Shown here: positions 1-64,000 of the stretch, piece by piece
How the letters are laid out: the number at the start of each line of letters is the position of its first letter
Position numbering within the stretch: the first letter of the stretch is position 1
Origin: Kribbella rubisoli
GTDB lineage: Bacteria > Actinomycetota > Actinomycetes > Propionibacteriales > Kribbellaceae
Assembly (NCBI RefSeq): GCF_004217145.1
Contig: NZ_SHKR01000011.1
Span: 1,116,001 to 1,180,000 of the forward strand
Reading direction: 5' to 3'
Length of the DNA: 64,000 nucleotides
Notes under the pieces: generated by a model
Told to the model about the DNA's origin: nothing
The model's database searches: none
Seen by the model: the letters and a program-made list of their open reading frames with translations, nothing else
Position numbers and translations under genes: made by a program

Positions 1-263
1 CCGAGTCGGCGCTTGGGCGGCGGAGCAGGTCGCCGGGATCGCTTCAGCTCGTCCACTTCGACGTACAGCTCGACGCCGTCGTCAGCGGTGAAAATGTGCG
101 CCGTACCTCGTTGCGAGCCGAACGGCTCCGCCTCGAGTTGCTTGCGCTGACCCGATCGCCGGCCGATGACTGTGCGCTCGACCGCGACTCCGGCCGCGGC
201 GCCGGCAGCGAGCACACCGACCGCGGCCCCGATCAGACCAGCAGTCCGCCCTGCTTTGGACAT
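1..263 (-). CDS. alpha/beta hydrolase, N-terminal part (cut by window edge)
   Basis: The first 87 residues of a protein that runs off the left edge are visible. It starts at an ATG preceded by AAGGTAG. Residues about 8-29 form an Ala/Gly/Val-rich hydrophobic segment, likely a signal anchor. A basic stretch (GRRSGQRK) and the start of a soluble domain (FTADDGVELYVEVDE) follow. That domain start is typical of the alpha/beta hydrolase that often follows alr in actinobacteria, but no catalytic motif lies in the window, so the family call rests on the N-terminal pattern and the position 6 bp after alr. It is probably the last visible gene of the HAD-alr operon. Confidence 0.55.
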   Translation of the reverse strand, partial: MSKAGRTAGLIGAAVGVLAAGAAAGVAVERTVIGRRSGQRKQLEAEPFGSQRGTAHIFTADDGVELYVEVDELKRSRRPAPPPKRRL

Positions 264-269
264 GCTGGT

Positions 270-1448
270 CTACCTTTCGGCTGGGGCGGTGGGGCGGGGA
301 AGGAATTCAGCGCTGTCGACGTACCTGCGCGGGATCCTTGCGCCCAGGCGGGTGACGATCTCGTAGTTGATGGTGCCGGCCGCGTCGGCCCAGTCGTCCG
401 CCGTCGGCTCGCCCGACGTACCCGGACCGAACAGCACGACCTCGTCGCCCGCGGCGGCCTCGTCGTCCTCGAGGTTGACCACGCACTGATCCATACAGAT
501 CCGGCCGACGACAGTACGGCGCCGGCCGCCCGCCTGGACCGGAGCCCCGTTCGACGCGTGCCGCGGCAGACCGTCGCCGTACCCGAGCGGGATCAGGCCG
601 AGCGTCGACGGACGCGGCGCGGTCCAGGTCAGGCCGTACGAGACACCCGCACCGGCCGGCACGCGCTTGACCATCGCGAGCCGCGCCTTCAACGTCATTG
701 CCGGCCTCAGCCCGAGCTCGGACGACGGCAGCGCATGCCCGAACGGCGACAGGCCGTACGTCGCGACGCCCGGCCGGACCAGGTTGAAATGCGTCTCCGG
801 CAGCGCGAGCGTCGCACCCGAGTTCGCCAGGTGCTTGAACTCGGCGTCGATGCCGAACGACTCCGCGACCTCGACCGCCTCGGTGAACGTCGCCAGCTGG
901 GACTCGTTCACCGGGCTCTTCGGCTCGTCGGACGACGCCAGATGCGACCAGATCCCCTTGACCTCGATCCGCCCGGCCGCCTGCTCGCGCACCGCGGCCC
1001 GGATCAACGCCGGCCACTCCTCGGGTACGGCGCCACCGCGCGACATGCCCGTGTCGATCTTGAGGTGCACGCGGGCGGGCCGGTCCGTGACGCCCGCCGC
1101 CAGCTCGTCGATCTCCCACGGAGCCCCCGCGGACAGGTCGATGCCGGCGTCGATCGCGTCGGTCAGCGGCTCGCCCGGCGTGGTCAGCCAGCAGAAGATC
1201 GGTCCGGTGTCACCGGCCTCGCGCAGCGCGAGTGCCTCCTCGAGCACCGCGGCACCGATCCAGCCCGCACCGGCCTCGCGGGCAGCACGGGCGACCTGCA
1301 CCATCCCGTGCCCGTAGCCGTCGGCCTTGACCACGGTCATCACCTGCGCGCCCTCAGCACGGGCACGCAACGTGGTCACGTTGTGGCGGATCGCAGCGAG
1401 ATCGACGACCGCCTCAGCGCGGACCGGACGTGACTGAGGAGTAGACAT
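270..1448 (-). CDS. alr: alanine racemase
   Basis: PLP-dependent racemase that interconverts L- and D-alanine for peptidoglycan. The 392 residues are a normal length for the family. The PLP lysine is K41 in VVKADGYGHG, in the N-terminal TIM barrel. The second catalytic base is Y271 in AGVSYGLTW, in the C-terminal beta domain. IDTGMSRGG and the metal-free C-terminal motif GRICMDQ are also present. It lies 15 bp after a HAD phosphatase gene and 6 bp before a hydrolase gene on the same strand, so it is probably co-transcribed. In many actinobacteria alr belongs to the acpS-nnr-alr block; here nnr is about 10 kb away, separated by accessory genes. Confidence 0.96.
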   Translation of the reverse strand: MSTPQSRPVRAEAVVDLAAIRHNVTTLRARAEGAQVMTVVKADGYGHGMVQVARAAREAGAGWIGAAVLEEALALREAGDTGPIFCWLTTPGEPLTDAIDAGIDLSAGAPWEIDELAAGVTDRPARVHLKIDTGMSRGGAVPEEWPALIRAAVREQAAGRIEVKGIWSHLASSDEPKSPVNESQLATFTEAVEVAESFGIDAEFKHLANSGATLALPETHFNLVRPGVATYGLSPFGHALPSSELGLRPAMTLKARLAMVKRVPAGAGVSYGLTWTAPRPSTLGLIPLGYGDGLPRHASNGAPVQAGGRRRTVVGRICMDQCVVNLEDDEAAAGDEVVLFGPGTSGEPTADDWADAAGTINYEIVTRLGARIPRRYVDSAEFLPRPTAPAER

Positions 1449-1463
1449 GGTTGGTCCAGTGTC

Positions 1464-2105
1464 TCAGGCGGCGTCGATCAGGTCGGCGAGGGCCGCCATG
1501 TTGTGGAAAACCGTATCCGCATCGGAAAGTTTCGCCCTGTCCGTCATGCCTGCGTATCCGAACACCTTCATACCGGCCGCGACGGCCGCCGAGACACCCA
1601 GCGGGCTGTCCTCGATCACGAGGCATTCGGCCGGCTTCACACCCATCGAACCGGCCGCATGCAGGAACAGATCCGGCGCGGGCTTGCCGTGCGCAACGTC
1701 CTCGGCGCTGAAGATCCGCCCCTCGAACCGGTGCAGGAACCCGACCGCGGTCAACGCCGTACGGATCCGCTGATGGGTGCCGGAGGAGGCCAGGCAGTAG
1801 GTGACGCCGCGGGCGTCCAGGTGATCGAGGACAGCCTCAACGCCCTCGATCGCCTGGAGCTGGGCGAATCCCTCGAAGAGCCGCTGGTGGTACCGGTCCT
1901 CGAGGTCCGCCGGCAGCGGGTGCCCCAACTGCGCCTCGGTCTTCTGCCGCATCGAGGCCATCGAGCCGCCCATGAAGTCCCGCACGGTTTCCTCGAAGGT
2001 GTACGGCAGCCCGGCCTCGGTCAGCAGCTCGGCCAAGATCGTGTTGGCCAGCCGTTCGGAGTCCACCAGCACGCCGTCGTTGTCGAAAATCACGAGTCCG
2101 ATCAC
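1464..2105 (-). CDS. HAD-superfamily phosphatase / beta-phosphoglucomutase-like
   Basis: Predicted cytosolic phosphatase or phosphomutase of the HAD family, 213 residues. Motif I is FDNDGVLVD with nucleophile D8 and acid/base D10. The cap domain follows, then the Thr/Ser motif (ASSGTHQR), the motif III lysine in GKPAPDLF and motif IV VIEDSPLG. The GTG start at 2105 is chosen because motif I begins only seven residues later and an AGGG lies upstream; a longer upstream reading runs into the GH12 terminator and is unlikely. The substrate is not predictable. It leads the alr operon. Confidence 0.85.
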   Translation of the reverse strand: MIGLVIFDNDGVLVDSERLANTILAELLTEAGLPYTFEETVRDFMGGSMASMRQKTEAQLGHPLPADLEDRYHQRLFEGFAQLQAIEGVEAVLDHLDARGVTYCLASSGTHQRIRTALTAVGFLHRFEGRIFSAEDVAHGKPAPDLFLHAAGSMGVKPAECLVIEDSPLGVSAAVAAGMKVFGYAGMTDRAKLSDADTVFHNMAALADLIDAA

Positions 2106-2119
2106 ACCGGAAACCCTAA

Positions 2120-2146
2120 GCGGCCACTGCGAAGTGCAGTGGCCGC
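2120..2146 (-). terminator. hairpin terminator after the GH12 gene
   Basis: A perfect 11-bp stem (GCGGCCACTGC at 2120-2130 pairing with 2136-2146) with a 5-nt loop lies 27 bp past the GH12 stop codon and just upstream of the HAD gene. There is no clear U tract, as is common for actinobacterial terminators. Confidence 0.7.
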
Positions 2147-2172
2147 CGGGGTACGCGAGAGCTATCCGGGGG

Positions 2173-3390
2173 TCAGTTCTCCTGGATGGAGAAGTCGGTG
2201 AAGTTGAAGCGCTGCTTGGTGTTACCGGTGGAGACGACCTCGACGCCGTAGTCGACCTGCCAGGTGGTGGCCTTCGGGGCCCAGCCACGGGTCTGCATGT
2301 CGTTGAAGAAGCTCGCCAGCGGCATCGTGCCCGACTTCTGCGTCACCTGGGACACGTACGCCGTGTAGCCGTCCTCGTGCCAGACGTCGTAGGTGAACCC
2401 GCCGAACGTCACGGTGCCCATCTTGCGGCCGGCCGGGACCTGCTTCTGGTTGTCGGTCCAGATCATCAGCTCGTTGTTCAGACCGTCGCCGATCCAGGCG
2501 TCGAACGCGACGTTGTAGATGCAGGCGGAGCAGTTGGCCGGCGTGGTCGCCGCGAACTTGGCCGACTGGATCTTCGACAGCGGTACGTCGTTGTAGTCCT
2601 TGTGCACGTTCGGGTACGCCTGAACACCCTTGTCGCCGGGCAGCGGCTGGGTCACGTCGAGGAACCAGTTGTTGTAGTTGCAGGCGCTCAGCGTGTAGGT
2701 GCCGTTGTCGTTGTTCCACATGTTGTTGTGGACGTAGTAGGCACCGAACGTCCGGCCGTCACCCTGGTTGTTCGTCGAGGTGGTGACGAACGACGGCTTG
2801 GTGCAGGTCGCGCTCGGGCTGCCGGTCGACGTGGGGGTCGTCGTGGTCGGCGGGGACGTCGGAGGGGTCGACGTGGTCGGGGGCTTGGTCGGGGTCGACG
2901 TGGTGTGCGTCGGCGTCGCCGTGGGAGTGGTCGTCGCCGGCGGCTTCGTCGGCGTCGACGTGGAGGTCGGCGTCGGCGTGGTCGGCTGGGCCGGTACGGC
3001 GGCGAAGTCGTAGTGAACCGTGTACGTCAGCTTGGTGCCGGCGCGGTACTTGTTGCCGTCGTACCGCACGGCGCGCAGCCGGTAGCTCTTGTCGGTGGTG
3101 CGGCTCGGGTCGATCGACACCATCGCGGGTCCGGAAGCGGTCGCGGTGATCGCGACGGGCTTCTGGCTGAAACCGTGCAGGACGGTGCAGCCGGAGTACG
3201 CGTCGATGACGCAGGTTTCGACGCGTCCGACGTTCGGGAGGGCAGTTACCGTGCTGTCCGCTGCGTTCGCAGTCGAGACCGGTGAGTCCTTGGCCGCATG
3301 TACGACGATCGGCGCGGCCACGAGCGCGCCGACTGCGAGGACCACCGCCGGGACGAGCTTGCGACTCCGGGCAGTTCGGGTGGGGGGCAT
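2173..3390 (-). CDS. secreted GH12-family glycoside hydrolase with N-terminal domain and Thr/Pro linker
   Basis: Secreted endo-acting beta-glucanase or xyloglucanase type enzyme (GH12), 405 residues. A signal peptide occupies residues about 1-33 (basic start, hydrophobic core, VVHAAKD). A small beta-rich domain of about 95 residues follows, then a Thr/Pro/Ser-rich linker (about 130-190), then the GH12 domain to the C-terminus. The likely nucleophile is E307 in NELMIW and the acid/base E384 in GVEVVST, matching the two GH12 glutamate motifs; the second motif differs from the usual GTEPF. The ATG start has AAGGAA upstream. The N-terminal domain is not one I recognise with certainty and may be an adhesion or carbohydrate-binding module. 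The gene appears to be monocistronic. Confidence 0.85.
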   Translation of the reverse strand: MPPTRTARSRKLVPAVVLAVGALVAAPIVVHAAKDSPVSTANAADSTVTALPNVGRVETCVIDAYSGCTVLHGFSQKPVAITATASGPAMVSIDPSRTTDKSYRLRAVRYDGNKYRAGTKLTYTVHYDFAAVPAQPTTPTPTSTSTPTKPPATTTPTATPTHTTSTPTKPPTTSTPPTSPPTTTTPTSTGSPSATCTKPSFVTTSTNNQGDGRTFGAYYVHNNMWNNDNGTYTLSACNYNNWFLDVTQPLPGDKGVQAYPNVHKDYNDVPLSKIQSAKFAATTPANCSACIYNVAFDAWIGDGLNNELMIWTDNQKQVPAGRKMGTVTFGGFTYDVWHEDGYTAYVSQVTQKSGTMPLASFFNDMQTRGWAPKATTWQVDYGVEVVSTGNTKQRFNFTDFSIQEN

Positions 3391-3613
3391 GCGAAGAGTT
3401 CCTTAGTGTGCTCGACGGGTCGCGCTGTTGCCCCAGAACTCCAGCGCGGCCCTACAACTGTTCGATTGAATCCCCAGAGGGGCCGGTTTGTCCGGCCTTG
3501 TCGTGCTATTCGCTCTCGCGTACGGCGGTGACGTTATCGAACCGTGATCAGGCCTGCCAACCCTGGGTCCCGATTTAACGCAACGCGAACGTGCGGGGAG
3601 ACGTCCTCCGGGT
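3391..3613. promoter_or_regulatory. divergent promoter region, GH12 / META lipoprotein
   Basis: This 223-bp region is AT-richer than its surroundings and separates two divergent genes. It holds a 6-bp GC hairpin (GGCCGG 3481-3486 with CCGGCC 3492-3497). No convincing operator for a known cellulase regulator was seen. Confidence 0.4.
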
Positions 3614-4390
3614 GTGAACAAACGGATGATCGCTCTGGCCGGAACCGTGCTTCTGCTGGCGGGCTGCGGCCAGAACTCAGACCCTGGCGCCGGCGCCTCG
3701 CCCGTCGGCAAGACGTTCCTGTCGACCTCGGTCAGCGAGGACGGGAAGCCGAAGCAGCTCGCGCCGAAAACGCGTGTCCGGCTGCAGTTCACCGACGACG
3801 GCCGGCTGGTCGCCGACGCCGGCTGCAACTCGATGCAGACGACGGTGTCGACCAAGGACGGCAAGCTCACGCTCAACGGCGAGCTGGCATCGACCGCGAT
3901 GGGTTGCCCCGGTCCGCAGCAGGGCCAGGACCAGTGGCTGGCCGGCATCATCAGTGCGAAGCCGACATGGAAGCTGGACGGCAGCAAACTCGACGTCACC
4001 GCGGGTAGTACGACGATCTCCCTGACCGACCGGGAGATCGTCGAGCCCGACCTCGCCATCGACGGCACCAAGTGGGCACTCTCCTCGGTGATCACCGGCG
4101 AGGCCGCTTCGCACCAGGCCGGATCCGAGAAGGCATGGATCACTTTGAACGGCGAGCGTGTTACCGGTTCAACCGGTTGCAACGACTTCCAGGGCACGGT
4201 CGCGCGGTCCACCGGCAAGCTCACCTTCGGAGAACTCGCTACCACTCGCCGGGCCTGCGCCGGCGAGCCTGCGGCGCTGGAATCCCAACTGCTGAAGGGA
4301 TTGAAGGGCGAAATGACGTACGAGGTCGACGGCTCGACACTGAAGCTGCGCTTCTCCGGCGGCGGCCTGGACTTCACGGCGGTACGCTGA
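3614..4390 (+). CDS. lipoprotein with two META (HslJ-like) domains
   Basis: Membrane-anchored lipoprotein, 258 residues, GTG start. The signal peptide ends in the lipobox LAGC with lipidated C18. Two META-like repeats follow, each with the GCN...G signature: GCNSMQTTV near residue 72 and GCNDFQGTV near residue 188. Each repeat ends with a conserved Cys about 25-30 residues later (AMGC, RRAC). META domains occur in heat-shock HslJ proteins and in secreted stress-associated lipoproteins; the biochemical role is unknown. The next gene starts 5 bp after the stop, suggesting an operon. Confidence 0.8.
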   Translation: MNKRMIALAGTVLLLAGCGQNSDPGAGASPVGKTFLSTSVSEDGKPKQLAPKTRVRLQFTDDGRLVADAGCNSMQTTVSTKDGKLTLNGELASTAMGCPGPQQGQDQWLAGIISAKPTWKLDGSKLDVTAGSTTISLTDREIVEPDLAIDGTKWALSSVITGEAASHQAGSEKAWITLNGERVTGSTGCNDFQGTVARSTGKLTFGELATTRRACAGEPAALESQLLKGLKGEMTYEVDGSTLKLRFSGGGLDFTAVR

Positions 4391-4395
4391 GGCAA

Positions 4396-4881
4396 GTGAG
4401 TGAGGAACACTGGACAGGTCTGGTGATCGCACCGGACGACCGGTTGGACAACGACTTACTACTCGCGATAACCCTCGCGACCGGCAGCACCTTCGAGCCC
4501 CTCGGCCGCGACGACCTCGGCATCGTCTACGCAGCCGGTCCCGAACGAATCATCGAGGTCGAGTGCGCCGAGGTAGGCGCCAAGGCACTCTTCATCCGCA
4601 CCCGCTCGCTCGAGCGCACGTCGGCGATCATCGACAGCATCGATCGCCACACCCGCACGTGGACCGAGCAACTCCTCTGCACCCAACTCGAGCAGTCGCT
4701 GGCCGAGGATCCCTACGCCCTCGTTTCCTTGCTGATGGCAACAGGTGGGATGCCGCCCCGGCCTGCCACCTCAGCCCTGCTCGCCCGGGCCGTGGAGCAC
4801 CCGGACGAGCAGGTCCGAAAGGCAGCCGACTACGCGATCCGGATATCGAAGGCCTGGACCTCGTTTCGCGTCGTTTCGTAG
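4396..4881 (+). CDS. hypothetical protein, 161 aa
   Basis: I do not recognise the family. The GTG start at 4396 lies 5 bp after the META lipoprotein stop and sits after a GAGGCAAGTG context. The protein is soluble and acidic, with no signal peptide or membrane segment. The N-terminal half looks alpha/beta (VIAPDDRLDNDLLLAITLATG) and the C-terminal half is helical and may be HEAT-like (LVSLLMATG, EQVRKAADYAIRIS). Its last 52 bp overlap the 3' end of the convergent PIG-L gene. Confidence 0.65.
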   Translation: MSEEHWTGLVIAPDDRLDNDLLLAITLATGSTFEPLGRDDLGIVYAAGPERIIEVECAEVGAKALFIRTRSLERTSAIIDSIDRHTRTWTEQLLCTQLEQSLAEDPYALVSLLMATGGMPPRPATSALLARAVEHPDEQVRKAADYAIRISKAWTSFRVVS

Positions 4882-7763
4882 GAGACGAGCAGGTGGCCCT
4901 GGTCCTTCAACTGGGCGCGTTGAGCGGCCGTCAGCGGGATTGTCCAGTGCTGGACGCCGCGGGTGATGGCTTGCGTCGCCTGGTTGACCAGGTGGCCGCT
5001 CATGTTGGGGGACCACGGCGGGGTAGCGCCGTCAGTGATGGCGCACGGGGTGAAGCCGTAGTCCGGTGGCGGGTCGGTGGTGCAGGAGGTCGTCCAGACC
5101 GGGATCGCTGCTAGTTGTCCGCTGGTCAGGAAGGCCCTTGCGGTGCCTGTGCCCTTGGACGAGGTGACCAGGTCGACTCCGGTCGGGCGGACCTTGCTCG
5201 ACAGGATCTTGAGGTCGTCGGTCGGGACGCGGCCGGAGATCGGCACGCCGTTACGTGCGGACTGCGCGATCGTCTGCGGCGACAGCGCGCCGTTGAGGTT
5301 CGGGTTCGAGACGTTCGGCGGCGTCGGTGTGGTCGAGCGATCGGACGGCGGGGTGTAGCCCGGGAGCGTCGCCAGACCCCAGCGGTACGGGTCGGACTGC
5401 ACGGACCCGAGCGCCGACCATGCCAGCCGCGTGCTCATGTCGATGTGGCGCAACGTCGTCGTACCGGGTGCTGACGTGTCGTCGTTGTCGTACGGCGTGA
5501 TGTTCAGACCGAGCCGTGACGGGTCGACGGCCGCCGGGAGGTCTGCGAGCGGGATCTTCACCTCGAGGTCGTACCCGCCACCGGCGTACGCGTGCGGCAC
5601 GGTCGTCTCGTTGCTACCGACCCACTGCGCGGTCGACGCGACCTGGACGCCCGGTGCGTTGCCTGTGTCGAGGGCGCCGCTCGAGTAGCCCTGATGGTTG
5701 TCCGCGTCGCGTTCCCAGCACGGTCCGCCGCTCTGGGTGAACGGGAAGACGCCGAGCTTGAACGTGTTCGCCGTGTCCTTCAGCGCTTCGGACGCATTGC
5801 CGCGCGGGTCGAGCAGGATCTCGACGGAGTCGGCCTGCCAGTGGCCCACGCATTCCGCCGGGGTCACGGCGTACGACTGGTAGTCGTCGCGGACGTGGAT
5901 GAAGAAGAACAGCGCGTCGTCGGACCAGCTGACCTTCGCAGTACTGCCTTCCCCTGTTGACGAAACGCCGCAGTCGTCGACGCCGGTGCAGGTCGCTGCG
6001 CCCTGCCAGATGCGGCCGAGGTCGAGGGTCTGACCCGGATACTCACCCGGCTCGGCCTTGCCGTCGACCACCGGCGTCGCCTGCGGGATGACGGTGGTCG
6101 GGACGAGCGTAAGAGTCAGCGTCTCAGTGCCGGTCGCGGTGTGGATCGGGATGCTGACGTTCTGGTTTGCGGGCAGGGTTGTGTCGGTGTTGGTCAGCTT
6201 GAACGTGACCGTCTGGTCGGCTCCGGGCTGCACGTCGTACGGCTTGGACGCCGCGTCGATCGTGAAGTCCGCCGGCAGATCGAGCGAGACCGCGCCGGTC
6301 TGCGGCTGCGTGGACCAGTTGTGGACGACGACCGGTACGTCGATCGTCTGGCCGATGCCCATCGACTGGATCGCCTGCGAACGGCCGAGGCGGTTGGCCT
6401 GCGGCGCGGTGTTCTGCAGCCACTGGTCGTACTCGGCCCAGTTGCCCCACCGCTGGAAGCGTCCCTCGGCGGCCGCGACGATGCGTACGACGTTGTCGGT
6501 GTAGCCGGTCGCGTGCTTGGTCGTGTAGAGCGCGGAAACCTTCGCGTTCTGATCGACCGTCGCGTTGGCGGCCGGGGTCACGGTGAACGTCAGGTCGGCG
6601 GACGGCTTCTCCTTCACCTGCTGCGGACCGCTGACCGACCAGCCGGCCGGCACCGTCAACGCAACGTTGCCCTTGGCAAGCTTTCCGTGTGGCGCCTTGA
6701 GGTGGACGGTCGCCTGGAACGGCTCGCCGGCGACGTTGTAGAAGCGGCTGAAGGTGATGTACTCGAGCGTGCCGAGCGGGAGTCCGCCCGGGTCCGGCTT
6801 CTTCGCGCCGAACAGGATCGCGTCGTCACGTCCGGCCGCGGTGCTGCTGTTCGGCTGGAACGGTACAAACGACTCCGTCATGCCGAACCGCGGACATGCC
6901 GGGACGGAGACGCCCTTGTACATCACGCGACTCTGCGTCGGGTACGCCGCGCGTCCCTCGTCGGCCACCTGCTGCCAGATCTTCGGCGTACCAGCGGTCT
7001 GCGCCTGCGAGTTGCCGGCCGGCCAGGTGTACGGCGAGTTGTAGCCGGTCCACACGCCGGCCACGGTGTCGACGCCGGTCGGGGTGAATCCGGTGGTGCA
7101 GTTCGCGGCGGTCGTCGTACCGCCGGTCCCTGCCGTGCTGCCTCCGGAGAAGACCTTCTTGACCTGCCACGTGCTGAGCGCGTGCGGGCCTTTCAGTTGC
7201 TCCGGGAACATGGTGGGGTCGGCGGCCGCGAGCACGCCTTCCCAGATCAAGCGGCCGGCCTGCTGGTGGTTGCCGTGACCGGCGGCCAGCGTCGGCGTGA
7301 AGCCGATGTAGATCTCGGGTTGCGTCTCGCGGATCACGCGGGTGACCCGTCGGAGCGTCTCCTGCTCGTCCCAGAAGTACTGCGTCAACGGCGCACTCTG
7401 GTTGTAGAAGAAGTCGATCCGGTCGAGGTTGAAGATGTCGACGGTGCCGGAGCGGTAGTGCGCGACACGGTCCTCGTTCTCCCGGCGCAGGCCGAGATCG
7501 GGCCCGAGCTCGTTGCCGGCCGCGTTCCCACCACCCTCACCGCGGGTCACTTGGATCACGCCACACTTCACGCCGTACAACTGATGCCACACCCCACACG
7601 GCCCGATGATGCTCGTGTCGTCATCGGGATGGGCCCACTCCCCCATCACATCAATCTTCGTCTGGCGATCAGCCACATAAGGCCGCGCCGAGGCAACTGC
7701 CGGAACCGGCAGCACCGCTAGTAGAACCAGAACCAAAAACCCCACAAGTCGCTTCACGTGCAC
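4830..7763 (-). CDS. large secreted PIG-L family deacetylase with NEW3-like and CBM9-like domains
   Basis: Predicted extracellular zinc-dependent N-deacetylase or hydrolase, 977 residues. A signal peptide spans about 1-26. The PIG-L/LmbE domain (about 35-310) shows the AHPDDD metal motif (H45, D47, D48) and a downstream GHGNHQQAG that supplies further metal ligands. A beta-sandwich of the alpha-galactosidase NEW3 type (about 360-560, e.g. VPAGWSVSGPQQV) follows. A CBM9-like or DOMON-like module (about 570-760) contains VSWSDDALFFFIHVRDD and VEILLDPRG. The C-terminal about 200 residues have no assigned domain. PIG-L enzymes act on N-acetylated sugars; the extra modules suggest a polysaccharide or cell-wall glycan substrate. 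The gene overlaps the convergent hypothetical gene by 52 bp. Confidence 0.85.
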   Translation of the reverse strand: MHVKRLVGFLVLVLLAVLPVPAVASARPYVADRQTKIDVMGEWAHPDDDTSIIGPCGVWHQLYGVKCGVIQVTRGEGGGNAAGNELGPDLGLRRENEDRVAHYRSGTVDIFNLDRIDFFYNQSAPLTQYFWDEQETLRRVTRVIRETQPEIYIGFTPTLAAGHGNHQQAGRLIWEGVLAAADPTMFPEQLKGPHALSTWQVKKVFSGGSTAGTGGTTTAANCTTGFTPTGVDTVAGVWTGYNSPYTWPAGNSQAQTAGTPKIWQQVADEGRAAYPTQSRVMYKGVSVPACPRFGMTESFVPFQPNSSTAAGRDDAILFGAKKPDPGGLPLGTLEYITFSRFYNVAGEPFQATVHLKAPHGKLAKGNVALTVPAGWSVSGPQQVKEKPSADLTFTVTPAANATVDQNAKVSALYTTKHATGYTDNVVRIVAAAEGRFQRWGNWAEYDQWLQNTAPQANRLGRSQAIQSMGIGQTIDVPVVVHNWSTQPQTGAVSLDLPADFTIDAASKPYDVQPGADQTVTFKLTNTDTTLPANQNVSIPIHTATGTETLTLTLVPTTVIPQATPVVDGKAEPGEYPGQTLDLGRIWQGAATCTGVDDCGVSSTGEGSTAKVSWSDDALFFFIHVRDDYQSYAVTPAECVGHWQADSVEILLDPRGNASEALKDTANTFKLGVFPFTQSGGPCWERDADNHQGYSSGALDTGNAPGVQVASTAQWVGSNETTVPHAYAGGGYDLEVKIPLADLPAAVDPSRLGLNITPYDNDDTSAPGTTTLRHIDMSTRLAWSALGSVQSDPYRWGLATLPGYTPPSDRSTTPTPPNVSNPNLNGALSPQTIAQSARNGVPISGRVPTDDLKILSSKVRPTGVDLVTSSKGTGTARAFLTSGQLAAIPVWTTSCTTDPPPDYGFTPCAITDGATPPWSPNMSGHLVNQATQAITRGVQHWTIPLTAAQRAQLKDQGHLLVSYETTRNEVQAFDIRIA

Positions 7764-7880
7764 ACTCCAAAGGCGGCGGAGGCACTAGCAAACCCAGTCC
7801 TACGTCCGACCCACCCACCCGCGCAACAGGAATCGCGCGCCCGCATGCGTCGACCAGCCTGATCAGGTCGTTGCAGACGG

Positions 7881-9626
7881 TCAGTTTTCGGTGTGCCAGG
7901 TTTGCCAGAGTTGGCCGTAGGGGCCGTGCGCGGCGACGAGTTGGTGGTGGGGGCCTAGTTCTACTAGTTGGCCGGCTTCCATGACGGCGATTCGGTCGGC
8001 GTCGTGGGCGGTTTGCAGGCGGTGGGCGATTGCTATCACGGTGCGGCCTCGGAGTACGGCGGCCAGGGACTGTTCTGTTTGGCGGGCTGTTTTGGGGTCC
8101 AGGAGGGAGGTGGCTTCGTCCAGGATCACCGTGTGGGGATCGGCTAGGACCACTCGGGCGAGCGAGAGTTGCTGGGCACTGGCGTCGTCGAGTTTGGTGT
8201 CCTCGCCGAGCTCGGTGTCCAGGCCGTGCGGCAGGTCGTTCCACCAGGTGGCGTCGACGGCGTTCAGCGCGGCGTGCAGCTCGTCGTCTGTCGCGTTCGG
8301 CTTTGCGATGAGGAGGTTGTCGCGGACGGTGTCGTGGAAGACGTGATGGTCCTGGGTGATCAGCACGACGTGCTCGCGCAGCTGATCCGGCGGGAGATCG
8401 GCAACCGGCGTACCCCCGATCGTCACCGACCCGATGTGCGGACGATCGAGACCAGCGAGCAGACGCGCGAGGGTCGACTTGCCGGCGCCGGACGTGCCGA
8501 CGATGGCCAGGCGTTCGCCAGGCTGCACCACCAGATCGATCCCGTGCAGTACGTCGCGGGCACCGGTGTAGCTGTAGTGCGCATTGTCGACTCGGATGCG
8601 GTCGCCGGCGACGTTCTCGGCCCGCGGCGTCTGCTCAGCCTGCGGGATGTCCGCGAGACCTTCGACACGGGCGTACGACGCTCCGGCGCCTTGCAGCTGT
8701 TCGATCCAGACCATCAGGGTGTCCAGCGGACCGACGAGCTGGCGCAGGTACACCGTCGCGGTCACCACGACACCGAGGCTGACCAGATCATGGAGGTAGA
8801 GGGCGCCACCGATCAACAGGACTCCCACCACCGGGAGCGCCAACGCGACCTCGGACCACGGGAACAGAACGGTCCGCAGCCACAGCGCCGCCAGCCGCGC
8901 GGACCGGGCTTGGGTGATGGACGCTTCGGTGGCCTCCGTACGGCGGCGCTCCAGCCCGAGCAGTTCGACCGTACGGGCGCCCTTCGCCGTACTGGCGACG
9001 ACATCCGCCATCTCCGCACCCGTCCCCGCAACCGCCAGGTAGACCGGTCGCGCGCGTCGCATGTACCAGCGCACCGCCGCGCCAACGCCGAGCAAGCACA
9101 CGAGCCCGCACAGCCCCAGCCGCACTTCCAGAACGAGCACGGCGACGATGAGGAACAGAGCGTGGACGCCGGCCACGAGCACCTCAGGCACAGCGGATCG
9201 CAGCGTCACCGCGACGACGGACGCATCTGTGCTCCCGCGCGCGATCAGGTCGCCGGTCGGAAGATGGTCCGCAACTCGCGGGGGCAACACCAGGGTCCGC
9301 TGCAAGAAGCGCTCCCGGACCCGCGCCGCCGTACGCTCGCCGAACCGATAGCCGATCTTGAGCGCCCACCACGCCAGCACTGTCTGTACGACGGTGAACA
9401 CCAGCGCACCGAACGCGAGCCGATCCACCGCGCTGAGCACGTCACCGGAGCCGGCTCGGATCGTGTCGATGATTCGGCCGAGCAGCCATGGACCGACCAG
9501 ACCTGCCGCGGCGGCAAGCCCGTTCACCAGGACGACCGCGACGACAGAGCGACGGTCCGCGCCCAAGTCACGGATCAAGGCAGCGCGTACTTCGGCGGGC
9601 CCCGCAACCGGCAGCTGCGTACTCAT
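7881..9626 (-). CDS. ABC exporter half-transporter, catalytically competent Walker A/B partner
   Basis: Fused permease-ATPase of 581 residues. An ABC type-1 membrane domain with six predicted TM helices (about 1-320) precedes the nucleotide-binding domain. Walker A is intact (GTSGAGKST, K383), Walker B is intact with the catalytic Glu (VILDEATSLLD), and so is the H-loop (AIAHRLQ). The signature motif is degenerate: the usual LSGGQ is replaced by DDASAQ. It overlaps the upstream ABC gene by ATGA, so the two are probably translationally coupled and form a heterodimer. The substrate (drug, lipid or peptide) is unknown. Confidence 0.9.
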   Translation of the reverse strand: MSTQLPVAGPAEVRAALIRDLGADRRSVVAVVLVNGLAAAAGLVGPWLLGRIIDTIRAGSGDVLSAVDRLAFGALVFTVVQTVLAWWALKIGYRFGERTAARVRERFLQRTLVLPPRVADHLPTGDLIARGSTDASVVAVTLRSAVPEVLVAGVHALFLIVAVLVLEVRLGLCGLVCLLGVGAAVRWYMRRARPVYLAVAGTGAEMADVVASTAKGARTVELLGLERRRTEATEASITQARSARLAALWLRTVLFPWSEVALALPVVGVLLIGGALYLHDLVSLGVVVTATVYLRQLVGPLDTLMVWIEQLQGAGASYARVEGLADIPQAEQTPRAENVAGDRIRVDNAHYSYTGARDVLHGIDLVVQPGERLAIVGTSGAGKSTLARLLAGLDRPHIGSVTIGGTPVADLPPDQLREHVVLITQDHHVFHDTVRDNLLIAKPNATDDELHAALNAVDATWWNDLPHGLDTELGEDTKLDDASAQQLSLARVVLADPHTVILDEATSLLDPKTARQTEQSLAAVLRGRTVIAIAHRLQTAHDADRIAVMEAGQLVELGPHHQLVAAHGPYGQLWQTWHTEN

Positions 9627-11374
9627 TGGGCCTCACCCTGGGCTCGCGATACGAGGTCGCGATAGTAGGGATCGCTGCGCAGAAGGTCCGCGTGTGTCCC
9701 GGCCGCCGACACCTTCCCGTCGACCAGGACGATGACGTCGTCAGCACGGTCCAGTACGAGGGGCGACGTCGTCGTGATGACCGTTGTCGTGTCGCGCCTG
9801 AGTTCGCGGATGCGGTCGATCATCGCCGCCTCGGTGTTAGCGTCGACCGCGGAGGTCGGTTCGACCGCGAGCAGTACGTCGGGCGTTGCGTAGATGGCGC
9901 GAGCGAGCCGGATTCGTTGCCGTTGGCCACCGGAGAGATCGCTTCCGCCGGCGGCGATCGTCGCATCCAGGCCACCGGGCAGCGCCTCGACGATGTCCTC
10001 GGCGACGGCCACGCGGAGCGCCGTACGAATCCGGTCGTCGTCGGGCTCGATGCGCCCGGCAACTACATCTCGAACCGTCCCGGCGAAGACCTCGGCATCG
10101 TTGTCGGCAACAACTAAACGGCGCCTGAACTCCTCACGTGCTGGCTCGTCGATCTCCATGCCTGCTTGGGAATCGGTGTGTACCTGCCCGAGTCTCTCGA
10201 TCACGGCGACCGCCTCTGCCGGGCGCGCAGTGACCAGTGCGGTCAGAGCGCCGGGCCTGATGACCACTCCTGACTCCGGGTCCGCCAATGGGACGGTGCC
10301 GATCGATGCAGGATCGCCATCGTTGCGCTTGGCAACTGGCAGGTTGAGCAGATTGATGATTCGTTGCCCCGCCACCCGAGCGCGGGCGATGTCCCCGCCA
10401 CCCTCGATGAAGAACGACACGGGCACGACGAGCACGGCGACGTACCCGTAGACGGCGACGACATCGCCGATTGTGATCGCCCCAGTGGCCGCCATTCGCG
10501 CCGACAGCCACACGACCGCGGCGAGGAACAGCGCCGGCAGACCGGTCGACAACGCGACGACCCAACTGGTCGGGCCGGCGACCCGGTAGCCGCGTCGTAC
10601 CAATCGCTGCGACTGGTCCTGATAGCGCTCGGCGACGAACTGCTTGCCGCCGAGGCCGTTCAGGACGCGGAGTCCGGCGAGTACGTCGACCAGGCGGATC
10701 GTCAATCGTCCTTGGTGCACGCGGTACTCGCCGCCGGTGCGTTCGATGCGTTGGAGGAACGGGCCGACTGCGATGGCGAGCAGCGGTACGCCGGCGAGGA
10801 CCACAGCGGCGAGCAGGGGGTTAATGGTGAACAGCACGACCGCGACAACGGCGTACGCGATGACCGCGCCGACGCCGGGGCCCGTGACGGTAAGTGCCAT
10901 AGCGACCGTGTACACATCGGCGATTCCGACGGTGACGACCTCACCGGCGCTCACCCGCTTCGCCAACGACGCACCCAAGCGGCTCGTGTGCCAGACCGTG
11001 GCCCGCACTGCGCGGAACGACGCGTCCATCCGGATCTTGGTCATCGTCCTGTGCCGCGCGATCCCGAGCAGCGCGTTCATCACGCTGACCGCCAGCAGGA
11101 GCAGAGCCCAGCCCACGAGGGCGGAGGAATCGCGCGCGACAAGTCCGTCGTCAACGGCGCGGGACAGCACCCATGGCGGCACGGTCAAGCCGACCGTCCA
11201 GCAGGTGCCCAGCACCGCACCCAACGCGATCCGCCGACCCTGCGAGCGGGTAAGCCAGTAGAGGAAGCGCAGGGGGCTCGCGAGATCTGTTGCGGTCGGC
11301 GGGACCCACGTCTCGGTCATCTTGTCCAGCCACGCGCGTACGACCGCCCCTCGCCGCCCACGGTCGCTGGCCAT
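9623..11374 (-). CDS. ABC exporter half-transporter with degenerate Walker A, Q-loop and H-loop
   Basis: Partner of the downstream half-transporter, 583 residues, with a six-TM domain then an ATPase domain. Walker A is not recognisable: the expected GxxGxGKS region reads VTARPAEAVAVIERLG. The Q-loop Gln is lost (VVADNDAEVF) and the H-loop His is replaced (ITTTSPL). The signature LSGGQRQRIRLARA and a Walker B-like VLLAVEPTSAVD remain. It can therefore supply the signature face of one ATP site but not bind ATP itself. Translation is coupled by ATGA to the next gene. The ATG start has AAGGATC upstream. Confidence 0.88.
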   Translation of the reverse strand: MASDRGRRGAVVRAWLDKMTETWVPPTATDLASPLRFLYWLTRSQGRRIALGAVLGTCWTVGLTVPPWVLSRAVDDGLVARDSSALVGWALLLLAVSVMNALLGIARHRTMTKIRMDASFRAVRATVWHTSRLGASLAKRVSAGEVVTVGIADVYTVAMALTVTGPGVGAVIAYAVVAVVLFTINPLLAAVVLAGVPLLAIAVGPFLQRIERTGGEYRVHQGRLTIRLVDVLAGLRVLNGLGGKQFVAERYQDQSQRLVRRGYRVAGPTSWVVALSTGLPALFLAAVVWLSARMAATGAITIGDVVAVYGYVAVLVVPVSFFIEGGGDIARARVAGQRIINLLNLPVAKRNDGDPASIGTVPLADPESGVVIRPGALTALVTARPAEAVAVIERLGQVHTDSQAGMEIDEPAREEFRRRLVVADNDAEVFAGTVRDVVAGRIEPDDDRIRTALRVAVAEDIVEALPGGLDATIAAGGSDLSGGQRQRIRLARAIYATPDVLLAVEPTSAVDANTEAAMIDRIRELRRDTTTVITTTSPLVLDRADDVIVLVDGKVSAAGTHADLLRSDPYYRDLVSRAQGEAQ

Positions 11375-11408
11375 GCCCCAGATCCTTCCAGCTATATCGG
11401 ACCATCCG

Positions 11409-11436
11409 CGCCTTTGTGATTGGCTTCACAAAGGCG
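11409..11436 (-). terminator. hairpin between hydrolase and ABC genes
   Basis: A perfect 10-bp stem (CGCCTTTGTG 11409-11418 with CACAAAGGCG 11427-11436) with an 8-nt loop lies just after the hydrolase stop codon and 35 bp before the ABC start. It is a likely terminator or attenuator separating the two units. Confidence 0.65.
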
Positions 11437-11442
11437 TTGCGC

Positions 11443-12324
11443 TCAGCTGTGCCGGTCGAGGAACGAGGCGAGTTCGGCGACGTACTGCGGGCGCTTGTCG
11501 CGTCGTACCGAATGGCCTGCGCCGGCGATGTGCGCTGCTTGGAACTCGCCTGCGGCTGCTCGGGCGCAGCGTTCCGCGTACTCGGTGGAGATCAGACCGC
11601 CGCGGTCGGTATCCCCGTGGATCAGCAGCACCGGGCAGGTGATCTGGGCCAGCAGGTCGGTCAACGGCACCGGGTCGCGATACGGCAGCTCGAACAGCTG
11701 CGGGTTGACCTGCGCCTTCGACACGGCCCACGGCTCAAACTCGTCCTCAGCCCAGCCAGGATCCCCCGCCCGACCCCGCGCAATCCGCGCCGCCACATCC
11801 AGCTCCCGCAACTCCGCAAGCCAACCCGGCATCAACATCGGTCCATCCCGACGGTCGCCGCCCGGCGATTCCTGGTCGGCACCAGGCGCCTCCTGGTCGC
11901 CGGCGTGCGGTTGCTCGTCGCGGGGCGGCGGTCCGGTTGGCGGGTCCTCCAGTACAACCGCGCGGACCAGGTCCGGCCTCGCCGCGGCCAAGTAAGCGGC
12001 TGCCATCGCGCCCATCGAGTGACCGACCACGACCACCCCACCGTCAGCCGGCTGGCCCGACAGCACCAGCGCGGCATCGTCGCGATGTGCGGTGTAGCTG
12101 ACAGGTTCCTGCGGCAGCCCGGACTCCCCGTGCCCGCGCGCATCGATCGCGAGCGCCCGGATCCCCGGCATCGCCCCGATCAACGGCTCCCAGCACTGCG
12201 CAGAGTCAGAAAACCCATGCAGGAACGCAACCTCAGCCCCTGCCTCATCCGTCCGATACCACGCCAGATGACCAGTCCTACCGCGCACGCTGAACATGCC
12301 TGCGGACGATAGCGCACCCCGCAT
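11443..12324 (-). CDS. alpha/beta hydrolase
   Basis: Cytosolic alpha/beta-hydrolase-fold enzyme, about 293 residues. The oxyanion region is FLHGFSDSA, the nucleophile S103 lies in GHSMGA, the likely acid in IHGDTD and the His in GAGHSVRR. The start at 12324 shares one base with the nnr stop (TGATG), so it is probably coupled to nnr. A Pro/Gly/Asp/Gln-rich insert of about 40 residues lies in the cap region (encoded around 11850-11940) and shows internal near-repeats. The substrate is unknown. Confidence 0.85.
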   Translation of the reverse strand: MRGALSSAGMFSVRGRTGHLAWYRTDEAGAEVAFLHGFSDSAQCWEPLIGAMPGIRALAIDARGHGESGLPQEPVSYTAHRDDAALVLSGQPADGGVVVVGHSMGAMAAAYLAAARPDLVRAVVLEDPPTGPPPRDEQPHAGDQEAPGADQESPGGDRRDGPMLMPGWLAELRELDVAARIARGRAGDPGWAEDEFEPWAVSKAQVNPQLFELPYRDPVPLTDLLAQITCPVLLIHGDTDRGGLISTEYAERCARAAAGEFQAAHIAGAGHSVRRDKRPQYVAELASFLDRHS

Positions 12325-13733
12325 CAACCGCCCAGAAGATAACGCGTGGCTTCAGGGAGGGCGGCGGCTACGGACATTGCGGTGATTGGGCCTGCGGAGG
12401 ACGCGAGGTTGGCGGCGGCGGCGTGGAGGTAGGCACCTACGCTGCCGGCGTCTAGAGGGGTCAGGCCGCTGGCTAGGAGGGAGCCGCAGAGGCCGGCTAG
12501 GACATCGCCGGCGCCGGCGGTGGCGAGCCAGGGGGTGGCGTTGGTGTTCACGCGGACCTGGCCGTCGGGGGATGCGATGACGGTGGTGCTGCCTTTGAGG
12601 AGGACGGTTACGTCGTAGCGTTCGGCGGCCAGGCGGGCGTGTTTGAGGCGCTCGGCTTCGACCGTCGCGCGGTCTACATCGAGGAGCCGAGCCAGTTCGC
12701 CGGCGTGAGGAGTGGCTAGTACGTCGACGTGGTCGCCGGAGTCGTCCAAAGCCTTGAGGCCGTCGGCGTCGAGGACCACGGGCTCCTCGGCGTCGAGCAG
12801 TTCACGGATGCGTGGGATGTCGAGCTCGTCGCCCAGGCCTGAGCCGACCGCCCATGCCTGCACGCGGCCGTTGCCGGCGACGATCTCGGGATGCGCGGCG
12901 CGAACAGCTTCCGCGACCGCGTCGGGGCCGACGTACCGGACCATGCCTACAGGTCCGCCGAGGGCGCCGGAGGTTGCGATGACGGCGGCGCCTGGGTACT
13001 GCGTGGAGCCGACCATCAGGCCCAGTACGCCGCGGGAGTACTTGTCGGACTCGCCGTGGGGGACGGGGTAGAGGCGGCGGATGTCGGAGGTCTGGAGGGA
13101 CTCGACTTCGGCGGGTGGGAGGTCGAGGCCGATGTCGATGAGGTGGACCGGGCCGCAGGCGGTGGCGGCGGGGTCGATGAAGTGGCAGATTTTGTGGGTG
13201 CCGAAGGTGACAGTGAGGGCGGCGTTGACGTGGGGTTCGGGGGTCTCGCCGGTGTCGACGTCCACGCCGGATGGGGTGTCGACGGCAACGATCGGTACGC
13301 CGAACCGTTCCGCGAGCCGCACGACCGCCAAGGCGTCCGGGCGGAGTCCCGGTCGCCCGCCGATCCCCACAATCCCATCCACAACAACATCCGCGCCCTG
13401 AATCAGGCCTTCGACGTCGGACGGGGAGATGAGGCGGCCGCCAGCTGCGTGGAGGGCTTCGGCGCCGGCTTGGTGGGCTTTGTCTGACAGGAGGATGGCG
13501 GTGACTTGAGCGCCGCGACGGGCTAGCCGGGCGCCGGCGTACAGGGCGTCGCCGCCGTTGTCGCCGGAGCCGATGAGCAGGACCACCCGGGCGCCGTACG
13601 TGCTGCCGAGGAAGTTGCTGATGGCAACTGCCAGGCCGGTGGCGGCGCGTTGCATCAGGGTGCCCTCGGGAAGGCGGGCCATCAGGTCGGCCTCGGCGGC
13701 ACGGACCTGCTCGACGGTGTGCGCGCTGCGCAT
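12324..13733 (-). CDS. nnr: bifunctional NAD(P)H-hydrate epimerase / ADP-dependent dehydratase
   Basis: Repairs hydrated NAD(P)H: the N-terminal YjeF domain (about 1-205) epimerises and the C-terminal ribokinase-like domain (about 215-469) dehydrates using ADP. Motifs include GSGDNGGDALYAGARL in the epimerase domain. The kinase-like domain shows VLDADGLKAL, TPHAGELARLL, VLLKGSTTVI and the anion-hole TAGAGDVLAGLCG. The start at 13733 (MRSAHTVEQVRAAE) is 2 bp after the acpS stop and matches family N-termini. It forms the acpS-nnr-hydrolase operon. Confidence 0.94.
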   Translation of the reverse strand: MRSAHTVEQVRAAEADLMARLPEGTLMQRAATGLAVAISNFLGSTYGARVVLLIGSGDNGGDALYAGARLARRGAQVTAILLSDKAHQAGAEALHAAGGRLISPSDVEGLIQGADVVVDGIVGIGGRPGLRPDALAVVRLAERFGVPIVAVDTPSGVDVDTGETPEPHVNAALTVTFGTHKICHFIDPAATACGPVHLIDIGLDLPPAEVESLQTSDIRRLYPVPHGESDKYSRGVLGLMVGSTQYPGAAVIATSGALGGPVGMVRYVGPDAVAEAVRAAHPEIVAGNGRVQAWAVGSGLGDELDIPRIRELLDAEEPVVLDADGLKALDDSGDHVDVLATPHAGELARLLDVDRATVEAERLKHARLAAERYDVTVLLKGSTTVIASPDGQVRVNTNATPWLATAGAGDVLAGLCGSLLASGLTPLDAGSVGAYLHAAAANLASSAGPITAMSVAAALPEATRYLLGG

Positions 13734-13735
13734 GG

Positions 13736-14086
13736 TCAGCCCTCCAGGATCACCACGGCCGAGGCGATGCCCGCGTCGTGGCTGAGCGACAGGTGCAGGT
13801 TCTGTACGCCGAGCCGCGACGCCTGCGCCGCCACGGTCCCGCTGATCTCCAGCCACGGCCGGCCGGTCTCGTCGGTCTGTACTTCGGCGTCGTGCCAGTG
13901 CATGCCCGCGGGTGCGCCGAGCGCCTTGGCCAGCGCCTCCTTGGCCGCGAACCGAGCCGCCAGCGAGGCCGGCGGCTTCACCGCCTCGAGCGGCGTGAAC
14001 ACCCGCTCCCGCAAATTGGGCGTCCGCTCCAACGTCCGCATGAACCGATCCACGTCGACCACATCGATACCCACGCCGACGATCAT
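13736..14086 (-). CDS. acpS: holo-[acyl-carrier-protein] synthase
   Basis: Transfers 4'-phosphopantetheine from CoA to the fatty-acid synthase ACP. The 116 residues are the normal length. Conserved motifs are [10 protein letters not shown] (metal-binding Asp) near the N-terminus and [13 protein letters not shown] (Glu and Lys) around residue 50. It is first in the acpS-nnr-hydrolase unit. A separate Sfp-type transferase in the 39.8-kb region probably serves the secondary-metabolite ACPs. Confidence 0.95.
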
Positions 14087-14109
14087 GCCGGCCAGCCTAA
14101 CGGAGCCGG

Positions 14110-14205
14110 GCAGCTCGACAGGAGGTCTCCCGCGATCGAGCCGGATTCCCGACGTGCCCAGGCGTGAAGCCGGCAGCAGTGGGCGTATACGTCCTGTCGA
14201 GCTGC
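14110..14205. repeat. inverted repeat between LacI gene and acpS
   Basis: Perfect 14-bp arms (GCAGCTCGACAGGA at 14110-14123, reverse complement at 14192-14205) flank 68 bp. The repeat lies just past the LacI-family stop codon. It may terminate that transcript or be the remnant of a small repeat element. Confidence 0.6.
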
Positions 14206-14210
14206 ACGAC

Positions 14211-15212
14211 CTACGCAGGAGCTGCAGTGGATTGGCGGATCCGCATGTCCACGGCCAGATCCAGGCGGAGGGCGGCGGGGGTCCGGCCGCGGGAGAGGTC
14301 GATGACCACGCGGGCTGCGAGCTCGGCCATCTGGTGGAGCGGTTGGTGGACGGTCGTGAGAGCCGGCGTGACGAACTGGGCGACCGGGAGATCGTCATAC
14401 CCGACGACGGACAGATCGCGCGGCACATCCAGGCCGAGTTCGCGAGCGGCCTGGTAGACGCCGAGGGCCTGCATGTCGCTGCCGGCGAAGATCGCGGTGG
14501 GGCGATCGGGCAGGCGCAGCAGGGCGAGCGCCTCGCGGTGCGCGCCGCCGACCTCGAAGTCGCCGTACCGGATCAGCGCCGGATCGACCTCGATGCCGGT
14601 CGACCGCAAGGCGTCGGTGTAGCCGTCCACGCGTTGCCGTGAGCAGAGCGTCTCGATCGGGCCGCCGATCATGCCGATCCGGGTGTGGCCGAGCGTGCGG
14701 AGGTGGGTCGTGGCCATCCGGCCGCCGTTCCAGTTCGCCGAGCCGATCGACGGTACGTCGTCCCCCACGTCCCCGACCGGATCGACGACGACGAACGGGA
14801 TCCGCCGCGCCTCGAGCTGGGCACGCTGGTCCGTGTCGAGGTCCGAGAAGACCATGATCACGCCGAGCGGCCGCCGGTTCAGCACGGATTCGATCCACTG
14901 CTGCCGCGGCCGCAGCGCGCCGCCGCACTCCGACAGGACGAGCTCGACGCCCTCGGCGCGGGCAACCTCCTCGACACCGCGGATCAGCTCCATCGCCCAT
15001 TCGCCGCCGAGCTGGTTGAACACCAGGTCGATCATCGGGCTGGCCGCCGTGCCCGGGCTGCGCCGCCGGTACCCGTGCTCCTGGATCAGGCTCTCGATCC
15101 GGGCCCGGGTCGCCTCGGCCACATCCGCGCGCCCGTTCAGCACCTTGGAGACGGTCGGCACCGACACGCCGGCCTGTTCCGCAATTTTCGCAATGGTCGG
15201 TCGCTCGCTCAC
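14211..15212 (-). CDS. LacI-family transcriptional regulator
   Basis: DNA-binding regulator of 333 residues. The N-terminal helix-turn-helix reads [23 protein letters not shown]. The periplasmic-binding-protein-like sensor domain contains [22 protein letters not shown]. The GTG at 15212 is chosen because AGGGGG lies about 5 bp upstream; a GTG at 15215 is too close to it. A 23-bp near-palindrome overlaps the start region (15221-15243), and the same 11-bp core recurs upstream of the neighbouring GH67-like gene. It therefore probably controls itself and that gene in response to a sugar acid or sugar. Confidence 0.9.
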
Positions 15213-15220
15213 CACACCCC

Positions 15221-15243
15221 CTGGCTCGAAACTTTCGAACCAG
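15221..15243. promoter_or_regulatory. LacI-type operator, copy 1
   Basis: A 23-bp inverted repeat with a single mismatch, centred on 15232, with core CGAAAGTTTCG on the minus strand. It sits immediately before the LacI gene start and after the GH67-like stop codon. Confidence 0.7.
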
Positions 15244-15244
15244 C

Positions 15245-17083
15245 TTAGCCGTGGATCGTGCGCCTGTGGGTATCCGGTACGCCGCTGAGCCGGTAGAAGA
15301 AGGTGTTGACCTGGTCGCGCCACTCCCGCGCGTTCACGAGCTGCGCCTCGAACCGGGCCGTGATGTTCTCCCGCACCACCGGCTCGAACCGCTCGGCGAT
15401 CACCCGCCAGCGCGCGACCATCGCCTCCACCTCGGCGTACCCCTGGAAGTGCGTGTCGTAGATGTGCTGCAGCACTGTGCTGCCGTTGTGCAGAACGTGG
15501 TCATAGGCAACGTGATGGAAGAACAGCAACAACTCGTCCGGACAGGTTGTGACATCTTCGTAGGTGCCGGCGAGCGGCTCCGGATATTGCCCGGTGAACC
15601 CCGATCCGGTCTTCACGGTCCGGTCCACGCCGACGCCGTACCGATCGGCGAAGTGATACGTCCCCCGCCCTGAGTACTCGTACCCGTTGACGCTCGGCCC
15701 GTAGTGCGTCTGCGGCGTGACCATGAACCCGACGCCCAGCGGGGCGGTGTACCGCTCGTACGTCCGCCACGATCCGGACATGATCGTGACGAGCTCGCTC
15801 CGGGTCCGATCGTCCATCGCGAACGTCGCCGCGGCCCACTCGTGCAGCAGGCTGACCGGATCCGCAGCCGGCTCCCAGGCCAACCGGCCGAACGCATAGA
15901 GATTGCTCTGAGCAAGTTTGTGACCGGTCCAGTTGGGAGCATCGCCAACGTTGGACACGGCAACGATCGCGCCGATGCGGTCGGCAACCGTCGTACCGCC
16001 GCCGCCCGTGGTGTCGAACTGCAGGATCTCCCGCCACCACGGCGCGAGGTAGCAGAGATCCTGCTGCTGTCCGGAGTACTCCTGCGTCACCTGCAGTTCG
16101 AGCGCGAACACGGTCTCTTGCAGCTCACCGAGCAGCGGCGACATCGGCTCGCGGACCTGGAAGTCCGTCGGTCCGTGCTTGACCTGCAGTACGACGTTCT
16201 CCTCGAACCGCCCGTCGAGCGGGATCAGGTGGTCGTACGCCGCCCGCGCGCGATCCGTACCGCGATCACGCCAATCGTGCGCCTGCTCATCACCGGAGTA
16301 CCGCCAGAACACCGTCCCGCCGTACGGCGCAACCGCCCGCGCGAGCAGGTTCGCGCCCTCGGCGTCACGGCCCGCCCGAACTACGAGGCCGCCGAAATCC
16401 GGTACGGCGTCGTACACGCGGCTGATCGTTGCCGACCACCAGCGAGCCACCCGCTCGTCCGACGGGTCGTCGGTGAACTCGACCGACAAACTGACCGCAA
16501 TTCCGTACTCGCGGAACACTGCGGCAAGGCGGGCCACCTCGGGCAGGTCGGCGTTCGCGAGCGCGACCGCGTTGATTCCGATCGACGCCAGCAACCGCGC
16601 GTACGCACGCACCCTGGTCAGATCGGGCACCACGCTGCCGTCGCGGAAGAATATCGATCGACCTGAGTACCCGCGTTCGACCGCGCCCGACAGCTGGTCC
16701 CAGTGGTCCAGCATGCGGATCGGCACGGCCGGCTGTTCGACGACAGTGAAGTCGCCGCTCATCCACTCGAAGTACCGGAGCAGGTAGAAGTAGCCGTAGA
16801 GCAGTCCGTGTCCGCCCTCGGCCGCGACGACGAGATCGTTGCCGCGTCGTACCACCACGAATCCCTCCACGCCGAGGCCATGCTCGGGCAGTGCAGCCTC
16901 AACCTCCCGCCACAACGGGGTCTCGCGGACGCGGGTCATGATGCACACGGCAACTTGTACGTCGGTGCGGACGCGGCGGGTCTGCCGGAGCTCGGCCCGG
17001 ATGGTCTGGGCAAGCGCTCCCGAGGCATGCACCGTCACCTCGGGCAGCCTCTGGAAACCGAGCCAGGCGGAGTCGCCGGTCAT
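15245..17083 (-). CDS. GH67-like protein (alpha-glucuronidase family) missing the general-acid loop
   Basis: Homologous to alpha-glucuronidases that remove glucuronic acid from xylo-oligosaccharides. It is 612 residues against about 680-700 for the family, with no signal peptide. Family signatures are clear: DHWDQLSGAVERGYSGRSIFF, DWRDRGTDRARAAYDHLIPLDG, KHGPTDFQVREP (conserved Asp) and ELQVTQEYSGQQ (conserved Glu). The segment that in characterised enzymes carries the general-acid Glu (SE-x-PGP loop before the DGANMLA motif) is shortened to GRDAEGANLLA, so the acid appears to be absent. The ATG at 17083 has GGGAGGA upstream. It is preceded by operator copy 2. Confidence 0.8.
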   Translation of the reverse strand: MTGDSAWLGFQRLPEVTVHASGALAQTIRAELRQTRRVRTDVQVAVCIMTRVRETPLWREVEAALPEHGLGVEGFVVVRRGNDLVVAAEGGHGLLYGYFYLLRYFEWMSGDFTVVEQPAVPIRMLDHWDQLSGAVERGYSGRSIFFRDGSVVPDLTRVRAYARLLASIGINAVALANADLPEVARLAAVFREYGIAVSLSVEFTDDPSDERVARWWSATISRVYDAVPDFGGLVVRAGRDAEGANLLARAVAPYGGTVFWRYSGDEQAHDWRDRGTDRARAAYDHLIPLDGRFEENVVLQVKHGPTDFQVREPMSPLLGELQETVFALELQVTQEYSGQQQDLCYLAPWWREILQFDTTGGGGTTVADRIGAIVAVSNVGDAPNWTGHKLAQSNLYAFGRLAWEPAADPVSLLHEWAAATFAMDDRTRSELVTIMSGSWRTYERYTAPLGVGFMVTPQTHYGPSVNGYEYSGRGTYHFADRYGVGVDRTVKTGSGFTGQYPEPLAGTYEDVTTCPDELLLFFHHVAYDHVLHNGSTVLQHIYDTHFQGYAEVEAMVARWRVIAERFEPVVRENITARFEAQLVNAREWRDQVNTFFYRLSGVPDTHRRTIHG

Positions 17084-17147
17084 GGGTCCTCCCGGCCTGG
17101 CATCAACACGGTCATCGGTCGGTGATCCTTCCACACCAGGCGGTCAC

Positions 17148-17158
17148 CGAAAGTTTCG
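17148..17158. promoter_or_regulatory. LacI-type operator core, copy 2
   Basis: Perfect 11-bp palindrome CGAAAGTTTCG, 65 bp upstream of the GH67-like start. It is identical to the core of the operator before the LacI gene, which indicates shared control by the adjacent LacI regulator. Confidence 0.65.
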
Positions 17159-17236
17159 ACGTTGTGCCACAGCTGAGACAAAGGCCACGTCGGCCCGATG
17201 TGGGTGCAATCCGCACCGGTGGGAAGAATGGGCCAC

Positions 17237-18190
17237 ATGCTGCAGCCGTCGCGGGAGGTGACTCCCTACACCGAGCTCGACCGGGCCACCTGGGCGCAAC
17301 TGGCCGAAACCACGGTCTCCCCGCTGACGGCGGACGAGGTCGAGCGGCTTCGCGGTCTCGGTGACGAGATCGACATGGACGAGGTCCGCGAGGTGTACCT
17401 GCCGCTGTCGCGGATCCTCTCGCTGTACGTCCGGCACGCCCGCGCGCTGCACGCCGACACCGAGAGCTTCCTCGGCAAACCGGCCGCGACCCGCACCCCG
17501 TTCGTGATCGGCATCGGCGGATCGGTTGCCGTCGGCAAGTCCACGACCGCCCGTCTGCTCCGCGAACTGCTGGCGCGCTGGCCCGAGCACCCGCGGGTCG
17601 CGCTCGTCACCACCGACGGTTTCCTCTGGCCGAACGCCGAGCTCGAACGCCGGAACCTGATGCAGCGCAAGGGTTTCCCGGAGTCGTACGACCGCAAGTC
17701 CTTGCTCCGCTTCGTGGTCGAGGTGAAGTCGGGCATGGACGCGGTCGAGGCGCCGGTCTACTCGCACCTGCATTACGACCGCATGCCCGGCGTCCGGACG
17801 ACCGTCGAGCAGCCGGACATCCTGCTGCTCGAGGGGCTGAACGTCCTCCAGCCGGCGCCTCGGCACGCGGATGGGAAGAGCGGGCTCGCGGTCAGCGACT
17901 TCTTCGACTTCTCGGTGTACGTCGATGCCGCCGCCGACGACGTGCGCTCGTGGTACGTGGCGCGCTTCCTCAAGCTGTGGGAGACGGCCTTCCGCAACCC
18001 CGAGTCGTACTTCGTCCGGTACGGCGAGCTGAGCCGCCAGGAAGCGATCAAGAAGGCCGAGTCGCTCTGGGACGGGATCAACGGCCCGAACCTGCGCGAA
18101 AACATCCTCCCGACCCGCTCCCGCGCGACCTTGGTCCTCCGCAAGGGCCCCGATCACGCCGTGCGCTGGGTCAGGCTGCGGAAGCTCTGA
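17237..18190 (+). CDS. coaA: type I pantothenate kinase
   Basis: Phosphorylates pantothenate, the first committed step of CoA synthesis. The 317 residues closely follow the mycobacterial CoaA pattern. The P-loop is [10 protein letters not shown] (K101), followed by [27 protein letters not shown] and [11 protein letters not shown], and the C-terminal [16 protein letters not shown]. The ATG at 17237 gives an N-terminus of [14 protein letters not shown], aligned with known CoaA starts, with GGGAAGA 10 bp upstream; an ATG nine bases earlier is too close to it. Its last 20 bp overlap the convergent MFS gene. Confidence 0.94.
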
Positions 18191-19349
18191 GCGCCGGTAC
18201 GACGGCAACCGCGACGACTGCTGCGGTCAAGGCGAACGCGATCGAGAAGCCGACGCCGCCCACGACAGCGCCGAAGATCAGTGCGCCGGCGCCCCAGCCA
18301 CCGTCGTACGCGAGGTTCCAGAGGGCGCTGACCTGGCCGTAGCGGGAGCGATCGACGCGGTTGTACATCAGGGTCAGAGTGAGGTTCTGAGCAGCCCCGA
18401 AGCCGATGCCGAAGCAAGTGGATCCGATCAGGATCGCGACGGCACTGGGGAGGAAGACCAGCGATCCGGCGCCGACCGCGGCGAGGATCAGCGCGGGTGC
18501 GAGCAGCTTCGCCGGGCCCATGCGGTCGGCGTACCGACCTGCCAGCCAACGTGCGATGGGTGCTGCGATCGCCTGCAGCAGAAGGGCTGTAGCGACGAGT
18601 GACTGCTTGTCTCCGGCAACGGCCAGCGGTAGGAAGGTGACGCTGATGCCCGCGGCAACAGTCACAGCAGCGAAGATCAGGGTCGGGGTCAGCAGCCCGC
18701 TACGCCGTACGCCGCCGAGCACCTTCACGTGCTGCTCTTCTTCAGAAGTGTTCACCCTCGCGGGCAGACCGACCAAGGCGACCAGCCCGGCGAGTGAGGC
18801 GATCGCGGCGAAGACGAACAGTGCGCCGAAGCCGATCACGTTGGTCAGGTAGACGCCGAGCGGGAGACCGATCACCGCAGGTACGCCGACAGCCACGCCG
18901 TACACGCCGAGCGCCTCGCCGCGGCGGGTGGATGGGGTGAGGTCGGCGACCAGCGCGACCGCTCCGACGACCAGGATCGCGAGGCCGGCGCCGCGGACGA
19001 TGCAGACGGCGAGCACGACCGGCAGCGCTGCGGAGGTCAGCAGAACCAGCGAAGGTGCGCCGAGGAGCACCAGCCCGAGCCCGAGGACGACCTGGTATCC
19101 CCAGCGAGCCAGCATCCGCGGCACCAGCAGCTCCACGGCCACCGCGGAGAACATCATCGCGGCAGTCGACAGCCCCGCGCCGACGCCACCGGAGCCGTTC
19201 GCGGCCAGGTAGAGCGGGACGACCGAGGTGAGCAGATACATGCTCAGGCCGGAGCCGAAAACCATCGCCAACAGCCGAACGAACTGCCTGGTCAGCAGCC
19301 GGTCAGCAGCAACAACCTGGACTGTGGGGATCTCGCACGCGGTGGCCAT
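18171..19349 (-). CDS. MFS transporter
   Basis: Twelve-helix major facilitator of about 392 residues. The N-terminal half has the typical motif region [12 protein letters not shown] after TM2, and a cytosolic loop ([13 protein letters not shown]) lies in the middle. The ATG at 19349 is chosen because the first helix begins about 25 residues later. The gene lies 31 bp downstream of the Hpg aminotransferase gene on the same strand, so it may be the last gene of that operon and act as product exporter. It could equally be an independent sugar or drug transporter. Confidence 0.85.
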
Positions 19350-19380
19350 GACACTCACGCTAGAGACATACCGGTCCGCC

Positions 19381-20658
19381 CTACAGATCCAGTTCTGGAC
19401 CACCGGAGAGGACCAGTTGATCGGTAATGAAGGCGCTCAGGCGGTTCAGGGCGGCGTCGATCTCGGGCAGGGTGACCGCGCTGCACGACAGGCGGAGGGC
19501 GTTGATCGGGGTGTCGCCGTCGTAGAAGTGCGTCATGGGGGTCCAGAGGACGCCGTACTCGTGGGCTGACTTCTCGAGGAGAGCGTCGTCGACCGGGAAC
19601 GGGACCGTGACGACGACGAAGAAGCCGCCGGCGGGGACGGTCCAGGTGATTTCGCCGTTCGGGAAGCGGGTGGCGAGACCGTCGGTGATCGCCTGAAGGT
19701 TGGCGGCATAGACGGCGCGTTCGCGTTGGTTGGCCGCGACGAGGCTGCAGTCGTTGGCGAGCAATTTGCCGCCGACGACCGCCTGGGCGACCGGTGAGGT
19801 GTTGACGGTGAGCATGCTCTTCAGCTTGGAGAGTTCATCCGCCAGGAGGCCTGTGCCGACCGTCTGGTCCGCGACCGCATAGCCGACCCGCGCTCCGGGG
19901 AGACCGGTCTTCGCGAACGAGCCTAGGTAGACGACTCGACGGGATGTGTCGAGGGACTTCAGAGTGGGCATCCGCTGATGGCCCTGGACTGGGAACAGAC
20001 CATACGGGTTGTCCTCCAGCAGCAGGATGTTCTCGGCTGCGCCGATCTCCAGCAGCTTGTGCCGGGCAGCGAGGTCCATGCTCAGGCCGGACGGGTTGGC
20101 GAAGTCCGGCATCACGTAGCAGGCGCGCGGACGCCGCCCCTCCGCGCGGACCGACTTCAGCACGGTGGCCAGATCGTCCTCCTCCCCCACCGGAACGACG
20201 GGGAGGTTTACGAGGCGGGCCGCGCCGGTGATGCCGACGTACGTCGGGGAGATGGCGAGCATCACGTCATCGGGGCCGGCGCAGAGGGCGCGCAGCGTGA
20301 GGACCATCGCCTCCTGGCAGCCGACCGTGACGACGATCGCTTCCGGGTCGACGTGGATGCCCTCGTCGATCGCGAGGTTGCGGGCGACCAGGTCCTGGAT
20401 GATGCCCTTCGTCCGCCCGTACTGGAAGATCGTCCGCCGGACCGCGGCCTCGTCGTACCCCTGGTCCCGCAGGTACTGCGCGAACAGGTCGAGATACCGA
20501 TGCAGGTCCTCGAGCGCGAAGAACTCCTCGGTCGGCCGTCCCGCCGCGAGCGAGATCGCGTCCGGGTAGTGGTGCGAGATCTCGTTGAGGAAGTTCATCG
20601 AGTTCAGCGCCCGGTCGGTGAGCGAGCCGTGCAGGTCGCTCAGCTCGAGATCGGCCAT
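19381..20658 (-). CDS. hpgT: PLP-dependent aminotransferase, 4-hydroxyphenylglycine aminotransferase-like (HpgT)
   Basis: Fold-type I aminotransferase of 425 residues. The PLP lysine is K250 in GSFAKTGLPGARVGY, preceded by the NPSG and EDNPYGLF motifs. The N-terminus (LSDLHGSLTD, FLNEI) and TVNTSPVAQA region follow the pattern of HpgT from glycopeptide clusters, which makes (S)-Hpg from 4-hydroxyphenylglyoxylate, rather than general aspartate aminotransferases. ATG at 20658 with GGGAGAG upstream. The gene overlaps the hydroxymandelate oxidase gene by 19 bp, which supports a joint role: Hmo makes the keto acid and this enzyme aminates it. Related 2-aminoadipate/MocR-type aminotransferases are the main alternative. 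Confidence 0.8.
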   Translation of the reverse strand: MADLELSDLHGSLTDRALNSMNFLNEISHHYPDAISLAAGRPTEEFFALEDLHRYLDLFAQYLRDQGYDEAAVRRTIFQYGRTKGIIQDLVARNLAIDEGIHVDPEAIVVTVGCQEAMVLTLRALCAGPDDVMLAISPTYVGITGAARLVNLPVVPVGEEDDLATVLKSVRAEGRRPRACYVMPDFANPSGLSMDLAARHKLLEIGAAENILLLEDNPYGLFPVQGHQRMPTLKSLDTSRRVVYLGSFAKTGLPGARVGYAVADQTVGTGLLADELSKLKSMLTVNTSPVAQAVVGGKLLANDCSLVAANQRERAVYAANLQAITDGLATRFPNGEITWTVPAGGFFVVVTVPFPVDDALLEKSAHEYGVLWTPMTHFYDGDTPINALRLSCSAVTLPEIDAALNRLSAFITDQLVLSGGPELDL

Positions 20659-21716
20659 GTCGCTCTCCCCACGCTCAGTTCCCGTACGGCGGCCAGGTCC
20701 GCGCACCCCGCCAGCAGCATCGCGTCCCGCACTTCCCGGCCGAGCAACGCCAACGCCTCATCCGCGCCTTCCACAGCGAGTGCCCACAGCAACGGCCGTC
20801 CGACCAGTACGCCGGAAGCGCCGATGGCAACCGCCTTCAGCACATCGAGCCCACTCCGTACGCCGCTGTCCAACAACACCGCGCAATCCTTGCTGACAGC
20901 ATCGACAACCGGGCCCAGGGCGTCGATTGACGCGACCGCGCCGTCCAGCTGCCGCCCACCATGGTTGGACACGACGACTCCGTCCACACCCACTTCAACG
21001 GCCCGCCGAGCGTCCCGAGGATCCAGAATTCCCTTCACCACAAGGGGAATCGGACACCGCGTCCGCAACCACTCCAGATCCCGCCACGACACGGCCGGCT
21101 CGAATGCGGAAGCCGTGTGCGCGGCCACCGCCGACAACCCCGGCGCCCCGGCGTGCGCTTGTGTCACTTTGTCGACAAGGTTCTCCGGGGCGACGTCCGG
21201 AGGGAGCGCGAACTCGTTGCGTATGTCCCTCAACCGGCGGCCCATCACCGGTACGTCGACGGTCACCATCATCGCGCTGCAACCCGCGTTCACCGCTCGC
21301 TCGACCAGGCTTGTCACCACGTGACGGTCTCGCAGCCAGTAGAGCTGGAACCAGGACGGGGTCACCCCCGCGATCTTTTCCAGAGGGACGCTGCTCAGGG
21401 TGCTGATGGTGTACGGGATGCCGGCTCGCGACGCGGCCGCGGCCAGGAGCAACTCGCCCTCGGGGTGCAGGAGCTTCTGGTAGGCCATCGGAGCAACCGC
21501 GAACGGGAGCTCCCACCGCGTGCCCAGGACTGTCCAGAAGGGGTTCGGCTTCGCCGTACCTGTGAGGATGCGGGGGGTCAGCGTGATTGCGTCGAAGGCG
21601 GCACGGTTGAGGCGAAGGGTGTGTTCGGAACCGCTGCCACCGGCAACAAAGTCGTACACAGCCGCCGGCAGAACCTCACGAGCAAGCGGCTCGAAGTCGG
21701 CGAGAGTCTCAGGCAT
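20640..21716 (-). CDS. hmo: FMN-dependent alpha-hydroxy-acid oxidase, 4-hydroxymandelate oxidase-like (Hmo)
   Basis: Flavoprotein of 358 residues in the glycolate oxidase/mandelate dehydrogenase family. It oxidises an alpha-hydroxy acid to the alpha-keto acid. The catalytic His is H252 in SNHGGRQLDG; the FMN-contacting lysine lies in VVKGIL and the phosphate loop in DSGVRSGLDVLKA. The N-terminal region DFVAGGSGSEHT is typical. Because HmaS and HpgT homologues lie in the same cluster, 4-hydroxymandelate is the most likely substrate. It overlaps the esterase gene upstream by 8 bp and the aminotransferase gene downstream by 19 bp. Confidence 0.85.
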   Translation of the reverse strand: MPETLADFEPLAREVLPAAVYDFVAGGSGSEHTLRLNRAAFDAITLTPRILTGTAKPNPFWTVLGTRWELPFAVAPMAYQKLLHPEGELLLAAAASRAGIPYTISTLSSVPLEKIAGVTPSWFQLYWLRDRHVVTSLVERAVNAGCSAMMVTVDVPVMGRRLRDIRNEFALPPDVAPENLVDKVTQAHAGAPGLSAVAAHTASAFEPAVSWRDLEWLRTRCPIPLVVKGILDPRDARRAVEVGVDGVVVSNHGGRQLDGAVASIDALGPVVDAVSKDCAVLLDSGVRSGLDVLKAVAIGASGVLVGRPLLWALAVEGADEALALLGREVRDAMLLAGCADLAAVRELSVGRATWPISS

Positions 21717-22626
21717 CTGTGAAGGTTCTGGCTAGCCAGGTCGATGCCTCGGCCATCGCCTTCTTGCCGCCGTCGAGGATCCCGGACATGGCGAAGAAGC
21801 CGTGGACCATGCCGTCGTAGCGGCTGAGAGTGGTCGGTACGTCGGCAGCGTGGAGCTTCTCGGCGTAGTACTCGCCCTCGTCACGGAGCGGGTCGTACTC
21901 GGCGGTGATCACCAGCGCAGGCGGCAGCTTGGCGTGCGACTCCGCGAGCAGAGGCGAGGCCAGCGGGTTCTGCCCGTCTGCGGGATCGGCGAGGTAATGC
22001 TTCCAGTACCAGCCGACCGAGGTGTTGTTGAAGAGGTACGGGTCGTTGCCGTTGCGCATCGAGATCGTGTCCGAGCCGTACAAGGTGTTCGGGTACACCA
22101 GCAGCTGACCGGCCAACGCCGGACCGTTGTCGCGGGCAAGCAAAGTCACCGCTGCCGCCAAGTTGCCGCCGGCACTGTCTCCACCGACAACGAGCCGCGC
22201 GGGATCAACTTGCGGCTGCGCTGCGATCCACTGCGTCGCCTTGTGGCAATCGTGGACGGCCGTCGGAAACGGATGCTCGGGCGCCAGCCGGTACCCGACG
22301 GTGATCACCTGACAAGGTACGGCGTTCGCCAGCTTGCGGCTGATGCCGTCAGCGGTGTCGATGCTGCCGAGCGTCCATCCACCGCCGAAGAAGTAGACCA
22401 ACGTCGGCAGCGGACCCGCCAGGTCAGGGCGATAGACCCTCAGCGGCAGCCCGTCGTCGGTCGTGACGTCCTCGACGGAGTGGACCGGTTCGACCTCGCC
22501 GCCCGCGGCCCGGATCGAGGCGAGGTCCGCCTCCCGAGCCTCGGCCAGCGTCTGGGTGTAGAGCTGCGGCACCTGGTGAGACTCACGTTCGGCGCGCATC
22601 GCCTCGACCTGTGGGTCCAACGGCAT
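21709..22626 (-). CDS. HSL-family alpha/beta hydrolase (esterase)
   Basis: Hormone-sensitive-lipase type esterase of 305 residues. The nucleophile S151 lies in GDSAGGN, the acid in AEYDPLRDEG and the His in DGMVHGFF. The oxyanion motif normally HGGG reads FFGGGW, with the His replaced by Phe. ATG at 22626 with GGGGTGAA upstream, 4 bp after the P450 stop, so it is co-transcribed with the biosynthetic genes. It may release or trim an ester or thioester intermediate; the substrate is unknown. Confidence 0.85.
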   Translation of the reverse strand: MPLDPQVEAMRAERESHQVPQLYTQTLAEAREADLASIRAAGGEVEPVHSVEDVTTDDGLPLRVYRPDLAGPLPTLVYFFGGGWTLGSIDTADGISRKLANAVPCQVITVGYRLAPEHPFPTAVHDCHKATQWIAAQPQVDPARLVVGGDSAGGNLAAAVTLLARDNGPALAGQLLVYPNTLYGSDTISMRNGNDPYLFNNTSVGWYWKHYLADPADGQNPLASPLLAESHAKLPPALVITAEYDPLRDEGEYYAEKLHAADVPTTLSRYDGMVHGFFAMSGILDGGKKAMAEASTWLARTFTDA

Positions 22627-22630
22627 CGGT

Positions 22631-23830
22631 TCACCCCAATCGGATCGGCATGGACGCATGTCCACGCAGCAGCAAGCTATGACTGCGAACCGGCTCCCCC
22701 GCCAGCTGCAGCTGCGGGAATCGCTGGAACAACTGTCCGAACGCCGCCCGTCCTTCCATCCGAGCCAGCCCGGCGCCGACGCAGTAGAACGGCCCCGCAC
22801 CGAACGACAGGTGCTGCAGATCCACCCGATCCGGATCGAACGTGTCAGCGTCCGGATGCTTGGCCGGATCCCGGTTCGCAGCGCCGGGCAGGATCAGCAC
22901 CAGACTGCCCGCGGTGATCGTCTCCCCGGCCAGTTCGAGGTCGACCGACGCCTTCCGGCTGATCAGCTGGACCGAGCTCTGATGCCGCAGGATCTCCTCC
23001 ACGCAGTCGGCCGCCCGGACAGGTTCGTCGCGCAGGGCATCGACCAGGTCAGGCTGAGCGAGCAGCAGCTCAAGCCCGTTCGTGAGCAGGTTCATCGTGG
23101 TCACGAAGCTGGCGTTGACGAGGACCAGCAGGTTGTCGATCAGCTCCTGCTCGGCCAGGTCCGAGTCAACCAGCGAACTCACGAGATCGTCGCGCGGCTG
23201 GACCCGGCGGTCGGCGAGCATCCGCGCGTAGTAGTCGTTCAGCTCGTCCGCGGCCTGGTTCGCGGCCGCCAGTCGCTCCGGCGCCTTTCCGCCGAGGTCG
23301 AGGTAGTCGTCGATGGCCTTCGTCCGGTCCCGGAACCAGCCCAGGTCCGACCGCGGAATGCCGAGGAACGTGCCGATGACGGTGATCGGCAAGCGATACG
23401 CGAAGTCCACGAAGTCGATCACTTGACCGTCCCGGCCGGCCTTGCCCAGGTCGTCGAGCAGCTCGGTGGCCAACGCCTCCACGACAGGTTCGAACCCGGT
23501 CAACCGACGCGGCGTGAGTACCGCCTGGAACACCTTGCGCATCCGCAGGTGCTCCGGCTCGTTCTTGAACATCATCGACCCGCCGAGCCGCCGCAGTACG
23601 GCGTCCTGCGGGTCCGGGTCGGCCGTCAGCAGCCGGCCGAATCGCGTATCTTTCAAGGCCTCCTGCGCCGCGTCGTACCCGTTCACGACGACGGCGTACG
23701 GCGAAGTGCCGGGCTCGAGGCGGCAGACCGGGCCGATCCGATGCAGCTCCGCGAAGAGCGGCATCGGATCGCGACGGCCCTGCTCGGAGCCGAGGGCGGC
23801 GAGAATCTCGTTCGCACTCCGAGCAGCCAT
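22631..23830 (-). CDS. cytochrome P450 with unusual I-helix
   Basis: Soluble bacterial CYP monooxygenase of 399 residues. The haem-ligating cysteine is C350 in FGAGPFYCVGAG, where the common His two before Cys is Phe. The ExxR motif is EILRHQ. The I-helix oxygen-activation motif, normally A-G-x-D/E-T-T, reads ASFVTT and so lacks the acidic residue. Such changes are seen in P450s with atypical oxygen handling or carrier-bound substrates. It starts 2 bp before the SGNH gene stop region ends and lies within the biosynthetic operon. No ferredoxin gene is nearby. Confidence 0.9.
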   Translation of the reverse strand: MAARSANEILAALGSEQGRRDPMPLFAELHRIGPVCRLEPGTSPYAVVVNGYDAAQEALKDTRFGRLLTADPDPQDAVLRRLGGSMMFKNEPEHLRMRKVFQAVLTPRRLTGFEPVVEALATELLDDLGKAGRDGQVIDFVDFAYRLPITVIGTFLGIPRSDLGWFRDRTKAIDDYLDLGGKAPERLAAANQAADELNDYYARMLADRRVQPRDDLVSSLVDSDLAEQELIDNLLVLVNASFVTTMNLLTNGLELLLAQPDLVDALRDEPVRAADCVEEILRHQSSVQLISRKASVDLELAGETITAGSLVLILPGAANRDPAKHPDADTFDPDRVDLQHLSFGAGPFYCVGAGLARMEGRAAFGQLFQRFPQLQLAGEPVRSHSLLLRGHASMPIRLG

Positions 23831-23831
23831 G

Positions 23832-25112
23832 TCAACGCACCAGGTTCAGCGGGACCGAGGCGGCCATCAGTTGGTAGCCGACGTCGTTCGGGTGGATGTG
23901 GTCACCCGAGTCGATGTCCGCACGCAGCTTCGACGGCGCCGCCGGGTCCCGCACTACCTTGTCGAAGTCGAGCACACCGTCGAACTCGTGGCTCGACCGC
24001 AGGTAGCTGTTCACCGCCTGCCGAGTCGCCTCCTTGGCCGGTGTCCAGCTGTCCGTGCCGGAGAGTCCTTCGAACGGCGTGATCGTCGTGACCAGGCTGC
24101 GGATACCGCGCTCCTTGGCTTGCGCGTTCACCTGCCGCAGCGCCCCGATGATCTCGGCGGCGGAGTCGTCGGACATCCAGATGTCGTTGATGCCGAGCTC
24201 GGTGATCACGGTGCGTACGCCGGTCTGCGCGAACACGTCCTCGTTCAAGCGGGCCAGCGAGTTCACGCCGACCTCGCCGAAGCCGGGGAACGCGCCGTTG
24301 TCGGACGGCTCGGTGCCCTCGTGGTTGAGCCGGCTGCCGGCCAGACCCGCGTTCAGCACACTCGGGAACGGCTTGTGTCCGGCCGATGCGGCCAGTCGCT
24401 CGGCCAGCTGGTCCGGCCAGCGGTTGTTGGCGTTGGGGGTGCTGTTCGTGCCGTCGCTGATCGAGTCGCCGAGTACGACGATCGAGCCGGCGTCGTCGTC
24501 GGTCTGGACGTCGACACCCGACAGGAAGAACCAGCAGCACCGACGCGTCGTCGGGTAGTTCGCGCCGCCCGGGTCGCTGACATGGTTGCCGACGCCGACG
24601 AAGTTGTCCTGGATCGACGAGCCGTGGAACGTCGTCGGGCCGGTGTTGTCCTGGAAGTACAGGCTGACGACGAGGTCGTCGAGTGTGCCGATCCGCAGGT
24701 TGACCGGGTCGCTGAGCAGCTCGCTGCCCTTGACCATCGACGCGCTCCCCGATCCGTTGAACGTCAACGTCCGCAGGGATGCCGGGTCGATGTCGGACAG
24801 TTCCGGCGTCGCCTTGTTGGGCTTGGCAACGGTTGCGGCGGCGACCGTGACGGTCTTCTCGCCGTAGATGTTCGACAGCCGGACGCGGATCCGGTTGCCG
24901 CCGACCGTCGGGCGGATGTTCAGCCGGACGCTCTGGTCGGTCAGCCCGAGATTCGTCGAGCCGGTCGCGTCGCCGTGGGTGACCGCGGTCGCCCAGGTCC
25001 CGACCCATCGGGCGTCGTTGTGGCCACTGAGGGTCGAGCCGGCCAGGCTCGATCCGGCGAGAGTGAGAGCCGCGGTGACCGCAACCGCGCGCCAACTGCT
25101 GGAAATGGACAT
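23832..25112 (-). CDS. secreted SGNH/GDSL hydrolase
   Basis: Predicted secreted esterase or acyl hydrolase of 426 residues. A signal peptide spans about 1-30. An N-terminal beta-rich domain leads to the catalytic SGNH domain with S217 in VVLGDSISDG, the Gly/Asn block (LGIND) and the DHIHPN Asp-His pair near the C-terminus. ATG at 25112 with a strong GGAGGT. It is the first gene of the leftward operon SGNH-P450-esterase-Hmo-HpgT-MFS, divergent from the ANL ligase operon. Its inclusion in the cluster is by operon position only. Confidence 0.85.
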   Translation of the reverse strand: MSISSSWRAVAVTAALTLAGSSLAGSTLSGHNDARWVGTWATAVTHGDATGSTNLGLTDQSVRLNIRPTVGGNRIRVRLSNIYGEKTVTVAAATVAKPNKATPELSDIDPASLRTLTFNGSGSASMVKGSELLSDPVNLRIGTLDDLVVSLYFQDNTGPTTFHGSSIQDNFVGVGNHVSDPGGANYPTTRRCCWFFLSGVDVQTDDDAGSIVVLGDSISDGTNSTPNANNRWPDQLAERLAASAGHKPFPSVLNAGLAGSRLNHEGTEPSDNGAFPGFGEVGVNSLARLNEDVFAQTGVRTVITELGINDIWMSDDSAAEIIGALRQVNAQAKERGIRSLVTTITPFEGLSGTDSWTPAKEATRQAVNSYLRSSHEFDGVLDFDKVVRDPAAPSKLRADIDSGDHIHPNDVGYQLMAASVPLNLVR

Positions 25113-25335
25113 GGACTGACCTCCAGGCGGAATGGATGCGGACGGAACGTAATACGCCAGAAGGAATCCGGTCAATGAATCAGAATGCATTTCTTTCGGG
25201 CCCGGAACAGCGGTTAGCGGCTCAGTTGCACCCACGAATCGCAGGGGTATTCCTTCACACCGCGCGGGGCGCCGATCGAGTAGAGTCACAAGGGACGGCT
25301 GGGGGTGGCCGGAGCCTGAGGGGAACCAGACGAAA
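25113..25335. promoter_or_regulatory. divergent promoter region inside the biosynthetic cluster
   Basis: This 223-bp AT-richer gap drives two opposite operons (leftward SGNH-P450-Hmo-HpgT; rightward ANL-MFS-SGNH). No clear operator palindrome or known regulator site was recognised. Confidence 0.45.
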
Positions 25336-26847
25336 ATGCCGCCTGAATTCGTCCTGCCCGAAAACAGTAGCAATTACGTGGGTCAAGTCCTGGAGCTGTT
25401 CCAGGAATTCTCCGATCGGCCGGCGCTGGCCCGCGGTGACCGGACCGCGACGTACAGTGAATTGATCGCCGACGTACTGCGTTTCGCCGCCGCTTTCCGC
25501 GATGCCGGCGTCCGGCCTGGCGGCAAGGTGCTCGTGATGGCGGCGAACTGCTTCGACGCGCCGGCGCTCCAACTGGCCCTGCACCTGCACGGTTGCCGGG
25601 TGCTCTGGAGCGCGCCGATCACGTCCCGCCGCGAGATCGACGCATTCGCGGCGCTGGCCGACGCCGACCTGTTCGTGTACGACGATGCGAGCGAGCTCGG
25701 CCAGGCGTTGGCGGACTCGCTCGCGCCGATGCCGACATACCGGATCGCCGAGCTCGACTCGCCGACGCCGTACGAGATCAGGGCGACGCCGGCGCCGGAC
25801 TCGGTGTTGCAGACCAGCGGGACGACCGGCGATCCGAAGCTCGTGCATCACACGCAGGCGTTCTACGAGCAGATCCTCGAGCTGGCCGCGGCCTTTGTCG
25901 CACAGGGTTTCCCGATGCTTCGGCACTACTCGGGGTCGCCGCTGTGGCTCGCGAGCGGGCAGATCACCACGTTCTTCAACCTGTTCACCGGCGGCGTGCT
26001 GTTCCTCACCGACACGTGGTCGCCGGACGAGTTCTACCGGATCGTGCCGGCCGAGCGGATCACGTCGACGTATGTCACGCCGCCGATGTTGTACGAAGTG
26101 CTTGATTATCCCGGTGGCGCGGACGTCGATTGCAGCAGCTTGTTCATGTTCAACGTCGGCGCGGGTCCGGCGACACCGGCGCGCTTACGGCAGGGGATCG
26201 AGCGCTTCGGTCCGGTACTGCGGATCGTGTACGGGCTGAGCGAGTGCGTCGTGGTGACGGCACAGCCCGGGTTGACGGCGGACGCACGGCTAGCGTCGGC
26301 GGGCACGCCGTACGGCGATGTGCGGATCGAGATCCGGGACGGCAACGGGAAGGTGCTGCCGAACGGGCAGACCGGCGAGGTGTGGGTGCACAGCAATCTG
26401 GTCTTCGCCGGGTACCTGAACCAGCCGGAGCTCACCGCCGAGACACTGGTCGACGGTTGGCTCAGGACACGTGACCTCGGGTACGTCGACGACGACGGCT
26501 TCCTGTTCCTCGTCGACCGGGTGCACGACATGATCGTCACCACCCGCCGCAACTGGGCGATCTTCTGCCGGCCGATCGAGGACGTGCTGAGCAGTCACCC
26601 GGCGGTCCGCACGGCGGCGGTCATCGGCGTCCCCGACCCAGTGGTGGGCGAAGCGGTGCATGCGTTCGTCGTCGTGCGCTCGTCGGTGGCAGCAGAAGAG
26701 CTGCAGGAGCTGGTGACCACGACGCTGAACGAGATGTGGGCGCCGGCCGCGATCGACTTCGTCGGCGAACTGCCGCTGACGAAGATCGCGAAGGTCGACA
26801 AGATTGCCCTCCGCAAACTCTACGCCGAACTGCACCCGCAGTCATGA
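25336..26847 (+). CDS. ANL-superfamily acyl/aryl-adenylating ligase (1)
   Basis: AMP-forming ligase of 503 residues that activates a carboxylic acid and transfers it to CoA or a carrier protein. The ATP-binding P-loop is LQTSGTTGDPKLV, with YGLSECVVVT (adenine pocket), DGWLRTRDLGYVDDDGF and hinge LVDRVHD. The C-terminal catalytic Lys is in LTKIAKVDKIALRK. It resembles stand-alone aryl or acyl activators rather than NRPS modules and has no fused carrier domain. It heads a three-gene rightward operon coupled by ATGA to the MFS gene. Confidence 0.88.
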   Translation: MPPEFVLPENSSNYVGQVLELFQEFSDRPALARGDRTATYSELIADVLRFAAAFRDAGVRPGGKVLVMAANCFDAPALQLALHLHGCRVLWSAPITSRREIDAFAALADADLFVYDDASELGQALADSLAPMPTYRIAELDSPTPYEIRATPAPDSVLQTSGTTGDPKLVHHTQAFYEQILELAAAFVAQGFPMLRHYSGSPLWLASGQITTFFNLFTGGVLFLTDTWSPDEFYRIVPAERITSTYVTPPMLYEVLDYPGGADVDCSSLFMFNVGAGPATPARLRQGIERFGPVLRIVYGLSECVVVTAQPGLTADARLASAGTPYGDVRIEIRDGNGKVLPNGQTGEVWVHSNLVFAGYLNQPELTAETLVDGWLRTRDLGYVDDDGFLFLVDRVHDMIVTTRRNWAIFCRPIEDVLSSHPAVRTAAVIGVPDPVVGEAVHAFVVVRSSVAAEELQELVTTTLNEMWAPAAIDFVGELPLTKIAKVDKIALRKLYAELHPQS

Positions 26848-28061
26848 CGCCCAAACGCGGTCTCGTCATCCTGTTCGTGGCGGACGTGCTGTCGGCGGTC
26901 GGCAGCCGGATCACCATGGTCGCGATCCCGTGGCTGGTGCTCGTCACCACGGGCAGCGCGGCCCGGATGGGTCTGGTCGCCGCGGTCGAGCTCGTGCCCT
27001 ACATCATCGCGAGCATCATGGCCGGCCCGATCATCGACACCCTCGGACCCCGCCGTACGTCGATCCTCGCGAATCTCTCGAGCGCCGTCGCGGTGGCAGC
27101 GATCGCCGCAACCACCAACCTGGGCTTCGCCGCCCTGCTCGTCCTCGTCGCGGTCGCCGGCGCACTCCGCGGCGCTGCCGACCGCGCGAAGGATCTATTG
27201 GTACGTCCAATGGCCGAGGCTGCGAACGTCGAACTGATCCGCATCACCTCACTCCACGAAGCCTTCGCTCGCGGCGCGACTCTGCTCGGCGCACCGCTCG
27301 GCGGCCTGCTGATCTTCTGGACCGACGCCGCCCGCGTGCTGTGGATCGATGCGGTGACGTTCGTCGTCTGCGGGGTCCTGATCGCCGCTTTCGTCCGCCC
27401 GCCCGAGGTCGTCGCGGACACCCGCCGGGACAAGTACTTCCGCTCCCTTGCCGAGGGCTTCTCGTTCGTACGACGGGACGAGCTGCTCGCGACGATGCTG
27501 ATCACGACGTTCACGATCAACATCTTCGCCAGCGCGAGTACGGCGGTCTTCATCCCGGTCTGGGTCCGCGACGAACTCGGCTCGCCCGCCGGTCTCGGTC
27601 TCACGCTCGGGGCGTTCTCCGCCGGTGCCCTGCTCGGCAGCATCACGTTCGCCGTACTCGCCACGAAGGTGCCGCGCTACCTGACCTTCGCGATCGGCGC
27701 CTTCGTCGGCGGTAGTCCGCGGTTGCTCGTCCTCGGTCTCAGCGACAACCTGGCCCTGGTCATGGTGGTGACCTTCCTCTCCGGCATCGGGATCGCCGCG
27801 ATCAACCCCGTCTTCGGCGCCGCCCTCTACGAACACGTCCCGAAGCATCTTCAGGCCCGAGTCATCGGTCTGGTGGCCGCGACGTCATTCGCCGGCCTTC
27901 CACTGGGTGCTTTGCTGGCCGGTGAGTTGGTCAGCGCCCTCGGACTGATCCCGGCTTTGATCTGGTCAGGCCTTGCCTGCCTGGTCGTCAGCGTGTTCCC
28001 CTTGGTCCGCCGCCGCCCCGGGAAGGTTCTCGACGCACCGAGCACAGTGGAGGCAACGTGA
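26844..28061 (+). CDS. MFS transporter (probable product exporter)
   Basis: Major facilitator of 405 residues with 10-12 predicted helices. The start MTPKRGLVILFVADVLSAVGSRITMV and the GPIIDTLGPRRTS loop are typical of the MFS_3/enterobactin-exporter-like group. ATG at 26844 overlaps the ligase stop (ATGA), and the next gene overlaps by GTGA, so expression is tightly coupled. Its position inside the cluster suggests export of, or resistance to, the product. Confidence 0.88.
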   Translation: MTPKRGLVILFVADVLSAVGSRITMVAIPWLVLVTTGSAARMGLVAAVELVPYIIASIMAGPIIDTLGPRRTSILANLSSAVAVAAIAATTNLGFAALLVLVAVAGALRGAADRAKDLLVRPMAEAANVELIRITSLHEAFARGATLLGAPLGGLLIFWTDAARVLWIDAVTFVVCGVLIAAFVRPPEVVADTRRDKYFRSLAEGFSFVRRDELLATMLITTFTINIFASASTAVFIPVWVRDELGSPAGLGLTLGAFSAGALLGSITFAVLATKVPRYLTFAIGAFVGGSPRLLVLGLSDNLALVMVVTFLSGIGIAAINPVFGAALYEHVPKHLQARVIGLVAATSFAGLPLGALLAGELVSALGLIPALIWSGLACLVVSVFPLVRRRPGKVLDAPSTVEAT

Positions 28062-28762
28062 ACGAAGCCACCGACCCCTACTGCCTCCGCCCCGGCGAGA
28101 GCCTCGAGCTCGTCGCAAACCACCCGTGGCGGAGGTTTGTCGTTCTGGGCGACAGCGTCGTCGAGGGATTGTGCGAGCCGGTCGAGGGATACAGCGATCT
28201 CCAGTGGGCGGACCGGATCGCCGCGGAGCTGCGCGCCGTACGCTCCGAGCTCGCCTACCTCAACCTCGGCGTCAGCGGACTGCGGACTCGCGAGATCCTT
28301 TCCACGCAGCTCGAGCCGGCTCTTGCCTTCGGCCCGGATCTCGCGCTGGTGGTTGGCGGAGGCAACGATGCGTTCCCGGCAACGTACGACGCGGACCGGG
28401 TCGATCGCGAACTGACCTTGATGATCACCACGCTGCAGGGCGCCGGCGCGGAGGTGATGACGCTCGGTATGTTCGACATCTCGTACAGCCCGGCCGTCGT
28501 CGAGTGGCTGCGTCCGGGCCTCAGGCAACGAATGCGAACCCTCTCCGATCACACGGCCGAGCTCGCCGAGCAGCTTGGCACGATCCACATCCACCTCACC
28601 GACCACCCGCTCTCGACCGATCCGAGCCTCTACAGCAGCGACGGACGCCACGGCAACGCCAGGAGCGATGCCGTCGCGACCGCCGAAACGCTCCGGGCGA
28701 TCGGGCGCCGGCTCAAGGCACCAGCAGCAGACCACTCGTCAGCGCGCCCTGGCCCACGTTGA
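28058..28762 (+). CDS. cytosolic SGNH/GDSL hydrolase
   Basis: SGNH-fold esterase of 234 residues with no signal peptide. The catalytic Ser lies in VVLGDSVVEG, the Gly block in NLGVSGLR, the Asn block in VVGGGNDAF and a C-terminal DGRHGN provides the Asp-His pair. The GTG start overlaps the MFS stop (GTGA). Its 3' end overlaps the convergent ATP-grasp-like gene by 50 bp. It may hydrolyse a thioester or ester of the pathway; the second SGNH gene of the cluster is secreted, this one is not. Confidence 0.85.
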   Translation: MNEATDPYCLRPGESLELVANHPWRRFVVLGDSVVEGLCEPVEGYSDLQWADRIAAELRAVRSELAYLNLGVSGLRTREILSTQLEPALAFGPDLALVVGGGNDAFPATYDADRVDRELTLMITTLQGAGAEVMTLGMFDISYSPAVVEWLRPGLRQRMRTLSDHTAELAEQLGTIHIHLTDHPLSTDPSLYSSDGRHGNARSDAVATAETLRAIGRRLKAPAADHSSARPGPR

Positions 28763-30041
28763 CCACCGGCCCGGCGCCGGGAACCGTGAAGCGGAGGTAG
28801 GCGCCGGCCGGAGTACCTCCGAACAAGTACGGCGCGACGCAGAACGGCACGTCCGCCTCCTGCGTCTCCTCGGTCTCGAGGTTCACGAACTGCATGGTCA
28901 GCCGGTCCACGTCGATGTGCTGCTGGACGATGTACCCGCCCTCGCTCAGAGCTTCCTCGATTGCGTTCGCCCAGGTCGCCTCATCGACCTCGGGACCGAC
29001 CACCACGCCGACGCCGCCGTACGAGCCGTTCGGCTTGAGCACCAACTGGTTGCGATCGGCAAGTACACGATCCCGCAGTCCGGCCGACAGGATCTCGGTC
29101 CGCGGCACATGCTGTCGGACGACCTCGGCGTCGGCCGGGTCGAGCTCGTAGAGATCGCTCCACAGCCAGGCCAGGATCGTCTTGCTCGCCAGCAACCAGC
29201 TCGCGGTCGCTGTGAACATCCGCACCGACCCGCCGGCGACGGCAGTCCCCAGCGCATCCAGACCGTCGCTCGGCTTCATACCTTGCGGGACGAACATCCG
29301 CAGTACGGCATCGATCGGGCCGTCGTCGACGCAGAGTCGACCGTCGGCGTCCAACGTGAGCCACTCGACCGGATACACCCGCATGTCCATGCCGAGCTCG
29401 CGGCCGCGCTCACTGAACGGTTCGAGCAGCTTGATCATCGCCATGCCGTCCTGCGAGCCCGGGTACGTCCCGCCGGTGGTGAAGACCATCGCCAGCCGAT
29501 CGTTCCCGGTCAGCTGTAACGCAGACCGGACGGCCTCGTACCGCGCGTCGACCGCCGACGCCGGCGCGGTCAACCCGAGCTCGTCCAGCACAGGGTCGCC
29601 CGCGTAGGCGTTGAGGAACCGATGAGCGACTCCATCGGAGTCGTGCGCCCCACCGAGCGCGCTGTCGATATTGGCCTCCACGACGTACGGCGTCCCGGTG
29701 CTCAGCAGGATGTCCGCGCGTACGCCGCCGAGCAGGTCCTCGCTCAGCGGCAGGCCCTCGTCCAGCAGGTCGATGTACCCGACCGGCATCCCGAGCGCCC
29801 GCCGCAACTCCCCCGCAGTCGTCGCCCGCCGCAAACACGCGCCCAGGATCAACCGCGCAACCGTTGCCGACAGCTCCGTCATCGATCGGTAGCTGGTTGC
29901 AGACATGATCGGCGGCCGGAGCGGTCGCCACTCCTTGTTGTGCGTCGCGACACCGTCAAACACCTCCCGCCACGCAGCAGTGCCCCGCTTCACCAGCGCC
30001 GTACGGGTTGCTTCGGGCAACTGGTTCCACACGTCGGTCAT
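28713..30041 (-). CDS. ATP-grasp-like carboxylate-amine ligase
   Basis: A protein of 442 residues resembling circularly permuted ATP-grasp or glutathionylspermidine-synthase-like ligases. VVEANIDSALGG lies in the middle of the N-terminal half. VLKPNGSYGGVGVVVG is a nucleotide-binding Lys/Gly loop, followed by GYIVQQHI and a C-terminal GPVVNVGQGALTSG metal/nucleotide region. Such enzymes form amide bonds from an acyl-phosphate. The ATG at 30041 overlaps the E1 beta stop (ATGA); a longer upstream reading only runs antisense through E1 beta and is rejected. In a cluster without NRPS it is a good candidate for joining Hpg to another acid or amine. Confidence 0.65.
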   Translation of the reverse strand: MTDVWNQLPEATRTALVKRGTAAWREVFDGVATHNKEWRPLRPPIMSATSYRSMTELSATVARLILGACLRRATTAGELRRALGMPVGYIDLLDEGLPLSEDLLGGVRADILLSTGTPYVVEANIDSALGGAHDSDGVAHRFLNAYAGDPVLDELGLTAPASAVDARYEAVRSALQLTGNDRLAMVFTTGGTYPGSQDGMAMIKLLEPFSERGRELGMDMRVYPVEWLTLDADGRLCVDDGPIDAVLRMFVPQGMKPSDGLDALGTAVAGGSVRMFTATASWLLASKTILAWLWSDLYELDPADAEVVRQHVPRTEILSAGLRDRVLADRNQLVLKPNGSYGGVGVVVGPEVDEATWANAIEEALSEGGYIVQQHIDVDRLTMQFVNLETEETQEADVPFCVAPYLFGGTPAGAYLRFTVPGAGPVVNVGQGALTSGLLLVP

Positions 30042-31012
30042 CGGTCCTCCAGTACGGCGTTGATCGCGGCGACGAGTTGGTCCCGGTCGGGCTGGATCGC
30101 TCGGTCGAGGGCAAGTGCGAACGGCAGAACGGCGCCGTCGGGTCGCGTCACGCGGCGGGGTGGCGCGTCCAAGGTGAAGCGCTCGGCGGCGACCGCGAGG
30201 ATCTCGGCGGCGAATCCGCTGGTGCGGTTGGAGTCGTCGATCACCACCAAGCGGCGGGTCTTCGCGACGGATGCGGCCAATCCGTCGAGGTCGAGCGGGT
30301 ACACGGTCCGAGGATCGAACACCTCTACGGAGATCCCGTGACCGGCCAGCTCGTCCGCGACAGACAATGCATCGTGCACGAGGTGGCCGATAGCAACGAC
30401 TGTCACGTCGTCGCCAGACCGCGCTACTCGTCCGACGCCGACTGGAACGGGTGCCAGGGTGGTGAAGTCGACGTCTTCGCGGACTCCGAGCGCGGCTGAG
30501 GGTGCGAAGAAGACCACCGGGTCGTCGTCGCGGATCGCCGACACCAGGAGACCGTAGGCGTCCGTGGGGGCTGCGGGGACGACGGTCTTCACGCCGACGT
30601 GGGCGAGCAGGGTGTAGGGATGATCCGAGTGTTGACCGGCCCAGCCGGTGCGCGAGCCTGATCCGGTGACGACGTACGTCACGGGGACCCTGCACTGGCC
30701 GCCGGTCATCAGGGAGAACTTGTGAGCCTGGTTCGCGATCTGTTCGAAGACCAGGAACAGCAGCGACGGGATCTGGAACTCGATCACTGGGCGCATCCCG
30801 GCGAGCGCCGCGCCGGTCGCGAAGTTCGTGAAAGCCTGCTCGGAGAGCGGGGTGTCGAGTACTCGGTCCGGCCCGAAGCGGGTGAGCAGGCCGGCGGTCA
30901 GGTTGGACGCGGCGACGCGGATGTCCTCGCCGAGCAGGAAGACGGACTGGTCGCGGTCCAGGGAGTCGGCGAGGGCGCGGTTCATCGCCTTCAGGTACGA
31001 GAGCTTCGGCAT
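30038..31012 (-). CDS. 2-oxoacid dehydrogenase E1 component, beta subunit
   Basis: Beta half of a thiamine-diphosphate enzyme, 324 residues, similar to PDH, BCKDH and acetoin-dehydrogenase beta subunits. Typical motifs are the N-terminal LSYLKAMNRALADSL, FLLGEDI, DTPLSEQAF (Glu that activates ThDP), GQHSDHP, VVPAAPTDAYGL and the C-terminal transketolase domain with VEVFDPRTVYPLD. The start overlaps the E1 alpha stop (TGATG). No E2 or E3 gene is present in the window, so either it borrows them or it performs a non-oxidative decarboxylation or acyl transfer. Confidence 0.9.
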   Translation of the reverse strand: MPKLSYLKAMNRALADSLDRDQSVFLLGEDIRVAASNLTAGLLTRFGPDRVLDTPLSEQAFTNFATGAALAGMRPVIEFQIPSLLFLVFEQIANQAHKFSLMTGGQCRVPVTYVVTGSGSRTGWAGQHSDHPYTLLAHVGVKTVVPAAPTDAYGLLVSAIRDDDPVVFFAPSAALGVREDVDFTTLAPVPVGVGRVARSGDDVTVVAIGHLVHDALSVADELAGHGISVEVFDPRTVYPLDLDGLAASVAKTRRLVVIDDSNRTSGFAAEILAVAAERFTLDAPPRRVTRPDGAVLPFALALDRAIQPDRDQLVAAINAVLEDR

Positions 31013-31953
31013 CAGGGCATCACCGCATACAGGTACTTGAGCGCCTCGGCCGGATCGGGGTGAGCGCTCCCCAGCGCGAACCCGGCCGCCGCATCGAGGA
31101 CCGCCTCGATCTCAGCGTCGACGGCCGCCCGCTCGTCGTCCGGCAACCGTGCGCCCTGGATCACGACCGGATCCCGCGACCGACCGAACGCCACCTGATC
31201 GGCCGAGCGATAGTCGAGCCGGGCCCGGTGCTCGAACGTGTGATGCGCGTCGAACCGGTACGTCATGCACTCCATGAACGTCGGCCCCTCGCCTGCCCGA
31301 GCGCGCTCGACCGCAGCCGTCGTTGCCTCCAGCACCGTCTCCGGATCCTGCCCGTCCACGATGTACGCCGGGATGCCGAACGCCTCGGCCCTTCCGGTGA
31401 TGCTCCCGGCCACGGCCGACTCGACCGGCATCGTCGTCGCGTACCCGTTGTTCTCGCACACGAAGATCACCGGGACCCGCCAGAGCGCAGCCAAGTTGAG
31501 TGCCTCCAGCAACATCCCTTCGTTCATCGCCCCGTCACCGAAGAACGTGACTGCAACCGTGTCGCGCCCTTGCCTGCGATGAGCCCACGCGGCCCCTGTC
31601 GCGATCGACGCGGCCGCGCCGACGATCGCGTTCGCCCCGAGGATCCCCAAGCTGAAGTCGGCCGCGTGCATCGAACCGCCGCGCCCCTTGTTCAGCCCGC
31701 TCTCCCGCCCCATCAGCTCGGCGAGCAACTGCCGCGGGTCGACGCCGCGGGCAAGGACATGGCCGTGCCCTCGGTGCGTGCTGGTGATCACGTCGTCCGG
31801 CGTCAACGCCGCACACACGCCCGCCGCGATCGCCTCCTGCCCGACGTACGGGTGGATCCCACCGACGATCTCGCCGGACCGCACAAACTCGATCGCCCGC
31901 TCCTCGAAGCGACGGATCAAGCGCACGGTCCGGTAGAGATCGGCAGTGCTCAC
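31012..31953 (-). CDS. 2-oxoacid dehydrogenase E1 component, alpha subunit
   Basis: Alpha half of the E1 pair, 313 residues, GTG start. The ThDP/Mg signature runs GDGAMNEG to ENNGYATT, and the substrate-side STHRGHGH, GRGGSMH and GANAIVGA motifs match PDH, BCKDH and acetoin E1 alpha. A phosphorylation loop of the mitochondrial type is not evident. It lies 4 bp after the DUF3050 gene. In pristinamycin clusters an E1 alpha/beta pair (PglB/PglC) takes part in phenylglycine formation, a known precedent for such a pair beside arylglycine genes; here the keto-acid substrate is not determined. Confidence 0.9.
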   Translation of the reverse strand: MSTADLYRTVRLIRRFEERAIEFVRSGEIVGGIHPYVGQEAIAAGVCAALTPDDVITSTHRGHGHVLARGVDPRQLLAELMGRESGLNKGRGGSMHAADFSLGILGANAIVGAAASIATGAAWAHRRQGRDTVAVTFFGDGAMNEGMLLEALNLAALWRVPVIFVCENNGYATTMPVESAVAGSITGRAEAFGIPAYIVDGQDPETVLEATTAAVERARAGEGPTFMECMTYRFDAHHTFEHRARLDYRSADQVAFGRSRDPVVIQGARLPDDERAAVDAEIEAVLDAAAGFALGSAHPDPAEALKYLYAVMP

Positions 31954-31957
31954 GTGG

Positions 31958-32743
31958 TCAGCCCTTCACCGCAGCGAGGATGGCGTCCCAGAGCCGGGCG
32001 CGGGCGGCAAGCGCGCTGTTGATGGTGTCCGCGCAGGCGTCCCATTTGGTCTGGTCGTCGCCGCACAGGTCAGTGACCATCTGCATCGCCATCGGGGTGT
32101 GCTGCTCGCCGTCAACCTCGATGTGCCGCTCGAGGTAGTCGACGAAGGTGTTGAGCCGGTTGGACCGTTCGTTCACAGCGACGACCTGCTGGAACATGTC
32201 CGGGATCAGGTCCTCGCGCCCGAACGCGAAGGCCGCCGCCTGGCAGTGGATCGGCGCGTTCTCGATGATGTCCCAGGTCGTGCCGGCGAAGTCGACCGAC
32301 GCCTGCGGAACTCCGGCGGCCTTCAATGAGTCGACCACCGCGCCGCCATTCCGGAGCAGATCGACCAGGCGCGTGATCGCCGAGGTGTCGGCGCCGGCTT
32401 CCACCATGCCGTTCACGTACAGCTCGAAGTGGCTGATGAAGCCGTCGCCGAGCTCGTCGCTCTCCTCGACCATCACGATGTCGTTGATCAACCTGCGGCT
32501 GCTGGTGTGTGCGGTCGGAATCCACGGGACCGTGACGCAGGTGAGCTCGCGCTGCAGTGACTTGAGCAGCGACATGAAGTCCCACACCGCGAACACGTGA
32601 TACTCCATGAAGGTCACGAGTGCCTCGTGCGTATCCAGGTTCGCGTACAACGGGTGCTGGACGACCTTGTCGCGCGCTTCGCCGACGGCCTTTTCGAGTT
32701 GCTCGATCCCGGGATGCGTCTGACCCCAGTCGTAACGGGACAT
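31958..32743 (-). CDS. DUF3050 protein, haem-oxygenase-like fold
   Basis: All-helical protein of 261 residues with the DUF3050 pattern: [43 protein letters not shown] and [13 protein letters not shown]. The Glu/His pairs ([17 protein letters not shown]) are spaced as possible metal ligands, as in haem-oxygenase-like diiron oxidases; that activity is inferred, not known for the family. ATG at 32743 with AGGAGATC upstream. It lies between the dioxygenase and the E1 genes in the same operon. It may oxidise an amino or acyl intermediate. Confidence 0.75.
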
Positions 32744-32754
32744 GTCCTGATCTC

Positions 32755-33687
32755 CTAGCGGTCGGCCCATAGCGTCGGGCAGTAGTCGGGGTCGGCGTAG
32801 TCCGGGTGGCCGGCGGTGGTGCGGCGTACCAGGACGTCGTGGTTGTAGGCGGCAAGGGTTCCGTCGCTGAGGGGGAACTCGCGGTAGGCGTTGGCTCCGT
32901 CCTGGAGGTGCAGCGAGATGGCGCGGCGCGGGCGGTCGGTGACGTTGGCGCCGCTGCCGTGGTACGTGCGGCAGTGGTGGAAGTTCATGTGACCGCGCGG
33001 GATCGTGATCGGCAACTTGGTCACCTCGACGCCGTTGTACGCCGCGTTCTCGGCCAGCATCTGGTCGAGCTGCGACCGGTCCCGTTCGGCGAAGTGGCGT
33101 ACGACGGTGTCGTCGGAGCCGATCTCCTGCCAGCGGTGGCTGCCGTCCACCATCGTGATCGTGCCCATCTCCGGCGGGCAGTCGTGGAACGGGATGAACG
33201 CGGTCAGCATCCGGTCCGACAACGAGGACGACCAGTAGTGCTTGTCGAAGTGCCAGGGGACGATGTTCGAGGGCTCACCGGAGATCGGCGGCTTGTAGAT
33301 CAATGTGGACTGGAAGATCCGGATCTCGTCGGTCTGCGCGAGCCGGGCCGCGACCGCGCCGATCAGCGGCTTGCGGAGGATCTTGGCGAGACCGTCGTGC
33401 TCGTAGTGCACGTAGTCGTTGTGCCGCTGGACGTCGCCCTTCGACGGGTCCCAGTAGGCGAGCTTTGGCGGTGCGAGCGGGAGGGTGCGGTCGCGTTCGC
33501 CGGCGTAGTACCGCTCGCTGGCGTTGACGAGCTCGTCGGTCTCGTCGTCGGTCAGCAGCTTCTTGGACAGGTACCAGCCGTGCTCGTTGTATGAGGCAAC
33601 ATCTTCGTCGGTGGGGAGGAGCTCGATCTCCTCCTCGGACAGCTTGAAATGGCTGTACCTTTTGATTCCCTCGCTTCGCTCGGTCAT
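32755..33687 (-). CDS. phytanoyl-CoA dioxygenase family Fe(II)/2-oxoglutarate oxygenase
   Basis: Non-haem iron dioxygenase of 310 residues. The facial triad is visible as HFD in PWHFDKHYW and the distal His in RTYHGSGAN, followed by Arg in [11 protein letters not shown] that binds 2-oxoglutarate. The start overlaps the HmaS stop (ATGA), so translation is coupled. In secondary-metabolite clusters this family often hydroxylates carrier-bound or free amino and fatty acids; the substrate is not predictable here. Confidence 0.88.
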
Positions 33688-34751
33688 GAGACCCCCTCGA
33701 GCTCGCGCTCCTTCGCCTCGTACAGCGCCTTGATGTTGCCGCTGCCGAACGTCATCGCGCCGCGGCGCTCGATGATCTCCAGGAACAGCGTGCGGCGTAC
33801 GTGCATCGACTCGGTGAAGATCTGCAGGAGCTGACCCCAGTGGTCCCGGTCGACCAGGATGCCGAGCTTCTCCAGGTCCTCGATCGGCGTCTCGACCTCG
33901 CCGACCCGCTCCGGCAGCGCCTGGTAGTACGTCGACGGCGACGCGAGGAAGTTGACGCCGCGACCGGCCAGCGTGCTGACCGCCTCGACGATGTTGCTGG
34001 TCCGCAAGGCGATGTGTTGTACACCGGCGCCCGCGTGCCAGCTGAGGAAGTCGTTGATCTGCCCCGGACGGCGGTTCGGATCCGGCTCGATCAGCGTGAA
34101 CGTGACGTGCTTCGACGGGCTCTGGACGACGGTCGACTCCATTCCCTGCCCCGCGACCTCGATCGTTTCCTCGAAGATCGGCAGGAACCCGAAGACCTGC
34201 TCGTAGAACTCGACCGTCGGCTTCAGTTGGCCCGACGGTACGCAGATCGCCAGGTGGTCGATCTCGCTGAACAGCTTCTCGTCCGGCCCGCCGGCCGGCT
34301 CGGTGAGCTGGATCGCGCCCGGCAGGAACTCGTACCGCGGTCCACGCCGTTCGACGAGTCGATGGATCACGTCGCCGAACCCACCGACCTCGGCGATCAC
34401 GACCGTCGTCTCCTGGTCGGTGTAGATCACCGGCGCGGCGATCGATTCGGCGCCCCGGGCAAGCAATTCGTTGTAGGCGCCCGCCGCGTTGTCGACCTCG
34501 ATGCCGACCACGGCGACACCGTCACCATGCCGCTGCACGTAGGCAGCCGCCGGATGCTCGGCGGCCAGACCGGACGTCAGCACGATCTGTACCGCATCCT
34601 CGCGCAGCAGCAACGAGCGCTGGCCGGGCAGACCGGTCTCGGGTCCGCCTTGGCCGTGTATCTGCAGGCCGAACGCGTGCCCGAGGTAGAACGCCGCCTG
34701 CCGAGCGTCGCCCACGTACAGCTCGACGTGGTCGATCCCGTAGATCTCCAT
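33684..34751 (-). CDS. hmaS: 4-hydroxymandelate synthase (HmaS)
   Basis: Fe(II) dioxygenase of 355 residues that converts 4-hydroxyphenylpyruvate to 4-hydroxymandelate. It has two vicinal-oxygen-chelate halves. The iron ligands are H166 (EIDHLAI), H246 (GVQHIAL) and E325 (FLEIIE). The C-terminal helix reads FGSGNIKALYEA with Ile340 where homogentisate-forming HPPDs have Phe; this Ile is a known marker of HmaS, and the overall pattern follows HmaS of glycopeptide producers. Its partners Hmo and HpgT are in the leftward operon 12-14 kb away, completing the Hpg pathway. The start lies 26 bp after a long near-palindrome. Confidence 0.88.
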   Translation of the reverse strand: MEIYGIDHVELYVGDARQAAFYLGHAFGLQIHGQGGPETGLPGQRSLLLREDAVQIVLTSGLAAEHPAAAYVQRHGDGVAVVGIEVDNAAGAYNELLARGAESIAAPVIYTDQETTVVIAEVGGFGDVIHRLVERRGPRYEFLPGAIQLTEPAGGPDEKLFSEIDHLAICVPSGQLKPTVEFYEQVFGFLPIFEETIEVAGQGMESTVVQSPSKHVTFTLIEPDPNRRPGQINDFLSWHAGAGVQHIALRTSNIVEAVSTLAGRGVNFLASPSTYYQALPERVGEVETPIEDLEKLGILVDRDHWGQLLQIFTESMHVRRTLFLEIIERRGAMTFGSGNIKALYEAKERELEGVS

Positions 34752-34776
34752 TACGCCCTCTCCTCACTGTTGATGC

Positions 34777-34940
34777 AGCGCCTCTTGTCGGTGGTCGTTC
34801 GAGCGATTTCGGTGTTCAGGTGCGTGCATCGCGGTGCTTGAGGAGCGTCCTCGATGCGGAGCATCGTGGATGCTCGTCAAGTGCCGCGAGGTGCGTGCCT
34901 GGGCGCCGAAATCGCCGAAGGACCGCCGATAAGAGGCGCT
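34777..34940 (+). repeat. 164-bp near-perfect inverted repeat; long plus-strand RNA hairpin
   Basis: Arms 34777-34857 and 34861-34940 with a 3-nt loop (34858-34860). Read as plus-strand RNA, I count 64 Watson-Crick pairs, 12 G-U pairs, 4 mismatches (34851/34867, 34842/34876, 34828/34890, 34797/34920) and one bulge (34802). On the minus strand, the sense of the surrounding genes, the 12 wobbles become A-C mismatches. The right arm encodes the last about 20 residues of ketosynthase 1, and the left arm ends the leader of HmaS. It is either a mobile palindromic element or the source of a structured antisense RNA. Confidence 0.85.
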
Positions 34941-36178
34941 CGCCTGATCGGCGTACTGGCGGTGCCGAGGAGCAGGCTGACGTTCTGACCGCCGAAGCCG
35001 AACGAGTTCGACAGCGCATACTCGAGCCGGACGTCGCGGGGTTCCTTACGGACGTGGTCCAGCGGGCAGGCCGGATCCGGGTCGTCCAGGTGGTACGTCG
35101 GTGGCAGCAAGCCGGTCGTGATGGCACCGACCGCGGCCACGGCCTCGACCACACCGGAGGTGCCGAGCATGTGGCCGGTCAGCGCCTTGGTCGAGCTGAC
35201 CGCCGGCCGGTGCTCGCCAAAAGCCTTGCCAATAGCAACCGACTCGGCCACGTCCCCGAGCTTCGTGCTGGTGCCGTGCGCGTTGACGTAACCGACCTGC
35301 TCGGGCCGGATCCGGCCACTTGCCATCGCCAACCGCATGCACGCCGCAGCGCCTTCCCCATCGGGTCTCGGAGCAGTCGGATGATGCGCGTCGGAGTTCA
35401 CCCCGTAGCCCGCCACATCCGCATACCCGGCGGCACCTCGGGATGCAGCATGCTCGGTGCTCTCCAGTACCAGGAGAGCGGCGCCTTCGCTCAGGACAAA
35501 CCCGTTCCGCCGTACGTCGAACGGGCGGCTCGCCTCGGCCGGGTCATCCCAGCCACGAGCCAGGGCCCGCGCGTTGGCGAAGGTCTCCGCGAAGGTGGGG
35601 AAGAGCGGCGCCTCACTCGCCCCGCACACGACCACGTCGACCTCACCGGAGCGGATCAGCCGTACGGCGTCGGCGATCGCCTGTGCGCCGGATGCGCACG
35701 CCGTACCGACTGAGGACGTGTACCCGCGGATGCCGTGGCGGATCGCGACTCGGGCGGCCGGCATGTTCGGGAGGATGCCGGTGAGGAGGTACGGGCTGAC
35801 GGCGGCACGGCCGCGTTCGGCGCGGGACAGGACTTGCTGCTCGAGGGTCGCCATGCCGCCGACACCGCCGACGATGATGCCGATCCGCTCGGGATCGACG
35901 TTGTCGCCGACGACCAGCCCGGCATCGGCGAGCGCATCCGCGGCGGTGAGTTGGGCGAGGATGACGGTGCGGTCCATCACCTTGCCGTCGGGGCCTTTGG
36001 TGAGGTCGCCGGCGTCGAAGGGCGGCAGGATGCCCGCCAGTTCGACCGAGTTCGCGATCGGGTGGTCCTCGGGTGGCTTCACGATGCCGGATCGCCCGTG
36101 CAGCAACGCGTCGTACGCTTCGCTTGGGGTGCGGCCGACCGGCGTCATCAGGCCGATTCCCGTGATGGTGGCGTTCAT
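34877..36178 (-). CDS. beta-ketoacyl-ACP synthase, FabF-type (KS1, active triad)
   Basis: Condensing enzyme of 433 residues. The full catalytic set is present: C161 in GTACASGAQA, H301 in NAHGTST and H336 in TGHMLGTSG, with Lys in SSTKALTG. It is stand-alone, like type II FAS/PKS ketosynthases. The native domain ends at FGFGGQNVSLLLG; a tail of about 28 residues (from TASTPIRR on) is encoded largely by the arm of the 164-bp inverted repeat and looks added. The start overlaps the ANL ligase stop (ATGA). No ketoreductase, dehydratase or acyltransferase gene lies nearby. Confidence 0.88.
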   Translation of the reverse strand: MNATITGIGLMTPVGRTPSEAYDALLHGRSGIVKPPEDHPIANSVELAGILPPFDAGDLTKGPDGKVMDRTVILAQLTAADALADAGLVVGDNVDPERIGIIVGGVGGMATLEQQVLSRAERGRAAVSPYLLTGILPNMPAARVAIRHGIRGYTSSVGTACASGAQAIADAVRLIRSGEVDVVVCGASEAPLFPTFAETFANARALARGWDDPAEASRPFDVRRNGFVLSEGAALLVLESTEHAASRGAAGYADVAGYGVNSDAHHPTAPRPDGEGAAACMRLAMASGRIRPEQVGYVNAHGTSTKLGDVAESVAIGKAFGEHRPAVSSTKALTGHMLGTSGVVEAVAAVGAITTGLLPPTYHLDDPDPACPLDHVRKEPRDVRLEYALSNSFGFGGQNVSLLLGTASTPIRRAPLIGGPSAISAPRHAPRGT

Positions 36179-37749
36179 GAGCGAGCCTCCCGGAGGGCGA
36201 CCTTGCGGACCTTTCCGGTCACCGTGACCGGCACCTCGCCCGTGCCGACCACCGTGACGTTGCGAAGAATTGCGGCGACCTCTTCCCCGACGGCTGCGCG
36301 TACGTCGGCGGTGCGGTCGCGGTCGGGCGCGTCCGGGGAGAGTTCGAGCAGTACGTCGGCGACGTACCGACCGTCGTCCGGGGTGATGATCACCGTACAG
36401 TCGTCGACTTCGCGGAGCGCCGCGAGGATGCGTTCCTCGGACATCGACGTGAAGAGCTGCGGGCCTTCGAAGCCGGCGACGGCGTCCGGTACGCGATCGA
36501 GGTGGAAGTAGTGGCCGGTGTCGTCGCAGTACACGAGATCGCCGGTGAGGAACCAGCCGCTCAGGCGGAAGCGGTACGTCGTGACCGAGTCGTTCCAGTA
36601 GCCCGGTGACACCGATGGCGAGCGGAAGCCGAGCATGCCGACCTTGCCCGGTGGCAGCTCCTCGCCGGTCGAACTAAGCACAGCTGCCTCTGCGAACTCG
36701 TACGGCTTGCCGATGCAGCGGCCGTAGTGGTCGCTGTCGATCGTGTGCGTGATGTGGAAGCCGTTGTGGCCCATCTCGCTGGAGCCGAGACCGTCGATGA
36801 AGTGGCTGCCCGGGACGGTCCGGCGGCCTTCGCGGGTGACCGTCTCACGGGTGCCGACGGCAACGAGTTTGCGGATATGCGGTTCGTGCGCGCAGTCGCC
36901 GGTGTTGAACCACATCCGGACCGAGTCGAGGTCGTGCTTGCTCAGGTCCTCACGGGCGAGCCCGGGCCAGGTGACCGCGAATCCGTAGACCGAGTGCGGC
37001 TTCCAGCGCTCGATGTTCCGCAGGACGTACGGCGCGTCCTGGCTGGAGAGCAGCAGCATCTCGGCGCGGTTGCCGAGGACCTGGTTGACCATCAGGACCG
37101 TCGCGGTGTGCGGCATCGGCAGGGCGTTCAAGATCCTGTCGGTGCCTTGCGCCTGCGGCATGGTCAGGAGGTGTTTCAGGGCGGCGTACAAGGTGGTGTG
37201 GGTGTGGAGGACTGCCTTCGGTACGCCGGTGGTGCCGCTGGTGTGCGTGATGACGACCGGGTCGCCCGCGTGATGCTGGTAGTGCTCGGGGGCCTTTGTG
37301 GGATCGCCGACGGCCTCGGCCGGCTCGGCGAGGACGTCCGTTTGCAGGAGCGGTTTGTGAGCCGCATCCGCGAGTACCGCGGTCGCGCGCATCCGGCGGA
37401 TGTACTCGTCGGCGATGGCCGGTGCCATCTTGCCGTTCATCAGGGCCGGGATCGCGCCGATGCGGGTGAGGGCGAGGAAGCTGAGCACAACGTCTTGCGC
37501 CTCGGTGGCCCAGACTGCGATCACGTCGCGGCGGGTGATGCCGTGTTCGTGCAACCACGCCGTACGCGCTTGGACGCGTTCGTCGAGTTCGCCGAGGGTC
37601 AGTGGGTGCTCGGCCGGGAAGTGGTCGACGGGAGTGTCGAAGGTCAGGCCGGGGCCGCTCGGGTCGGCACCGTACTTGAGGACTGTTGCCAGGACGTTCC
37701 CGGTGCCGATGTCCGGGTCGGCGGCCAGTTGGGCTCTGAGACTCTTCAC
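36175..37749 (-). CDS. ANL-superfamily acyl-adenylating ligase (2)
   Basis: AMP-forming ligase of 524 residues. Motifs are ITHTSGTTGVPKAVLHTH (P-loop), GLGSSEMGHNGF (aromatic/Glu adenine site), GWFLTGDLVYCDDTGHYFHLDR and a C-terminal VTVTGKVRKVALRE with the catalytic Lys. It has no carrier domain. The GTG at 37749 overlaps the upstream gene by GTGA, and its stop overlaps the KS1 start; a longer upstream reading would run through that upstream gene and is rejected. Lying between ketosynthase genes, it probably loads a starter or extender acid on an ACP. Confidence 0.87.
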   Translation of the reverse strand: MKSLRAQLAADPDIGTGNVLATVLKYGADPSGPGLTFDTPVDHFPAEHPLTLGELDERVQARTAWLHEHGITRRDVIAVWATEAQDVVLSFLALTRIGAIPALMNGKMAPAIADEYIRRMRATAVLADAAHKPLLQTDVLAEPAEAVGDPTKAPEHYQHHAGDPVVITHTSGTTGVPKAVLHTHTTLYAALKHLLTMPQAQGTDRILNALPMPHTATVLMVNQVLGNRAEMLLLSSQDAPYVLRNIERWKPHSVYGFAVTWPGLAREDLSKHDLDSVRMWFNTGDCAHEPHIRKLVAVGTRETVTREGRRTVPGSHFIDGLGSSEMGHNGFHITHTIDSDHYGRCIGKPYEFAEAAVLSSTGEELPPGKVGMLGFRSPSVSPGYWNDSVTTYRFRLSGWFLTGDLVYCDDTGHYFHLDRVPDAVAGFEGPQLFTSMSEERILAALREVDDCTVIITPDDGRYVADVLLELSPDAPDRDRTADVRAAVGEEVAAILRNVTVVGTGEVPVTVTGKVRKVALREARS

Positions 37750-38177
37750 GTCGGATCTCCCCCACTCACGATCTGCGCGAACGCCCGGTCCGCGGTCACC
37801 TGTACGATCAGCACCTGCTCGGCGTCCCCGTCGGCGAGCAACAGCTCGGCCTCGTCGGGTCCGCCGTTCGTCACGCACACCACCGGGCCGCGCAACTCCC
37901 ACTTGGCCGCGATCCATCCGGCGATGCTGTTGGGCACCGACTGGAAGAAGTACAGCGGGCCGATACGCTTGCCATCGGCAACTGCCTGTTTCACATGCTC
38001 CGCGCCGGCACGATCGCCCTCACTCACGAGCACGATCCCCGTCAGCGGTTCGGTGTCGACCTGAGCCAGACACCGCTCAGCAGCCGCAACCACCATCGGA
38101 TTGAACGCCGACCCCACAAACCCCGGCACCCCCGGTAGCTCGCCCCCATCCCAACGCCCCTCAGCCAACGTCTTCAT
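37746..38177 (-). CDS. stand-alone ketosynthase N-terminal-like protein (chain-length-factor-type fragment)
   Basis: Small protein of 143 residues resembling the N-terminal half of beta-ketoacyl synthases of the ketoacyl-synt_2 (chain-length-factor-like) type. FFQSVPNSIAGWIAAKWELRG matches the conserved P-N-x-x-A-G-x-I-A segment, followed by GPVVCVTNGG where a catalytic Cys would sit in active enzymes. No C-terminal half follows. It is flanked by overlapping starts and stops on both sides, so it is a maintained gene rather than obvious debris. Similar short proteins occur beside aryl-polyene-type ketosynthases; its role may be structural. Confidence 0.65.
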   Translation of the reverse strand: MKTLAEGRWDGGELPGVPGFVGSAFNPMVVAAAERCLAQVDTEPLTGIVLVSEGDRAGAEHVKQAVADGKRIGPLYFFQSVPNSIAGWIAAKWELRGPVVCVTNGGPDEAELLLADGDAEQVLIVQVTADRAFAQIVSGGDPT

Positions 38178-39304
38178 CCGACCCGCACCACCAATGCCGT
38201 ATTAGCCCCACCGAACGCAGAGTTGAGCGACATCGCATACGGCGAGCTCACCAGCCGAGGCGCATCCAAGATCAGATCAACCCCACAAGGAGGATCCGCC
38301 TCCAGGAAACCCGCATTAACAGGCAACTTCCCGCTCCGGAGAGCCGCAACAGTCACCACGAACTCCACCAACCCAGAAGCCTCCAACGCATGCCCATGCA
38401 CCCCCTTGGTAGAAGACACAGCAGGCCCACCCCACCCCGCTCGCCCCGCCAGCGCCCGAACCGCGCCCTCCGGCCCCGCTTGATGGGTTAACCCATCCCG
38501 TTGCGGGTCCCCACCCCGTGCTCCGGGGGTGGAACCCTCGCTCCGGTGGGTTAACCCATCAAATGCGCGAGTGAGGGCGGCGGATTCGGCGGCGTCGGCG
38601 TAGGTGGTGCCGGTTGCGTTGGCGTTGACATAGCCGATGTCGGCCGGCGCCAGGCCGGCTTTGTGGAGGGCGGATTGGATGGCGGTGGTTAGGCCTTGGC
38701 CGTTGGGGGCTGGTTGGACGGGGTGGTGGGCGTCGCCGGTGCGGGAGCAGGCCAACAGCTGGGCAAGGCCTTCGCCGGGTTGTAGGACTACTGCGGCTAC
38801 GCCGTCGCCTAAGAGCGTGCCCGTGCGGTTCAAAGAGAACGGGCGTACGGCGCCGTCGGTTGAGAGAGCTCGACCGGTGTCGAAGAGGGCGTACTGGTAG
38901 GGCTCGACCAGGTAGGCGGCGGCAACTACGACCCGGTCGAGGCGACCTAGGCGGATGAGAGTGGCGGCGTCGGCCAGGGCTGTGGTGGCGGAAACGCAGG
39001 CTGAGGTGTACGTGCGGAGTTGGCCGAAGTCGCGGGTGGGCGGCTCGTGGAGGGCGAGCAGGAGCGGTGTCGTGTTGCGGTCGACACCGGCCTGCGCGCA
39101 CGCCTCGGCGATTGCTTGGTCGAGTTCTTCTTCCAGCGTGCCGGCGTCCGCGGCGATCGCGGCGTGGTGTGTACGGCGGTTGCTCGTGTCGAAACGCGTG
39201 ACCTCGGCGAAGGCCGGCGTACCCGACAACTGCGCCGACGGACCACGGCCGAGCGCAGTCATGATCGACATACCGGTGACGGCGACCGGCAGCGATTCAG
39301 ACAT
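38174..39304 (-). CDS. ketosynthase with altered active site (KS2, KS0-like)
   Basis: Ketosynthase-fold protein of 376 residues. The nucleophile C103 (SACVSATTA) and the second histidine H305 (VHGHALEASG) are kept, but the first histidine of the HGT motif is replaced by N229 (VNANATGTT). Loss of this residue is the hallmark of non-decarboxylating KS0 domains. The protein could therefore transfer or hold an acyl chain without elongating it. Residues about 248-275 are encoded by an 83-bp palindromic element that is inserted in frame. It overlaps the ACP1 gene by 8 bp and the next gene by 4 bp. Confidence 0.8.
   Translation of the reverse strand: MSESLPVAVTGMSIMTALGRGPSAQLSGTPAFAEVTRFDTSNRRTHHAAIAADAGTLEEELDQAIAEACAQAGVDRNTTPLLLALHEPPTRDFGQLRTYTSACVSATTALADAATLIRLGRLDRVVVAAAYLVEPYQYALFDTGRALSTDGAVRPFSLNRTGTLLGDGVAAVVLQPGEGLAQLLACSRTGDAHHPVQPAPNGQGLTTAIQSALHKAGLAPADIGYVNANATGTTYADAAESAALTRAFDGLTHRSEGSTPGARGGDPQRDGLTHQAGPEGAVRALAGRAGWGGPAVSSTKGVHGHALEASGLVEFVVTVAALRSGKLPVNAGFLEADPPCGVDLILDAPRLVSSPYAMSLNSAFGGANTALVVRVG
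38480..38562. mobile_element. 83-bp palindromic mini-element inside KS2
   Basis: 16-bp perfect terminal inverted repeats (TTGATGGGTTAACCCA at 38480-38495 and its reverse complement at 38547-38562), each itself a palindrome around GGGTTAACCC, flank a GC-rich inner hairpin. An element of exactly the same length and layout lies at 49631-49713. Here it codes for an extra 27 or so residues in the ketosynthase. Confidence 0.6.
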
Positions 39305-39527
39305 GGCTGGTCAGCACTTCGGCGAGTACGGCGACCGCGTCGTCGATCGTGCTCATGCGTTCGAGCTGGTCGTCGTCGAGCGCGACGCCGTACTGCTGCT
39401 CGACCTGATGGACCAGCCAGGCCAGTTCCATCGAGTCGAGCCGTTCGGCGTCCGGCGGGCGCGGGCCGAGGCCGGCCAGCCAGGTGAGGATCTCGGCCCG
39501 CCCGGGCGGGGGTGGGGTCAAGGTCAT
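39297..39527 (-). CDS. acyl carrier protein (1)
   Basis: Small acidic helical protein of 76 residues. The phosphopantetheine serine is S32 in LDSMELAWLV, the usual D-S-x-E/D-x motif. It starts by overlapping the ACP2 stop (TGATG) and its end overlaps the KS2 start. It probably carries acyl chains for the KS and ligase set in this operon. Confidence 0.88.
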   Translation of the reverse strand: MTLTPPPPGRAEILTWLAGLGPRPPDAERLDSMELAWLVHQVEQQYGVALDDDQLERMSTIDDAVAVLAEVLTSHV

Positions 39528-39781
39528 CAGACCTGCTGAGCTACCCGGCCGGCGACCTCGGTGGTGAACTCGCCGACGGTCATCAACGCCAACTGCTCGG
39601 ACTCGTCATCGGAGAACCTGACCCCGTACTTGTCCTCGACCCGCACCGACAGGTCCGCCAGCGCTAGCGACTCCAGGTCCACCCCGGCCGGGCCGAGCGT
39701 GGTGTCGTCGTCGATGCCCTCGGTGTCGTAGTTCATGTCCTGCAGCTGCGCAATGACGAATGCGCGAACCTCGTCCTTCAT
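39527..39781 (-). CDS. acyl carrier protein (2)
   Basis: Carrier protein of 84 residues. The modified serine is S38 in DLESLALADL, with typical acidic helix II and C-terminal helices. The ATG at 39781 has GAAGGTAA upstream and is the first codon of the long leftward operon (ACP2-ACP1-KS2-KS fragment-ligase-KS1-HmaS-dioxygenase-DUF3050-E1-ATP-grasp). Two different ACPs suggest two acyl partners. Confidence 0.88.
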   Translation of the reverse strand: MKDEVRAFVIAQLQDMNYDTEGIDDDTTLGPAGVDLESLALADLSVRVEDKYGVRFSDDESEQLALMTVGEFTTEVAGRVAQQV

Positions 39782-39799
39782 CGGGGTTACCTTCTTTCG

Positions 39800-40393
39800 G
39801 TGGGAGCTTCGGTACATGTCTGGGTGGCGCCGGCCGGCGCCGAGCCGCGCGCGGCGGCCCACACACTTCTGCTCGACTTGGCGGGCACGCTCGTCCCCAG
39901 CCCTCGGCTCGGCCACAGCCCGGAGGGTCAGCCGCTCGTCCCGGGGCTGGCGGTGAGCGTCAGCCACACGCATCACCTGGTCGCCGTCGTTGCGTCGTAC
40001 GACGGGCCGCTCGGCGTGGATCTTGAGGAGGTGTATCCCCGCGAGGTGCAGGCGTTGGCCATGCGGTGGTTCAGCGCGGAGGAGCTGGCGTGGATGAAGC
40101 GGCAACCTGATGAACTGATCGCCTTCCTTCAACTCTGGACGGCGAAGGAAGCCGTGGGGAAGGCGCTTGGGAAGGGATTGCGGGGCGCGGGTTTGCGGCG
40201 AGCGATGCCGCTTGGAGGTGGAGTGGTGGAGTCGGAGCCGCACCTGCTGGTGACGTATGTGCCGTGGCTTGGTGCCGTGCTGGCCCTTGCGGCGCCCGTC
40301 GGCCTGACGGAGATCGTCGTCCATCACGAGACCGCTTTGCGCAGCGTGGACACGTCGCGGACGAGCTTGCCGGTGGTTGTCCGAGGCAACTGA
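39800..40393 (+). CDS. Sfp-type 4'-phosphopantetheinyl transferase
   Basis: Activates carrier proteins; 197 residues. The Mg/CoA motifs are VSVSHTHHLV, GVDLEEV and WTAKEAVGKALGKGL. The GTG start at 39800 lies only 18 bp from the ACP2 start on the other strand, so its promoter must lie within ACP2 or the two share a very tight divergent region. The N-terminus (VHVWVA) fits Sfp proteins, which argues for this start. Its last 70 bp overlap the convergent ligase gene. It probably modifies the two ACPs next to it. Confidence 0.85.
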   Translation: MGASVHVWVAPAGAEPRAAAHTLLLDLAGTLVPSPRLGHSPEGQPLVPGLAVSVSHTHHLVAVVASYDGPLGVDLEEVYPREVQALAMRWFSAEELAWMKRQPDELIAFLQLWTAKEAVGKALGKGLRGAGLRRAMPLGGGVVESEPHLLVTYVPWLGAVLALAAPVGLTEIVVHHETALRSVDTSRTSLPVVVRGN

Positions 40394-41721
40394 TTGAGCA
40401 GGTGCACGCTGCGCGGCCGCTTGTACGTCGCAAGCTGCTGCGCCAGCTCCGCCTCGAGATCCACCAATGACCGCGGCTGGTTCAGCTGCACGTACGCCGT
40501 GATCGCGCCGTCGAAGGCGACCACCGCGGCCTCGACCCCGCGCAACGATGAGAGCGCCGCCTCGACCTCCGTCAGATCGACCTTCAACCCGCCGACCGAG
40601 ACCTGCGAATCCAGCCGGCCCTTGATGCTGACCAGCCCCGTCTGCGAATCGACGACGCCGGCGTCCCGCGTGTGCAGCCAGCCGTCGGACCAGCGGGTCG
40701 GATCGGACAACCCGAGGTACGGCGACTCCGCGCGAGCCACCTGCAGTTCGCCGTCGACGACGCGGACCGAGATCCCGGGCGCCGGCCGGATCGCGGGCCG
40801 ATGCGCGCCGTACAGGTCGGTGCCGATGACCCCGACCTCGGTCATCCCGTACATGTTCCCGAGCGGTACGCCGTACTTCTCCTCGAACGCGCGCGACACC
40901 GCCGCCTGCACCAGCTCCCCACCCGTGGTCATCCGCTTGAACTGCGGCAACCACGGCGGGTCCTGCACCGACGCGAGCAGCCCGATGTGGAACGGCACCC
41001 CGAGCACCGTCGCCGGTGTCGTCGCCGCCCCGATCGCCTGCACGATCGCATCCCCCGTGAGACGAGCAGGCGGCTGCAGTTCGACGCCGGCATGCAGCCC
41101 GTAGAGCAGACCGCCGACCAGACCGAGGACGTGGACCATCGACGGCAGCAGGATCAGTCGCTCACCACGCTGCGGTACGCCGTCGATCTGCGTGTACCGC
41201 AGTACCTCCGTGACCAGGTCGTCCGCAGTACGCCCGATCACCTTCGACGGCCCGGTCGATCCCGAGCTCAGCTGTACGACGGCATGCGAGGTGCCGGCCG
41301 GGTGACCGGAGTAGCTCGCCAGATCCGTGTCGACCTCGACGAACGTCCGCAGCCCGGACTGCACCGGACGCTCCGGCGAGACGACGACCTGCGGCACCAG
41401 CCGCTCGATCGCCCGCCGGACCTCGTAGTCGGTCAGCCGGTGGTCGAGCAGAATGGCTTGCCCGCCGCCACGCCAGATCGCCAGCAAATGCGTCACGAAC
41501 GCCATCGACGGTGGCAACCGCAACGCCACCGCACCACCCGGCCGGAAACCGGACTGTGCCAATTCCGTTTGCCGTCCGAGCACCAAACGGCGTAAATTCA
41601 AACGATCAATAGGGTCGGGCAACCGGAAGCAAACCTCGTCGTCCGGCCCGGCCAGCAAGACATCGTCGACCCACTCTGCCCCTAGGGTGGCCCCAGGCAC
41701 AACGACAGCATCTCTGCTCAT
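40324..41721 (-). CDS. ANL-superfamily acyl/aryl-adenylating ligase (3)
   Basis: AMP-forming ligase of 465 residues, slightly short. Motifs are QLSSGSTGPSKVIG (P-loop), YGMTEVGVIG, DGWLHTRDAGVVD, IKGRLDSQV (hinge) and PRTTTGKLVRD (catalytic Lys). It is the third stand-alone adenylating enzyme of the cluster. ATG at 41721 with GGGGAAAG upstream. It is probably driven by its own promoter in the 41.7-42.1 kb gap. Confidence 0.87.
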   Translation of the reverse strand: MSRDAVVVPGATLGAEWVDDVLLAGPDDEVCFRLPDPIDRLNLRRLVLGRQTELAQSGFRPGGAVALRLPPSMAFVTHLLAIWRGGGQAILLDHRLTDYEVRRAIERLVPQVVVSPERPVQSGLRTFVEVDTDLASYSGHPAGTSHAVVQLSSGSTGPSKVIGRTADDLVTEVLRYTQIDGVPQRGERLILLPSMVHVLGLVGGLLYGLHAGVELQPPARLTGDAIVQAIGAATTPATVLGVPFHIGLLASVQDPPWLPQFKRMTTGGELVQAAVSRAFEEKYGVPLGNMYGMTEVGVIGTDLYGAHRPAIRPAPGISVRVVDGELQVARAESPYLGLSDPTRWSDGWLHTRDAGVVDSQTGLVSIKGRLDSQVSVGGLKVDLTEVEAALSSLRGVEAAVVAFDGAITAYVQLNQPRSLVDLEAELAQQLATYKRPRSVHLLNQLPRTTTGKLVRDVSTLRKAVS

Positions 41722-42026
41722 GCTTTCCCCACCCCACCGCCCCGGTCAGGGGTCATCCGAGCTCCAAAGTTCTTTACACACAAAGGATTCGAAGACCAGT
41801 GCCCCCACCAAGGCCTGGCGATGACGCGACGATACGACACGATCACACAACTGCGCCATGAACCGAGGGCATTCAAAAGCCCTCGATCGAGTCGTTCAAA
41901 TAGGCTAATTGCAAACCGCTCGAAATCCTGAGACGGGTTAGAAATGCAGTCGCCCGCATCGACTGGATGCAGGGTTCTCCCGCACCGGGCGGGTCGGCCC
42001 GGCAGACCGCCCCGCGTCACCGACTC

Positions 42027-42055
42027 TTGACCCACCGTGCGCGCGTGGGTAACTT
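42027..42055 (+). promoter_or_regulatory. sigma70-like promoter for the GH3 operon
   Basis: TTGACC (42027-42032), 17 bp, then TAACTT (42050-42055), about 80 bp before the GH3 start. The -35 box and spacing are near consensus for the principal sigma factor. Confidence 0.55.
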
Positions 42056-42076
42056 TCGCGTCGCGGGGGAGTATCT

Positions 42077-42089
42077 GTAATTCAATTAC
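42077..42089. promoter_or_regulatory. 13-bp palindrome, possible MurR operator
   Basis: GTAATT-C-AATTAC, just downstream of the predicted promoter and 45 bp before the GH3 start. Its reverse complement shares the AATTGAA core with the region before murQ, hinting at common control by the MurR/RpiR regulator encoded downstream. Confidence 0.45.
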
Positions 42090-42133
42090 CTTGGCGCCCA
42101 CCCCTGCCCGCCCGCACAGAGTTGGTGACCCCC

Positions 42134-44683
42134 ATGGAACTGACCCGCCGCCAGACCCTCGGCCTCGCTGCGGCGACCGTCGCCGGGACGACGGTCGCTG
42201 CCGGCACGAGCGCCGAGGCCACCCCGAACCGCTGGGTCCGCGAGACGATGCGCCGGATGACGCTCGAGCAGAAGGTCGGCCAGCTGTTCGTCTGCTACGC
42301 CTACGGCCCGACGGCCGGCACCTCCGACGCCCGCAACACCAGCCTGTACGGCGTGGCCACGCCGGCCGAGGTGGTCGCCAAGTTCAACCTCGGCGGCGTC
42401 ATCTACTTCACCTGGACCGACTCGACGAAGGACCCGCAGCAGATCGCCCGCCTGTCGAACGGCCTGCAAGAGGCGTCGCTCGCCGGCACCGGCATCCCGC
42501 TGCAGATCGGCACCGACCAGGAGCACGGCTCGGTCGTCCGGGTCGGTCCGCCCGCAACCCAGTTCCCCGGCGGGATGGCGCTCGGCGCGACCCGCTCAGC
42601 GGCGTACGCGCGTTCGGCCGGGGCGATCGCCGGCCGCGAGCTGAAGGCAATCGGCATCACCACCGACTTCGCCCCGGATGCCGACGTCAACGTCAATCCG
42701 CTGAACCCGGTGATCGGCGTCCGCTCGGTCTCCTCCGACCCGGCGTTGGTCGCCCAGCTCGTCGCCGCACAGGTGAAGGGCTACCAGCGCGACGGTCGCG
42801 TCGTCTCGACCGCGAAGCACTTCCCCGGCCATGGCGACACCGCGACCGACAGCCACACCGGCATCCCGGTGATCGGCCACACCCGCGAGGAGTGGACCCG
42901 GATCGACCTGCCGCCGTTCCAGGCCGCGATCCGGGCCGGCATCCGGTCGATCATGACCGCGCATATCGTCGTACCGGCGCTCGATCCATCCGGCGATCCG
43001 GCGACGTTGAGCCGGCCGATCCTGACCGGGATCCTGCGCGAGCAGCTCAAGTTCGACGGGGTCGTGATCACCGACTCGCTGGGGATGCAGGGCGTCCGCG
43101 ACAAGTACGGCGACGCCGAGATCCCGCTCCGGGCGATCGAGGCCGGCGTCGACCAGTTGCTGATGCCGGTCGATCCGGGGCTCGCGTACAACTCGGTCCT
43201 CGACGCGGTCCGCAGCGGCCGGATCAGCGAGACCCGCATCGACGAGAGCGTCGAGCGCATCCTCACGCTCAAGCACAACACCGGTTTGGTCGACCACCCG
43301 TACGTCGACCTGGCCCGCGTCGCGAAGATCGTCGGTACGCCGGCCAACTACGCCGAGGCCCAGCGCATCGCGGACCGCAGTACGACGCTCCTTCGCGACG
43401 ACGCCGCCCTCCTGCCGCTCTCCCCCGCGCCGCGGACGATCCTCGTCACCGGCTACAGCCCCACGAACCTGGCGACCGCGCTGCAGTCCCGCGGCGCGAC
43501 CGCAGTCGTGAAGGACACCGGCACGACGCCGACCGACGCCAAGATCGCCGACGCGGTGGCGACGGTCGCGGATCTCACGGTGGTGCTGACCAACAAGGCA
43601 TGGGACACCGAGGTCACCGACAAGCAGGCCAAACAGCAGAAGCTCGTCAACGCGCTGCTCGCGACGGGCCGACCGGTCATCGTCGTCCCGGTCCGCGACC
43701 CCTACGACGTCGCGTACTTCGACCCCGCGCCGACGACCCTCGTCACCTACGGCAGCACCGCACCGTCCATGGAGGCGCTCGCCAAGGTCCTGTACGGCGA
43801 GATCGCGCCGACCGGCAAGCTTCCCGTCGAGATCCCGGCCAAGGCCGACCCGACCGAGATCATGCACCCGTTCGGCCACGGCCTGACCTTCGACGCGAAG
43901 CAGACCCGCCTGACCGTTGCCTCATACAACATCCACGCGGGAGCCGGCGAGGACAACGTCTTCGATCTCGACCGCACCGCCCAGGCCCTGAAGGCGCTCG
44001 ATGCGGACGTGATCGGCCTGCAGGAGGTCGACGTCCACTGGGATGTTCGCAGCCAGTGGCTGGACACTCTCGCCGAGCTCGCGACCAAGCTGGGAATGCA
44101 CTCGGCCTTCGCGCCGATCTACGACCTTGACCCACCCACGGCCGGTCAGCCGAGGCGTCAGTACGGCGTCGGGCTGCTCTCCCGCTTCCCGCTGATCCGG
44201 ACCGAGAACCATCCGATCACGCGACTGTCCACGCAGGATCCGAATCCGGTCCCTGCGCCCGCGCCCGGCTTCCTCGAGGCCGAGCTCGAGGTGCGCGGAC
44301 GCCGGCTGCACGTCTACTGCACGCATCTGGACTACCGAGCCGATCCGTCCGTTCGGCAGCTGCAGGTAGCGGACACGCTCAAGATCCTGGCCCAGGACCG
44401 TAAGAAGGATCTGCAGGTGCTCGTCGGCGACTTCAATGCGGAGGCGTCGGCACCTGAGCTGGCCGGGTTGTGGTCGCGTCTCACCGACTCGTGGTCCGCG
44501 GCCGGTTCGACGACCGGCGGGCCGTACACGTACCCGGCGGTCGCCGCCACCAAGCGGATCGACTTCGTCACAGTCGGTACTAACCTGAATGTGCTCCGTG
44601 CCGAGGTGCCCGCCGAAGTCCCTGTGGCTGAGGCTGCCAGCGACCACCGCCCGATGATTGCTGACCTCTCGTTCCGTCCCTGA
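42134..44683 (+). CDS. secreted GH3 beta-N-acetylhexosaminidase fused to an endonuclease/exonuclease/phosphatase domain
   Basis: Two-domain enzyme of 849 residues with a Tat-type signal (TRRQTLGLAAAT). The GH3 NagZ-like domain (about 30-600) has KHFPGHGDTATDSH, whose Asp/His dyad is the acid/base of NagZ-type enzymes, and nucleophile Asp in ITDSLGMQGV. The C-terminal EEP domain (about 605-849) has ASYNIHAGAG, GLQEVDVHWD, VGDFNAEAS and ASDHRPM, the residues of metal-dependent phosphodiesterases or phosphatases. The GH3 part should release GlcNAc from peptidoglycan fragments. What the phosphatase part cleaves (a phosphosugar, teichoic acid or nucleic acid) is unknown. First gene of the cell-wall recycling operon. 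Confidence 0.88.
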   Translation: MELTRRQTLGLAAATVAGTTVAAGTSAEATPNRWVRETMRRMTLEQKVGQLFVCYAYGPTAGTSDARNTSLYGVATPAEVVAKFNLGGVIYFTWTDSTKDPQQIARLSNGLQEASLAGTGIPLQIGTDQEHGSVVRVGPPATQFPGGMALGATRSAAYARSAGAIAGRELKAIGITTDFAPDADVNVNPLNPVIGVRSVSSDPALVAQLVAAQVKGYQRDGRVVSTAKHFPGHGDTATDSHTGIPVIGHTREEWTRIDLPPFQAAIRAGIRSIMTAHIVVPALDPSGDPATLSRPILTGILREQLKFDGVVITDSLGMQGVRDKYGDAEIPLRAIEAGVDQLLMPVDPGLAYNSVLDAVRSGRISETRIDESVERILTLKHNTGLVDHPYVDLARVAKIVGTPANYAEAQRIADRSTTLLRDDAALLPLSPAPRTILVTGYSPTNLATALQSRGATAVVKDTGTTPTDAKIADAVATVADLTVVLTNKAWDTEVTDKQAKQQKLVNALLATGRPVIVVPVRDPYDVAYFDPAPTTLVTYGSTAPSMEALAKVLYGEIAPTGKLPVEIPAKADPTEIMHPFGHGLTFDAKQTRLTVASYNIHAGAGEDNVFDLDRTAQALKALDADVIGLQEVDVHWDVRSQWLDTLAELATKLGMHSAFAPIYDLDPPTAGQPRRQYGVGLLSRFPLIRTENHPITRLSTQDPNPVPAPAPGFLEAELEVRGRRLHVYCTHLDYRADPSVRQLQVADTLKILAQDRKKDLQVLVGDFNAEASAPELAGLWSRLTDSWSAAGSTTGGPYTYPAVAATKRIDFVTVGTNLNVLRAEVPAEVPVAEAASDHRPMIADLSFRP

Positions 44684-44693
44684 GGAGATGCCC

Positions 44694-45977
44694 ATGAAGC
44701 GACGTAGTTTGCTCGCCGGCGCCGGTGCGCTGGCCGCCGCACCGCTGATCGACGTACCGGCCGCCCAAGCCGCAGACCCCGCGTCGAAGCGCAAGGTGAT
44801 GACCGGTGCCGAGGTGCTGGCGAAGGACGGCTGGCGGGCGCTGGCCGGGCAGAAGGTCGGTGTGATCAGCAACCCGACCGGGATCCTGCCGGACTACCAG
44901 CACATCGTCGACACGATGCACGCGTCCGGGAAGGTGAACATCGTCGCGGTGTTCGGCCCCGAGCACGGCTTCCGCGGCAGCGCGCAGGCGGGCGGTTCGG
45001 AGGGCGACCACGTCGACCCGCGCACCGGGATCATGGTCTACGACGCGTACGGCGCGAACGCCGACAAGCTGGCCGGCCTGTACGCGAAGTCCGGCGTCGA
45101 GACCGTCGTCTTCGACATCCAGGACGTCGGCGCGCGCTTCTACACCTACATCTGGACGATGTTCGAGGCGATGCTGGCCGCGGTCCGCACCGGCGCGAAG
45201 TTCGTCGTACTCGACCGCCCGAACCCGGTCGGCGGCTACGCGCGCGGTCCGATGCTGAAGCCCGGATACACCTCTGGCGTCGGCAAGAAGGAGATCGTCC
45301 AGCAGCACGGTATGACCGTCGGCGAGCTGGCCCGCATGTTCAACGCGGAGTACCTGCCGCTCGAGCCGAACGGCGGCCGGCTGAAGGAACTGCAGGTCAT
45401 CGAGGTGTCGAACTGGAAGCGCGACCAGTTGTACGACGACACCGGGCTGACCTGGGTGATGCCCAGCCCGAACATGCCGACCCCGGACACCGCACTGGTG
45501 TACCCGGGCCTGTGCCTGTTCGAGGCGACCAACATGTCCGAGGGCCGCGGTACGACGCGGCCGTTCGAGCTGATCGGCGCGCCGTACGTCGACTACCGGT
45601 GGGCCGAGGCGCTGCAGACCAAGCACATCCCGGGTGTCGCGTTCCGGGAGGCGTACTTCACGCCGACGATCAGCAAGAACGCCAACGTGCTCTGCGGCGG
45701 CGTACAGGTCCAGATCACCGACCCGCACAGCGTCGAGGCGATCACCGCGGCGACGCACATGATCGTCGAGGCCCGTAAGCTCTACCCGGAATTCACCTGG
45801 CGGGAGGAGACCCCACCCGGCCGGTGGATCGATCTCCTGACCGGCTCCGATCGGTTCCGGACCATGCTTTTGGCGGATGCGACCGCCGAGGAGATCGTGG
45901 CAGCCTGGAAGCCCGACACCGACGCCTGGACGGCGCGGCGGGCGAAATACCTTCTGTACAAGGGCGCGCACCGATGA
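44694..45977 (+). CDS. exo-beta-N-acetylmuramidase NamZ-like (GH171, DUF1343)
   Basis: Secreted protein of 427 residues with a Tat-like signal (MKRRSLLAGAGAL) and the GH171/DUF1343 signature: NPTGILPDYQHIVD, VFGPEHGFRG, FDIQDVGARFYTYIW, LDRPNPVGG and MPSPNMPTPDT. The NamZ family removes terminal MurNAc from peptidoglycan fragments. It complements the upstream GH3 (GlcNAc) enzyme. ATG at 44694 with GAGGAG six bases upstream. The next gene overlaps by ATGA. Confidence 0.9.
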   Translation: MKRRSLLAGAGALAAAPLIDVPAAQAADPASKRKVMTGAEVLAKDGWRALAGQKVGVISNPTGILPDYQHIVDTMHASGKVNIVAVFGPEHGFRGSAQAGGSEGDHVDPRTGIMVYDAYGANADKLAGLYAKSGVETVVFDIQDVGARFYTYIWTMFEAMLAAVRTGAKFVVLDRPNPVGGYARGPMLKPGYTSGVGKKEIVQQHGMTVGELARMFNAEYLPLEPNGGRLKELQVIEVSNWKRDQLYDDTGLTWVMPSPNMPTPDTALVYPGLCLFEATNMSEGRGTTRPFELIGAPYVDYRWAEALQTKHIPGVAFREAYFTPTISKNANVLCGGVQVQITDPHSVEAITAATHMIVEARKLYPEFTWREETPPGRWIDLLTGSDRFRTMLLADATAEEIVAAWKPDTDAWTARRAKYLLYKGAHR

Positions 45978-47698
45978 GACGGCTGGCGGCGCTCACGATT
46001 GCTTCGGCGGTGATGGTGACGATGGGAACGCCTGCAGTTGCTGGCGGCAACAATTCGGGCCGGTTCGACCACCCCTACGACGGGTACGCGCCGAAGTCGA
46101 CGCTGCTGCGTGACTCGACCCCGGCTGCCGCGGGTCTCGACCCGGCGCCGATCGACGCGGCCCTGGCCCAGGTCGCGGGCTGGACGAAACCGAGCGGTAC
46201 GACGAAGCCGCTGTACGCCGGCGCGGTCACGCTGCTCGGCCACGACGGGAAGGTCGTCACCCGGACGGCCACCGGCATGGCGCTGAAGTACGCCGACGGC
46301 GCCGGCACCGAACTGCCGCCCGACCAGCAGATCCCGATGCGGACCGACACGATCTTCGACATGGCGTCGGTGTCCAAGCTGTTCACGTCCATCGTCGTGC
46401 TGCAACTCGTCGAGAAGGGCAAGATCGACCTGGACGCGCCGATCGCGACGTACGTCCCGGAGTTCGCGGAGAACGGCAAGGAGACCGTCACGGTCCGGAT
46501 GGCGCTGACGCACACCAGCGGCTTCCCGTCCTGGCTGCCGCTGTGGAGCTCGCAGCCGGACCCGGCGTCACGGCTGCACATGGCGCTGACCGCGAAGCTG
46601 CAGAACCCGCCCGGCTCGACGTACCTCTACAGCGATCTGAACCTGATCTCGCTCGGCGAGGTCGCACACCGGGTGACCGGCAAGACGCTGGACAAGCTGG
46701 TCGCCGACGGCATCACCAAACCGCTGCAGATGCGCGACACCGGCTACAACCCGGACCCGAAGAAGAAGCCCCGGATCGCGGCCACGGAGTACCAGACCTC
46801 GCCGCCGCGCGGGATGGTGTGGGGCGAGGTGCACGACGAGAACGCCTGGTCGCTGGGCGGAGTCGCCGGACATGCGGGCGTTTTCAGTACTGCGGACGAC
46901 CTCGCCGTACTGGCGCAGACGTTCCTGAACGGCGGCAGCTACCGCGGCGCGCGGATCCTCAAGGAATCCTCCGTCACTGCGATGATCACGAACTTCAACC
47001 AGGGCTTCCCGGGGAACGACCACGGCCTCGGCTTCGAGCTCAACCAGCGCTGGTACATGGGCGGACTGTCCGGACCGCGCGCGGCCGGCCACACCGGGTA
47101 CACCGGCACGTCGATCGTGATCGACTTCGACTCGCGGTCGTTCGCGATCCTGCTGACCAACCGGGTCCACCCGAGCCGCGACTGGGGCAGCAACAACCCA
47201 GCCCGTCGCGCTGTCACCCAGGGGCTCGCATTGGCCCTCGGCGTCGGCCCGCGCCACGGCAAGGACGCCTGGTTCTCCGGTACGACGGACAACGCGACGA
47301 CGACGCTCTCCACGAAGGTCGCCGTACCGGCGGGCGGAGCGAAGCTGGCCTTCGACCTGTTCGTCGACACCGAGGACTCCGATCTGCTGTATCTGGAGTC
47401 TTCGACCGACGGGGCCACTTGGAACAAGGTGCCTTTCACAGTGCGCGATCGCGGGTCCGTGGTGGACCACGACGGGTCGATCAGCGGCTCCGGCGACCGG
47501 CACTGGCATCAAGTCACAGCGGAGCTCGGCGCCGGTGACCAGACGATCCGCTGGCGGTACACGAGCGACCCGCTGTACCAGGGCCGCGGTGTCTACGTCG
47601 ACGGTGTGAAGATAACGAGCGGGAATGGTGAACTTCTCGACGGTGAACGAACGCCTGAATCATTTACCGCAACAGGTTGGAGACTTTCGCGTCGGTGA
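45974..47698 (+). CDS. secreted serine hydrolase (class C beta-lactamase / esterase family)
   Basis: Exported enzyme of 574 residues. A signal peptide (about 1-24) is followed by a beta-lactamase-type domain with SVSK (Ser-x-x-Lys), YSDLN (Tyr-x-Asn) and GHTGYTG (KTG-like). A C-terminal beta-sandwich module (about 430-574, e.g. TLSTKVAVPAGG, YLESSTDGATWNKVP) resembles a carbohydrate- or adhesion-type domain. The family includes D-Ala carboxypeptidases, amidases and esterases. In this operon it may trim peptide or acetyl groups from muropeptides. Confidence 0.87.
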   Translation: MRRLAALTIASAVMVTMGTPAVAGGNNSGRFDHPYDGYAPKSTLLRDSTPAAAGLDPAPIDAALAQVAGWTKPSGTTKPLYAGAVTLLGHDGKVVTRTATGMALKYADGAGTELPPDQQIPMRTDTIFDMASVSKLFTSIVVLQLVEKGKIDLDAPIATYVPEFAENGKETVTVRMALTHTSGFPSWLPLWSSQPDPASRLHMALTAKLQNPPGSTYLYSDLNLISLGEVAHRVTGKTLDKLVADGITKPLQMRDTGYNPDPKKKPRIAATEYQTSPPRGMVWGEVHDENAWSLGGVAGHAGVFSTADDLAVLAQTFLNGGSYRGARILKESSVTAMITNFNQGFPGNDHGLGFELNQRWYMGGLSGPRAAGHTGYTGTSIVIDFDSRSFAILLTNRVHPSRDWGSNNPARRAVTQGLALALGVGPRHGKDAWFSGTTDNATTTLSTKVAVPAGGAKLAFDLFVDTEDSDLLYLESSTDGATWNKVPFTVRDRGSVVDHDGSISGSGDRHWHQVTAELGAGDQTIRWRYTSDPLYQGRGVYVDGVKITSGNGELLDGERTPESFTATGWRLSRR

Positions 47699-47734
47699 CC
47701 CCACTTCGTGCATAGTCGCCGTACCGTGGCTGTC

Positions 47735-48622
47735 ATGAATTCAACAACCTCTCCAGAACCCACGGGGCCGCTGCTGGTCCGGGTCCGCGCGGTGATGCCC
47801 GCGCTGGCCCCGGCCGAGCAGCGGGTGGCGAACGCGGTCCTCGCTGACCCGGGCGGAGTGGCGGCGATGACGATCTCCGAACTGGCCGAGGTGGCCTCCA
47901 CCTCGGAGACCACGGTCATCCGGTTCTGCAAGCAGATCGGGGTCCCCGGCTATCCGCAGCTCCGCCTGCAGCTGGCGGCGCAGTCGGCGACGGAGAGCCT
48001 CCGTCCCGAGGTGGGCGGGGACATCGAGCCGGGCGACTCGCTGGCCGACGTGGTCAGCAAGGTCGCGTTCGCCGACGAGCGGGCGGTCCGCGAGACGGCC
48101 CAGCAGATCGACGTCGACGCGCTGGCCAAGGTCGTCGACGCGGTGGTCAAGGCACCGCGGGTCGATCTGTACGGTTTCGCCGCGAGCGCGTTCGTGGCGC
48201 TGGACCTGCAGCAGAAGCTGCACCGGATCCGGCGGGTGGCGTTCGCGTGGTCCGACGTACACATCGCGCTGACCAGCGCCGCGCTGCTCGGTGAGGGCGA
48301 CGTCGCGATCGGTATCTCGCACACCGGCACCACGGTCGAGGTCGTCGAGGCGCTCGAGGAGGCGGCCAAGCACGGCGCCACCACGGTCGCGGTGACAAAC
48401 TTCCCACGCTCGCCGCTCGCCCGGACGGCGGATCTCGTGCTGACCACGGCCGCGCGCGAGACGACGTACCGCTCGGGGGCGATGGCTTCGCGGATCGCAC
48501 AACTGACGGTGATCGACTGCCTGTTCATCGGGGTCGCCCAGCAGGTGCTGCCGGACGCCCGGAAGGCGCTCGAGGAAACCGCCAGCGCGGTCCGCGGGCA
48601 CCGACTCAAGGGATCCGAGTGA
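47735..48622 (+). CDS. murR: MurR/RpiR-family transcriptional regulator
   Basis: Regulator of 295 residues. The N-terminal RpiR helix-turn-helix (about 10-85, TISELAEVASTSETTVIRFCKQIG) is joined to a C-terminal SIS sugar-phosphate-binding domain (LYGFAASAFVALDLQQKL, GISHTGTTVEVVE). Located between the muramidase genes and murQ, it should sense MurNAc-6-phosphate or a related sugar phosphate and control this locus. The ATG at 47735 is chosen by alignment of the domain start; the ribosome site is weak. Confidence 0.85.
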   Translation: MNSTTSPEPTGPLLVRVRAVMPALAPAEQRVANAVLADPGGVAAMTISELAEVASTSETTVIRFCKQIGVPGYPQLRLQLAAQSATESLRPEVGGDIEPGDSLADVVSKVAFADERAVRETAQQIDVDALAKVVDAVVKAPRVDLYGFAASAFVALDLQQKLHRIRRVAFAWSDVHIALTSAALLGEGDVAIGISHTGTTVEVVEALEEAAKHGATTVAVTNFPRSPLARTADLVLTTAARETTYRSGAMASRIAQLTVIDCLFIGVAQQVLPDARKALEETASAVRGHRLKGSE

Positions 48623-48653
48623 GATCTACTGTTCCGTCAAAGATCAACGGAAT

Positions 48654-48666
48654 TGAAAATCCTTCA
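48654..48666. promoter_or_regulatory. TGAA-N5-TTCA inverted repeat before murQ
   Basis: Short inverted repeat in an AT-rich 66-bp gap upstream of murQ, of the general type bound by RpiR regulators. Likely operator or promoter element for murQ; weak on its own. Confidence 0.35.
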
Positions 48667-48688
48667 GTAGAAAACTAACATCGATCCT

Positions 48689-49582
48689 GTGACCTCACCG
48701 ACCGAGCAGCGCAACCCGAGGACGCTCGCCATCGATGCGGTGGGCACGTCCGAGATCCTCCAGATGCTGAACAACGAGGACGCCCGCGTCGCGGGTGCCG
48801 TCAGTGCAGTGATCCCGGAGCTGACCAAGGCCGTCGACGCCGCCGTCGAGGCGGTCCGCGGCGGCGGCCGGGTGCACTACTTCGGCGCTGGTACGTCGGG
48901 ACGCCTGGCGGTCCTGGACGCCGCCGAGCTGCTGCCCACGTTCCACGTGCCCGACGGACTGGTGGTCGCCCACCACGCCGGCGGGATGGAGGCGCTGCTG
49001 CGCGCGGTCGAGAACGTCGAGGACTCCGAGGACGGCGGCGCCGCTGATGCGGCCGCGGTCACGGGTCAGGACCTCGTCGTCGGCCTCGCCGCTTCCGGAA
49101 GCACGCCGTACGTCGCCGGCGCTCTGAAGGCCGCCCGCGCGGCCGGGGCGACCACCGTGCTGGTCACGTCGAACCCGGACGCCCCGCTGGCGCCGCTGGC
49201 CGACGTCGTGATCGCCGCGGACACCGGCCCCGAGGTCATCGCCGGCTCGACCCGGCTGAAGGCCGGCACCGCGCAGAAGATGATCCTGAACGCGTTCTCG
49301 ACGACGCTGATGATCAAGCTCGGCCGGACCTGGTCCAACCTGATGGTCGACCTGGTCGCGACCAACAAGAAGCTCCGCGGCCGGATGCTGCGCATCCTCG
49401 CCGAGGCCACCGGCGCCGACGAGGCCGCCTGCGAAGCGGCCCTGGCCGAGGCCGACGGCGAGCTCAAGCCCGCCCTCGTCCACCTCCTCACGGGTACGCC
49501 GATCGCCGCGGCTCGCGCCGCGCTGGAGTCCGCGCACGGCCGGGTGGCCACCGCCCTCGCCGAACTCGGCACCCACGCCTGA
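48689..49582 (+). CDS. murQ: N-acetylmuramic acid 6-phosphate etherase
   Basis: Cleaves the lactyl ether of MurNAc-6-P, giving GlcNAc-6-P and lactate, in peptidoglycan recycling. 297 residues, GTG start. The SIS-domain motifs GAGTSGRLAVLDAAELLPTF, ASGSTPYVAGAL, AGSTRLKAGTAQKMILN and NLMVDLVATNKKL are diagnostic of MurQ. Together with the MurR-like regulator and the two upstream secreted glycosidases, it makes a full degrade-and-reuse route for MurNAc, although a MurNAc kinase or PTS gene is not in the window. Confidence 0.94.
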   Translation: MTSPTEQRNPRTLAIDAVGTSEILQMLNNEDARVAGAVSAVIPELTKAVDAAVEAVRGGGRVHYFGAGTSGRLAVLDAAELLPTFHVPDGLVVAHHAGGMEALLRAVENVEDSEDGGAADAAAVTGQDLVVGLAASGSTPYVAGALKAARAAGATTVLVTSNPDAPLAPLADVVIAADTGPEVIAGSTRLKAGTAQKMILNAFSTTLMIKLGRTWSNLMVDLVATNKKLRGRMLRILAEATGADEAACEAALAEADGELKPALVHLLTGTPIAAARAALESAHGRVATALAELGTHA

Positions 49583-49630
49583 CCCCCGCCCACCCGGCCC
49601 CGCACCGCGCGCCTCACCGCACCCGCTCGT

Positions 49631-49713
49631 CTCAGGGGTTGACCCCTGAGCTTGCCGCTTGCCCCCTCGTATTCAGGGTGGGCAACCGACCATCTCAGGG
49701 GTCAACCCCTGAG
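49631..49713. mobile_element. 83-bp palindromic mini-element / bidirectional terminator
   Basis: Two perfect 20-bp palindromes (49631-49650 and 49694-49713), reverse complements of each other, built on CTCAGGGGT-ACCCCTGAG, flank an inner hairpin (TTGCCCCC / GGGTGGGCAA). It lies between the convergent murQ and ltrA genes, where it can terminate both. Length and layout equal the element inside KS2. Confidence 0.65.
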
Positions 49714-49716
49714 ACG

Positions 49717-50883
49717 TCAGCCGGCGGATTGGGTGATTGGCGGGTGGATCACGAGCGTGGCGACAATCGCTGCCATGAAGACGGCGGTGAGGGCGAAGGG
49801 GATCGGGATCAGCGGATCCAGCAGGACCAGGACAGCACCGAGCGGTACGACGAGGTTGACGGTCCGATCGGCGTTGTCGCGAATCGCGATCCACCAGATG
49901 CCGAGGACGAAGATCGCGATCGGGATCGTCACCGTGTAGGACGCGGCGACCTCGCTCAGCTCGGTGTGGTGGGTGATGCTGTCGATCTCCACCTCGATCC
50001 CGGCCGAGAACGCACCGGCCGCGGCGAAGACGAAGTAGTGCGTGTACCCGTACCGCAGCGAGCTCGCGAACGACCTGATCGCGGTGTGGTGCGGCGGCCA
50101 GAAGTAGATCCACCACATCGCCGCCGTGACGACGAGCGTGAGCACCGAGAGGGCGATCAGCGGCCCGAGCGACTCGTGGTCGTGGACGGCCTCGATGATG
50201 GCGTTGGCGGAGGCGAGCAGGCTCTCGCCGAGGAGGATCAAGGTGAACAACCCGTACCGCTCGGTGATGTGGTGCGGGTGCCAAGGCGTTGTCCAGCGCC
50301 GCTCAGCCACCACCGGTACGGCGAGCTCGGCGAGCACGAACAGGCACCAGGCGACGATCACCGTCGTCCCGGACATGACCAGCGTGGTCAGCCACAACAC
50401 CTGCACGATCGCGATCAGGCCGGCGTAGCGCAGTGCCACCGGCCGACTCTCCCCGGCCGTGTGGGACGCCCGCAGCCATTGCGCGATCATCGCGACCCGC
50501 ATCACGACGTACCCGAACACCACCACGGTGAAGTCGCGGTCGGCGAAGACCTGCTCGATCCCGGCGGCCACCACCAGGACGCCGCTCATCTGCACGATCG
50601 TGAGCACCCGGTACAGCCAGTCGTCGGTCGCGAAGGACGTGGCGAACCAGGTGAAGTTCATCCACGCCCACCAGATCGCGAAGAACACCATCCCGTAGGA
50701 CATCAGGCCCTCGGCGATGTGCTTGTCGGACAGCGCGTGGTGGAGCTGCGCCGCGGCGACGCTGACCGCGACCACGAACACCAGGTCGAAGAACAGCTCC
50801 AGCGACGATGCGGTCCGGCCGGGCTCGTGCGGATCCCGCGGCCGCATCGGAACCAGCCGCGACCGCGTCGTACTTGGCGTCAT
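49717..50883 (-). CDS. LtrA-family membrane protein
   Basis: Integral membrane protein of 388 residues with about 10-12 hydrophobic helices. The family signature is ASSLELFFDLVFVVAVSVAAAQL near the N-terminus, followed by ITERYGLFTLILLGESL in the middle. LtrA (low temperature requirement A) proteins are widespread and poorly characterised. Its stop lies 3 bp from the 83-bp palindromic element, and its start is 10 bp after the KARI stop, so it may be co-transcribed with that gene. Confidence 0.85.
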   Translation of the reverse strand: MTPSTTRSRLVPMRPRDPHEPGRTASSLELFFDLVFVVAVSVAAAQLHHALSDKHIAEGLMSYGMVFFAIWWAWMNFTWFATSFATDDWLYRVLTIVQMSGVLVVAAGIEQVFADRDFTVVVFGYVVMRVAMIAQWLRASHTAGESRPVALRYAGLIAIVQVLWLTTLVMSGTTVIVAWCLFVLAELAVPVVAERRWTTPWHPHHITERYGLFTLILLGESLLASANAIIEAVHDHESLGPLIALSVLTLVVTAAMWWIYFWPPHHTAIRSFASSLRYGYTHYFVFAAAGAFSAGIEVEIDSITHHTELSEVAASYTVTIPIAIFVLGIWWIAIRDNADRTVNLVVPLGAVLVLLDPLIPIPFALTAVFMAAIVATLVIHPPITQSAG

Positions 50884-50893
50884 GGCGCCTAGG

Positions 50894-52378
50894 CTAGACG
50901 GAGATATCCACCGATGGGCGGAGCTTGGCGGCCGCGGCCAGGGCGTCGTGCGCCGGGTTGTCCTCGAAGTCCTTGACCAGCGTGGGGTCCGCGGGGCGGT
51001 CGAGGTGCGGGAGCGCGATCTGCTCGTACGCCGCCTGGAAGCGCGGGCCCCAGCGGCGAGTGCCGAGGCGGGCGGTGCGGGAGCAGTTGTCGACCATGTA
51101 CGCGACGTCGCGGGCGTGCATGTACGGCAGCAGCGAGTCGACCGCCTCGATCACCGACTCGTTCACGATCTCCGACCACGCGTGCCCGCGGGCGGCGAAC
51201 TCGTCGACCTGCGCCATCATCGTCGCGACGAACAGCCCGGCAGTCACGGCATCCACGCCCGCGACGCCATCGCCCTCACTCCCGCCATACCAAACCGTAT
51301 GGTCTGGTGTTCCGCGGCGGGCGTGGACCTCAGTGCTGTGCGACCACATCGGGCTGCCGCCGATCTCGGTCATCGGCCGGGTCGCGAGCCGCTGCTCGGC
51401 CAGGATCACGCTCCGCAATTCGGTGCCGTCGGCAACTTCATCGTAGATCTCCGCGACCAGGTCACGCGCCGGCCGGTACGCCGCGGAGTACGCGCGATCG
51501 AACAGGTCCTGATCCCCGCAGGCCGCGCGGACAGCGACCAGGCCGTCGTTCGAGATCGTCCGCGCGATCGGCCCGGTGATCGCCTCGGTGGAACGCTCGT
51601 ACGCCGTCACCGGATCAGCCCCGTCGATCCGGAAGTACCTGTACATCGCCTCCACCAGCCCGTGGACGGCGCCGAGCAGGATCGCCCGCTCACCGACGAT
51701 GTCGGACCGGTACTCGTCGGCCAGCGTGGTCGCGAACGTGTACGGCGACCCGAGCCCGATCGACCACGCCAGCGCCCGATCCCACCCGTGGCCGTCAGGA
51801 TCCGCATGGACGGCGATACTCGCGTTGATCCCGGCCCCGTTGACCGTCGCACCCTGCTGGTACAGGCGCCGTACCGAATCGCCCATCCCCTTCGGACACA
51901 CCGCGATCACCGGATGTCCCGCCGGGAAGTCGCTGCCGATCGCCGTCAGGTGCCCCAAGAGGAAACCGTGGGACAGCCCAATGGTCGCGCCGGGCTTGAG
52001 CACGGCGAAGATCTGCTCGTGGTTCGCCGCCAGCGCCGCATCCGCGATCAGCAGAATCACCAGATCCGAAGCCGCGGCGACCTCCAGCCAGTCCCCCAGC
52101 GTCCCGTCGTCCTCGCTGAAACCCTGCGCCCGCGCGTCCTCCGCCGACGCCGAGCCCGGCCGTAGACCGACGCTCACAGTGATCCCGGTCCCGGCGAGCG
52201 AGTCCCGCAGATTCAACGCCTGCGCCCGCCCCTGCGGCCCCCAGCCCAGTACACCGATGCGCTCCACCCCATGCAGCGCTTCCGGCAGCAGCGGGAACAG
52301 GTCCCGCCCACCCCGGACGATGGACTCCGTCCCACCCGGCACGACCATGCTCTCGACCTGAAACACCGAACTCTTCAT
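50894..52378 (-). CDS. ketol-acid reductoisomerase, class II, plant-type
   Basis: NADPH-dependent branched-chain amino-acid enzyme of 494 residues. The N-terminal Rossmann motif is GVLGWGPQGRAQALNLRDSL. Then come GLSHGFLLGHL, AVCPKGMGDSVRRLY, GAGINASIAVH, KSD-like YRSDIVGERAILLGAVHG, IVNESVIEAVDSLLPYMHAR, VDNCSRTARLG and the extreme C-terminus KLRPSVDISV. These follow chloroplast KARI more closely than E. coli IlvC. Actinobacteria usually carry the 330-340-residue class I IlvC, so this is probably an acquired second copy. The ATG at 52378 is the first in-frame one near GAAGGC. Confidence 0.85.
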   Translation of the reverse strand: MKSSVFQVESMVVPGGTESIVRGGRDLFPLLPEALHGVERIGVLGWGPQGRAQALNLRDSLAGTGITVSVGLRPGSASAEDARAQGFSEDDGTLGDWLEVAAASDLVILLIADAALAANHEQIFAVLKPGATIGLSHGFLLGHLTAIGSDFPAGHPVIAVCPKGMGDSVRRLYQQGATVNGAGINASIAVHADPDGHGWDRALAWSIGLGSPYTFATTLADEYRSDIVGERAILLGAVHGLVEAMYRYFRIDGADPVTAYERSTEAITGPIARTISNDGLVAVRAACGDQDLFDRAYSAAYRPARDLVAEIYDEVADGTELRSVILAEQRLATRPMTEIGGSPMWSHSTEVHARRGTPDHTVWYGGSEGDGVAGVDAVTAGLFVATMMAQVDEFAARGHAWSEIVNESVIEAVDSLLPYMHARDVAYMVDNCSRTARLGTRRWGPRFQAAYEQIALPHLDRPADPTLVKDFEDNPAHDALAAAAKLRPSVDISV

Positions 52379-52591
52379 GCCTTCAGTCAAAGCCGATCAG
52401 GGACGTTGCAACAAGCGCAACTTCTGCATCACCCCGTTGCAGCTTGCGAAACACAGTCCGTACCGGAGGACCTTTGGCGGCCAGGAAGAGGGCTTGCGGC
52501 CTTGGCACTCGACGTCATCAGCCGCTTACTTTGAGCTTGGTTCTCCCCGAGCACGGGGAGCCGCCATCAGAAGGTCAACGGGGAGCACAGC

Positions 52592-53164
52592 ATGTCTCAG
52601 CAGTACCCGCAGGCACCGAACAATCCGCAGCAGCCAGGCCCGCACCATCCGGCAGGACAGATGGCGCCACCACCCGGCTATGTACTCAAGAAGAAGACCC
52701 ACCGGTTCCGCAACTTCGTGGTCTTTCCGTTCTTCGGCTTCATCGCCCTGATCGTTGTCGTCGTGGTTGCCTCGAACAGCGGTGGGGGCGGCGGCAGCGC
52801 CACCACGGCAGGTGAAACGAAAACCACGGCGCCGGCCGGCCGGAACGAGCCGTACGCCGTTACCCCGGGGAAGGCATTCCAGGTTCCTGGCACCAAGCAC
52901 CGGATCGACGCCGGCTGGAAGATCAACTACCAGCAGTACATCGGCTCCCAGTTGGTCGGCTCGGTGACCAATGTCAGCACGGACACCAGTACCGCGTTCT
53001 TCAGCGTGAAGTTCCTCAAGGGCAACAAGGTGCTGGCCAACTTCCAGTGCAACACCGCCGAGCTGGAGCCCAACCAGACGGAGCACATCGAGTGCTACAA
53101 CGAGGTGACGACCACGCAGCGCCTCACCGGCTGGGACAAGGTCACCGCCGAGGCAACCCTCTGA
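52592..53164 (+). CDS. membrane-anchored hypothetical protein
   Basis: Protein of 190 residues, family not recognised. A Pro/Gln-rich N-terminus (about 1-30) precedes one transmembrane helix (about 43-62, FFGFIALIVVVVVAS), a Gly/Thr linker, and an extracellular beta-type domain of about 110 residues (KHRIDAGWKINYQQYIGSQLVGSVTNVS) that resembles FxLYD/DUF4352-like domains. The domain has two Cys (about 153 and 169) that could form a disulfide. It ends before a strong terminator shared with the convergent oxidoreductase gene. Confidence 0.7.
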   Translation: MSQQYPQAPNNPQQPGPHHPAGQMAPPPGYVLKKKTHRFRNFVVFPFFGFIALIVVVVVASNSGGGGGSATTAGETKTTAPAGRNEPYAVTPGKAFQVPGTKHRIDAGWKINYQQYIGSQLVGSVTNVSTDTSTAFFSVKFLKGNKVLANFQCNTAELEPNQTEHIECYNEVTTTQRLTGWDKVTAEATL

Positions 53165-53171
53165 TCAGTAG

Positions 53172-53227
53172 ACAGTTTGTGGGGACCTCGGACAAGGCAC
53201 TGCCTGTCCGAGGTCCCCACCAACTGT
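53172..53227. terminator. bidirectional hairpin terminator
   Basis: Very strong inverted repeat: 16-bp perfect stem GTGGGGACCTCGGACA (53179-53194) with its complement at 53205-53220, extended by an outer 6-bp ACAGTT/AACTGT pair. It lies between the convergent hypothetical and Gfo/Idh genes. Confidence 0.85.
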
Positions 53228-53237
53228 CCAGGCCGGG

Positions 53238-54329
53238 CTAGCCTTCGAGGCCGACGACCTTCAGGACGCTCGGCCAAGCTTTCATGGCAGCGACCAGAGC
53301 GGGGTCCTGGATCGTCGCCAGCGCCTCTGCGTACGCGCCTTCGAGTACGTCGGCGACGCGGACGATCTCGCCGGTGTCGGCGGAGCGTACGGCGGCTTCG
53401 ACCATGGCGAGGCTTACCACGTTGGAGTGGACTTCGGATTGCGGGGTTGTCGACGTACGGACCGCGTTGACGAACTCGACCAGCGAGCCGGCGATCTCCT
53501 GGGGCTCGTCGGACATGGTGGCGGGGAGGGGCTCGCCGGACGTGAGCTCGGCGACGGGTGCGTTGTCGCCGTCCCAAGTCGCCGTACCGCCGGCGGTGCT
53601 CGCGCGCCAGAAGCCGTTCCAGGACGTCTCCAGGCCGGGCGCGCACCAGCTGCCGTCGAAGGAGAAGCGGGTGCCGTCGGCGTACGTGAAGATCGCGGAC
53701 GCGGCGGCGTTGCCGTCGAACCAGCTCCACGGCGGGTTGTACGAGTCGCAGTACACCGAGACCGGCTCCGACCCGATGAGCTTGCGGGAGAGGTCGAACT
53801 GGTGGATCGCCATGTCGACGAGGAGCGGCTCGGCCATGCGTTCGCGGAAACCGCTGAAGTGCGGTGCTTTGTAGAACTCGCACGACAGCGTGCCGATCGG
53901 GCCGAGCTCGGCGAGCTGACGTTGGAAGGCTGCTACGGCGCGGAAGTAGCGGCGGGACTGCGAGACCATAAGGAGTTTGCCGCTGACCTCGGAGGCCGCG
54001 ACCATCTGGAGGCACTCGCGGACTGTCTCGGCCAGTGGCTTCTCGCACATCACCGGGAGGCCGCGGAGCAGTGCGTCGACGCTGACTTTCGGATGCGCTA
54101 CCGGGACGGTGACGTCGATGACCGCCTCCGCATCCTTGCTCAGTTCGTCGATCGAGGTCGCGATGGGGAGGTCGGTGAAGCCGTGCTGGTCGGCGGCGGC
54201 GCGGGCGGTTTCGAGGTCGAGGTCTACGAGGCCGACCAGTTGTACGTCGGGATTGGCGGCGATCGTGCGGAGCCAGGCGCGGCCCATGCCGCCGGCGCCG
54301 ACCTGGAGGAGACGCAAGGGGTCAGGCAT
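53238..54329 (-). CDS. Gfo/Idh/MocA-family oxidoreductase
   Basis: NAD(P)-dependent sugar or inositol dehydrogenase of 363 residues. The N-terminal Rossmann motif is LQVGAGGMGRAW, and the catalytic region contains MCEKPLAETV with the conserved Lys. The C-terminal alpha/beta domain binds substrate. It overlaps the ThuA gene by 8 bp and is the last gene of the LacI-controlled sugar operon. The substrate is an unknown carbohydrate brought in by the adjacent ABC system. Confidence 0.88.
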   Translation of the reverse strand: MPDPLRLLQVGAGGMGRAWLRTIAANPDVQLVGLVDLDLETARAAADQHGFTDLPIATSIDELSKDAEAVIDVTVPVAHPKVSVDALLRGLPVMCEKPLAETVRECLQMVAASEVSGKLLMVSQSRRYFRAVAAFQRQLAELGPIGTLSCEFYKAPHFSGFRERMAEPLLVDMAIHQFDLSRKLIGSEPVSVYCDSYNPPWSWFDGNAAASAIFTYADGTRFSFDGSWCAPGLETSWNGFWRASTAGGTATWDGDNAPVAELTSGEPLPATMSDEPQEIAGSLVEFVNAVRTSTTPQSEVHSNVVSLAMVEAAVRSADTGEIVRVADVLEGAYAEALATIQDPALVAAMKAWPSVLKVVGLEG

Positions 54330-55092
54330 CCGCAGGCTCCTCGATCGGACCCTTGTAACCCTGACCGTTGAAGAAGTCGTCGGTCTCGTACCGCAGCAGC
54401 GTCGGCAACGCCCGCTCCGGCAGATCGGTGCGAGCCCACTTCACGCCGTTCGCGATCACCCTGCGGACGTCCTTGTGGTGGTACACCGGGAAGTCCTGGT
54501 CGCCGGGTGAGAAGTAGAAGATCTTCCCGTGCCCGCGGCGGAACGTGCAGCCCGAGCGGAACACCTCGCCGCCGGAGAACGACGACACGAAGATCAGCTC
54601 GTCGGGCACCGGGATGTCGAAGAACTCGCCGTACATCTCCTGCTGCTCGATCACGATCGGGTGCGGGACGCCCTGGGCGATCGGGTGCGTCGGGTTCACC
54701 GTCCAGACCAGCTCGCGGTCGCGTTCACTGCGCCAGCGCAGGGTGCACGTCGTACCCATCAGCTTGCCGAAGATCTTGGACCAGTGACCGGAGTGCAGCA
54801 CGACCAGCCCCATCCCCGAGAGCACGTGCTGGTACACGCGGTCGACCACCTTGTCGTCGACCTCACCGTGCGCGGCATGCCCCCACCACACGAGTACGTC
54901 GGTCTCGGCCAGCACCTCCTCGGTCAGGCCGTGCTCCGGCTCGTCCAGAGTCGTGGTCGCCACCGTGGCCTCGAGGTTCTCGCGGATGCCGGCGGCGATG
55001 GTCTCGTGCATGCCGTCCGGGTAGATCTCGCGGACGTGCGGCTCGATCTGCTCGTGCCGGTTCTCGCCCCAGACGAGTACTTTCAGCGTCAT
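54322..55092 (-). CDS. ThuA-domain protein
   Basis: ThuA-like protein of 256 residues (glutamine-amidotransferase-like fold). It shows LVWGENRHEQ at the N-terminus, VLVWWGHAAHGEV, GLVVLHSGHWSK and the C-terminal GHGKIFYFSPGDQDFPVYHHKDV. ThuA proteins take part in trehalose or other disaccharide use, and in some clusters act with Gfo/Idh dehydrogenases in a 3-keto-sugar route. Its position between transport and dehydrogenase genes supports that role. Confidence 0.85.
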   Translation of the reverse strand: MTLKVLVWGENRHEQIEPHVREIYPDGMHETIAAGIRENLEATVATTTLDEPEHGLTEEVLAETDVLVWWGHAAHGEVDDKVVDRVYQHVLSGMGLVVLHSGHWSKIFGKLMGTTCTLRWRSERDRELVWTVNPTHPIAQGVPHPIVIEQQEMYGEFFDIPVPDELIFVSSFSGGEVFRSGCTFRRGHGKIFYFSPGDQDFPVYHHKDVRRVIANGVKWARTDLPERALPTLLRYETDDFFNGQGYKGPIEEPADA

Positions 55093-55110
55093 ATTCGTTG
55101 TCCTTAAGGA

Positions 55111-55911
55111 TTATTTGACCGCTCCGCCGATGGCACCGGCGGCGATGTACTTCTGCGCGACGACCAGCAGCACGATGGCCGGGATCGCCGAGAGCACCGC
55201 GGTCGCCATCACCGCGTTCCAGTTCTGCACCTGCGTGCCGAGGTACTGGTAGATCCCCAGCGTCACCGGCCGTACGCCGCCCTTCGTGGTCAGCGTCAGC
55301 GCGAACAGGAAATCGCTCCAGGAGAAGAGGAAACTGAACAGCCCCGCGGTGATGAGCGAGTTCTTGCTGATCGGCAGCACGATCGCCACGAACGCCCGGA
55401 ACAGCCCGGCGCCGTCCACCCGCGCGGCCTCCACCAGTGACGGCGGCAGCGACATCATGAACGAGCGCAGGATCAGGATCGCGAACGGGATCCCGCTGCT
55501 GCAGTTCGCCACGATCAGGCCCGGGATCGAGTTCAGCAGCCCGATCCGTTCGTAGGCCGTGTACAACGCGTTCGCGATCACGATCCCCGGGATCATCTGC
55601 GAGATCAGGATCGCCAGCAGCCCGATCGACACCCAGCGGGACCGGAACTGCGAGAGCGCGTACGCACACGGTGTCGCGATCGCGAGACTGAGTACGACGG
55701 TCCCGGCCGCGATGATCATGCTGGTGACCAGGTTGCCGCCCTGCTCGTCGAGGGCGCGTTTGTAGCCGGTGAACGTCGGGTGCAACGGCAGGAATCCCGC
55801 GGTCAACGTGTTCCCGGACGGCTGCAGGGACGCGTTGACCATCCAGTAGACCGGGAACAGCATCACGGCAAGGATCACGATCCCGATGACGGTGTACGCC
55901 GTACGTCGCAT
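55111..55911 (-). CDS. carbohydrate ABC transporter permease (MalG/ThuG-type)
   Basis: Inner-membrane permease of 266 residues with six helices. The EAA-loop is EAARVDGAGLFRAFVAIVLPISKNSLIT, which contacts the ATPase. It lies 9 bp after the other permease gene. No ATPase gene is in the operon, so it probably uses a shared MsiK-type ATPase, as is common in actinobacteria. Confidence 0.9.
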   Translation of the reverse strand: MRRTAYTVIGIVILAVMLFPVYWMVNASLQPSGNTLTAGFLPLHPTFTGYKRALDEQGGNLVTSMIIAAGTVVLSLAIATPCAYALSQFRSRWVSIGLLAILISQMIPGIVIANALYTAYERIGLLNSIPGLIVANCSSGIPFAILILRSFMMSLPPSLVEAARVDGAGLFRAFVAIVLPISKNSLITAGLFSFLFSWSDFLFALTLTTKGGVRPVTLGIYQYLGTQVQNWNAVMATAVLSAIPAIVLLVVAQKYIAAGAIGGAVK

Positions 55912-55920
55912 GCTGCCCTC

Positions 55921-56859
55921 CTACTCGTCGACTGCGCGGCGGGTGCTGCGCAGGTAGAAGATCGCGAACACGAACGAGATCGCGATGAGGATGTTGCTCA
56001 GCGCCGCGCCCTGCCCGAACTTGAAGTCCACAAAGGACTTCTCGTACGACTGGGTCGCGAGCGTCTGCGTCGCGTTCGCCGGCCCGCCGCCGGTCAGGCC
56101 GAGGATGATGTCCAGGACCTTGATCGTGTAGACGACCCCGAGCATCAGCACCACGCCCGCCACCGAGCGCAGGTTCGGCCAGGTGATGTGGACGAACGCG
56201 CGCCATCCGGTCGCACCGTCGAGTTGGCCGGCTTCGTACAGCTCGTCCGGGATCTCGCTGAGACCGGAGTACAGCAGCGTGACGTTGAACGGGATGCCGA
56301 TCCAGATGTTCACGCCGATCACCGCGATCAGCGCGACCGACGGCGAGTTCAGCCACGGCACCGGATCGTCGACGATATGCAGGCCCATCAGGGTCCGGTT
56401 CAGGATGCCGCTGTCCTGCTCGAGGATCGAGCGCCAGGTCGCACTCGACACGATCAGCGGCAGCAGCCACGGCAGCAGGAGCAGTGAGCGCAGCAGGCCG
56501 CCGAGCGGGAAGCGATTCCGGAAGAACAGTGCCAGGCCGAGCCCGATCACGAACTGGAACGCGATCGACCCGACCGTGAACAGCGCGGTGTTGAGCATCG
56601 CGTCCGCGAACAGCTTGTCGTGCACGACCGTGGAGTAGTTCTGCAGCCCGACCCACGGCGCGGCCCCGGTGAAGAACGTCTTCAGGGTGTAGTCCTGCAG
56701 ACTCATCAGCAGGTTCTTCACCACCGGGTAGCCGAACAGCGCGACCATCGCCACCGCGGCCGGCAGCACGAACAGGAGCTTGGTCAGGTCCTCGCCCCGG
56801 CGGCGCCGGCCGCGAACTCGCTCGCGGCCGGCCACCGTCGTACGTGTCAGCGCCACCAT
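55921..56859 (-). CDS. carbohydrate ABC transporter permease (MalF/ThuF-type)
   Basis: Permease of 312 residues with a basic cytosolic N-terminus (RERVRGRRRRGE) and six helices. The EAA-loop reads YEAGQLDGATGWRAFVHITWPNLR. It starts 3 bp after the binding-protein gene stop. It pairs with the downstream permease for sugar uptake. Confidence 0.9.
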   Translation of the reverse strand: MVALTRTTVAGRERVRGRRRRGEDLTKLLFVLPAAVAMVALFGYPVVKNLLMSLQDYTLKTFFTGAAPWVGLQNYSTVVHDKLFADAMLNTALFTVGSIAFQFVIGLGLALFFRNRFPLGGLLRSLLLLPWLLPLIVSSATWRSILEQDSGILNRTLMGLHIVDDPVPWLNSPSVALIAVIGVNIWIGIPFNVTLLYSGLSEIPDELYEAGQLDGATGWRAFVHITWPNLRSVAGVVLMLGVVYTIKVLDIILGLTGGGPANATQTLATQSYEKSFVDFKFGQGAALSNILIAISFVFAIFYLRSTRRAVDE

Positions 56860-56862
56860 GGA

Positions 56863-58098
56863 TCAGCCTCCGGACGCCTGCTTGAAGGCGTCCTGGGGCG
56901 AGGCCTTACCGGTCAGCGCCAGCTGGATGGCCTGGTAGATCACCTTCGCCGCATCCGGCCACTTGTCGCCGAGTTTGCCGGTGCGGGACCGGGCGGTCTT
57001 CACCTGCTCGGTGAAGGCCTTCATCGACGGCACTTCCTTGACGTACTGGTCGAGCAGCGCGGTCTTGGTCGGGATGGTGAACCGGGCCTTCGCCCAGTCC
57101 AACTCGTTCTGGTCCGAGTTCAGGCACTTCACGAAGTCCGCGGCCTTCTGCTGCTTGGCCTGGTCCTTGTTCAGCGGGACCGTCCAGGCCTCGCCGCCGA
57201 GCGGCGCGACCGGCGTCTGATCCGGCTTGTTCACCGGGAACGTGACCACGTCCCACTTGATCTTGGGGTTCTTGTTCAGCGACGGGATCTGCCACGGGCC
57301 GTTGACCATCATCGCGGCCTTGCCGGCGATGAACTGGTCGTTGACGTCGCCCTGGGTCCAGTTGATCACGCTCTTGCTCGCGGACCCCGACTTGACCAGA
57401 TCCGTCCACAATTGCAGGGCTTCGGCCACCTGCGGGCTGGTCAGGTCGGTCTCGTCGCCGCCGTTGGTCCACATCGCCGGCAGGAACTGCCAGGAGCCCT
57501 CGTACGTCGCGTTGGCGTTGAACGCCATCCCGTACCGGCCGGGCTTGGTGAGCTTCTTGGCCGCGGCCTTCAGCTCGTCCCAGGTCTTCGGCGGTTGTAC
57601 GCCGGCCTCGGCCAGCATGTCCTTGTTGTAGAACAACGCGATCGTGTTCGTCACCGGGGCCAGCCCGTAGAGCTTGCCCTGGTACGACGTCGCGTCGACC
57701 ATGCCCTTGATGACTCCGTCGCCGGTCAGACCCAGGTCGTTCAGCGGCGCGAGCGCACCGGTCGCGGCGATCTGCTGTACGTCGGGGTTGTCGAGCATCA
57801 GCACGTCGGGCAGCGTCTTCGAGGACGCCTGCTGCAGCACCTTCTGGATCAAGGTGTCACCAGGCACCGTCTCCCGCTGGATCGTGATGCCGAGCTGCGT
57901 CGCGCACGAGTCAAGTCCCTTCTGCACAAGGGATTTGTCCGGGTCGTTGTTGTAGTAGTCCAGGATCGTGAGGCTCTTGACGCTGTCGCCGGACGAGGAC
58001 GACGACTTGCTGCCGCCGCCGTTGTCGCCGCAGGCGACCAGCAGGAGCGACACCGTCGTCGCACCCGCCAGCGCGGCGGCGATCCGCTTGCTGATCAT
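56863..58098 (-). CDS. sugar ABC transporter substrate-binding lipoprotein
   Basis: Extracellular solute-binding protein family 1, 411 residues. The lipoprotein signal ends in LLVACGDN. The mature protein has the typical two-lobe pattern (SLTILDYYNNDPDK, GKLYGLAPVTNTIALFYNKDM, MMVNGPWQIP). First gene of the operon, divergent from the LacI gene, with operators between them. The sugar is unknown; the ThuA/Gfo-Idh context suggests a disaccharide or inositol-like substrate. Confidence 0.9.
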   Translation of the reverse strand: MISKRIAAALAGATTVSLLLVACGDNGGGSKSSSSSGDSVKSLTILDYYNNDPDKSLVQKGLDSCATQLGITIQRETVPGDTLIQKVLQQASSKTLPDVLMLDNPDVQQIAATGALAPLNDLGLTGDGVIKGMVDATSYQGKLYGLAPVTNTIALFYNKDMLAEAGVQPPKTWDELKAAAKKLTKPGRYGMAFNANATYEGSWQFLPAMWTNGGDETDLTSPQVAEALQLWTDLVKSGSASKSVINWTQGDVNDQFIAGKAAMMVNGPWQIPSLNKNPKIKWDVVTFPVNKPDQTPVAPLGGEAWTVPLNKDQAKQQKAADFVKCLNSDQNELDWAKARFTIPTKTALLDQYVKEVPSMKAFTEQVKTARSRTGKLGDKWPDAAKVIYQAIQLALTGKASPQDAFKQASGG

Positions 58099-58114
58099 GA
58101 CATCGGACTCCTTC

Positions 58115-58124
58115 TAAGCGTTTA
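58115..58124. promoter_or_regulatory. LacI-type operator 1 (sugar operon)
   Basis: TAAGCGTTTA, a near-palindrome of the LacI-family type, 16 bp upstream of the binding-protein start. Confidence 0.6.
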
Positions 58125-58169
58125 ACCAAGGGACGAGGAAAACCTGTGATGCTCTTGTCGATTGGGCGG

Positions 58170-58180
58170 TAAACCGCTTA
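58170..58180. promoter_or_regulatory. LacI-type operator 2 (sugar operon)
   Basis: TAAACCGCTTA, similar to operator 1, between the divergent binding-protein and LacI genes. Two sites suggest control of both directions. Confidence 0.6.
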
Positions 58181-58245
58181 ACTGAGGCGTTGAAGGACTA
58201 TGTTCCGTAGGTCACATCGCTGTCAAGAGTTCAGAGAGGGAATCG

Positions 58246-59310
58246 ATGGTCACGATGCGGGACGTCGCTCAGCGTGCCGGTGTTTCGATCGCGACCGTCT
58301 CGTTCCTGCTGAACGACACCAAGCCGGTGACGGCTGCGACCCGGGCGCGGATCGAGCAGGCGATGGTCGAGCTCGGATACCGCCGCAACATGGTGGCCCG
58401 CGCGCTGGCCAGTCGGCGTACCCACATCATCGCGATGGCGTACCCGGCGCTCGAGCACAAGTTCGGGATGTCCACGGCCGAGTTCTTCACCAGCGCGGCC
58501 GAGGCGGCCCGCAAGGAGGATTACCACCTGGTGCTGTGGCCGGTCGGCAACGACGGGGTCGAGCTACGCGAGCTGCTCGGGCAGGGCCTGGTGGACGGCG
58601 TCGTCCTGATGGAGGTGCAGCTGGACGATCCGCGGGTCGACGTACTGCAGCAGGCCGGGACGCCGTTCGCGTTGATCGGCCGGACGACCGAGCTCGAGGG
58701 TTTGTCGCACGTGGACATCGACTTCGACACGACGGTCGAGGATGCGGTCAAGCATCTGTACGACCACGGGCATCGCGAAATGGCCTTGATTTCGGGCGAT
58801 CTGGACGACCCGCGCTTCCACGATTACGGTCCCTGGGTTCGGACCGAGGACGCTTATCGCCGGGTCGCGGCGTCGTACGGGCTGCCGGTCGTCGTACTGC
58901 CCTGCTCGGACACCACTCAGGCCGGCAAGCTCGCCGCGGAACGCTTACTGGCCGAGCATCCCGAGACGACAGCGATGCTGGTCCTGAACGAGTACGCCGC
59001 GCTCGGCGTCGTGTCCGGCCTGCGGCGCAGCGGCCGCGACATCCCGGCCGACATGTCGGTCCTGTCCCTGCTGATGGTCCCGGAAACCGCGGCGATGACA
59101 GACCCCGAGCTCACGATGATGCGGACCCCGGGTCCCGAACTCGGCCAGCTCGGCACCGAAGCCCTCATCCGCGAACTCGAAGGCGCCGACCCACTCCCAC
59201 CCCAACTGGTCCCGGCCAAACTGTTCCCGGGAGCGACGGTCACAGCCCCCAAAGCGCCGCAACCAAAGGCCTCCGCAGGTCGCCGCGCCGCACGCAAAGC
59301 CCGATCGTAA
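58246..59310 (+). CDS. LacI-family regulator of the sugar operon
   Basis: Regulator of 354 residues. The N-terminal HTH is MRDVAQRAGVSIATVSFLLND, followed by the hinge RRNMVARALASRRTHII and a sugar-binding domain. The ATG at 58246 has GAGGGA upstream. It is divergent from the ABC/ThuA/Gfo-Idh operon and should repress it through the two TAA-type operators. Its 3' end overlaps the convergent IlvY-like gene by 71 bp. Confidence 0.9.
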   Translation: MVTMRDVAQRAGVSIATVSFLLNDTKPVTAATRARIEQAMVELGYRRNMVARALASRRTHIIAMAYPALEHKFGMSTAEFFTSAAEAARKEDYHLVLWPVGNDGVELRELLGQGLVDGVVLMEVQLDDPRVDVLQQAGTPFALIGRTTELEGLSHVDIDFDTTVEDAVKHLYDHGHREMALISGDLDDPRFHDYGPWVRTEDAYRRVAASYGLPVVVLPCSDTTQAGKLAAERLLAEHPETTAMLVLNEYAALGVVSGLRRSGRDIPADMSVLSLLMVPETAAMTDPELTMMRTPGPELGQLGTEALIRELEGADPLPPQLVPAKLFPGATVTAPKAPQPKASAGRRAARKARS

Positions 59311-60061
59311 GCGGCTCCAACTCCCCCGGCACCTCGACGAGCTGCTCCCGCACAACCGACGACTCCAGCACCAGCCGCGGCACGACTCCTGTCCCACATC
59401 CGAGGGCTACCAGGGCGAGCAGCGCTTCATGCCCATCCGGCTCGGCTGCAATCGTTGGCTTCGTCCCAGTCTTGCGGAACCAGCGGTACGCCGCCTCGCG
59501 GACGAGCCCTCGCGCCGGCACGACGTACGAGCCGTCTGGTTCGGTGTCCCGCGTGTGGACCAGCACGAGATCTGTGACCGCGACCGTTCGACTTACCAAC
59601 GTCTGCGGCAGGCGCTTCGGGATGCCGGCGACTGCCGCATCCACCTCGCCCTCGTCGAGTCGCGCGAGCGCGGCGGCCGCGTCACCCGTCCGTACGTCGA
59701 GCCGGATCTGCGGATGCGTTGCGCGCAAGGGCTTGAGAAGGTCAGGCAGCAGTGTCTGGCATGCCGTGACTGTGGCGAAGATCCGCAGGTCGCCGGTCAG
59801 CCCGACCGGCTCGTCGGACGCCGCTCGATAGTCGTCCCACAGCTCCAGCGCCTGCTCGGCGTACGCCGTGAACCGGCGACCCTCTTCGGTCAGTACGACG
59901 CCCCGCGGTCCCCGATCCAGCAACCGCGCGCCGACCCGCGTCTCCAGTCGCTGGATCGTGCGGGTCAGCGTCGCCGCGCTGACGTGGCATTCGAGGCTGG
60001 TGCGTCCGTAGTTCAGCGTCCGCGCCAAATGCAGGAACAGCTCCAGCTCTCGATGCTCCAC
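59240..60061 (-). CDS. LysR-family regulator, IlvY-like
   Basis: LysR regulator of 273 residues. The winged HTH covers about 1-60 (ELFLHLARTLNYGRTS, LTRTIQRLE). The effector domain follows the IlvY pattern: GDLRIFATVTACQTLLPDLL, RTGDAAAALARLDEGEVDAAVAG, and GHEALLALVALGCGTGVVPRLVLE near the C-terminus. IlvY activates ilvC in response to acetohydroxy acids. Here it shares one base with the glmM stop (TAGTG), so it is coupled to glmM, while the KARI gene lies about 7 kb away. The target gene is inferred. Confidence 0.8.
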   Translation of the reverse strand: MEHRELELFLHLARTLNYGRTSLECHVSAATLTRTIQRLETRVGARLLDRGPRGVVLTEEGRRFTAYAEQALELWDDYRAASDEPVGLTGDLRIFATVTACQTLLPDLLKPLRATHPQIRLDVRTGDAAAALARLDEGEVDAAVAGIPKRLPQTLVSRTVAVTDLVLVHTRDTEPDGSYVVPARGLVREAAYRWFRKTGTKPTIAAEPDGHEALLALVALGCGTGVVPRLVLESSVVREQLVEVPGELEPLTIGLCVRRGDLRRPLVAALWGL

Positions 60062-61407
60062 TACAACTTCAGCGAAGTCGCAACCACGTCGGCCAGTGAA
60101 TGGGCGATCTCGTGTGCGGTGTCCGAGGACTCGGCCTCGACCATGACGCGGACGAGCGGCTCGGTGCCCGACGGGCGCAGCAGGACCCGGCCGGTGTCGC
60201 CCAGGCGGTTCGTCGCCTCGGCCACGGCAGACTGGACCGCGGCGTCGGTGCCCGCGCGGTCCTTGTCCACGTCCTTCACGTTGACCAGGACCTGCGGGAG
60301 GCGGGTCATCGCGCCGGCCAGGTCGGCCAGGCTCTTCCCCGTCTGCGCGATCCGGGCCAGCAGCATGACCGCGGTCAGCGTGCCGTCGCCGGTGGTGGCG
60401 TGGTCGGACAGGATCACGTGCCCGGACTGCTCACCGCCGAGCTTGTGGCCGCCGGCCTTCATTGCCTCGAGCACGTACCGGTCGCCGACCTTGGTCTGCT
60501 CGACCGCAATCCGCTCCCGCACCATCGCCTGGACGAAGCCCAGGTTGCTCATCACGGTCGCAACGACCGTGTCGTTCGACAGCCGGCCGCTGTCGCGCAT
60601 CGCGAGCGCCAGTACGGCGAGGATCTGGTCGCCGTCGACGAGCTCGCCGCTCGCGTCCACCGCCAGGCAGCGGTCCGCGTCGCCGTCGAGCGCGATGCCG
60701 ACGTCGGCGCGGTGACCGATCACCTCACGCTGCAGACCCTCGATATGCGTGGATCCGCAGTTCAGGTTGATGTTCAGGCCATCCGGAGCCGCGGCAACCG
60801 TGACCACCTCGGCGCCGAGCCGGCGCAGTGCCTCCGGCGCGGTCTGCGAGGCCGCGCCGTTGGCGCAGTCGATGACGACCTTGAGACCGTCGAACCGGTT
60901 CGGGGCCGAGCGGACCAGGTGCGAGACATATGTCTCGAAGCCCTGCCCGTCGTCGGTGACCCGGCCCACGGCAGCGCCGGTCGGACGCTGCCACTCCTCG
61001 TTCATCCGGGCCTCGATGGCGTCCTCGATCACGTCGTCGAGCTTGATCCCGCCGCGGGCCAGGAACTTGATGCCGTTGTCCGGCATCGGGTTGTGGCTGG
61101 CGGACAGCATCACACCGAGATCGGCGCCGGTCGAGCCGGTCAGGTACGCGACGGCCGGGGTCGGCAGTACGCCGAGCCGGACGACGTCGACGCCGGCGCT
61201 GGCAAGACCAGCGACAACGGCGGCTTCGAGGAACTCACCACTGGCACGAGGATCCCGGCCCACAACGGCGCGCGGCCGGTGCCCTTCGAAGGCACCGGCC
61301 TCGCCGAGTACGTGAGCTGCCGCGACCGAGAGGTCGAGCGCCAGCTCCGCGGTCAGGTCCACGTTCGCCAGGCCACGGACTCCGTCCGTGCCGAACAAAC
61401 GCCCCAT
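60061..61407 (-). CDS. glmM: phosphoglucosamine mutase
   Basis: Interconverts glucosamine-6-P and glucosamine-1-P for peptidoglycan and UDP-GlcNAc. 448 residues. The start [12 protein letters not shown] is invariant in GlmM. The phosphoserine loop is [13 protein letters not shown], the metal loop [11 protein letters not shown] and the sugar loop GGEQSGHVI, with a C-terminal [12 protein letters not shown]. It sits 7 bp after rpsI in the conserved rplM-rpsI-glmM order. Confidence 0.97.
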
Positions 61408-61414
61408 CAGGTGA

Positions 61415-61936
61415 TCAGCGCTTGCTGTACTGAGGCGCCTTACGGGCCTTCTTGAGACCGGCCTTCTTACGCTCCTTGATCCGCGCGTCGCGGGTGAGCA
61501 GACCGGCCTTCTTCAGACCCGGGCGGTTGGCCTCGAGGTCCGCCGCGTTCAGGCAGCGGGCGACACCGAGCTGCAGCGCACCGGCCTGACCGGTGATACC
61601 GCCGCCGTTGATCCGGGCGATCACGTCGTACGAGCCCTCGAGGCCCGCGACGACGAACGGCTCGTTCACGTGCTGCTGGTGGACCTTGTTCGGGAAGTAG
61701 ACGTCGAGGTCCTTCCCGTTGATCTTCCACTTGCCGGTGCCCGGGACGATCCGGACGCGGGCGACGGCCTCCTTGCGGCGACCAGTGGCGCCGGCCGGGT
61801 TGATGACCGCGACCCGACCCTGCTCGGCGCGCTGCTCCGGAGCCGGGTTGGTCTCGGAGGTGTAGGCGACCGGGCCCTCGGTGTCGATGGGGACCTCGGT
61901 GTCGAGTTCTTCGGTCTCGGTGGTGATGTCGCTCAC
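61415..61936 (-). CDS. rpsI: 30S ribosomal protein S9
   Basis: 173 residues with an acidic N-terminal extension of about 45 residues common in actinobacteria. The conserved core has [44 protein letters not shown] and the C-terminal YSKR that reaches the P site. GTG start. It is 35 bp after rplM and is co-transcribed with it. Confidence 0.97.
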
Positions 61937-61971
61937 GCTGTGAATCCTCGTTTACCTGGTTCGTCGATCGC

Positions 61972-62415
61972 TTACTGGGCGATCTGGGTGATCTCGAACG
62001 GCTTCGGCTGCTGGGCCGTGTGCGGGTGCTCCGGGCCGGCGTACACCTTCAGCTTGGTCAGCAGCTTCCGGCTCAGACGGTTCTTCGGCAGCATCCCCCA
62101 GACGGCCTTCTCGACGGCCTTACGCGGGTCCTTGTCGAGGATCTCGCCGATCGGCGTCGCGGTCAGACCACCCGGGTGACCCGAGTGGCGGTACGCCAGC
62201 TTGTCGGTCCGCTTGGTGCCCGACAGGGCAACCTTGGAGGCGTTGACAACGATGACGAAGTCGCCGCCGTCCACGTGCGGTGCGAACGTCGGCTTGTGCT
62301 TGCCGCGCAGCAGGGTGGCGATCTGGACGGCGAGCCGACCGAGCGTGACGTCGGTGGCGTCGATCACGTGCCACTCACGAGTGACGTCAGCAGGCTTCGG
62401 GCTGTACGTGCGCAC
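61972..62415 (-). CDS. rplM: 50S ribosomal protein L13
   Basis: 147 residues with the L13 motifs [38 protein letters not shown] and [16 protein letters not shown] start with GAAGG upstream. It heads the rplM-rpsI-glmM-ilvY-like operon. Confidence 0.97.
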
Positions 62416-62691
62416 GGTCGTTGACCTTCGTTTCTCAGAGGTTGACTAAAACTGGACGTCGGCGAGCGGTCAGCCGACACGGCATCGACCTGGAACGCAC
62501 AACAGCAGCCCAGAATACCGGCGACGGCACGCGTGGGTCAAAGCGAGCCCACACGCCGAGGGGACCCCGGCTTGGAAGCAGCTGAGGACCGCACTAGTTT
62601 AGCGGTGAAGATTGCAGTCCGAACCCGCGTCCCGCCGGCTGATCTACCCTCATTCATCCAGGCGATGACGCCAGCTTCCGAAGAGGGCATT
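62416..62691. promoter_or_regulatory. divergent promoter region rplM / gltA
   Basis: 276-bp spacer between leftward ribosomal genes and rightward citrate synthase. It holds a hairpin GTGGG...CCCAC around 62533-62552 and an ACCGC/GCGGT inverted repeat at 62588-62606. No gene or riboswitch was recognised. Confidence 0.5.
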
Positions 62692-63978
62692 GTGACCGAA
62701 CAGTCGCTCACCGTCCGGGACAACCGGACCGGCAAGGACTTCGACCTTGCCATCACCGATGGCACCATCCGTGCCGCCGACCTCAAGCAGATCAGCGCAT
62801 CCGACGGCGACGGTGGCCTGGCCACCTACGACCCGGGCTTCGTCAACACCGCGTCCTGCCGCTCCTCCGTCACCTTCATCGACGGCGACAAGGGCATCCT
62901 GGAGTACCGCGGGTACCCGATCGAGCAGCTCGCCGAGCAGTCCAACTACCTCGAGGTCGCATACCTCCTGGTGAATGGCAAGCTGCCCAACAAGGCGGAG
63001 TACGAGGCCTGGGCACACGACGTGACGTATCACACGTTCGTGCACGAGAACCTGAAGACCTTCATGCAGGGCTTCCGGTACGACGCGCACCCGATGGGCA
63101 TGCTGCTGGCCTCGGTCGGCGGGCTGTCCACGTTCTACCCCGAGTCGCGCAACATCTTCGACGAGGAGTCGCGGGCGCTGCAGATCCGCCGGCTGATCGC
63201 GAAGATGCCGACGCTCGGCGCGTTCGCGTTCCGGCACGCGCAGGGCAAGCCGTACGTGTACCCGGACAACGAGCTCAGCTACACGGCGAACTTCTTGTCG
63301 ATGCTGTTCAAGATGAGCGAGCCGAAGTACGCCGCCGACGACCGCCTGGTGCGGGCGCTGGAGATCCTGTTCATCCTGCACGCCGACCACGAGCAGAACG
63401 CGTCCACGAACGCGGTCCGCGCGATCGGCTCCACCCAGGTCGACCCGTACACCGCGGTGGCCGGCGGGATCGGCGCGCTCTACGGCCCGCTGCACGGCGG
63501 CGCCAACGAGGCGGTGCTGAAGATGCTCCGCCGGATCGGCTCGGTCGACAACGTCCCGTCCTTCATCGAGGGCGTGAAGAACGGCGAAGAGCGGCTGATG
63601 GGCTTCGGCCACCGGGTCTACAAGAACTACGACCCGCGCGCCAAGATCATCAAGAAGGCCGCCGACGACGTCTTCGAGGTCACCGGCATCAACCCGCTGC
63701 TGAAGATCGCCGTCGAGCTGGAGAAGATCGCGCTGGAGGACGAGTACTTCGTCTCCCGCAAGCTCTACCCGAACGTCGACTTCTACTCCGGCCTGATCTA
63801 CGAGGCCCTGCAGTTCCCGCCGGAGATGTTCACCGTCCTGTTCGCCATCCCCCGCACCTCCGGCTGGCTCGCCCAGTGGCTGGAAATGCTCGGCGACGGC
63901 GACCAGAAGATCGCCCGCCCCAAACAGATCTACACCGGCGAACGAGGCACCCAGTACGTCCCCATGGGCGACCGCTGA
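62692..63978 (+). CDS. gltA: citrate synthase
   Basis: TCA-cycle entry enzyme, 428 residues, type II (hexameric) length. The GTG at 62692 has GAGGG upstream and gives the normal start; the longer upstream reading adds unrelated residues. Active-site motifs are LHADHEQNAST, PLHGGANEAVLKML (His), MGFGHRVYKNYDPRA (His/Arg) and the C-terminal RPKQIYTGERGTQYVP. It is divergent from rplM. Confidence 0.96.
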   Translation: MTEQSLTVRDNRTGKDFDLAITDGTIRAADLKQISASDGDGGLATYDPGFVNTASCRSSVTFIDGDKGILEYRGYPIEQLAEQSNYLEVAYLLVNGKLPNKAEYEAWAHDVTYHTFVHENLKTFMQGFRYDAHPMGMLLASVGGLSTFYPESRNIFDEESRALQIRRLIAKMPTLGAFAFRHAQGKPYVYPDNELSYTANFLSMLFKMSEPKYAADDRLVRALEILFILHADHEQNASTNAVRAIGSTQVDPYTAVAGGIGALYGPLHGGANEAVLKMLRRIGSVDNVPSFIEGVKNGEERLMGFGHRVYKNYDPRAKIIKKAADDVFEVTGINPLLKIAVELEKIALEDEYFVSRKLYPNVDFYSGLIYEALQFPPEMFTVLFAIPRTSGWLAQWLEMLGDGDQKIARPKQIYTGERGTQYVPMGDR

Positions 63979-64000
63979 CCTTCGCTTGAAACAGCCCCCT

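Follow-up and report, generated by a model that had tools for sequence, protein, structure and literature searches.

The 64,000-nucleotide stretch of the Kribbella rubisoli genome analyzed here (contig NZ_SHKR01000011.1; the window) carries a gene, which we call KARI2, predicted to encode a ketol-acid reductoisomerase (KARI) of the plant class II type. Judged from its sequence and context, KARI2 appears to be one half of an ilvY-ilvC unit, a pairing that is new, and it is probably an accessory, substrate-induced second KARI that works beside the housekeeping class I IlvC of the same genome under an IlvY-type regulator. The first-pass annotation had drawn attention to the gene itself; the regulatory unit, its rearrangement, and a second group of plant-type sequences (clade B) are new.

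The features of the locus are as follows.

50894..52378, minus strand: KARI2, plant-type class II ketol-acid reductoisomerase, 494 aa (open reading frame, Pfam, alignment, model)
52406..52420, minus strand: inverted repeat IR3, TTGCGCTTGTTGCAA (TTGC-N7-GCAA), its strict core conserved across loci
52415..52429, minus strand: weak repeat IR2, ATGCAGAAGTTGCGC, 9 bp upstream of IR3 and overlapping it (offset scoring)
52437..52451, minus strand: repeat IR1, TTTCGCAAGCTGCAA, 31 bp upstream of IR3 (offset scoring, conservation)
53238..59310: block between KARI2 and ilvY, comprising a Gfo/Idh/MocA oxidoreductase, a ThuA-like protein, two ABC permeases, a solute-binding protein, and a LacI-family regulator
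59240..60061, minus strand: ilvY, IlvY-type LysR regulator, 273 aa (NCBIfam, alignment to Escherichia coli IlvY)
60061..61407, minus strand: glmM, phosphoglucosamine mutase, immediately upstream of ilvY (TIGR01455, 568.7 bits; cut-off 447.55)

The KARI2 Gene and Its Predicted Product

The reading frame spans 50894..52390 on the minus strand and opens with TTG; an ATG at 52378 gives a protein of exactly 494 residues, with the C-terminus KLRPSVDISV. Pfam searches identified KARI_N (2.2e-28) and, in two stretches, KARI_C (3.8e-28), the latter representing a duplicated C-terminal domain. The best solved relatives are the enzymes of rice (3fr7, E = 3.4e-158; 55% identity) and spinach (1qmg, 1.8e-157; 54% identity), which align with KARI2 from end to end, whereas the other 35 of the 37 matched sequences, including class I and E. 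coli class II enzymes, cover mainly its N-terminal part. All four curated NCBIfam ilvC models score KARI2 under their cut-offs, and the protein therefore lies outside the usual bacterial ilvC models. An AlphaFold model built with a 20-row alignment (pLDDT 90.9, pTM 0.91) has a predicted fold that scores TM 0.94 against spinach KARI (1yve) and 0.68 against the E. coli enzyme (3ulk).

The spinach residues D315, E319, E492, E496, S518, K252, and H226, which we take to serve in magnesium or substrate binding or in catalysis, correspond to D230, E234, E411, E415, S437, K167, and H141 of KARI2, and R162, S165, and S167, presumably the NADPH-phosphate residues, correspond to R77, S80, and S82; all are invariant in an alignment of seven rows (A1). 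In length, duplicated C-terminal domain, end-to-end similarity, and catalytic, magnesium, and NADPH-phosphate residues, KARI2 thus has the features of a plant-type class II KARI, and we assign it to that type on this basis, with KARI activity predicted. The frame, the Pfam domains, the alignments, and the fold go well past what chance could produce and bear out the first-pass annotation in this respect, which had placed a plant-type class II KARI of about 494 residues at 50894-52378. The likeness to the chloroplast enzymes of spinach (1yve/1qmg) and rice (3fr7) covers length, domain duplication, mapped active-site residues, and fold, and extends to the C-terminal RPSVDISV that KARI2 has in common with spinach KARI (RPTVDISV in rice). 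KARI2 differs from the plant enzymes in having no transit peptide, in its predicted IlvY-type bacterial regulation, in its identity of 54-55%, and in belonging to a separate clade.

Median dN/dS values for three classes of pairs among 23 Kribbella sequences, a set that excludes locus L033, where a contig end cuts the gene, are 0.13, 0.16, and 0.17, with a maximum of 0.25. The median is 0.13 where KARI2 and ilvY are separated and 0.16 where they are divergent (see below), indicating purifying selection in both arrangements. These ratios rule out a functionless relic, and KARI2 is, by this measure, an intact gene under purifying selection in Kribbella.

A Second KARI Beside Class I

The K. rubisoli assembly of 8.64 Mb also encodes a class I KARI of 346 aa, on a different contig from KARI2, so the genome holds two KARIs. 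The class I ilvC follows ilvB and ilvN, which encode the large and small subunits of acetolactate synthase, with serA, leuB, and ilvE further on; this is the separate class I ilvC with ilvBH that the first-pass annotation had proposed looking for, and its presence rules out KARI2 as the sole KARI. Actinobacterial class I IlvC shares with KARI2 its presumed reaction; it is unlike KARI2 in its length, in its place behind ilvB and ilvN, and in the absence of a TTGC-N7-GCAA site from the 505 bases upstream of and at the ilvB start.

Class I KARI occurs in 38 of 38 Kribbella genomes and KARI2 in 24 of them, and 26 of 28 sampled KARI2 carriers also have class I; class I KARI was not found in the other two, a draft Streptomyces ipomoeae genome and an Armatimonadetes metagenome-assembled genome (MAG) that, at 2.1 Mb, may be incomplete.

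The IlvY-Type Partner Regulator

The LysR-family protein encoded at 59240..60061 scores 251.8 bits against the NCBIfam IlvY model NF008722 (cut-off 246) and shares 36% identity with E. coli IlvY across 292 aa. Genes around the 80 named loci, which are the best 80 of 429 KARI2 relatives (see below), were called by a simple GC-frame script and then clustered. The LysR (IlvY) cluster was found in 67 of 81 loci (the 80 and the window), the next commonest cluster apart from KARI in 38, and the IlvY cluster alone, besides KARI, recurs in over half of the loci. Three members that were scanned, the window's included, all pass the curated IlvY threshold. In the 66 loci with calls for both genes, KARI and ilvY lie on opposite strands in 59 and on the same strand in seven.

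The two genes also occur together across genomes. In Kribbella, their sets are identical, comprising the same 24 of 38 genomes, and a search of 295 Streptomyces genomes found an ilvY match in 25 of the 26 that carry a plant-type KARI, the exception being the one with a clade B copy; in one of these genomes (G677), KARI2 and ilvY are both fragments, on different contigs. Six Streptomyces genomes have an ilvY-like match without KARI2, five of them at 59-60% identity. Four of these five loci (all except that of G756) were examined, and neither a KARI nor a TTGC-N7-GCAA site was found nearby, so these ilvY-like genes look like paralogues. In Streptomyces G600, an ilvY fragment alone (locus L164, 7947-9068) lies among genes like those around the Streptomyces KARI2, and KARI2 was not found in that genome at 1e-60; it looks as if KARI2 and ilvY were lost together there. 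Within Kribbella, the ilvY match of G012 is split into two pieces in different frames, and in G002, G011, and G033 only the N-terminal 177-186 residues match, suggesting that ilvY is damaged or diverged in these four genomes.

Operator Repeats Upstream of KARI2

A strict core, TTGCGCTTG-NN-GCAA, is present within 160 bp upstream of KARI in 71 of the 80 loci, and all 71 matches in those loci (3.16 Mb, both strands counted) lie upstream of KARI; 20 rounds of shuffled upstream regions gave zero strict-core matches. Four of the nine loci that lack the strict core retain TTGCGCTTG, and one locus without it (L053) has another TTGC-N7-GCAA; in the Armatimonadetes locus, no form of the core was found. 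The strict core is found in 23 of the 24 Kribbella genomes with KARI2. In the K. rubisoli genome, the exact core occurs once, at KARI2, and allowing one mismatch adds two more places, against five for a reversed control.

Scoring of TTGC-N7-GCAA by offset from IR3 (76 rows, 56 offsets) gave 7.92 of 8 at offset 0, 6.91 at 31, and 4.96 at 9; the mean over 54 offsets, with 0 and 31 excluded and 9 still included, was 1.81. Part of the IR2 score is automatic, because the 9-bp repeat overlaps IR3, the strongest; the 31-bp repeat IR1 provides independent evidence for an IlvY-type operator. IR1 is degraded in Kribbella G002 and G011. The same scoring of the E. coli ilvY-ilvC region, counted from its own IR1, gave 8, 6, and 6 at 0, 22, and 31 bp and less than 5 at other offsets up to 45. 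The accessible text of PMC5002191 places the E. coli operator in three 15-bp repeats centered at -65, -43, and -34. The spacing of the KARI2 repeats thus reproduces the E. coli operator geometry of TTGC-N7-GCAA repeats at 31 bp (weakly at 22/9 bp), and binding by an IlvY-type regulator is predicted.

Locus Organization and Rearrangement

The divergent layout of E. coli ilvY-ilvC is found in many relatives of KARI2, whereas in the window the two genes are about 6.9 kb apart on the same strand and do not form the adjacent, divergent pair of a divergon. The GTG start of ilvY in the window overlaps the glmM stop (TAGTG; junction TAGTGGAGCATCG), and ilvY would now be expressed jointly with glmM in this genome; L043 has ATGGAGCATCG adjoining the operator. 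By coordinates, 13 of the 24 Kribbella genomes have the separated arrangement (about 7 kb) and 11 the divergent one.

In Kribbella with divergent pairs, the intervening block, where present, lies on the far side of ilvY. L045, L049, and L113 have the order (GFO ... LacI) ilvY, KARI2, glmM, with ilvY and KARI2 divergent and with part of the block missing in L049; L046 lacks the block and has the order ilvY, KARI2, glmM; L043 has the block, ilvY, and KARI2 reversed relative to glmM; and in L047 neither the block nor glmM is in view. The window and L038 have the order glmM, ilvY, LacI ... GFO, KARI2, LtrA, all on a single strand except LacI and, in the window, a small gene, and L039-L042 and L048 have ilvY and the block as in the window, with glmM not seen. 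Compared with L043, the window order corresponds to an inversion of the block with ilvY; compared with L113, it corresponds to KARI2 and its operator having changed both place and orientation. The gene orders fit either two inversions that pass through the L043 order or a single relocation of KARI2. A single inversion moving ilvY is too simple an account, as moving KARI2 fits the other Kribbella equally well. Both main repeats, IR1 and IR3, stayed with KARI2 after the rearrangement.

Mapped onto the KARI2 tree, whose root is weak (the outgroup is one Microlunatus and one Pseudonocardia row), the arrangement requires two changes, against a mean of 8.4 for shuffled labels. This agrees with a single separation followed by a return in G002 and G011; a single origin of the separated arrangement may be compatible with the well-supported branches alone.

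Adjoining KARI2 on its other side, positions 42122-49582 encode a GH3 protein that carries an additional nuclease-like domain, a NamZ-type exo-muramidase, an RpiR-type regulator, and a MurQ-type etherase, which together look like a muropeptide-recycling set.

Distribution of Plant-Type KARI

A peptide pattern combined with tblastn found 429 KARI2 relatives in 84,980 species genomes. The best 80 comprise 79 actinobacterial sequences and one from an Armatimonadetes MAG; outside the actinobacteria, the wider family is sampled through Armatimonadota alone. Among 394 genomes sampled evenly across the class, with a few candidates per genome scored, two had a match at 1e-40, one of them the K. rubisoli genome itself. 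Plant-type KARI was found in 26 of 295 Streptomyces genomes (24 full-length at 70-77% identity, one clade B copy at 58%, and one fragment) and in three of 43 Armatimonadota genomes. The main actinobacterial group, clade A, is seen in Kribbella, Microlunatus, Pseudonocardia, Streptomyces, and others, and on these counts the actinobacterial plant-type clade appears uncommon. G001 (Kribbella albertanoniae) holds a further plant-type copy at 53% identity.

Carriage by phages or viruses was considered and rejected: a scan of viral contigs gave none, and four phage records match only about 45% of the query at 30-32% identity. Two of the three Armatimonadota loci have plant-type KARI next to genes of branched-chain amino acid synthesis, all above curated cut-offs: L123 (6148-11532) has the order ilvB, KARI, ilvN, leuA, and in L122 (6177-11600) KARI adjoins ilvB, with leuA close by. 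No ilvB- or leuA-type neighbor was found beside KARI in L124, the third. In L122 and L123, the enzyme is apparently a housekeeping one.

Literature searches on plant-type KARI in bacteria yielded nothing relevant, and among the titles listed, from a collection with few subscription journals, there was none on plant-type KARI with IlvY in actinobacteria. A Pseudomonas syringae paper (PMC11760712) is unrelated. A class II KARI has been reported from a "M. tuberculosis" record, where, by the accessible text of PMC8985424, the gene and one from Morganella are 100% identical; this is probably assembly contamination rather than transfer. Like KARI2, it is a class II KARI from an actinobacterial record.

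Phylogeny and Origin

The main tree comprises 39 sequences, among them 29 of the 80 named loci and two plant rows, and is unrooted, with no outgroup; L108, which has frame trouble, was left out of the trees. The 29 actinobacterial rows of clade A, with KARI2 among those of Kribbella, form one side of a branch with 100/100 support. On the other side, together with Armatimonadota, the two plant rows join the five actinobacterial rows of clade B at 100/97. Within clade A, identities are 62-94%; the plant sequences share 52-58% identity with clade A, 57-61% with clade B, and 56-60% with Armatimonadota. The other two arrangements of the four groups, which were named only after the tree was seen, are rejected (p-AU approximately 0.003 and 0.005); the plant rows differ from the rest in letter make-up, and the plant branch is long. 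Rows for E. coli class II and for class I, when added, receive branches of length 10, and the root of that tree is therefore not trusted.

That KARI2 was acquired directly from a plant or alga is extremely unlikely. Plant chains are indeed its closest solved structures, but clade A is far more similar internally than to plants and occupies its own side of the fully supported branch, and grouping the plants with clade A is rejected (p-AU 0.005, for post hoc groups, two plant rows, and an unrooted tree). Within the sampled set, the plants instead group with the other, rarer actinobacterial group, and a transfer of KARI2 from a plant is not supported; two plant sequences are too few for the direction of donation between plants and bacteria to be determined. 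The first-pass annotation's chloroplast-type reading thus holds for the type of enzyme and fails for its lineage, clade A being bacterial and separate from the plant sequences (100/100). For its suggestion of an old or unusual transfer, a plant source is not supported, as the plants join clade B within the sampled set; the patchy occurrence of clade A, in which Microlunatus, Pseudonocardia, and Streptomyces rows are interleaved, fits transfer or differential loss among actinobacteria. The KARI phylogeny that it had proposed as a check, with placement in a common bacterial class II clade counting against it, puts KARI2 in a bacterial, largely actinobacterial clade; in substance this goes against the annotation, although the clade is uncommon.

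Clade B comprises the KARIs of L125 (7995-9458), L126 (9989-11470), L127 (10001-11455), L034 (1501-2940), and L152 (1501-2940), which are, within the sample, the bacterial sequences closest to plant KARI. Three are on large Streptomyces plasmids; MFS transporter genes lie next to one of these and about 4 kb from another, and the record of the third carries no annotation. L034 is the extra copy of K. albertanoniae (G001). No TTGC-N7-GCAA site was found in the clade B and Armatimonadota upstream regions examined.

E. coli IlvC (L154, 5971-7446) matches Kribbella class I KARI (33% over 324 aa) better than it does KARI2, to which it is 30% identical over the N-terminal domain only (residues 24-267 align); KARI2 has no full-length similarity to it and belongs to a different class II lineage. 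Because E. coli IlvC is nearer to Kribbella class I than to the plant type, class II KARI may be not one lineage but at least two distant ones.

Proposed Role of KARI2

We propose that KARI2 would convert 2-acetolactate and 2-aceto-2-hydroxybutyrate to the dihydroxy acids with NADPH and magnesium; that the IlvY-type protein (59240-60061) would bind and activate the KARI2 promoter when acetolactate or acetohydroxybutyrate accumulates; and that extra KARI capacity would thus appear when the class I enzyme falls behind. IlvC is the only KARI known in E. coli. There, as the accessible texts of PMC6483228 and PMC5002191 describe, IlvY with acetolactate or acetohydroxybutyrate as inducer activates ilvC and represses itself, and the ilvY and ilvC promoters are coupled through supercoiling. 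A substrate-induced second KARI is the most likely reading because both the regulator type and the operator geometry match this system. E. coli IlvC and KARI2 are not close, and one regulator-operator cassette would therefore serve two class II lineages. The specialized role raised in the first-pass annotation is plausible in these terms.

Two other roles deserve weighing. KARI2 could be a self-resistance or bypass copy that takes over from class I under a natural KARI inhibitor, and the logic of IlvY would suit this, as substrate build-up would induce KARI2 automatically; so would the distance between the two enzymes, which are only about 35% identical, over the N-terminal part only, and the plasmid location of clade B copies (not KARI2), near MFS transporter genes in two. 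Against this, the 18 window genes scanned (40324-62415), which cover sugar transport, muropeptide-recycling types, glmM, ribosomal proteins, and one lone AMP-binding enzyme, show no biosynthetic cluster, and no paper on KARI self-resistance was among the titles that literature searches listed. We regard this role as unlikely for KARI2; it is possible for the clade B KARIs. Still less probable is a role outside branched-chain amino acid synthesis, with a different 2-keto-2-hydroxy acid as the substrate of KARI2 in some special pathway. Streptomyces has KARI paralogues with changed or narrowed substrate use, one of them in the valanimycin cluster (PMC4353338, accessible text), but all residues checked are retained in KARI2, the IlvY pairing points to acetohydroxy acids, and the Armatimonadota copies lie beside acetolactate synthase genes and close to 2-isopropylmalate synthase genes in two of three loci.

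A wider version of the substrate-induced second KARI can be put forward tentatively, though we think it rather doubtful: a sensor-driven bypass in which IlvY would read the build-up of acetohydroxy acids when class I is blocked or outrun and would switch on a block-insensitive KARI of another lineage. The IlvY-operator cassette would then have been kept across phyla while one class II lineage replaced another as its target, and the rearrangement in Kribbella would offer a natural experiment on whether the divergent, supercoiling-coupled arrangement matters.

Significance

KARI is a studied herbicide and antibacterial target, and an inducible second KARI may therefore bear on the tolerance of soil bacteria to inhibitors. 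As Kribbella includes both divergent (11) and separated (13) genomes, supercoiling-coupled transcription of ilvY and ilvC is testable within one genus. An odd plant-like gene is explained as part of a recognizable regulatory unit, and "class II KARI" would seem to be a label for at least two distant lineages with one regulator-operator cassette.
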